Shown here piece by piece: positions 1-26,950 of a DNA stretch of 26,950 bases. The position numbers were made by a program, and so were the translations under genes. Below the pieces are notes generated by a model, which worked only from the letters and a program-made list of their open reading frames with translations, made no database searches and had not been told where the DNA came from. Where the stretch lies: positions 2,492 to 29,441 of IMG/VR virus record IMGVR_UViG_3300000116_000127. One strand, 5' to 3'. The stretch's first letter is position 1. Each line of letters starts with the position of its first letter. The DNA comes from a virus.

Positions 1-605
1 TTATACCCATATCCACCACCATTATATGTTAATCTAAATGTAACATCTTCTTCAATGAAATCATTTACAAGTGTGTAATTAGTTTGAATGTTAGAAACAT
101 CTGCTAACTTAGTCCAACTGCCTGATGTAGTTTTATATTCTAATAACAAATTAGATGGTAATTTGGTAGCAATTGCTTTCCACTTTAATTCAAAAGTCCC
201 ATCAATATAAATCTCATCAGGTTGAGAAAATGTTGCAGAACTTCCTAATACTGTGAATGTTGCATCACTAACGTCAGTCGGTAAAACGCTGAATGTACCA
301 GAGTTTCTATCACCTGAGTGAATACCCAATCTAACGTTTGTGTATAGTTGATCAGCAGTCCAAGTTATAATTCTGTTGTTAGGTTGAGTTTCACCCCAAC
401 CAAATGTATTGGTAATTGTATGCCAATTACCTCCTTCTCCAACAGATACATAATAATCTGTAGGTGTATCGTGCTCAACAACTTCTACGTTAATTGGAAC
501 ACCATAATATACTTCTTCTAAAATTGCAGATTCGTTCACGAACGTCTGATCTGCATAAACGTTAATTCCTAAGATTAACAGAAATAAGAAAATAAATTTT
601 TTCAT
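1..605 (-). CDS. Secreted beta-rich protein, N-terminal part (runs off the window)
   Basis: The frame is open from the ATG at 605 to the window edge, about 201 codons, so only the N terminus is present. It begins with a clear signal peptide: MKK, a hydrophobic core (FIFLFLLILGINV), then a likely signal peptidase cut after VYA before DQT. The rest is rich in Thr, Trp, Gly and alternating hydrophobics. It looks like one or two Ig- or fibronectin III-like beta domains (for example TFELKWKAI near residues 139-147, then LLLEYKTTSGSW). The start is fixed by an AGGAGAT ribosome site at 615-621, nine bases upstream. A phage protein with an export signal could be a cell-surface or envelope-active factor, or a virion decoration. 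No specific function is recognised. The signal peptide is seen directly; the Ig-like fold is inferred. Confidence 0.75.
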   Translation of the reverse strand, partial: MKKFIFLFLLILGINVYADQTFVNESAILEEVYYGVPINVEVVEHDTPTDYYVSVGEGGNWHTITNTFGWGETQPNNRIITWTADQLYTNVRLGIHSGDRNSGTFSVLPTDVSDATFTVLGSSATFSQPDEIYIDGTFELKWKAIATKLPSNLLLEYKTTSGSWTKLADVSNIQTNYTLVNDFIEEDVTFRLTYNGGGYGY

Positions 606-636
606 AAATCAAAAATCTCCTATTATTTAAAAATAT

Positions 637-1635
637 TTAACAAACTAAACTTCTATATACTTCTATTGGTACATCAGGTGTAAATCCACCTTCAACTCCT
701 TTAACTAAAACTGATATTGCATCGTGTGAATGTAAAGATTCTAAATGTGAACATATAATTTTAAAATCTTTCACATTGCTAATGTTAATTAGTCCACTAT
801 GTATTAATCTTGCAGCATCTTCAACAAATTTCAAATTTGCTCCATTTAACTCAGCAAATGCTTGTTCATCTTCTCTCTTAACCATTACCTGAGTTTCTGT
901 TTGTAATGCATCTGCTATTATATCTCTAACATCTTCAATCCATAACATATCTTCAAACTCAACACTAACTCTTGCTTTAGATCTTTGTGAGTGAGATACA
1001 ACTGCCTTATTACGTTCTTCTAATGCTTGCATTGCTAATTCAAAAGAACAAGGACAAGCACTTGAATATACAAAATCAAAGTGTAAATACTTTTTAATTG
1101 TATCATCTTCTAAATGATGTGCTTCTAAAGAAACATTGTAGTATTGATATCCTTCTAAACCACTTCTTAATGATTGCTGTATTATTGGAAATGAGAAGTT
1201 CAGTATAATTCTTGCATCAAAACTACCTAACTTAGACCTATATGATTGTAATAAATCTTCTAATAATTGTATTGAGAATGATTTATCTTTATACTCATAA
1301 AAAGTCCTTATTATTCTTGACATATTAATCCCTTTCTTTTCTGCTTCTAAACTAACAGTTCCAGTAACAGAAGTTTCAAGAGTAATGTATCCACCATCTT
1401 TCTTCATATAATTAATTGGTAATTTAAAATTATGAATACCAACCTGATGAATTTTTGTATGTGAACCTTGTATATTAGATGAAGGACCATTTTGCAGATC
1501 GTGCATTGTCGATATATAATTATCATCAATTAAAAATTCATCATCATATGTTCTATCTAATTTATTTGATAATGAATTAGGATTGTCTTTATAAGGTATA
1601 ACATCATCCCCTAACCATTCATACGTATTTTCCAT
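637..1635 (-). CDS. folE2: GTP cyclohydrolase IB (FolE2 type)
   Basis: Family members convert GTP to 7,8-dihydroneopterin triphosphate, the first step towards preQ0 and queuosine-type 7-deazaguanines. At 332 residues it is somewhat longer than many bacterial FolE2 proteins and near the archaeal MptA size. Seen in the sequence: VGIHNFKLPI around 65-74, a strand ending in GINMSR at 102-107, the SSACPCS metal-site motif at 191-197, SHSQRS at 214-219, and a C-terminal CSHLESLHSHDA segment from 295. These are hallmarks of the FolE2/MptA T-fold family, not of FolE type I. It follows the DpdA-like gene directly; its AGGATAA ribosome site overlaps that gene's stop, suggesting coupled translation. With QueD and DpdA in the same operon, a role in DNA modification is more likely than folate synthesis. 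The family call is firm; the DNA-modification role is inferred from neighbours. Confidence 0.9.
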   Translation of the reverse strand: MENTYEWLGDDVIPYKDNPNSLSNKLDRTYDDEFLIDDNYISTMHDLQNGPSSNIQGSHTKIHQVGIHNFKLPINYMKKDGGYITLETSVTGTVSLEAEKKGINMSRIIRTFYEYKDKSFSIQLLEDLLQSYRSKLGSFDARIILNFSFPIIQQSLRSGLEGYQYYNVSLEAHHLEDDTIKKYLHFDFVYSSACPCSFELAMQALEERNKAVVSHSQRSKARVSVEFEDMLWIEDVRDIIADALQTETQVMVKREDEQAFAELNGANLKFVEDAARLIHSGLINISNVKDFKIICSHLESLHSHDAISVLVKGVEGGFTPDVPIEVYRSLVC

Positions 1636-1638
1636 ATT

Positions 1639-2481
1639 TTATCCTAAAATTGTTTGTTCTATAAAATTAATATTATGCATTATACAATCTTCCATCTCTT
1701 GGTTGTTATTATATTTTATGTCAAAATCAACTGGTAAATCAATTTTACCATTAATTAATCCAGTTGCTGTATCATCAAATTTAACCCCATTGATACCGTG
1801 CCATATTGCAGATGATGTATCAAAACTATCTATTATTCCAATTGCTCTTTGAATTATAAACTCTCTTATAGACGAAGCACCTAAATAATGAAATTGTAAA
1901 TCATCTCTCAAATTATCCAATAACTTCGTATTATTCTTAATATAATTAGAAGCAAATATTCTGTTAAATGATATATCTGAAGTTCCAGTTTTTTCTTGAA
2001 ATGCATTAGGAATACCCAATATGGACATACCAATCATCTTAACATCAGGATTTTCTATCATAAGAAATAATGATGTTAAAAATCCTGTAACATCTCCATA
2101 CTTACTTTGTGGTACACCCATTACCTTAACATCACTTAATTCTGAATTCTTCAGTACATCAATAAATGAAATCAAAGATTCGTAAGTCTTTTTCCAATCT
2201 TCTTTTGGATAATCAGGTGCTACAATATAATCTGGAATTAATCCACTTTTAACTACTTTTTCTATAAGTGCGTTTGTATCTATGCCTGCTCCTAATTCAA
2301 AAGCACTATTATCCATAATGATAGTATCACCTTTTTCTTTCTTCTTCTTATAAAAAGAAACATATCTATCATCTTCCAGTAAATGTGCTAAACATAAATG
2401 TCTTGTTGCACTATCAGGTATCCAGTTAAGATAACTAATAGGAGCAATATAACATCCTTCTATTTTTTTTAAGTTAGCCAT
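1639..2481 (-). CDS. dpdA: DpdA-like DNA 7-deazaguanine transglycosylase (TGT superfamily)
   Basis: Phage DpdA proteins are paralogs of tRNA-guanine transglycosylase (TGT) that exchange guanine in DNA for a 7-deazaguanine such as preQ0. The 280 residues show a TGT-like series of motifs in order: MDNSAFELG at 56-64 (equivalent to DSGGFQ, with D57), YIVAPDYP at 85-92, MGVPQSKYGD at 121-130 (substrate loop), MIGMSILG at 149-156, HYLGASS at 198-204 and IDSFDTSSA at 217-225 (D218/D221, equivalent to the nucleophile region). The C-terminal zinc cysteines of bacterial TGT are absent, as in many short phage members. It sits between a P-loop kinase and FolE2, in one operon with QueD. The match is by motif order rather than close identity. 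A different TGT-fold base exchanger is possible. Confidence 0.72.
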   Translation of the reverse strand: MANLKKIEGCYIAPISYLNWIPDSATRHLCLAHLLEDDRYVSFYKKKKEKGDTIIMDNSAFELGAGIDTNALIEKVVKSGLIPDYIVAPDYPKEDWKKTYESLISFIDVLKNSELSDVKVMGVPQSKYGDVTGFLTSLFLMIENPDVKMIGMSILGIPNAFQEKTGTSDISFNRIFASNYIKNNTKLLDNLRDDLQFHYLGASSIREFIIQRAIGIIDSFDTSSAIWHGINGVKFDDTATGLINGKIDLPVDFDIKYNNNQEMEDCIMHNINFIEQTILG

Positions 2482-2490
2482 TAATAAATC

Positions 2491-3081
2491 CTAAATTTTT
2501 TCATAAAAATTAATTTCCAATGTGTCATTAAAAACTGTATAATATTGATAATCATATTGTACAATTTTCTTATATTTACTTTCTAAATTATGTATATGTT
2601 GTATTAATTCACCTAATCCAATAAAATTATCTTTAACATCTCTAAATATTAAATGTTTAGTTATTTCTACGTCAGACAAGTTTTCCTTATTTCTTGATAT
2701 CCCATAAAATTTAACTCTCAAATCAAGAGTTACGTTAAGTAAAATAATACCTATATCATCATATTTTTTCATCAATTCATCTAATATTTTACTCTCTCTA
2801 ATGCCAGTAAGTACAAATGTCAATCCTTCCTCATCATTCTCTTCAACTATCTTATTGAACTCTTGTACTATTTCTTCCCATAACTCTACACTTGAATGTT
2901 CATATATATTAACATTATCTAATTCACTTTCATTCTTTATCTCTACATTTCTTTTGATAATTTTCTTTACCAAATCAGATGCTTTCACAATATATTTGTC
3001 ATCAATATCTAACATCCTTTCAGCATAATAATCCTTACCACTGCAAGCCTTTCCTATTACAACCATTACTTTTTTATTCAT
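2491..3081 (-). CDS. P-loop (deoxy)nucleoside monophosphate kinase-like protein
   Basis: The 196-residue protein starts with a strand and a Walker A loop, GKACSGKD at 10-17. In this loop Asp takes the place of the usual Ser/Thr after Lys, a variant seen in phage dNMP kinases and related small kinases. A TFVLTGIRES segment around 88-97 fits the second strand and substrate region. RVKFYGISRNKENLSD near 122-137 resembles the Arg-rich lid of nucleoside kinases. The gene lies between a T-fold-like gene and the DpdA-like gene, with a promoter-like element upstream (3117-3145). A role in making or recycling a nucleotide for replication or modification is plausible. The substrate cannot be read from the sequence, and it could also be a small AAA-type NTPase. 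Confidence 0.6.
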   Translation of the reverse strand: MNKKVMVVIGKACSGKDYYAERMLDIDDKYIVKASDLVKKIIKRNVEIKNESELDNVNIYEHSSVELWEEIVQEFNKIVEENDEEGLTFVLTGIRESKILDELMKKYDDIGIILLNVTLDLRVKFYGISRNKENLSDVEITKHLIFRDVKDNFIGLGELIQHIHNLESKYKKIVQYDYQYYTVFNDTLEINFYEKI

Positions 3082-3116
3082 ATAAATTTTCCATTAATGT
3101 CAATAATTAATATACA

Positions 3117-3145
3117 AACTTACCAAAAAAAACAATACAATCCAA
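3117..3145 (-). promoter_or_regulatory. Putative promoter before the kinase gene
   Basis: On the minus strand CTGTTGGAT (-35-like TTGGAT at 3140-3145) is followed after 17 bases, including T8, by TAAGTT (3117-3122). A GTATATT lies eight bases further on (3109-3115). The CTGTTG, T-tract and GTATATT blocks recur before queD and gp32, but here GTATATT is at a longer distance, so which -10 is used is unclear. It occupies the 82-base gap 3082-3163. Confidence 0.4.
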
Positions 3146-3163
3146 CAGTTGATGAAAATATTT

Positions 3164-3529
3164 TTATAAAATATCATATTCAACTCCACCACCATCAATA
3201 TTGTCTTCATAGAAATATACACTATGTATTACATACCCTTTATGTATCAAATATCTTCCCAATTCTTCTGAAATCATCTCACAAGAACGTTCTCCAAAAT
3301 TATGAATTTTAGTTATTTCATCAATAGGAAATTTCTCATTAATGAATTCATTAATTTCATTCTTCAATGTAAAAAATTCCACATCTCTATCACTGTGTTT
3401 CACCTCTACTTTAACTTCATAGAAAAACTTATGTCTATGATCATATGCTAAATAACCTACATTTTTTGGAGCATTCTTCCATCTGTGAGTTCCATCAGTA
3501 TTATCTCTAACTATCACATATTTTTTCAT
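3164..3529 (-). CDS. Small T-fold-like (QueD-related?) protein
   Basis: This is a 121-residue protein of a type recurrent in phages that I cannot name with certainty. Seen in the sequence: an HRH at 31-33 followed by a long strand (FFYEVKVEVKHSDRDVEF), then FFTLKNEI at 52-59, then GERSCEMISEEL at 79-90, and a terminal strand ending in a glycine-rich GGGVEY. This order resembles the QueD/6-pyruvoyltetrahydropterin synthase fold: HGH strand, DF..LK, TxE helix, last strand. However, the catalytic Cys and the first zinc His are not evident. Its ATG overlaps the stop of the dUTPase-like gene (TAATG), so the two are translationally coupled, and it sits inside the deazaguanine operon. It could be a non-catalytic T-fold partner or a different pterin-binding enzyme. 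Confidence 0.45.
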   Translation of the reverse strand: MKKYVIVRDNTDGTHRWKNAPKNVGYLAYDHRHKFFYEVKVEVKHSDRDVEFFTLKNEINEFINEKFPIDEITKIHNFGERSCEMISEELGRYLIHKGYVIHSVYFYEDNIDGGGVEYDIL

Positions 3530-4101
3530 TATTTCTTATCCTTATTACCTTGATATTGACCATTATATACATTGCTTACTGCATATGTCTCATCACATAC
3601 TATTTGTGCTACTCTTGCATTCTCCCCAATTACAATGTCTTGATATATAAACATCATAGCACCCATATTATCCACTTCAAATCCAGGATCATACACACTT
3701 GACATTATAATATTACCAGTTCGTAATATTGAACTTCTTTGCACAATCTTTGCACTAACATTGTTAGGTAATTTACATCCCTCATTGAAAGTCACACTAT
3801 ATACACCTTGTGGTAGTATATAACCATAAATTGAATTTTCTTTTGATATATCAACGTGGAAATCTTCCATATATAGAGAAACATCTTTCAACTCAACTTC
3901 TCTCATCTTCCCTTCGTTAGTTTCGTTGTTATATAAACCTTCATATATTGCAGTTTTATTACCTACATAACCAACAACACCTTCAGCAGTTACATTTCTA
4001 ATAGATTTGACAGTTAAATCAATACCCACTTGCTGAATATTCTTTTCATTGGCATTAATAACAATACCATCTTGATATAATCTTTTTCCAGTCAATACCA
4101 T
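3529..4101 (-). CDS. dUTPase / dCTP deaminase superfamily protein
   Basis: Members of this trimeric family hydrolyse dUTP or deaminate dCTP, keeping uracil out of DNA and feeding dTTP synthesis. The 190-residue protein shows the family motifs in order: QVGIDLTV near 24-31, PQGVYSVTF around 97-105, QRSSILRTG at 121-129 (the RSS phosphate motif), YDPGFE near 137-142, ARVAQIV around 162-168 (the RIAQ motif), and a C-terminal YNGQYQGN. After DPGF the sequence runs VDNMGAMMF, without the Glu expected in canonical dCTP deaminase (LTLEL), which favours a dUTPase activity. An AGGAG site precedes the ATG, which directly follows the queD stop. An ATTTATA element (4119-4126) lies inside the end of queD. 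Confidence 0.75.
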   Translation of the reverse strand: MVLTGKRLYQDGIVINANEKNIQQVGIDLTVKSIRNVTAEGVVGYVGNKTAIYEGLYNNETNEGKMREVELKDVSLYMEDFHVDISKENSIYGYILPQGVYSVTFNEGCKLPNNVSAKIVQRSSILRTGNIIMSSVYDPGFEVDNMGAMMFIYQDIVIGENARVAQIVCDETYAVSNVYNGQYQGNKDKK

Positions 4102-4575
4102 TTAATTCTCCTCAGGAATATAAATACCACTATTTTTTTCGTGTTCAAATACTTCTATCTTTGCAATCTTAACTCTTCCATTAGTATCTTCCAATACGAA
4201 AGGATTGAGTTTATCATATAAAAATTTTGCAAGTTGCTCAATACCTACTTGAGGTAATATTCTTAATCTTAATGCATCTCTACTATCCAATAAGTTCATT
4301 AAGTTTAACTCAGGATCATCCTCAGCAATTAAAACTGTATGATCTAATAACCATTTTAACCACTCATCAGGTCTCTTCCCATCAATAGTCTTGTCTGTTC
4401 TTTTCAATCTTCCAAAATCAAATACCCAATTCTTTTCATCCATTTCACCTTCATACCATACCTTGAAATAAACAGAATATCCGTGTAAAAATTTACAAGC
4501 AGTTCCTTCTGCTCTCCATTGTCTAAAGCATACAGAATATCCATCATAGACTTTAGTCGATAAAAACTTTCCCAT
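4102..4575 (-). CDS. queD: QueD-type 6-carboxy-tetrahydropterin synthase, phage variant
   Basis: QueD turns dihydroneopterin triphosphate, the FolE/FolE2 product, into 6-carboxytetrahydropterin on the way to preQ0. The 157-residue protein has the family layout: CFRQWRAEGTACKFLHGYS at 16-34, with the catalytic-type Cys27 four residues before His31; VFDFGRLK at 51-58; LLDHTVL around 76-82; GIEQLAKFLYDKL near 111-123 (helix equivalent to PTSE); and IEVFEHEKNSGIY near the end. In canonical QueD the zinc is held by three His, one before the Cys and two in HGH. Here the first is Trp/Gln (FRQW) and the third is Tyr (HGY). As I recall, this FRQW/HGY form occurs in other phages and some bacteria, so it is probably a known subfamily. 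A good promoter (4609-4637) makes it first of an operon that ends with folE2. Confidence 0.85.
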   Translation of the reverse strand: MGKFLSTKVYDGYSVCFRQWRAEGTACKFLHGYSVYFKVWYEGEMDEKNWVFDFGRLKRTDKTIDGKRPDEWLKWLLDHTVLIAEDDPELNLMNLLDSRDALRLRILPQVGIEQLAKFLYDKLNPFVLEDTNGRVKIAKIEVFEHEKNSGIYIPEEN

Positions 4576-4608
4576 AAAAACTCCAATATTAATAAATTTT
4601 AAAAATGT

Positions 4609-4637
4609 AATATACTAAAAAAAACTCAGATATGCAA
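4609..4637 (-). promoter_or_regulatory. Sigma70-like promoter of the queD-folE2 operon
   Basis: On the minus strand TTGCAT (4632-4637) and TATATT (4609-4614) are separated by exactly 17 bases containing a T8 run. The extended blocks CTGTTGCATAT and GTATATT are identical to those before gp32 (15978-16006), with the same spacing. It lies in the gap between an unknown gene and queD, about 34 bases before the queD ATG, whose ribosome site is TTGGAG. Confidence 0.65.
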
Positions 4638-4641
4638 CAGA

Positions 4642-5031
4642 TCATTTAATCTTTTCAAATTGTAGGTCTATTTCATAAATGAAAGGTTCTTGCTTTTTAG
4701 TTACAATTTCACTCATACCAAATCCTATTATTATACAATTGGCATATGTGGTTGTAAATTCATTGTTTTCAAATGTAACATCAGAAAATATATTATCGTA
4801 TAGTCCATTTGATATATCAGATATGTAATTAGTATTTTCTATATCATATAATTTTATTCTTATTTTTCTTGAAAATTTATCTAACAAATGAAATGAATAA
4901 TATGCTCTTTGTGGAATGTCAGATAGCCATTTAATTTCCCATTTTCTAATCTGTTTGAGTTGATGAACATTATTCATCATATTCATTGCCATCTGCTGTC
5001 TTTTAAGCAATTCTAAAATATCTTGCCCCAT
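4642..5031 (-). CDS. Hypothetical protein
   Basis: This 129-residue protein is not recognised. The ATG at 5031 is chosen because a perfect AGGAGG lies five bases upstream (5036-5041). The longer in-frame reading from 5076 runs through a terminator hairpin and is rejected. The N terminus (MGQDILELLKRQQMAMNMMNN) is helical and Met/Gln-rich. The rest alternates polar and hydrophobic residues with aromatic strands (WEIKWLSDIPQRAYYSF, then IRIKLYDIEN) and ends in IYEIDLQF. There is no signal peptide, membrane segment or Cys cluster. The mixed alpha/beta pattern would suit a small structural or tail protein, but it stands between the HNH endonuclease terminator and the queD operon, which gives no functional clue. 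Confidence 0.6.
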   Translation of the reverse strand: MGQDILELLKRQQMAMNMMNNVHQLKQIRKWEIKWLSDIPQRAYYSFHLLDKFSRKIRIKLYDIENTNYISDISNGLYDNIFSDVTFENNEFTTTYANCIIIGFGMSEIVTKKQEPFIYEIDLQFEKIK

Positions 5032-5043
5032 ATAACCTCCTTT

Positions 5044-5074
5044 AAAAAAATGCCACATTTTATGGTAATGTGGC
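5044..5074 (-). terminator. Rho-independent terminator after the HNH gene
   Basis: On the minus strand GCCACATT (5067-5074) pairs perfectly with AATGTGGC (5052-5059) across a 7-base loop, followed by A and T7 (5044-5051). It lies 15 bases beyond the HNH endonuclease stop and should end the nrdJ-endonuclease transcript. The T-tract runs almost straight into the AGGAGG of the next gene. Confidence 0.8.
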
Positions 5075-5089
5075 AAACCTTAAATTACA

Positions 5090-5110
5090 TTAATATATCT
5101 CACATTGTCC
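5090..5110 (-). repeat. Direct repeat copy 2: nrdJ tail sequence at the end of the HNH gene
   Basis: It matches 5773-5793 at 18 of 21 positions. All three differences are synonymous or a stop-codon swap (TAA for TAG, GAG for GAA, TGT for TGC), so both copies encode GQCEIY-stop. Confidence 0.7.
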
Positions 5111-5701
5111 GCTATGCTCACTTACCATCTTGCACATCTTAATAAAATAACTTTGATCGAACGTATGTTTCATTTGATTTATATCCTTATGTACTAATTG
5201 TATGTTATCAGCAGTATATCCTTTAGATGAATCAATTCTATCGAGTGAAATGTCATATTTTTTCGTGTAGTTACCATTTTCAGTCCATCTCCCTTCACCT
5301 TGGAACGATAAATCTATACCAGTAAGTGCACATTTTTTATCTTGTTCTATCCACTTGTTATAAACATCTTCGATAGTCAAGTCACCTTCATACTTAGTCC
5401 CTATTTCATTACTTTTGCGTCTAAATTTGCCAAACCAACTTGCTGGAATTTCTTTATATCCTTTCCAACTACCATTTTTTTTGCCACTTCCCATTCTTAT
5501 TCCACATTCTTTGCATCTCGAAGACTTTCCATTTATCAATGTATATGCAGATACTTTACATTCTACGTTACATCTTCCACATATGCATTTTACTTTAGCC
5601 TCGTGTTCAATGAAAATCTCAGGTGACGTAACTGTCCAATCTCCAAATACGTCACCTTCTTTAAATCGATTTTCGTATTTCGACTTATTCTTTTTACCCA
5701 T
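5090..5701 (-). CDS. HNH homing endonuclease (free-standing), with an NrdJ-like C-terminal tail
   Basis: This is a 203-residue putative homing endonuclease that would cut a target near nrdJ. Residues 1-30 contain a GDVFGDWTV segment typical of phage HNH proteins. Cys39, 41, 44, 48, 63 and 66 form a probable zinc-binding unit (CxxC pairs at 41/44 and 63/66). GSWKGYKEIPASWF at 77-90 precedes the nuclease core: KWIEQDKKCALTG at 116-128, SLDRIDSSKGY at 152-162, and NIQLVHKDIN at 166-175, a DRID-type HNH. The ATG at 5701 with GGAG upstream is preferred over an in-frame TTG at 5716. The last six residues, GQCEIY, equal the last six of the reductase ORF upstream, and the DNA there is a diverged duplicate. 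A 10-bp inverted repeat covers its ribosome site, and a terminator follows. Confidence 0.85.
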   Translation of the reverse strand: MGKKNKSKYENRFKEGDVFGDWTVTSPEIFIEHEAKVKCICGRCNVECKVSAYTLINGKSSRCKECGIRMGSGKKNGSWKGYKEIPASWFGKFRRKSNEIGTKYEGDLTIEDVYNKWIEQDKKCALTGIDLSFQGEGRWTENGNYTKKYDISLDRIDSSKGYTADNIQLVHKDINQMKHTFDQSYFIKMCKMVSEHSGQCEIY

Positions 5702-5727
5702 ATATATAATCTCCAATTTATATATAT
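5700..5727 (-). promoter_or_regulatory. RBS-occluding hairpin of the HNH gene
   Basis: Arms 5718-5727 and 5700-5709 form a perfect 10-bp, all-A/T inverted repeat around an 8-base loop. The loop holds the GGAG ribosome site, and the distal arm ends inside the ATG (5699-5701). Low GC makes it weak, and A/T repeats arise easily by chance here. It gains weight because both other endonuclease genes have comparable structures. Confidence 0.5.
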
Positions 5728-5772
5728 AAGTACATTATAAATCAAAATTCCATACGGTGGTAATTCCATATG

Positions 5773-5793
5773 CTAATATATTTCGCATTGTCC
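5773..5793 (-). repeat. Direct repeat copy 1: end of nrdJ
   Basis: This is the genuine 3' end of the reductase gene (GQCEIY-stop). Its diverged copy is at 5090-5110. Confidence 0.7.
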
Positions 5794-6456
5794 ACCCTGA
5801 CAGGCCAATTCTCCTGCAAGATTAGTTTCATCTTCTTCTTCAACGATTTGGGATAAATCTATAGTGTGTAAGCGTTTGGATAATTCTTCATATTCTTCTT
5901 TTGTAATGTCTTCAAAAGGTTGCTGAGTATAGCTACCTCCATCGAAAGGTAATACACTTATTCCATTATAAAAATCTCTATTAGCCCACATCCAAGCACC
6001 AACCATCTCCCATTCATCTTCTTTTATAGATACAGTTGCTGAAATATTATTTGTATTTTGGCCATCTCTATGTCCTGGTTTTATCCAATTTACAAATACA
6101 TTCTTAATTCTTGCAAGCATTTGAGTTACTTCTTCAGTTCTCAAAATTGCTCCATCAGGTGCTTTTTGTGGAATAGATATTACAGCAGTATCGTGAGGTC
6201 TAAAGAATTCATCTTCTATAATCTCAGGATGATTTTCTACTAAGTATTTGTAAATTGATTCATTTTTCATCACTCTGATTCTTCTAATATAATAATCATT
6301 ATGCCAAGAATGAATACCTGAAGAACATCCCATTACGATAGATGCAGTATTATGAACTACAGTCTTATTTTTCAGTTGATATGAGTGTGTATTTTCCACT
6401 TCTAAGTCAACTGTAAATTGTTTATTTTCATTCTTTACGATTTTTGATATTTTCAT
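5773..6456 (-). CDS. nrdJ: Class II ribonucleotide reductase, C-terminal piece with split-intein C half
   Basis: This 227-residue ORF is the last third of NrdJ fused behind a split-intein C half. Residues 1-36 are the Int-C, ending in TVVHN: penultimate His, terminal Asn. The C-extein starts with Thr37 (TASIVMGCSSGIHSW), the direct continuation of the KPSG that ends the N piece. The joined KPSG|TAS is a well-known reductase motif. YYIRRIRVMKNESIYKYL near 54-71 and the Asn/Thr-rich NTNNISATVSI belong to the catalytic barrel. The C terminus carries Cys219 and Cys224 (CQGGQC), the swinging redox pair expected in class II enzymes. Its ATG touches the stop of the endonuclease gene (TAAATG) and has a GAGG site. 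It is inactive alone and requires trans-splicing with the product of 7673-9781. Confidence 0.9.
   Translation of the reverse strand: MKISKIVKNENKQFTVDLEVENTHSYQLKNKTVVHNTASIVMGCSSGIHSWHNDYYIRRIRVMKNESIYKYLVENHPEIIEDEFFRPHDTAVISIPQKAPDGAILRTEEVTQMLARIKNVFVNWIKPGHRDGQNTNNISATVSIKEDEWEMVGAWMWANRDFYNGISVLPFDGGSYTQQPFEDITKEEYEELSKRLHTIDLSQIVEEEDETNLAGELACQGGQCEIY
6349..6456 (-). other. Split intein C half (NrdJ, KPSG|T site)
   Basis: It encodes the first 36 residues of the ORF. Block F-like FTVDLEVENTHSYQL and block G TVVHN are followed by Thr as the +1 nucleophile. The length is typical of split-intein C halves. Confidence 0.88.
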
Positions 6457-7602
6457 TTATTTTTCCTCAATATTCGACATTATAAAATTTAATGTCAGTT
6501 GTAAACAATAATTCTTATCTTTTAAAAAATCCACTTCATTAATTCTCAATAATTTGAATCCAAGCGTATGATACGCGTCATTTTTCTTGACATCATTTTC
6601 AATTACATTAGGTAATGAATGCCAATACGATCCATCGAATTCAATTATAACATTTCGTATTTTAATATCAGGAACGAAATATCTATTATATTTTTCAGAA
6701 AATAAAAAACAAGGTTTTTCTGTTATAGGATGTCCTATAAAGTTGTTTTTTAAATCATCTGAGAGTTCATTAAATACCAATTGATTAAATTCACTTTCTA
6801 TTTTTGAAGAGAACGTTGGAAATTTTGAAATCATTTTGGCAATCCTTCTATTGTATAGAACACTACCCTCATATTCGCCGTATTTAGAAGTATAATATTC
6901 TAATCTATTGTGGTTAGTTCTATTATACATTACCTGATCATACTTTACGTTACCTTCAATCTCTCCGTACTTTTTGACATAGTAATCTCTCGTATTAGCA
7001 TATGCTCTTTTTTTATTAGCATTTTCAAATCTTTCCTTACCTTCAACTTCACCATATTTTTTAATATAGAAGTTTAAATCTCTTCTCTGAATATTACTCA
7101 CTTTTTTCGTTGCTTCTTCCATTGAAATGTTGTATTGATTCATCACTTTCTCAACAGATCTCGGATTAAATTTCCTTTTGAGGTAATCGTCATATTTTAC
7201 AGCACCTTCTTTCTCACCATATCTCTTAATGAAATTAGATAGAGTGTGTTTGGATTTTTCAGAATGTTTTTTTCTTATATTTTCAATTTCATCGTCTGAA
7301 TATCCATTTTTTTTCAAAGATCCATAACTTACAGATAATTTTGAATTCTTTTCTTCGTATTTAAGTTTACCTTCCACTTCACCATATTTCGAAATATAAT
7401 ATTCTAAACTACCTTTGCCCTTCTGTTTCTCTCTCCATTCATTGTACCTCAATGTTCCATTTTCTTGTCCATACTTAAACATTGAAGTTTTTAAATCGTT
7501 CGATCTCATAAGACTTCCAAATCTCTCATTACCTCGTTCTTCACCATATATATGAATTAAAAATCTTCTTAATCTATCGATCTTATTTTGTAATTTTTTC
7601 AC
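6457..7602 (-). CDS. Vsr-like (EDxHD-type) homing endonuclease with seven YG-repeat modules, inserted in fractured nrdJ
   Basis: The 381-residue protein has two parts. Residues 15-255 contain seven copies of a motif like KYGEVEGKLKYE (Tyr-Gly at 19, 44, 73, 128, 183, 212 and 241), spaced about 25-29 or 55 residues, very basic and probably DNA-binding. Residues 265-375 form a nuclease domain: Glu271, YFVPDIK (Asp312), IIEFDGSYWH (Glu321, Asp323, His328), NDAYHTLGFKLLRINEVDF (Asp342). This pattern fits Vsr-fold/PD-(D/E)XK nucleases, including the EDxHD homing family known from fractured phage genes. Translation starts at GTG 7602 behind a GGAGG site. It lies exactly between the two halves of split NrdJ, and its stop abuts the next ATG. 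Its ribosome region is covered by a 12-bp inverted repeat. The target is inferred to be the intact KPSG|T region of nrdJ. Confidence 0.82.
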   Translation of the reverse strand: MKKLQNKIDRLRRFLIHIYGEERGNERFGSLMRSNDLKTSMFKYGQENGTLRYNEWREKQKGKGSLEYYISKYGEVEGKLKYEEKNSKLSVSYGSLKKNGYSDDEIENIRKKHSEKSKHTLSNFIKRYGEKEGAVKYDDYLKRKFNPRSVEKVMNQYNISMEEATKKVSNIQRRDLNFYIKKYGEVEGKERFENANKKRAYANTRDYYVKKYGEIEGNVKYDQVMYNRTNHNRLEYYTSKYGEYEGSVLYNRRIAKMISKFPTFSSKIESEFNQLVFNELSDDLKNNFIGHPITEKPCFLFSEKYNRYFVPDIKIRNVIIEFDGSYWHSLPNVIENDVKKNDAYHTLGFKLLRINEVDFLKDKNYCLQLTLNFIMSNIEEK

Positions 7603-7665
7603 TGTTAAACCTCCGTTTTTATTATAAATACATTATTATAAAAAAACCAAGACTTAACAGTGAAA
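7597..7665 (-). promoter_or_regulatory. Start-codon-occluding inverted repeat with an internal ATTTATA element
   Basis: TTTCACTGTTAA (minus strand, 7654-7665) and TTAACAGTGAAA (7597-7608) form a perfect 12-bp inverted repeat, loop 45 bases. The distal arm contains the GTG start (7600-7602) and ends three bases from the GGAGG site (7611-7615). TATTTATA (7623-7630) sits in the loop. Transcripts read through from nrdJ would hide the start; one begun just after TATTTATA would lack the upstream arm. This is the layout described for T4 I-TevI, though the promoter itself is inferred. Confidence 0.65.
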
Positions 7666-7672
7666 TTGATTA

Positions 7673-9781
7673 TTAGTTATAATCTATTACATTATCTTCT
7701 TCAGTTAACTCATCTGCTCTAACCCAACCTCGATTTGAAGTTAAAAATTTATGATTAGGTGTACACGTCACTGAATATCCATCTTCAAACGTAACAGTAT
7801 ATGTATCTTCTACACCATTAATGTATAATTTACTTATATTCTGCCACTCGTCATTCATATCCTTAACTTTCAGATCTTCAGTTACTTCGAAGAATGTTTT
7901 ATCAATATTCTTCATCTCATTAATATTATGACCATTCATTTTGAATATTTCTTCTAAAGACAACGTACCTTTATTAGTTATAATCTCAGTTTCAGGTAAC
8001 ATACATCCACTTGGCTTTACCGTTGTACATCTTGCAGCAGGATTAATTCCTATTTCTTTTGCTCTTTTTTCATTTTCTTCCTTTACTATATTTGCTGCTT
8101 CAGTTAAATCAAATTTAGCATATTCACCACTACCAATTCCAGTCAATCCAACACCAATTAATGCATCTTTTTCTGTAGTTTTCTGCCAAATAGGTCTTAA
8201 ATAATGAAAATCAGTATAACTTGCTTGTAAAGTTCCAATAAATGCTGCTGCTCTAACTCTATTATTTAATTCTTCTTGTGAAGTAATATCTGAAACATTT
8301 ACTTCTGTTAAATTACAAAACTGAAATGGTTTCAAACTGATTTCGCAGTTATGTGCAAGTATTCCATTTGCAAAGAAATTATGATTATTTTCCACTTCTA
8401 TATCATACACGTCGTGCTTTTCTTCTATAAAAGTTATTGACTTTAATTTAGCCATTTTAAATCCATCAACAGTTTGTACTTTTCCTCTATCTAAATATAA
8501 TACTAATGTATCTTCATTAGTTAAATTCTTACATTCTACCCAACCTCTATTGTTAGTGTAAAATTTATGATCAGGAGTACAAGTTACATTGTATTCTATT
8601 CCATTCTCTTCTACTGTTAATTTAACAACAATTGCATCTTTTTTAGTTAATATTCCATTAGTAACTAAATTTAATTCAACTTTTCCAGTTTCTTCATTAT
8701 AAGTCTTAACTTTGATTTCTCTTTCATTATTTACAGCATCAACTATTTCTGAAATTGTCATTTTTCCATTTTCAGTTTCTATTTCAGTTTCACCTATAAA
8801 ACAACAAGGGTTAGTTCCTAACGATTTATCATTTGAGAAGTAAATTCCAGGTTCTCCTGCTCCTGATGCTTCTATTCTCTTCCATAATTTTTTAAAATCT
8901 TCTTCTTTCACTAAATGTCTTAAAATAACAGCACTATTATTTGCTCTTCCTCTTTGTGGGTTTAATTCCCACCAATTTCCTGATTTACAACTAATCATTT
9001 CATCATCATCCATACTAAATAATGATATTAATGCTGCTCTTCTTATACCACCTGTCAATACAGCATCTGCTAAGTGACATACTATATCGTGTACTTCTAT
9101 TGGTTTTAACTTATCCCCATCTTCCTTATTACTTAAAATAGATCTTATCTTCTCAATACACAATTTTAGTGGATCTGGACCTGGTGCTTTACCACCTGAA
9201 GTGATTAGTCTTGCTCCTTTAGGTCTAATATCATCATATACGAAGTTAATGGTACTTCCACCTTTAAAATAACTCTTCATTAATATTTTAATTGCATCAG
9301 CCCAACCCTCTATTGAATCATTTATTAAGAATTTTCTATGTTTATTTGGGTTTGGCTTATGTATTTCAGGTAACATCTCAACGTGATGTCTTTGAACACT
9401 ATATCCTACTCCACATCCACCTAATAATAAAAATATTATTTCTGAAAATGCTCTATAATCATCAACTGGCAAATATGAACAATTAAATATCCTTGAATTA
9501 TTTAATTCAATTGGTTTACCTGCAAATTGCATAGATCTCATAGATGCTAATACTCTCTTATCATATACGTATTGGTAAGCATTTTCAATTTCTTCCCTCA
9601 AATGAGGATATTTAGTGATGTGCATTTGTTTATTTCTATCAACTATCTCTTTAAAAGTTTCTCTCCTCTTTAAAAAGGGATTGTATTTAGCATATTTCAT
9701 ATATGTAGTGATTTGTGATAGTATTTCCTGTGATATGTGCATTTTTTTAGAGTGCAAAACTCCCTCTGACGTATTTCCCAT
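7673..9781 (-). CDS. nrdJ: Class II ribonucleotide reductase, N-terminal piece with a mini-intein and a split-intein N half
   Basis: The 702-residue precursor supplies most of an adenosylcobalamin-type reductase that makes deoxynucleotides. Order: N-extein 1-326 (Cys101 in FNCSY is the first redox Cys; the LLLGGCGVGYSVQ signature is near 118-130; it ends NPC with radical Cys326); contiguous mini-intein 327-478; middle extein 479-592 (CEISL with catalytic Glu480, FCNL with Cys489, then GVGLTGIGS); split-intein N half 593-702 after KPSG. Joined to the 191-residue C-extein encoded at 5773-6348, the mature enzyme would be about 631 residues, shorter than the 739-residue Lactobacillus enzyme. The ATG at 9781 is chosen for its GGAAGGA site; an in-frame start at 9850 has none. 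Class II, not class I, is inferred from NPCxE, the CxxxxC tail and the absence of a small-subunit gene here. Confidence 0.9.
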   Translation of the reverse strand: MGNTSEGVLHSKKMHISQEILSQITTYMKYAKYNPFLKRRETFKEIVDRNKQMHITKYPHLREEIENAYQYVYDKRVLASMRSMQFAGKPIELNNSRIFNCSYLPVDDYRAFSEIIFLLLGGCGVGYSVQRHHVEMLPEIHKPNPNKHRKFLINDSIEGWADAIKILMKSYFKGGSTINFVYDDIRPKGARLITSGGKAPGPDPLKLCIEKIRSILSNKEDGDKLKPIEVHDIVCHLADAVLTGGIRRAALISLFSMDDDEMISCKSGNWWELNPQRGRANNSAVILRHLVKEEDFKKLWKRIEASGAGEPGIYFSNDKSLGTNPCCFIGETEIETENGKMTISEIVDAVNNEREIKVKTYNEETGKVELNLVTNGILTKKDAIVVKLTVEENGIEYNVTCTPDHKFYTNNRGWVECKNLTNEDTLVLYLDRGKVQTVDGFKMAKLKSITFIEEKHDVYDIEVENNHNFFANGILAHNCEISLKPFQFCNLTEVNVSDITSQEELNNRVRAAAFIGTLQASYTDFHYLRPIWQKTTEKDALIGVGLTGIGSGEYAKFDLTEAANIVKEENEKRAKEIGINPAARCTTVKPSGCMLPETEIITNKGTLSLEEIFKMNGHNINEMKNIDKTFFEVTEDLKVKDMNDEWQNISKLYINGVEDTYTVTFEDGYSVTCTPNHKFLTSNRGWVRADELTEEDNVIDYN
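7676..8005 (-). other. Split intein N half (NrdJ, KPSG|T site)
   Basis: It encodes the last 110 residues of the ORF. Cys1 follows KPSG (CMLPETEIIT, block A). Block B is TCTPNHKFLTSNRGW with the TxxH motif, then VRADELTEEDNVI before the stop. There is no endonuclease domain and no C-terminal block G, so it ends as a trans-splicing half. Confidence 0.88.
8348..8803 (-). other. Contiguous mini-intein in NrdJ (NPC|CE site)
   Basis: This 152-residue in-frame insert carries all splicing blocks: Cys1 in CFIGETEI (block A), TCTPDHKFYTNNRGW (block B), YDIEVENNHNFFAN (block F) and GILAHN (block G), followed by Cys as the +1 nucleophile. It is too short for an endonuclease. It separates the radical Cys of NPC from the catalytic Glu of CEISL, so the enzyme is dead until it splices out. 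Confidence 0.9.
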
Positions 9782-9836
9782 AGTCTTATCCTTCCCATTA
9801 ATTATTTTGTTGTAAATTGTGTTGTTTGATTGGAAA

Positions 9837-9844
9837 TATAAATA
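9837..9844 (-). promoter_or_regulatory. ATTTATA element before nrdJ
   Basis: Minus-strand GTATTTATATTTCC lies in the 89-base gap before nrdJ, 55 bases before the ATG. Similar elements precede both Vsr-like endonuclease genes and the dUTPase-like gene. By base composition such 8-mers are common, so its role as a promoter is a guess. Confidence 0.3.
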
Positions 9845-9870
9845 CCACAAATTTAAAAATATATTGCGTT

Positions 9871-10344
9871 TTATCTAAAAATATTTTCAGATTTTGATTT
9901 CATTTTTGAATATATTTGTTTTTGAAAATTAGTAGGTCCATTGTTATTCATTTCCTTAATATAATTCTGAACAGCAGAATGATTTTCTGACTTTACACTT
10001 ATCTGTCCAATGTTTAAATTAGTAGTAATGTCAAAAGTTCTACCATCTGCTCCATATCTATTCTTAGATAAATGTAAATTACCTACATCGTTTACTTTAT
10101 CTTCTAATTTTCTTGAGAAAGTTAATATAATGTCTGAACAAAACACTTTGTTAAACGATTCAGCAATATCATCATTCTGAATAATTGATTTTTGAGTTCC
10201 TGAATTATGCGAATATACATCATTTGCATAAAACATATGTGTATCATCGACTGTAATGTCGATTGTATCACCTTCACCTATCAACTCAATAGATACTATT
10301 TCGTCAATATCAAAATCACTAAGATCTAAATTATGATCTTTCAT
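9871..10344 (-). CDS. Replicative helicase gp41, C-terminal piece with split-intein C half
   Basis: The 157-residue ORF joins a 47-residue split-intein C half to the last 110 residues of a DnaB/gp41-type helicase. The Int-C ends in FYANDVYSHN; the C-extein starts with Ser48 (SGTQKSIIQNDDIAESF). It continues with the final strands of the RecA-like core (DIILTFSRK) and an LHLSKNRYGADG segment that should include the arginine finger. It overlaps the end of the endonuclease gene by 14 bases in another frame, with a GAGG site inside that gene, so translation is likely coupled. Spliced to the product of 11654-12973 it would give a 459-residue helicase, close to T4 gp41 at about 475. Alone it lacks Walker motifs and cannot be active. 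Confidence 0.9.
   Translation of the reverse strand: MKDHNLDLSDFDIDEIVSIELIGEGDTIDITVDDTHMFYANDVYSHNSGTQKSIIQNDDIAESFNKVFCSDIILTFSRKLEDKVNDVGNLHLSKNRYGADGRTFDITTNLNIGQISVKSENHSAVQNYIKEMNNNGPTNFQKQIYSKMKSKSENIFR
10204..10344 (-). other. Split intein C half (gp41 helicase, TNR|S site)
   Basis: It encodes 47 residues. The acidic N terminus (DLSDFDIDEIVSIE) precedes block F-like TIDITVDDTHMFYAN and block G VYSHN, with Ser at +1. The layout resembles gp41-8 Int-C from marine metagenomes, as recalled from memory. Confidence 0.88.
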
Positions 10345-11584
10345 TTAAAAACCTCATACATTTATTAATAACTTCTTGTTTATTTTCTAAATAATCACTT
10401 TCCCATATAATGAGAACGTGATATCCTTTGTCAGTTAAAGAATTAACTCTATCATTGTCCTGCTTCCATTTGTCCTTGACGTTATTTGCAAATGATTGAT
10501 CATTCTCACTATACATTTTTGGATTAAAATGCCAAAAGTCGCCATAAAATTCTATAATTTTGTTGTTGAATTTGAAATCAACGCAAATAAACTTTAATTG
10601 TTCATTTATATGGAAAAATTTATATTCTTCATTTAATTCCCCAAAGAAACATTTCTCTCTGTCTTTTGGTTGCATCAGTTCATATAAATTCCAAAATAGA
10701 TCTTGAGAAACTTTACTATATCTTAGGGTGTTATTTTGAGTTCTCTTAATGTTTAGATCTTGCCACCTCTTTCTACCTATTTTTTCACCATATATATCAA
10801 TGTAGTATTTTTCAGAATTTTGATACTTCTTAACATTTACGTAAAGTCCGTATCTCTTACTACCTTCCACTTCACCATATCTATGTATAAATGATTTCTT
10901 CGAGGTTCTGTCCATTGATTTTCTATACTTGTCATAATTTACCTTCCATTTACTACCATATTTGTCAATGAAGTATTGCTTTGAAAATCTATATGATTGT
11001 TTGTCGTTACGTTTCTTCCATCTATCATATCCTTCTCGCAATCCATATCTCAATTGATATTCTTCTAACGTTCTTCCGTTTTTTCTCGAAAGTCCATTCG
11101 CTTCTAATTTAAGTTTATTTTCTTGTTGTGTTTTGAGTTTTTTAGTTAAAGTTTCATTCCACTTCATTTCCCCTAATTCTTTACCATACTTGTCAGTATA
11201 GTGTTTTAGGTTAAATGTCGACTTCTTATTGCATATATCATTCCACTTTTTTTCACCTTGAATGTCACCGTATTTGAATATGAGTTTATCCTTTGTTAAT
11301 GTACACCTATTTACCTTCTCGTTAAATCTTTTGGTACCTTCAACTTCTCCATATCTTATACAATTGGACTTTAACGAACTACTATCTCTGCCGAGTTTTA
11401 CTAACTCATCAAATCTATTGTCAATGCGTTCATCTATTTCATTCTCTATCCAATATAATAAAAAATTTAATCTCGATCGTATGTATTTGTGATCGTAATT
11501 CTTCTCAATACTTTCCAACTGACGAATGTATCTTTGTTGCAACTCTACGTTAAGTTTACTAATTATCAATTTTACCAAATTCAT
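10331..11584 (-). CDS. Vsr-like (EDxHD-type) homing endonuclease with YG-repeat modules, inserted in the fractured helicase gene
   Basis: The 417-residue protein parallels the endonuclease inside nrdJ. After a helical N terminus, seven YG modules (Tyr at 78, 105, 133, 180, 209, 236 and 265; e.g. RYGEVEGTKRF) recur at 27-29 residues, once at 47. The C-terminal nuclease domain has FICVDFKF (Asp336), IIEFYGDFWH (Glu345, His352), a Lys/Asp stretch with Asp376, and LIIWESDYL (Glu395). This is the same arrangement as its paralog, but sequence identity outside motifs is low, so the two are not recent duplicates. The ATG follows an AAAGGAG site. It lies between the two helicase pieces and overlaps the second by 14 bases. 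The target is inferred to be an intron-less, unsplit helicase gene around TNR|S. Confidence 0.82.
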   Translation of the reverse strand: MNLVKLIISKLNVELQQRYIRQLESIEKNYDHKYIRSRLNFLLYWIENEIDERIDNRFDELVKLGRDSSSLKSNCIRYGEVEGTKRFNEKVNRCTLTKDKLIFKYGDIQGEKKWNDICNKKSTFNLKHYTDKYGKELGEMKWNETLTKKLKTQQENKLKLEANGLSRKNGRTLEEYQLRYGLREGYDRWKKRNDKQSYRFSKQYFIDKYGSKWKVNYDKYRKSMDRTSKKSFIHRYGEVEGSKRYGLYVNVKKYQNSEKYYIDIYGEKIGRKRWQDLNIKRTQNNTLRYSKVSQDLFWNLYELMQPKDREKCFFGELNEEYKFFHINEQLKFICVDFKFNNKIIEFYGDFWHFNPKMYSENDQSFANNVKDKWKQDNDRVNSLTDKGYHVLIIWESDYLENKQEVINKCMRFLNERS

Positions 11585-11587
11585 TTA

Positions 11588-11615
11588 ATATTCTCCTTTA
11601 GTGTGAATATAAATA
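11588..11615 (-). promoter_or_regulatory. Small hairpin and ATTTATA element at the endonuclease ribosome site
   Basis: ATATTC (minus strand, 11605-11610) can pair with GAATAT (11588-11593) around an 11-base loop holding most of the AAAGGAG site. GTATTTATA (element 11608-11615) overlaps the upstream arm, so a transcript started just downstream would lose it. Six A/T-rich pairs are weak evidence by themselves. Confidence 0.4.
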
Positions 11616-11653
11616 CATTGATAATTTTTTTTAATGACTGCATCACAAAAATT

Positions 11654-12973
11654 TTACTTTTTTTTAGTAAATAGTTTGTCACCTACTTCCAGTCCAGTCG
11701 ATATAGTTTTCAATTTACCATACAATGTAGGTAATTCGTGATTTGATGAAACATTTATTACTTTACCACTCTTCAATGTTATTTTATAAATAGGTTGCCT
11801 TTCAATAGGATAAACTTTAGTAACTTTCCTAAATCCTTTGTGAGTTAATACCTCATCGCCTTCTTTGAGAGTGCCAATTTTAACTTTACCTGAAGGAGTA
11901 TCCACTAAATCATTTACATCGTGACACCTATTAGTTTGAGAAGCAGTTACTACTGGTATATCTAATTCTTGTGCCATTTTCTTTAGATCTTCATAAACTT
12001 CTTCCAAATTTAGTCTTTTATCTCTATAATTTGAAGTAGGTTTAATCAAATCTCCATAATCTATGAATACAATATCAGGTTTAAACTTATCAACTCTTAT
12101 TTGCTCTACGTGAGTTTTTAATTTAGGAACTGTTACTGATTTCATAGTATAGAATGATATTATAGATTCACCCAATTGTGGATTATTGTTAATAAAATTG
12201 TCCACTAATGAAGGATCTTTTTCTAATATGTTTACTGGAGTTTTTGTCAATATAGTATCATACCTTATTGCTGTCTGAGTTTCTGTCAATTCTAAAGTGA
12301 AATGCACTACATTCTTACCTGCTAATAATGCATTTGAACCAAAATTAGCCAATAACCAACTCTTACCAATTCCTGAAGGTGCAATTATAGTAATTAAATC
12401 TCCATTTCCAAACCCACCTTTAAGTGCTTGATCTAATTCGTCAAATCCAGTCGTAACTGTTACTCTTTTCAATTTAGTGTATCTATCAATAGCAGTACTT
12501 TTATAATCTAATCCTATTTCAGTTTGATTAGTAACACTATAAGCATCTTTTATTAACTTCTGAACTTGATCAAAGTCTTCTCCTTCAACTGCATCAACAC
12601 ATAGTAATATGGTTTTTTTCCAATTTTGATTATTAAAGAAATTAAATGATTCGTCTTTGATATATTCTAACCCATTAGAAGGTATATGCACATCATATAC
12701 ATTATTTACTAATTCATTTAATCCATATTTGAGTGCTTTGTCAGTTTTTACATCTATCTTATTCAATTCCAATTCAAAATACTCTCTATTAGGAATATCT
12801 TTATAATTTTCCCAATAATTCATAGTCCATCTCACCACTTGTTGTAATTCTACAGAATCAAATAAAGTATAATCGATTATAGGATACATTTTTTGTAAAA
12901 ATTGCTTATCAGTTACAAGTGATGCTATTATTTTGCTTTGAAACGTTTTGTTATATTTAACCTTATCAATCAT
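11654..12973 (-). CDS. Replicative DNA helicase gp41 (DnaB-like), N-terminal piece with split-intein N half
   Basis: The 439-residue ORF encodes residues 1-349 of the phage replicative helicase, then 90 residues of a split-intein N half. Visible parts: an N-terminal helical domain to about 150; TTGFDELDQALKGG near 174-187; Walker A APSGIGKS at 198-205; ELTETQTAIR near 228-237; Walker B IVFIDYGDLI at 301-310; and TASQTNR at 343-349, the conserved sensor-like motif directly before the break. Cys350 begins the intein. The start overlaps the exonuclease gene by 8 bases. The hexameric enzyme would unwind DNA at the fork with gp32 and a polymerase, but only after trans-splicing to the piece at 9871-10344. 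The gap to the endonuclease gene (11585-11653) holds only the regulatory elements listed. Confidence 0.92.
   Translation of the reverse strand: MIDKVKYNKTFQSKIIASLVTDKQFLQKMYPIIDYTLFDSVELQQVVRWTMNYWENYKDIPNREYFELELNKIDVKTDKALKYGLNELVNNVYDVHIPSNGLEYIKDESFNFFNNQNWKKTILLCVDAVEGEDFDQVQKLIKDAYSVTNQTEIGLDYKSTAIDRYTKLKRVTVTTGFDELDQALKGGFGNGDLITIIAPSGIGKSWLLANFGSNALLAGKNVVHFTLELTETQTAIRYDTILTKTPVNILEKDPSLVDNFINNNPQLGESIISFYTMKSVTVPKLKTHVEQIRVDKFKPDIVFIDYGDLIKPTSNYRDKRLNLEEVYEDLKKMAQELDIPVVTASQTNRCHDVNDLVDTPSGKVKIGTLKEGDEVLTHKGFRKVTKVYPIERQPIYKITLKSGKVINVSSNHELPTLYGKLKTISTGLEVGDKLFTKKK
11657..11926 (-). other. Split intein N half (gp41 helicase, TNR|S site)
   Basis: It encodes 90 residues from Cys1 (CHDVNDLVDTPSG) through IYKITLKSGK and block B-like VSSNHELPT to VGDKLFTKKK-stop. 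The form and insertion point match gp41-8-type split inteins. Usual block B Thr is Ser here. Confidence 0.9.
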
Positions 12974-12983
12974 CTTCTCTCAC
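12965..12983 (-). repeat. Gene-end direct repeat, copy A (exonuclease 3' end)
   Basis: The 19 bases match 13972-13990 at 18 positions. Both copies encode VREDD-stop in the same phase at the end of adjacent genes and contain the GAGAAGATGATTGAT overlap region where the next gene starts. Confidence 0.6.
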
Positions 12984-13970
12984 ATAATTTTTATATAAAA
13001 CATTCAATTGGAAATATACATTATCTCCATTCATTATCTTAGTTGGGTCAATTTTATCCTCCCCTAATAACTTCCTTATCAAAAATCGATTGTAAGTGTC
13101 GTTATTTTCAGATAAAATGTCTCTAATTCTTGACTTTAATAGTCCGTTCATAAGTGGATCGTGCAATTGCATTAAGTTAAAATTACGTTCGTATAATTCT
13201 CTATTATTCAATATCTTATCTTTATTGGAATTATCCACATTTTCTAAATATTCAAAAATCTCATCAATAGAATATCTTTTATCATCTTTTAATATTGGTA
13301 ACAATTTGCCAATCGTAACTGCTCCAATACCATTAATACCATCAATTGCATCTCCTTTATCTCCCATTATACATTTGTAATGTATAAAATTCTGAGGACT
13401 TGTTGGAAATTTCTCCATTATGGTTTGTGAAGTGATTATTTCTTTCTTAATTGGGTTATAAATGCTAACACTTTCGTTTATTAATTGATAAAAGTCTTTA
13501 TCAGTACTACATATTATAACCTCATTTTTAAAAAAAGAAGAAATATACGATATGACGTCATCTGCTTCAGTATTATCTAAAATTATTATATTTACTGGTA
13601 ATAATATTAAATATTCATACAATCTCTTAAATTGTATCTTCATAGACTCTCTTTCGTGCTCAGCACTTTCAAACATATATCTTCTGTTCAAATTGTCTTT
13701 AATTGCCCTTCCACTTTTATAAGAAGATAACATCTGCTTTCTTTTTTTTGTTGAATTTGAACCATCAAATACTAATATAACTCTCGTTGGTTGTAATTTT
13801 CTTATAATGTAACTTAATCCAACTAAAAACCCAGTTATACCACCTACGTGAACGCCATCCCCATTTAAAGTGGGGACAGCAGTAAACGAACGTATATAGT
13901 GGTTTAATCCATCAACTATTAATACCCTATCGTTATATGATAGACCATTACTTGGTGTGCTTATATCCAT
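12966..13970 (-). CDS. rnh: 5'-3' exonuclease / RNase H (T4 Rnh and FEN family)
   Basis: Family members remove RNA primers and 5' flaps during lagging-strand synthesis. From the ATG at 13970 the protein has 334 residues, against about 305 for T4 Rnh. Seen: VLIVDGLNHYIRS near the N terminus (first metal Asp), VILVFDGSNSTKKRKQ (second), LDNTEADDVISYISSFF (third Asp cluster), VIICSTDKDFYQLI, and the helix-three-turn-helix GDAIDGINGIGAVTIGKLL that binds DNA. A TTG two codons upstream also fits, so the start is uncertain by six bases. It overlaps or abuts both neighbours (UvsX before, helicase after) in a recombination-replication cluster. Its last five codons duplicate those of uvsX. Confidence 0.88.
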   Translation of the reverse strand: MDISTPSNGLSYNDRVLIVDGLNHYIRSFTAVPTLNGDGVHVGGITGFLVGLSYIIRKLQPTRVILVFDGSNSTKKRKQMLSSYKSGRAIKDNLNRRYMFESAEHERESMKIQFKRLYEYLILLPVNIIILDNTEADDVISYISSFFKNEVIICSTDKDFYQLINESVSIYNPIKKEIITSQTIMEKFPTSPQNFIHYKCIMGDKGDAIDGINGIGAVTIGKLLPILKDDKRYSIDEIFEYLENVDNSNKDKILNNRELYERNFNLMQLHDPLMNGLLKSRIRDILSENNDTYNRFLIRKLLGEDKIDPTKIMNGDNVYFQLNVLYKNYVREDD

Positions 13971-13971
13971 A

Positions 13972-13990
13972 ATCAATCATCTTCTCTAAC
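13972..13990 (-). repeat. Gene-end direct repeat, copy B (uvsX 3' end)
   Basis: Partner of 12965-12983, encoding VREDD-stop of the UvsX-like protein. Confidence 0.6.
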
Positions 13991-15118
13991 AGTTTCGCCT
14001 AATTCAACTTCGTCTAAATTTACACTTGTCTTTTGATTAGTATATGACATTATATACTTGTCTGATAAAGTATCTTTGATTTTTTCAAATAACTCAGGAT
14101 TTTCAATCATCTGAGTTTGAAAATCAGTTTGTCCATTAAATTTATGTTCATTACCTTGACTATCTTTATAGTAAGTCCATCCACCACCAGCAGTAAATAC
14201 TTTATATTTTTTTGCTAAGTTGAATACTCCACTATAATCATTAATTCCACTATCATAATATATATCAAAAGTTACATCTCTATTGGAAGGTCCTAATCTA
14301 TTCTTGAATACAGTTATAACTGTTTGAATTCCAACTACTTCCTCAACTCCATATCTTTTTCCTTTCAATTTAGTAGTTGATTTTGCTCTTAATCTAACAG
14401 ATGAAAAGAATGGTAATGCTTTACCACCTGGTGTTCTGTATTTCTCAGCAAATGGCATTGCATTCATATTTTCTCTTAATTGGTTAGTAACTACTAATGT
14501 CACATTTTCATTACCAATTAAATCTGCAATTTTTCCTAAATGATCTGACATAATTAAAGATTTGTCTGTATTATAACCTGTTCTATCAAAGTTAGAATTT
14601 TCTTTACTTTTAGAAGATGCTCCTGCATAACTATCTAATATAATTGTTAGTGGAATATTTTTATCCTTAGATCTGACATTTTCAATAGTATGTTCTATTC
14701 CTTCAAGTATCATTTCAATAGGACGTACTTTAGAATAAATCATTTTACTTACATCAACTCCAACTGCTTTTAGATAGTCAACATATAATGAATTTTCTGT
14801 ATCTATATATACACCTATCCCACCTTGTTTTTGGGTGTTGGCAATTATATGTGAACATAATAGTGATTTGCCTGAACCTTCCAAACCTGAAATTTCAGTA
14901 ATTCTACCTACTGGTACTCCTCCATTTCTTCTATTAGAAATAGCCAAATCCAATACAAAAGAACCAGTCGATATGAAATTCTCAACATTGTCAGCACTTG
15001 CATCGTCCAAAGTATAGACTGGCTTGTAGCCAGTCCCTTTGAAACGATTTCCTAAGTCAGTTACTAAGTCACTAACTAAATCATCAATCTGAATATTGTC
15101 TGTTTTTTTCTTAGCCAT
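13973..15118 (-). CDS. uvsX: UvsX/RecA-like recombinase
   Basis: This 381-residue RecA-fold ATPase would pair and exchange DNA strands, repairing forks and starting recombination-dependent replication. Seen: GLEGSGKS Walker A at 78-85; GVYIDTENSLYVDYLKAVGVD just after position 95; the strand LTIILDSYAGASSKSKE as Walker B; and LVVTNQLRENMNAMPFAEKYRTPGGKALPFFSSVRLR, the loop 2-type segment that contacts DNA. Length is close to T4 UvsX (about 390). The ATG overlaps the gp32 stop (TAATG) with a GGTGAAG site. No intein is present here, although recA/uvsX genes are known targets of related endonucleases. The C terminus is acidic, ending VREDD. Confidence 0.92.
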   Translation of the reverse strand: MAKKKTDNIQIDDLVSDLVTDLGNRFKGTGYKPVYTLDDASADNVENFISTGSFVLDLAISNRRNGGVPVGRITEISGLEGSGKSLLCSHIIANTQKQGGIGVYIDTENSLYVDYLKAVGVDVSKMIYSKVRPIEMILEGIEHTIENVRSKDKNIPLTIILDSYAGASSKSKENSNFDRTGYNTDKSLIMSDHLGKIADLIGNENVTLVVTNQLRENMNAMPFAEKYRTPGGKALPFFSSVRLRAKSTTKLKGKRYGVEEVVGIQTVITVFKNRLGPSNRDVTFDIYYDSGINDYSGVFNLAKKYKVFTAGGGWTYYKDSQGNEHKFNGQTDFQTQMIENPELFEKIKDTLSDKYIMSYTNQKTSVNLDEVELGETVREDD

Positions 15119-15921
15119 TATTCTTCACCAAATATATTGTCAAATACTTCTTCACTACTCTTAGGTTTTCCTTTACTTGGAGCAGGTTTAGAAGGAATTG
15201 CTGTAGTTGAAGTTCCAAATCCACTAACTTCAGGAGTAGCAGGATCATCGATCTTCAAATACTTATCTAATTGAATTTTGATTTCATCATAAGAAGGTGG
15301 AGTAAAGTATGGTACTTCAGATAAATCCACTTGATTTTTGATTAAACCAATTACCTCTTCTAACTTATCATCAGGTGCTACTGGTGATGGATTTCTTTTA
15401 GGTCTAATGGTAGTTTCACCAAAGTCATTGCCTGCTTGTTCAGCAGTTTTTCTATCGATTACTATGTCTGTTCCTGTTTTTAAATTAGTAATATCACCAT
15501 AATCATCATCATCCATAAGTTTTAATAATGATTCGTAAATCGTTTGTCCAAATCCCCAAAACTGAACACCTTCATTTTCTCTACCTCTAATTAAGACTGG
15601 TGCATATATTCTTAATTTTGGTTCTAATTTCTTACCTTGTACCCACTCTTCCTTAGAATTAGCACTCTCTTGTAACTCAGATGCAAACTGATGGATTGGA
15701 TCAGGTTGGCCAAATGAAATAGGAGAAATAAATGTTCTCTTATTAAAGTTATAATGAAAATATGCTTCAAAAAATGCCCAATCAGGATTAGACTTTAATG
15801 GTACAATTCTTATAGTAGTTTCACCTTCAGGTGGTGAAAAGATAAATTCCTTAGAATTATTTGCTTTTGTAGTGCTCTTCTGAATAGAAGCAAGTTTACC
15901 ACGAATTTTGGATAAATCCAT
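15118..15921 (-). CDS. Single-stranded DNA-binding protein, gp32-like
   Basis: The 267-residue protein coats ssDNA and organises the replisome. The N-terminal basic patch (KIRGKLASIQKSTTKANN) corresponds to the gp32 region for cooperative binding. The core has ETTIRIVPLKSNPDWAFFEAYFHYNF and LRIYAPVLIRGRENEGVQFWGFG, aromatic-rich strands of the OB fold. The C terminus is a Pro/Ser/Lys linker ending in an acidic tail (EEVFDNIFGEE), the partner-binding end of phage SSBs. Zinc-binding Cys residues of T4 gp32 are not seen. A strong GGAGG site and a promoter (15978-16006) with an AT-rich leader of about 50 bases suit high expression, and the leader could host autoregulation as in T4, though no structure was identified. 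uvsX, exonuclease and helicase follow without gaps. Confidence 0.88.
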   Translation of the reverse strand: MDLSKIRGKLASIQKSTTKANNSKEFIFSPPEGETTIRIVPLKSNPDWAFFEAYFHYNFNKRTFISPISFGQPDPIHQFASELQESANSKEEWVQGKKLEPKLRIYAPVLIRGRENEGVQFWGFGQTIYESLLKLMDDDDYGDITNLKTGTDIVIDRKTAEQAGNDFGETTIRPKRNPSPVAPDDKLEEVIGLIKNQVDLSEVPYFTPPSYDEIKIQLDKYLKIDDPATPEVSGFGTSTTAIPSKPAPSKGKPKSSEEVFDNIFGEE

Positions 15922-15977
15922 AAAACCTCCGTTTTATAAAAATAAAAAAAACATTTGTTATTAGTTTGTGTGACGAC

Positions 15978-16006
15978 AATATACGAAAAAAAAACCTAAT
16001 ATGCAA
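15978..16006 (-). promoter_or_regulatory. Sigma70-like promoter of gp32 and the replication operon
   Basis: TTGCAT (minus strand, 16001-16006), a 17-base spacer with T9, and TATATT (15978-15983). The surrounding CTGTTGCATAT and GTATATT blocks and their spacing equal those before queD. It lies in the 103-base gap 15922-16024. Confidence 0.68.
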
Positions 16007-16024
16007 CAGTTGAGTAAAAAAAAA

Positions 16025-16402
16025 TTATCTTATTGTTTCTTTATATTTAATTTTTTTCTTTATTAAACTGTCTTGATTGCTGATTAATAATGTGTTTGTA
16101 TAAACATCCCAATTTATATCCACATCTTTACTTAATATTCCATTATTTATATTTCTTATAATTAAATTTAGAGCATTTATAGTGTAAATGGTATTACTTT
16201 GTGATTTTTTATGTACTAAAAATGATCTTTTAGGTAATGAGGGTTGTACTTGTTGTATTTCATACAAGCAAATGTAATCACCTTCACTCTCCACATTGAA
16301 TAAATCTATCTTGAAATCTTTAATTCCAAATTGATCATTTACATTTTTTATAAAATTAAAAATGCCATTTTTATTTGTAAAACTACAAATTAACTTTGCC
16401 AT
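16025..16402 (-). CDS. Hypothetical protein
   Basis: This 125-residue protein is not recognised. It starts MAKLICSFTNKNGIFNFIKNVNDQF and alternates short strands and helices (FKIDLFNVESEGDYICLYEIQQV), with a basic C terminus (IKKKIKYKETIR). There is no signal peptide or membrane helix. The ATG has an AGGATGAAG site. It sits between the unknown 466-residue gene and the gp32 promoter, so it probably belongs to the upstream operon. A small replication- or recombination-linked accessory protein would suit the location, but nothing in the sequence proves it. Confidence 0.65.
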   Translation of the reverse strand: MAKLICSFTNKNGIFNFIKNVNDQFGIKDFKIDLFNVESEGDYICLYEIQQVQPSLPKRSFLVHKKSQSNTIYTINALNLIIRNINNGILSKDVDINWDVYTNTLLISNQDSLIKKKIKYKETIR

Positions 16403-16424
16403 AACTTCATCCTAATATTATTGC

Positions 16425-17825
16425 CTATAATAGGTTTAAACTCACATCTTCTTGATTAATTGATATTTGTAAGTCTATACCTGCAAAATTTAGAAAACTC
16501 ATCAACCCTTCAGATAAATATTTGTACATATTCAATACAAGATCTTTCACTTTATTAAACATTCTTTTGGAAGCATTTATAATTTTATCTAAAATTTTCT
16601 TTATTGTATCTTTAATTGATACTTCAGTTAATAATCCACTTTTAACATCATTTTCTAACTTAATTCCTTCTTCAAATAAATTTCCCATTTCATTATATAT
16701 CTCATTTATTCCTTCCAATTCTTTAGGAATTTCAACTTTCTGTAATTCATCAGTAGTATATAACATTGCTGCTGTTTTGAAGATGCTATTATTTGCAGAC
16801 TTAGTTCCTACACTTGGGGTTTTAAATTTTGCAGCAATTGCTTTGGCAGTTGAACTCATATCGTGTGTTTTGATAATTTTAAAATCTGGACTCCAGGCCA
16901 ATATCATATTGGCTGTACCTTCACTATTACCAAACATAAGTTCACCAGTAATAGATTCGTAAGCAAATGCATATTTATAGTCCATATTAGAATCTAAGGT
17001 TGCAAACAACCCTTCCATTTCATTTCTAATGTTTTGTGTGTTTTCATCAAATTTTTTCACAATTTCTTGAATATGCTCATCAGCAACTTTTCTCATTTCA
17101 CCCAATCCTAATTTAGTACCAGTTAATAATCTTGACATTTTTGCATCTTCAGATGACCACAAGTCTTCTATGGATTTTAGATGAGTTTCTATTTTGGATT
17201 TTAATTGATCTTCCAATCCTACAGATTGAATAGTGGAAAGAATTAATGCTTTAGTTTGTGGCAATGAACCATCCAATACTCTTACCTTCTCTTTACCATT
17301 TTTAATTGAAAATTTATATTTAGATGAAACTACATCAGTCTTTGAAGTTGAACTATTACTCCCTCCAAAACTCTGCCATTCTTTCGTAGTACTATATTTG
17401 CTGCTTCCAAGTTGTTTTGCATTACTTGCATTAACATTGCGTTGTATTTGTTGTAAAGCATCATAATAAGTTTTAGATTCATCATCAACCATTCCATTTG
17501 TCTTCTTAAATTTAATATAATAATCTCTCAAAAAAACAGCATTAGCATCTTTTGAAGATAAAAATTCAGCCATTTCTTCAACAGATTTAATTTTGCCAAT
17601 ATTCATTAATATTTCCAATACCTTCTCAGCATCAGTTGATGCTTGTGTACTTTCAACTATTAAATTATTCTCTTTTGAATTATTATACTCATCGAGAGTT
17701 ACATTATATTTATTTAACAACTCCTTTAATATAACTTTATGCTTAACGTTATTAGGATTGTAAGTATTATATTCTAATCTAACTGCTAAATCTTCTGAAA
17801 TTTCTGAAATTAATTGTTTATTCAT
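16425..17825 (-). CDS. Hypothetical phage protein (possibly virion-associated)
   Basis: The 466-residue protein is not assigned. The N-terminal third is helical and Asn/Ser-rich (TYYDALQQIQRN, SSKYSTTKEWQSFGGSNSSTS). The middle contains long helices (LKSKIETHLKSIEDLWSSEDAKMSRLL). A conserved-looking segment, YKYAFAYESITGELMFGN at about 278-295, is followed by ANMILAWSPDFKIIKTHDMSS, an EA.TG..KFG-like pattern that I have seen in phage proteins of uncertain role. The C terminus has amphipathic helices and a hydrophobic stretch (GLMSFLNFAGIDLQISI). The start overlaps the polymerase stop by eight bases. It could be an internal head protein or an injected protein; this is a guess from composition. 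Confidence 0.65.
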   Translation of the reverse strand: MNKQLISEISEDLAVRLEYNTYNPNNVKHKVILKELLNKYNVTLDEYNNSKENNLIVESTQASTDAEKVLEILMNIGKIKSVEEMAEFLSSKDANAVFLRDYYIKFKKTNGMVDDESKTYYDALQQIQRNVNASNAKQLGSSKYSTTKEWQSFGGSNSSTSKTDVVSSKYKFSIKNGKEKVRVLDGSLPQTKALILSTIQSVGLEDQLKSKIETHLKSIEDLWSSEDAKMSRLLTGTKLGLGEMRKVADEHIQEIVKKFDENTQNIRNEMEGLFATLDSNMDYKYAFAYESITGELMFGNSEGTANMILAWSPDFKIIKTHDMSSTAKAIAAKFKTPSVGTKSANNSIFKTAAMLYTTDELQKVEIPKELEGINEIYNEMGNLFEEGIKLENDVKSGLLTEVSIKDTIKKILDKIINASKRMFNKVKDLVLNMYKYLSEGLMSFLNFAGIDLQISINQEDVSLNLL

Positions 17826-19104
17826 AATCTTCTAACTCCTTCAAATTAAATCCATGTTTAATTGAACATTTATAACCATCTTGTTCTAATATATTTTTTA
17901 TTTGCTCTACTAATTCATCTTCATCAGGATGAATGTCAAATGTAAAACCATCGTAATTATATAAAATCATTGTACTTTGATTATCTTTTAATAACTCAAT
18001 CAGACCTTCCATCATAATTAAGTTTTTTTCAGTTTCATAAGACTGTATTATATAATTAAACAGTTTATGTTCTCCCATATCACCTAAATTTTCTCTTAAT
18101 AATGGACGTTTGAATAGGATAGTTTCTACATATCCTTCATTTTCATACTGTTCCATTAATTTTTTCTTATAAATAGATAACTTTTTAAAAAATGGGATAT
18201 TAGGAACGTCAGAAGATTTACCATATACTACAGCAAAGTTGTTTGATTTCACTCTATCATATTCTTTTTTATTAATATTATCTTTTTTTAATATCTCTTT
18301 AGCAAAATATTCGTGTATATTCACATTACTTGGCAATATTTCATCTATTAAATCACTAATTAAGAACAAGTGATATGCTGAATAATCGTAATTAAACAAT
18401 TTACCTCTATAAAACCTTGAGAATATCTTCTTTCTATCATTATTCTTCTTATTTAAGGCCATAAAATTACACATTTTAGTGCTATTGGAAGGTCTTGAAG
18501 TTATTGTATATGGAATAAAATTACAATATTCTATATCTTCAGTCATTTGAAGACCATTTTTTTCTATAAAGTTGAATATTTTGCTATTATAAGTTGAGAA
18601 TTTAATAAAAGCATCATTCCTTTCAAAATGTTTTACTAATTCAACCATCACATTTATATAATTTTCTGTAATTTCTATTATTTTCATAATAGGTATATAA
18701 GATATATAATTGTCTATATTCTTCAATCTCTTTGAATGGAAGAAAATTAAATTATCTATATTAATACCATCAACTTTATTATGTAAAAAATAATCAACAG
18801 ACTGTAAATCAAATGCATTTGTAGTATCTATCAAGTGGTATATTGATTTTAAATCATATACATACACTTCATTAAATCTCATCATACTTAACAACACATC
18901 TAATTTACTTTTCAATGCATCACTATGAGTTCTATTTATTACATACTTATTTCCATTTTCAATGTTAAGTAAGTACACAAAACTTAAACCAAATTGATAT
19001 TTTTTCTCATAATTATTAAAAATAGGGACTAATATAAACTTATCATTGCTCAACTCCTCTAACAAAGAAGAGAAATTTTCCATATTGGAAATAAACTTTA
19101 TCAT
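17818..19104 (-). CDS. Short, divergent family A DNA polymerase
   Basis: The 428-residue protein has the palm motifs of PolA-type polymerases. TITSRPSNS at 200-208 corresponds to TxTGRLSS. Motif A is FNYDYSAYHLF at 237-247, with metal-binding Asp240. Motif B is reduced to DRVKSNNFAVVYG at 283-295 (Arg, Lys, Phe, Tyr-Gly). IIQSYETEKNLIMMEGL at 352-368 fits the QGxAAD helix. Motif C is LYNYDGFTF at 381-389, with Asp385 but Tyr and Gly where HDE is usual. The first 190 residues may be a worn 3'-5' exonuclease domain; clear exonuclease acidic motifs are lacking. T4-type phages normally use a family B gp43, so this may be the replicase of an unusual lineage or an accessory polymerase. The ATG has an AAGG site. 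Confidence 0.72.
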   Translation of the reverse strand: MIKFISNMENFSSLLEELSNDKFILVPIFNNYEKKYQFGLSFVYLLNIENGNKYVINRTHSDALKSKLDVLLSMMRFNEVYVYDLKSIYHLIDTTNAFDLQSVDYFLHNKVDGINIDNLIFFHSKRLKNIDNYISYIPIMKIIEITENYINVMVELVKHFERNDAFIKFSTYNSKIFNFIEKNGLQMTEDIEYCNFIPYTITSRPSNSTKMCNFMALNKKNNDRKKIFSRFYRGKLFNYDYSAYHLFLISDLIDEILPSNVNIHEYFAKEILKKDNINKKEYDRVKSNNFAVVYGKSSDVPNIPFFKKLSIYKKKLMEQYENEGYVETILFKRPLLRENLGDMGEHKLFNYIIQSYETEKNLIMMEGLIELLKDNQSTMILYNYDGFTFDIHPDEDELVEQIKNILEQDGYKCSIKHGFNLKELEDYE

Positions 19105-19131
19105 ACAAAACCTTATTCAATTTAATAGTGC

Positions 19132-19160
19132 AATATACTAAATTTTTTTCAATTTTCCAA
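19132..19160 (-). promoter_or_regulatory. Possible promoter before the polymerase gene
   Basis: TTGGAA (minus strand, 19155-19160), a 17-base A-rich spacer, and TATATT (19132-19137) preceded by AG as in the queD promoter. It overlaps the 3' end of the upstream gene and separates structural from replication genes. The CTGTTG block is absent, so it is weaker evidence than the other two. Confidence 0.4.
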
Positions 19161-19812
19161 ATTCTAAATAGTCTGTTAGGTATTTTTTTAGTCCTTTAAA
19201 GTTAACATCTTTTTGAACAACCATTCTTCTATTTGTATCATATATTCCGTGCTCTACCAGTATTCCATTTTCATATATATCTCTTTCCACTCCAGTCAAT
19301 TTCCATTTAATGGATAGTTTATCATATAAATGACCATCGATTGGACCTTTAATTGTAACATTATCAAATGTAGCAGAGTTAATCTCTAAAATTGATAAAT
19401 TTGGTTCATTTCTTTTTCTTAAAAAATATCTCTCAAAAAAACCATTAGCATAATCTTCTTCAGTTGGTTTTGGATAGTAAGATATTGGTGCTACGTATTT
19501 AGTTGGGTCATAATCATCTCTCTTTATATAAGAAACATACCCAGTCTCATATTCTATTTTGTTTTCATCCATCTTTATATTTTGATACTGTTTTACAAGA
19601 GGATGTTGCATATGAGGTACAAAACGTTGCAATGGTACAGATTTATTTTCATCAAAATTAGATTCAGTATATACTTCACCAGTACTTGAGCATTTATTAT
19701 AATACCCTTTGTACTCTTCATTTTCCATAGTCATAAACTCTTTACCTTCTGTGTAAAGACCATTTTCTACTTCATTACTTAAATAATATATTTTTTTTCT
19801 TAATGTTTTCAT
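19138..19812 (-). CDS. Putative phage structural protein
   Basis: The 224-residue protein is likely part of the tail/baseplate module, because it directly follows the hub gene with three bases between stop and start. The N terminus (LRKKIYYLSNEVENGLYTEGKEFMTMENEEYKGYYNK) and GEVYTESNF resemble proteins often found near baseplate genes of marine myoviruses; this is from memory. The central region is Tyr/Pro-rich (YDPTKYVAPISYYPKP). The C-terminal region has strands typical of a beta domain (ATFDNVTIKG, KLSIKWKLTGVERDIYENG). No obvious ribosome site precedes the ATG, suggesting coupling to hub translation. Function unknown. Confidence 0.6.
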   Translation of the reverse strand: MKTLRKKIYYLSNEVENGLYTEGKEFMTMENEEYKGYYNKCSSTGEVYTESNFDENKSVPLQRFVPHMQHPLVKQYQNIKMDENKIEYETGYVSYIKRDDYDPTKYVAPISYYPKPTEEDYANGFFERYFLRKRNEPNLSILEINSATFDNVTIKGPIDGHLYDKLSIKWKLTGVERDIYENGILVEHGIYDTNRRMVVQKDVNFKGLKKYLTDYLEFGKLKKI

Positions 19813-19814
19813 AA

Positions 19815-22106
19815 TTATGGGTTCATTTCAGGTCTGCATTGTAATTTTAAACTTGTTTCCCAATCAAATCCTGATATTTTATGAGAAACTTCCAGAATTA
19901 TAAATAGCATTAGTAGTTTTTCTTTTCCACCTTCATTGTATCTGTATTTAGCAGGTAGCCAATCAGTTGATACTACATTTCCAAATCTAAATCCTGCAGT
20001 TCCATCTAATGTAATACTAACGTCAACTGGGTATAAAGTTCTATTAAGCCAAGAACCTTTAACACCTTCCAGTCCTTTGTATGATTCTGGAAAATCTGCT
20101 GGATTAGTTTTTAACCTCCTCATTACATTTCTAAATTCTTGACAGTACATATCATTTATACCATTTTCAGAAATTGCTCGTCCTATTGCTTTTTCCCTTT
20201 GCTCCCATTTTATTTCCTCTTGCTCTTCTCCTTCAACTGGTGCATCTGGAGGTGGAGGATTTTCAGTTGTTCCACAAACTTTAAAATAACGATTTTGCAA
20301 ATTACTGAAAGACTCACCTGAACTTATATTTTCAGATATAGCACTTCTACCTCCTGCATACATTGCTGTTTGAGTAGCACTTGGTAACTTACTTGATATG
20401 GAAATATTCCTCATTATACTACTGTGAACTCTTGGTGTAAATATGTAAGGTTTTATACTATCACATCCTTGAAAATTTTGATCCATTACAGTAACAGTAA
20501 TTGCAGTAAAATCTTTATCTTCTGCATAATCTTCTCTCGATATTAAAGTTAATTCGTGCAATTTGCCAGTTTCATTTGCTATTACATCAAATAATGCTTT
20601 TAAGAAATTACCTATACTTTGTTCTACTGGACTATCAACTGAATTTTCAATCATTTTTGAATACTCTTCTATTATTACATCAGTACTTAGTAAGATTTCT
20701 CCTAAATTGACTAACCTACAACCCTTTGGACCATAAGGTCCATTTTTACTATCATTTGTATATCTTGCTTTGATTGGACCAGATTTACTATACCAATGCT
20801 TACCATAATAATTTGAATGAAATTCTCCTGGTAATAACACTTTAGTAGGATTAGCAGATTTCAAATTTCTTACATATACTCCTGCTGAATAAGGTTTTTC
20901 TGCTGTTGCTAAATATTCTTTATCTTTTCTATTTTCGCAAGTAGTATTTAAAGTTGTATCATTGAAAGGGTTGCGATCTTGTATTTGTGCTTCCAAATCA
21001 GAACTGAATATAACTGTTTTTTTATCACCTACTTTGATTACTGTTCCATCTTCCCCTTTTTTCTCTATCTGAAAACCTCTATTGTTAAAATAACCTAAAA
21101 CTTTAATATTTAACCATTCTATTAAACTATTTAATGTTATAAAATACATTTTATTTGTAGTTTTGTTTGTAACTTTAATTTGAGAAACGTCAGTTACTCT
21201 TGTATTAGATTGATCTGTAAGTAATCCACCTTCAGTCGTATCCACTTCAGAAGTTATCATATCTGCTACATAATAAACCATCTTTTTCTGAGTCTTGTTA
21301 TCGTAAGGTTTTTTGGCTTCAATGTAAGTATTTCCAGGAGGATTTGGTAATTCATTCATATCTCCTTCTAATTGAGTTTTTAAATCAATTTTTGCACTTT
21401 GAAATTCTTCATTTCCATATTTAGGACCTGTTTTACTTCTTACAGTTGAAGGAGCATTTATAGAAAAGAAACCTTCACCTACTGCATCAAAACTGCAATC
21501 ATATCCCAATTGATCATTTACACTCCAAGATGAATTATATATAATACCCCTAAAGATATCACTATCAGCACAATTAGATGAAGGATCATTTTCTGCTGAA
21601 ACATTCCACCCATATTTAATTTTGATTTCTCTACCAGGTCTTAAAAATAATTCTTCATAAGAATCGATTAATCTTGGATCTGGAATAGTAATGCTTACGT
21701 TTGCTTTTTGCATAGATCCCATTTGACCTTGATTAGTTATACTAACATCTTTAACAATAGGAATTTGTGGATAGTATTTTCTACCATATTTTGCACTTTG
21801 ATCTGCTACTTGTGTTTTTACAGCACTTTTGATAGTTGCATCTTTAAAAAAAGATGTGTTTACATCACTTACTTTCTCAGGATTAGAATAGAGTTGACCT
21901 ACACCACCTATATAGTCTTCTACGTGACCAATTCTTGCTATTGGAGTTCCTGCATTTTTTGAAGCATCATCACAAACTGCTTCTATATAGCAATATGCTG
22001 CTTTTTTACTACTCCATATACCTCCCTTTAAAACATTCTTAGCCCTATTGTCTAAAGTCTTTCTAACATAACCATAAACTTCATTATATAAAGGATTCCA
22101 TCCCAT
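19815..22106 (-). CDS. Baseplate hub protein (gp27/gpD-like)
   Basis: The 763-residue protein fits a central hub that joins tail tube and spike. The marker is a hub-like segment near 120-175: KANVSITIPDPRLIDSYEEL followed by FLRPGREIKIKYGW and then FRGIIYNSSWSVN, the pattern of T4 gp27/Mu gp44-type first domains (strand, loop, 'F..PG..I.I..GW'). A long insertion follows. The C terminus (TAGFRFGNVVSTDWLPAKYR and VSHKISGFDWETSLKLQCRP) matches the ending common to hub proteins. It lies after tape measure, repeat protein and LysM genes, the usual order in contractile tails. It is larger than T4 gp27 (about 390), so domain insertions or a lysin-like part may exist. An AGGTTTT site precedes the ATG. 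Confidence 0.72.
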   Translation of the reverse strand: MGWNPLYNEVYGYVRKTLDNRAKNVLKGGIWSSKKAAYCYIEAVCDDASKNAGTPIARIGHVEDYIGGVGQLYSNPEKVSDVNTSFFKDATIKSAVKTQVADQSAKYGRKYYPQIPIVKDVSITNQGQMGSMQKANVSITIPDPRLIDSYEELFLRPGREIKIKYGWNVSAENDPSSNCADSDIFRGIIYNSSWSVNDQLGYDCSFDAVGEGFFSINAPSTVRSKTGPKYGNEEFQSAKIDLKTQLEGDMNELPNPPGNTYIEAKKPYDNKTQKKMVYYVADMITSEVDTTEGGLLTDQSNTRVTDVSQIKVTNKTTNKMYFITLNSLIEWLNIKVLGYFNNRGFQIEKKGEDGTVIKVGDKKTVIFSSDLEAQIQDRNPFNDTTLNTTCENRKDKEYLATAEKPYSAGVYVRNLKSANPTKVLLPGEFHSNYYGKHWYSKSGPIKARYTNDSKNGPYGPKGCRLVNLGEILLSTDVIIEEYSKMIENSVDSPVEQSIGNFLKALFDVIANETGKLHELTLISREDYAEDKDFTAITVTVMDQNFQGCDSIKPYIFTPRVHSSIMRNISISSKLPSATQTAMYAGGRSAISENISSGESFSNLQNRYFKVCGTTENPPPPDAPVEGEEQEEIKWEQREKAIGRAISENGINDMYCQEFRNVMRRLKTNPADFPESYKGLEGVKGSWLNRTLYPVDVSITLDGTAGFRFGNVVSTDWLPAKYRYNEGGKEKLLMLFIILEVSHKISGFDWETSLKLQCRPEMNP

Positions 22107-22111
22107 AAAAC

Positions 22112-22429
22112 CTACCTTTTTTCATTATAATTTGTAAATAAACGTTCAATCTCACTAATATTAGTTGGAATTCTTAATCTAATTCCAGGTTCAACTGTCA
22201 TTGTTCCTTTGCCAATGTTATTTGCTTGTGCTATAACTTTCCAATATGTTACATCACCATAAAACTTATTTGCTAATAAATCTAACCTATCCGTTTTATT
22301 AGATAGAATGTATATGTCATTCTCAGATAGTTCTATCTTTGGATATAATACAGTTGAAAACCTTCTACTTTTAGAATTATTATCTTCAATCTTATTTATT
22401 ACTTTTGAATTATAACTTTTAAAACTCAA
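22112..22429 (-). CDS. LysM baseplate protein (gp53-like)
   Basis: This 105-residue protein carries one LysM domain at about residues 37-92: IYILSNKTDRLDLLANKFYGDVTYWKVIAQANN, then a GIRLRIP end. In T4-like and other contractile phages this small LysM protein (gp53 or its equivalent) sits between tape measure and hub and helps tie the wedge or tube to the hub. The start is a rare TTG at 22429, supported by AGGAG at 22435-22439. The 44-base gap upstream (22430-22473) shows no convincing promoter. The LysM call is firm; the exact baseplate position is by analogy. Confidence 0.8.
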   Translation of the reverse strand: MSFKSYNSKVINKIEDNNSKSRRFSTVLYPKIELSENDIYILSNKTDRLDLLANKFYGDVTYWKVIAQANNIGKGTMTVEPGIRLRIPTNISEIERLFTNYNEKR

Positions 22430-22473
22430 ATTAACTCCTTTTAATTATAAGTATATTAGATGTAAATTATTTT

Positions 22474-25400
22474 TTATTTCTTTTGAGGCTTTCCTGGAGT
22501 TTCAAATACAGAACTATAGCCATAATTGGATGAAGATCCACTTATAGTCATAATTTCATCAAAACCAATTTGTACATCAACTTTTCTTGGTTGTTCTGCA
22601 TCTATATCCCAAGGCATAGACATATCAACAGTAAATCCAACGTTGTTTATTACTACAGTTCTGTTATATATATTACCAACTTGAATTGTAGTTATTGGAG
22701 CATTTAATAATCCATTTGTTGTAACCTCACCAAAAGTTGGCATAGTCAATTTGCTAATATCATTTAATTTTTTTATACACTTTTCTAAATCACCAGAACT
22801 TTCTGCTACTACGTGAAAATCTAATCCACCATTTCTACCTATACCTTCAAATGAAAATATATTATCTGCTCTACCAATAGTTTTACTACTACCCCAACTA
22901 ATGGCTTGAGAAACATTAAATCCTACATTTATTGCTCTAATTCTTATATGACCTATCTTAATAGTAATGAAATCACTTTCACCATCCCAACTCAGCCAAT
23001 TTCCTGAATCGTATGGATCTGACCTATCTCTGTCAGGAAGACCTGCATCAGGAACTATGTTTTTTGTGTGCATATTGTGTGTTCCATAACCATTTATCTT
23101 TTCTGGATTAGTTGAAAATGTCTTTGTATTTTCATTATCTAATAATTCTCTAAAATCTCTAATCTTAGTTATTCCATCTTTTCCCATTTCATTTCTTGCA
23201 GTCTCAATATTTCCATACGATAAAGAATGATATTTGAAAACATCAAAATCTTCTGGTTGCTTATGCTTGAATGGACCATTTGTATCATCTTTTAATCTAT
23301 CATAATATTCAAACGTTGGTTCATTGAATTCTGCCTTTTCACTTACGAAGTTGTCAATATTTACTTTTGCTGTATCTTCATTGTAAGTTAAAGATCCTGA
23401 AATTTTTCCTAATGAAGATATGTAATGTGTAGTGTAAGGTTTAACGTCATTTCTTGCAAATTCTTCACTTCCTGTAGGAAATGTTAAGTCTTCATTCACC
23501 TTTTCACTTGAGAATGTATTTTGACCTGAAGCACCTACAATTTTTTTCTCTTCATCTAAATTATAACTAAGTGAATTAGGTGGTTGAACTTTATTTAATA
23601 GAATAGGTGAAGTCAAATATTGTTTAGTTGGTAAATATTTATTTTCTATTTTATTACCATCGCTATCTTGATTTGTTACTGATGCTCTTCTAATTGGAGT
23701 ACCAAATAATCCAAAAATTGAATTTGGACCACCTATATTAACAGACAATAAAGATATTTCACTTCCCCTTGCAACACCATCACTATTTATCAATTCTTTG
23801 TATAATGAAACTAATCTATTCTCAGTTGTAAGTGCTTGAGCACCTGCTCTTGCAAGTAAACCTGAAGTTTGAGAAGGTCTTATTATTTTATCTGTCTGTT
23901 CATTTCTTCTTTTTATTAATTTTCCATAATCATCACTTAATATTCCAACTGCTCCTCCAACGAGAGCACCTAAACCGTGTCTTTTAGATATACCACTTCC
24001 AATTAAAGTTGAAGTTGGATCATAAGTCCAAGTAGGTCTGAAAGATCCATCACTTTCAACTGCAGGATTAGTCATTTGAATTAATTGTTGTTTGACTATA
24101 AACAGTAATCCTCTTGAAGATATAGCAAATTTACTATTTCTTAGTATCGATCTTCCTAATATACTTAGATATCTTAATGGAGCAAAATTACCTACACTTA
24201 ATTTGTCATTTAATGCTCCACCCCATCTTTGATTTTCATACTTACCTTTCCTTTGAATACCTCTAACTATTAAGGGTTGATCTATATAATCAATTTGATG
24301 TGCAGCACCAGGCAAATTATACTTATTGTAAGCAAGCCCTATTGGAGAATTTGGTGTAATTTTAGTCTTTTTACCTGCTGTTAAGAAAGTTAAAAGAGGT
24401 TCTCTCTGAACTGCACCATCTCCATATTTAATATAAGCAAATGGAGATGCATCAGACTTTAAAATAGATTCTTTATTGTCAAGTAATGTAAGTGAAGGAT
24501 CTCTGTCATATTGTGATGCACCTATAAATGACAATAATCTTGATTGATTTGAATTATTTCCAAAATATTTTAAAAATCCTCTAACTGAAGGTGCTTGTGA
24601 TCCACCACCACCCCAACCAAAAGTGGTAGTATCCACTTGAAGTTCTGTAGTTGTAAAATTAGGTGTAAATCCTTTAGCATTTATATCATTTATAAAATTA
24701 ACTTCAGTAATTCTTCCTAATGGTGATGTTTTTTCAGCCAATACTGATTGACTAAACTCTCTTATAAAGTTTCCTACACTACCTTCGTTTGGACCTAAAA
24801 ACGTTGTTTCAGGTTTTATGAGTGTAGTGCTCATATTTCTAACAAATCCTTCTGCATTATTATTGCTAAAGTAATCAACAGCCCCTTCATTTGGACCTAA
24901 AAACGTTGTATTAGGTTTTATGAGGGTAGTACTCATATTCCTTACAAATCCATCAGAATTATTATCATTGAAAAAGTTTACAGCACCTGGATTTGGACCT
25001 AATTCTGTAGTAGTAGGATCTATTAAAGTTGTAGTCATATTTCTAATAAATCCAGTTGAATTTCTATTACTAAAATAATCAACAGCCCCTTCGTTTGGAC
25101 CTAATTCTGTAGTAGTAGGATCTATTAAAGTTGTAGTCATATTTCTCGTAAATCCTTCAGCACTTCTATTACTGAAATAATCAACAGCACCAGGATTTGG
25201 ACCTAAATTACTCGTAGTAGGATCTATTAAGGTTGTACTCATATTCCTTACAAATCCTCTTGCATTATTATCATTAAAGAAATTTACAGCACCAGGATTT
25301 GGACCTAATTCAGTAGTATCAGGTTTTATGAGTGTAGTACTCATATTTCTAACAAATCCTTCTGCATTATTATTGCTAAAGTAATCAACAGCACCAGGAT

Positions 25401-26046
25401 TTGGACCTAATGTAGTAGTTTCAGGTTTTATAAGGGTAGTGTTCATATTTCTAACAAATCCATTTGCATTATTATTACTGAAATAATCAACAGCCCCTTC
25501 GTTTGGACCTAAATTAGTAGTATTAGGTTGAATTTCAGTTTGTGACATATTTCTCGTAAACCCTTTTGAATTATTATCATTAAAAAAGTTTACAGCACCT
25601 TCATTTGGACCTAAATTTGTAGTATTAGGTTTGAGTTGAGTTTGTGTCATTCTGGATATAAAGCCATTTGCATAAACTTCACCAAAAAAATCAACTTCTT
25701 GAATTCCTTTAACACTATATTCACTTTCTAACTGAGTTACATCTATTTGATTTGCCTTTTCAATTTGAATATTAGCAGGTATTTTTTGTTCTTTTGGTAT
25801 ATATCTGTTATTAGATATTACTTGTGGTATATTATCAACTACATTTGTTTCATTTGGCCTTTTAATTTGAATATTAGTAGGTATTTTTTGTTCTATTGGA
25901 ACATATTTATTAGATGATACTGGTTGAGGTACATTTTGTAAATATTGAGCATCAGTTTTGGGTTTACTTTGTTCAATAAACTCCTTTTTTTTCTCTGATA
26001 TTTGAGAATAATAATCATCAATATTAGTTTTTAAGTTAAATGCCAT
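22474..26046 (-). CDS. Large repeat-containing baseplate/tube-end protein
   Basis: At 1190 residues this is the largest gene here. Residues 39-106 hold two copies of a 34-residue Pro/Ile/Gln-rich unit (KYVPIEQKIPTNIQI). Residues 118-476 hold about ten to eleven copies of another 34-residue unit (TTLIKPETTTLGPN, then GAVDYFSNNNAEGFVRNMS), with LGPN at 145, 179, 213, 247, 281, 315, 349, 383 and 417. The rest is non-repetitive. The C-terminal 250 residues contain ITIKIGHIRIRAINVGF and TVVINNVGFTVDMSMPWDIDAEQPRKVDVQIGF, which resemble tube-initiator or distal-tube beta domains of contractile tails. Its place between tape measure and LysM genes agrees. The repeats may form an elongated rod or a flexible tether. 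No exact family was identified. Confidence 0.65.
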   Translation of the reverse strand: MAFNLKTNIDDYYSQISEKKKEFIEQSKPKTDAQYLQNVPQPVSSNKYVPIEQKIPTNIQIKRPNETNVVDNIPQVISNNRYIPKEQKIPANIQIEKANQIDVTQLESEYSVKGIQEVDFFGEVYANGFISRMTQTQLKPNTTNLGPNEGAVNFFNDNNSKGFTRNMSQTEIQPNTTNLGPNEGAVDYFSNNNANGFVRNMNTTLIKPETTTLGPNPGAVDYFSNNNAEGFVRNMSTTLIKPDTTELGPNPGAVNFFNDNNARGFVRNMSTTLIDPTTSNLGPNPGAVDYFSNRSAEGFTRNMTTTLIDPTTTELGPNEGAVDYFSNRNSTGFIRNMTTTLIDPTTTELGPNPGAVNFFNDNNSDGFVRNMSTTLIKPNTTFLGPNEGAVDYFSNNNAEGFVRNMSTTLIKPETTFLGPNEGSVGNFIREFSQSVLAEKTSPLGRITEVNFINDINAKGFTPNFTTTELQVDTTTFGWGGGGSQAPSVRGFLKYFGNNSNQSRLLSFIGASQYDRDPSLTLLDNKESILKSDASPFAYIKYGDGAVQREPLLTFLTAGKKTKITPNSPIGLAYNKYNLPGAAHQIDYIDQPLIVRGIQRKGKYENQRWGGALNDKLSVGNFAPLRYLSILGRSILRNSKFAISSRGLLFIVKQQLIQMTNPAVESDGSFRPTWTYDPTSTLIGSGISKRHGLGALVGGAVGILSDDYGKLIKRRNEQTDKIIRPSQTSGLLARAGAQALTTENRLVSLYKELINSDGVARGSEISLLSVNIGGPNSIFGLFGTPIRRASVTNQDSDGNKIENKYLPTKQYLTSPILLNKVQPPNSLSYNLDEEKKIVGASGQNTFSSEKVNEDLTFPTGSEEFARNDVKPYTTHYISSLGKISGSLTYNEDTAKVNIDNFVSEKAEFNEPTFEYYDRLKDDTNGPFKHKQPEDFDVFKYHSLSYGNIETARNEMGKDGITKIRDFRELLDNENTKTFSTNPEKINGYGTHNMHTKNIVPDAGLPDRDRSDPYDSGNWLSWDGESDFITIKIGHIRIRAINVGFNVSQAISWGSSKTIGRADNIFSFEGIGRNGGLDFHVVAESSGDLEKCIKKLNDISKLTMPTFGEVTTNGLLNAPITTIQVGNIYNRTVVINNVGFTVDMSMPWDIDAEQPRKVDVQIGFDEIMTISGSSSNYGYSSVFETPGKPQKK
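24619..25695 (-). repeat. 102-base in-frame tandem repeats in the 1190-residue protein
   Basis: About ten to eleven units of 34 codons, the outer ones degenerate. Units share GGACCTAA-type blocks on the plus strand (LGPN codons) and alternate two variants: VNFFNDNN and VDYFSNNN/NR. Some neighbours (near 25020 and 25130) are almost identical in DNA, showing recent duplication or conversion. Confidence 0.9.
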
Positions 26047-26067
26047 TTATTATATATCCAAAAAGTT

Positions 26068-26950
26068 TTATGATATAGTTCTACCATAAGTATTGTCAGT
26101 TCCCATTTTCATCTGTCTATTAAGTGCTGAAGTAGCATCTAATTTTCCTAAAACAGTATCATTCATTTTAAATATGATAGGTTGATTCATAGAATTTAGA
26201 ATTTTATTAAGTGCTTCTAATATTAGAACGTTAGTATCTGTTGCACCTCCAGAAATGTCAGTAACTCTGTCTGTTTCTTCTGCATTTGTGCTTTTTGAAC
26301 TGCTACTTGCTGAACCTTCTTCTGAATTAGAAGTCTCTTTTACTACTTTCAATACTTTAACAGATTCAGCCATATCGTCGAAATCAATGTCACTTAGTTT
26401 ATCAAAAAGACTTTCAATTTTTTCTACATTTATTTCTGACATTGCTTTAAGAGCACCTGCAATTGATAACATACCACTACCTACTTCTGCTATTTTTTTT
26501 CCATCAATTTCAGATGCTTCTTTGAGAACATCTAACCATTGTGAAGAACCACCTCCAAAAAGACTTGCAAACCCATCTGCTGTACCAACAGCAGCCAAAG
26601 CACCTAATGAAATAGCAATACCTCCTAAACCAAGAGCCATTTTCATTAAGTTTTCTCCAGCACCTTCAATACTGATTAATTCTTTGATAGAACCAAAAAT
26701 CTTTTGAACACTATCACCTATTGCATTTATAACTCCTGCTATTGCTTCACCTATTGATGAAATTATTGCAACTATTATTCTTCCACCAACCTCTAATACT
26801 GGAATAAGCATATTGAAAGCAATTGAAAATTCTTGCATCGCTTTACCTAAAACCCACATTGCTCCTGCCATTATCAGCATTGCTGCTGCTCCTGCTATTA
26901 TTGCAACAGTACCTACACCTGAAGTCATTATAGTACCTAATAGCATTACT
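26068..26950 (-). CDS. Tail tape measure protein, C-terminal part (enters from outside the window)
   Basis: The frame is open to the window edge (294 codons visible), so the ATG at 26946 is probably internal. The sequence has several long hydrophobic, Ala/Gly-rich helices (VGTVAIIAGAAAMLIMAGAM, IIVAIISSIGEAIAGVINAI, LGGIAISLGALAAVG) and amphipathic helices, typical of tape measure proteins that fill the tail tube and set its length. A Ser-rich linker (EEGSASSSSKSTNAEE) precedes a short C-terminal domain with MNDTVLGKLDATSALN. The following gene order (repeat protein, LysM, hub) supports this call. A membrane-active role at DNA ejection would be expected from the hydrophobic segments. Confidence 0.7.
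   Translation of the reverse strand, partial: VMLLGTIMTSGVGTVAIIAGAAAMLIMAGAMWVLGKAMQEFSIAFNMLIPVLEVGGRIIVAIISSIGEAIAGVINAIGDSVQKIFGSIKELISIEGAGENLMKMALGLGGIAISLGALAAVGTADGFASLFGGGSSQWLDVLKEASEIDGKKIAEVGSGMLSIAGALKAMSEINVEKIESLFDKLSDIDFDDMAESVKVLKVVKETSNSEEGSASSSSKSTNAEETDRVTDISGGATDTNVLILEALNKILNSMNQPIIFKMNDTVLGKLDATSALNRQMKMGTDNTYGRTIS

What the first reader, a model, noticed from the sequence alone, without database searches (positions are those of the whole stretch)
5773..9781. Ribonucleotide reductase encoded in two pieces and interrupted by two inteins, one split and one contiguous
Seen: the ORF at 7673-9781 ends in an intein N half after KPSG; the ORF at 5773-6456 starts with an intein C half (TVVHN) followed by TAS, and KPSG|TAS is a continuous reductase motif. 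The first ORF also contains a complete 152-residue mini-intein. Known: 'fractured genes' with split inteins and an endonuclease gene at the break were described from marine metagenomes, and phage Aeh1 nrdA is split by mobE. New here as far as I can tell: both layers in one class II reductase. Mature length would be about 631 residues from three exteins.
Basis: partly seen in the sequence, partly recalled or inferred. Interest (0 to 1): 0.85.

Follow-up and report, generated by a model that had tools for sequence, protein, structure and literature searches.

The report
Phage reductase gene with two inteins
A phage from environmental DNA encodes its DNA-building-block enzyme in two pieces that must be stitched together after translation by a split intein, while a second, one-piece intein cuts itself out of the first piece; the arrangement is real, but relatives carry the two inteins in almost every combination, so it is one stage of a known kind of gene parasitism rather than a unique object.

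Summary
A class II (RTPR-like) nrdJ lies on the minus strand as an N-piece (7673-9781) and a C-piece (5773-6456). A 152-aa contiguous mini-intein sits at NPC|CEI. A split intein (110 + 36 aa) sits at KPSG|TAS, with a 381-aa EDxHD/Vsr-type homing endonuclease gene between the halves. The predicted mature protein is 631 aa, and nearly all 80 close relatives fetched are uninterrupted at exactly these two points. This is a "fractured gene" as described by Dassa et al. 2009; splicing itself was not tested. The claimed novelty is only partly right. About 40 further phage nrdJ loci carry the KPSG|T intein, nearly all split, and several have both sites occupied: contiguous+split, split+contiguous, split+split (L092/L119: nrdJ in three pieces, two unrelated endonucleases), and two contiguous plus one split. 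The mini-intein's nearest relatives are split inteins whose C half starts with the same MA(K/R)L, so it may be a re-fused split intein; the tree shows several split/contiguous transitions but does not fix the direction for this copy.

The parts
8804..9781 (-). nrdJ extein 1 (residues 1-326, up to ...GTNPC)
   Evidence: aligns to RTPR (1L1L) and to phage nrdJ relatives; ends at the NPC of the NPC-x-E active-site motif
8348..8803 (-). contiguous 152-aa mini-intein, site 1 (NPC|C...HN|CEI), no endonuclease domain
   Evidence: best solved relative NrdJ-1 intein 8UBS, E 7e-23; nearest intein L161 split, 71% identity
8453..8455 (-). internal ATG (M of MAKLKSI) that aligns with the start codon of the C half in split relatives
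8006..8347 (-). nrdJ extein 2 (114 aa, CEISLKPFQFCNL...KPSG)
7676..8005 (-). split intein N half, site 2 (110 aa, C1, block B TCTPNH, net charge -12)
   Evidence: (TIGR01445)
6457..7602 (-). homing endonuclease gene between the halves, 381 aa, GTG start behind GGAGG; YG-containing repeats plus C-terminal EDxHD/Vsr-like nuclease domain (EFDG.YWH)
   Evidence: MTES_1575 5e-6, below cut-off; best PDB match I-Bth0305I catalytic domain 3R3P, prob 1.00, target TM 0.75
6349..6456 (-). split intein C half, site 2 (36 aa, ...TVVHN, net charge +2); its ATG follows the endonuclease stop codon directly, GAGGA as ribosome site
5776..6348 (-). nrdJ extein 3 (191 aa, TASIVMGCSSGIH... to C-terminal CQGGQC)
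11654..12973 (-). gp41/DnaB-type helicase N piece, ending in split-intein N half (11657-11926) after SQTNR
   Evidence: gp41-1 intein 6QAZ, E 7e-19
10331..11584 (-). second EDxHD/Vsr-like endonuclease gene, between the gp41 pieces; paralogue of 6457-7602
   Evidence: 27% identity over 384 aa, E 4e-18
9871..10344 (-). gp41 C piece: split-intein C half (10204-10344, ...SHN) followed by extein SGTQKS...

Best explanation
The nrdJ gene has been invaded at two active-site motifs by two inteins. Site 2 (KPSG|T) holds a 'fractured gene' unit: the N half and the C half of a split intein on separate polypeptides, with a free EDxHD/Vsr-type homing endonuclease gene in the break. The halves associate and trans-splice the exteins; the endonuclease cuts uninterrupted nrdJ alleles in co-infecting phages so that the whole unit is copied in. 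Site 1 (NPC|C) holds a 152-aa contiguous mini-intein that splices in cis and has no endonuclease of its own. The product is one 631-aa adenosylcobalamin-dependent reductase. Shown by sequence: the elements, the exact junctions, the empty alleles, the endonuclease fold, the recurrence in relatives. Inferred: splicing, cleavage and homing. Possible but not shown: the mini-intein descends from a split intein by loss of the endonuclease gene and in-frame fusion of the halves.
For: Junctions: nearly all 80 nearest relatives are uninterrupted at exactly both points. Intein motifs and catalytic residues (C1, TPxH, penultimate H, terminal N, +1 C or T) are present in both, with TIGR01445/TIGR01443/PF14890 hits. 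Endonuclease: invariant D312, G324, W327, H328, D337 over 10 homologues; model matches I-Bth0305I. The same split site occurs in about 40 other contigs, many with an orthologous endonuclease in the same slot (42-49% identity in L103, L109, L116, L092) and about 14 with none, which rules out an assembly error. Intein states are scattered over the nrdJ gene tree (46 changes among 85 genes), as expected of horizontally moving elements. Cultured precedent: Aeromonas phage Aes508 gene 43, annotated as N-intein, VSR-domain ORF, C-intein. Re-fusion: the mini-intein groups with split inteins, and 'all split inteins form one clade without the minis' is rejected, p 2e-6.
Against: No splicing, cleavage or homing was measured. 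The record is a 29.4-kb fragment, so another nrdJ elsewhere in the phage cannot be excluded. Placing the window's mini-intein outside the split clade is not rejected (p 0.24), so the direction split-to-contiguous is open for this copy.
Confidence: 0.88

Rival explanations
1. The split intein no longer splices: the two reductase pieces associate without ligation, as in the Aeh1 NrdA case, or the gene is dead.
For: Aeh1 nrdA is split by mobE and works as separate pieces (PMC3653736, PMC2988022).
Against: Both halves keep the intein catalytic residues and motifs, the same split is kept in about 40 divergent loci, all three ORFs are intact with ribosome sites. No intein is reported at the Aeh1 break.
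Confidence: 0.08
2. The break is an assembly or sequencing artefact joining different molecules.
For: The sequence is one metagenomic contig.
Against: Independent contigs from other samples have the same order of N half, orthologous endonuclease, C half; intein halves would not be made by a mis-join.
Confidence: 0.01
3. On the origin of the mini-intein: the contiguous form is ancestral at site 1 and the split relatives arose from such forms by endonuclease invasion.
For: With the window and L201 held outside the split clade the tree is not significantly worse (p 0.24); contiguous inteins with endonuclease domains are common at the site.
Against: Keeping all contiguous minis outside the split clade is rejected (p 2e-6). 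The internal M of MAKLKSI aligns with the start codon of split C halves. In L096 the equivalent position still reads AAAAAGGAGAAAGAAAAATG, a ribosome site plus start codon inside a contiguous intein (AAGGAG stands before 0.5% of internal ATGs).
Confidence: 0.4

Closest known systems
Fractured genes of Dassa et al. 2009 (doi 10.1093/nar/gkp095; cited through PMC3653736, original not held)
   Same: Host gene in two ORFs, split-intein halves at the break, free endonuclease gene of Vsr-like type in between, phage-type host genes (gp41, nrdA, nrdJ)
   Different: Here one nrdJ carries a second, contiguous intein as well, and gp41 and nrdJ are both fractured within 7.2 kb; whether the 2009 set contains the KPSG|T site could not be checked
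NrdJ-1 split intein (PDB 8UBS; its home gene recovered here as L238)
   Same: Same host gene and same insertion site 1 as the window's mini-intein; best solved homologue (E 7e-23)
   Different: NrdJ-1 is split, has a PD-(D/E)xK-like endonuclease gene in the break and +1 Ser; the window copy is contiguous, without endonuclease, +1 Cys
gp41-1 split intein (PDB 6QAZ)
   Same: Homologous to the split intein of the window's gp41 helicase (E 7e-19)
   Different: A different copy, N half net charge +7 and C half -12
Aeromonas phage Aes508 gene 43 (JN377894)
   Same: Split intein with VSR-domain endonuclease ORF between the halves, plus another intervening element (group I intron) in the same gene
   Different: DNA polymerase, not reductase; the second element is an intron, not an intein
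Trichodesmium erythraeum DnaE (Liu and Yang 2003; title read in the reference list of PMC5874633, details from general knowledge)
   Same: One gene with a split intein plus contiguous inteins
   Different: Cellular DNA polymerase; no endonuclease gene in the break, as far as I recall
I-Bth0305I (PDB 3R3P)
   Same: EDxHD nuclease domain, best structural match of the window's endonuclease model
   Different: Encoded in a mobile intron; only its catalytic domain was compared

Membership tests
Fractured gene with split intein | Host gene in two same-strand ORFs, broken at a conserved motif | tested here: met
Fractured gene with split intein | Complementary intein N and C halves with catalytic residues flank the break | tested here: met
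   junction KPSG|TAS restores the uninterrupted relatives exactly
Fractured gene with split intein | Free-standing homing endonuclease gene of Vsr/EDxHD type in the break | tested here: met
Fractured gene with split intein | Halves trans-splice | not testable with these tools
   needs co-expression
Fractured gene with split intein | Endonuclease cuts the uninterrupted allele and drives homing | not testable with these tools
   scattered distribution on the gene tree is consistent
Contiguous mini-intein | Intein splicing blocks in one ORF, under about 200 aa, no endonuclease domain | tested here: met
Class II monomeric ribonucleotide reductase (RTPR, TIGR02505) | Family model over its curated cut-off | tested here: inconclusive
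   spliced sequence: best family by far, 264.9 bits, E 1.3e-78, but the cut-off is 340
Class II monomeric ribonucleotide reductase (RTPR, TIGR02505) | Active-site NPC-x-E motif, following Cys, C-terminal CxxxxC | tested here: met
   aligned to 1L1L (NPCCEI...FC, CQGGQC)

The most novel reading that the evidence does not exclude
Split inteins in phage nrdJ are not an end state: after losing the endonuclease gene between the halves they can fuse back into contiguous mini-inteins, and the window's site-1 intein (and, more clearly, L096 with its fossil ribosome site and start codon) is such a healed copy, next to a second intein still in the fractured state.
Probability: 0.5. Interest if true: 0.68.

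Novelty: new variant of a known kind. Interest (0 to 1): 0.52.

Why it matters
The window and its relatives give one gene with two intein sites in nearly all states: empty, split with endonuclease gene, split without it, contiguous mini, contiguous with endonuclease domain, and combinations. That makes the life cycle of split inteins, including whether they can re-fuse, testable by comparison. Endonuclease families sort by insertion site (EDxHD type at KPSG|T, a PD-(D/E)xK-like family at NPC|C), which suggests that the endonuclease dictates the site. The phage also needs at least two split inteins (nrdJ, gp41) working in one cell without cross-splicing; their halves carry opposite charge patterns, a possible natural orthogonal pair of use for protein engineering.

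Tried and rejected
Group I intron instead of intein at the breaks: no Rfam match in the window at gathering threshold, and the intein motifs are decisive. HNH ORF 5090-5716 as intron-borne: no group I match even at relaxed threshold, whereas the same search finds one in L078. Search of the bacterial and archaeal genome collection for the KPSG|T intein pattern gave nothing, but the pattern carries a phage-type SGIHxWH motif, so this says little about cellular reductases. A search for close relatives of the mini-intein gave one that belongs to a split locus already seen (L244, same contig as L144) and four distant ones not examined further. The original Dassa et al. 2009 paper is not held. The AU tests that would fix the direction for single copies stayed above 0.05.

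Full report
OBSERVATION. The window is part of a 29.4-kb viral contig. On the minus strand nrdJ is encoded by an N ORF (7673-9781, 702 aa) and a C ORF (5773-6456, 227 aa), with a 381-aa ORF (6457-7602) between them. The N ORF consists of extein 1-326, a 152-aa intein, an extein of 114 aa and a 110-aa intein N half; the C ORF of a 36-aa intein C half and a 191-aa extein; the exteins sum to 631 aa. Intein models match. The spliced sequence is best matched by RTPR, the monomeric adenosylcobalamin-dependent reductase (264.9 bits, E 1.3e-78, below the curated cut-off of 340) and aligns to 1L1L with the NPC-x-E motif, the following Cys and the C-terminal CxxxxC. Site 1 falls inside the active-site motif NPC-x-E, site 2 inside the conserved KPSGT loop.

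EMPTY ALLELES. Eighty relatives were fetched from IMG/VR. With one exception (L078) all read across site 1 with zero gap, and every one that reaches past site 2 reads across it with zero gap. L078 carries a 728-nt insertion about 13 codons behind site 1 that contains a group I intron (71 bits) with an HNH-like ORF. This fixes both splice junctions to the residue.

SITE 2, THE FRACTURED UNIT. A pattern for an intein end at KPSG|T found 43 stretches in IMG/VR. About 38 have the C half in its own ORF of about 230 aa, three are contiguous (L108, L110, L122) and one is a chance match (L125). Where the N half is present it ends about 110 aa after KPSG|C; many have a 340-385-aa ORF between the halves, about 14 have none. 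The window's endonuclease is 42-49% identical to those of L103, L109, L116 and L092 and related to the one between its own gp41 pieces (27%, E 4e-18) and to one in a fractured uvsW-like gene (L081). Ten homologues share invariant D312, G324, W327, H328 and D337. The AlphaFold model (mean pLDDT 82.5) has a long helical repeat region and a C-terminal nuclease domain whose best PDB match is the I-Bth0305I catalytic domain (prob 1.00, target TM 0.75). The Foldseek E-value, 0.04, is weak because the domain is a small part of the query. EDxHD endonucleases are an established homing family (PMC3943268).

SITE 1, THE MINI-INTEIN. A second pattern found 118 stretches. Of those read in detail, 59 are split with both halves seen, 10 split with only the C half, 45 contiguous, most of these with an endonuclease-sized insert. 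L238 matches NrdJ-1 (N half CLVGSSEIITRNYGK..., C half MEAKTYIGKLKSRKIV...). The endonuclease genes between site-1 halves form a separate family with a PDFFxY...VEIKG signature (24 sequences, no link to the site-2 family at E 1e-4). The tree of 65 inteins puts the window's copy and four other contiguous minis into a clade with all 34 split ones; its nearest neighbour is L161, split, 71% identical. Holding all split inteins together without the minis is rejected (p 2e-6), so there were several transitions between the two states. No single contiguous group is shown to be nested at p<0.05 (0.24, 0.18, 0.05). Two signs favour fusion of formerly split halves. The window reads ...VLYLDRGKVQTVDGFK-MAKLKSI..., with M at the position of the start codon of split C halves (MAKLKSIEIL in L092). 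In L096 the equivalent place reads AAAAAGGAGAAAGAAAAATG, a ribosome site and start codon inside a contiguous intein (background 0.5%).

BOTH SITES TOGETHER. The double arrangement is not unique. Contiguous+split: L089, L096, L106. Split+contiguous: L230, L232. Split+split: L092/L119 (three reductase pieces, two unrelated endonuclease genes), L121, L153, L200, L083. L114 has two contiguous inteins (RIYN|C and NP|S) plus the split one; L103 has two contiguous inteins at other sites plus the split one. On a tree of the reductase exteins the intein states need 46 changes among 85 genes (shuffled mean 52): presence of an intein says little about gene ancestry, as expected of mobile elements.

A SECOND FRACTURED GENE IN THE WINDOW. 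The gp41/DnaB-type helicase is split after SQTNR: N piece 11654-12973, endonuclease 10331-11584, C piece 9871-10344 beginning with an intein C half. Its intein is closest to gp41-1 (6QAZ, E 7e-19). Net charges are N -12 / C +2 for the nrdJ pair and N +7 / C -12 for the gp41 pair, which may keep them from cross-splicing (inference).

PRECEDENT. Fractured genes with Vsr-like endonucleases were named by Dassa et al. 2009 and included two nrdJ cases (stated in PMC3653736; the original is not held). Cultured Aeromonas phage Aes508 has gene 43 broken by N-intein, VSR-domain ORF and C-intein, with a group I intron in the same gene. A gene with split plus contiguous inteins is known from Trichodesmium dnaE (title in the reference list of PMC5874633; content from general knowledge). 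Multiple intervening elements in phage reductases are also reviewed in PMC3653736.

VERDICT. Observation confirmed; mechanism by analogy strong; novelty reduced from 'new arrangement' to a well-resolved member of a recurrent, so far little-described set. I found no description of the two-intein or three-piece phage nrdJ in the papers searched, but that library lacks most subscription papers and the 2009 original.

Noticed in passing
window 9871-12973 (-): Second fractured gene: gp41/DnaB helicase in two pieces with a gp41-1-like split intein and a paralogous EDxHD endonuclease gene between them.
   Followed up: yes
window 5090-5716 (-): HNH-type endonuclease ORF just downstream of nrdJ ends in SGQCEIY*, a copy of the nrdJ end GGQCEIY* (18 of 20 nt, differences synonymous). 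L217 has a homologous ORF (34% identity) in the same place followed by a longer out-of-frame copy of the nrdJ 3' end. Looks like a homing gene that docked behind nrdJ and left a remnant of the recipient's nrdJ tail.
   Followed up: partly
L092 3484-9796 (IMGVR_UViG_3300028571_000061): nrdJ in three pieces with two split inteins and two unrelated endonuclease genes, next to the C piece of a fractured helicase gene.
   Followed up: yes
L096 reverse complement 3519-6421: Contiguous mini-intein with AAAGGAG plus ATG at the former C-half start: an apparent fossil (or still active) internal ribosome site inside an intein.
   Followed up: partly
L081 4337-10748: One contig with two fractured genes: a uvsW-like helicase (EDxHD endonuclease in the break) and nrdA (GIY-YIG-like ORF in the break).
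   Followed up: partly
L103 reverse complement 1950-5630 and L114 2744-6391: nrdJ with three inteins each: two contiguous with endonuclease-sized inserts and one split.
   Followed up: partly
L078 6960-7680: Group I intron with HNH-like ORF in nrdJ, about 13 codons behind intein site 1.
   Followed up: partly
window 12966-15118 (-): uvsX and the neighbouring exonuclease gene both end in VREDD* with 17 of 18 identical nucleotides; L140 has two adjacent methyltransferase genes with identical 3' ends.
   Followed up: no
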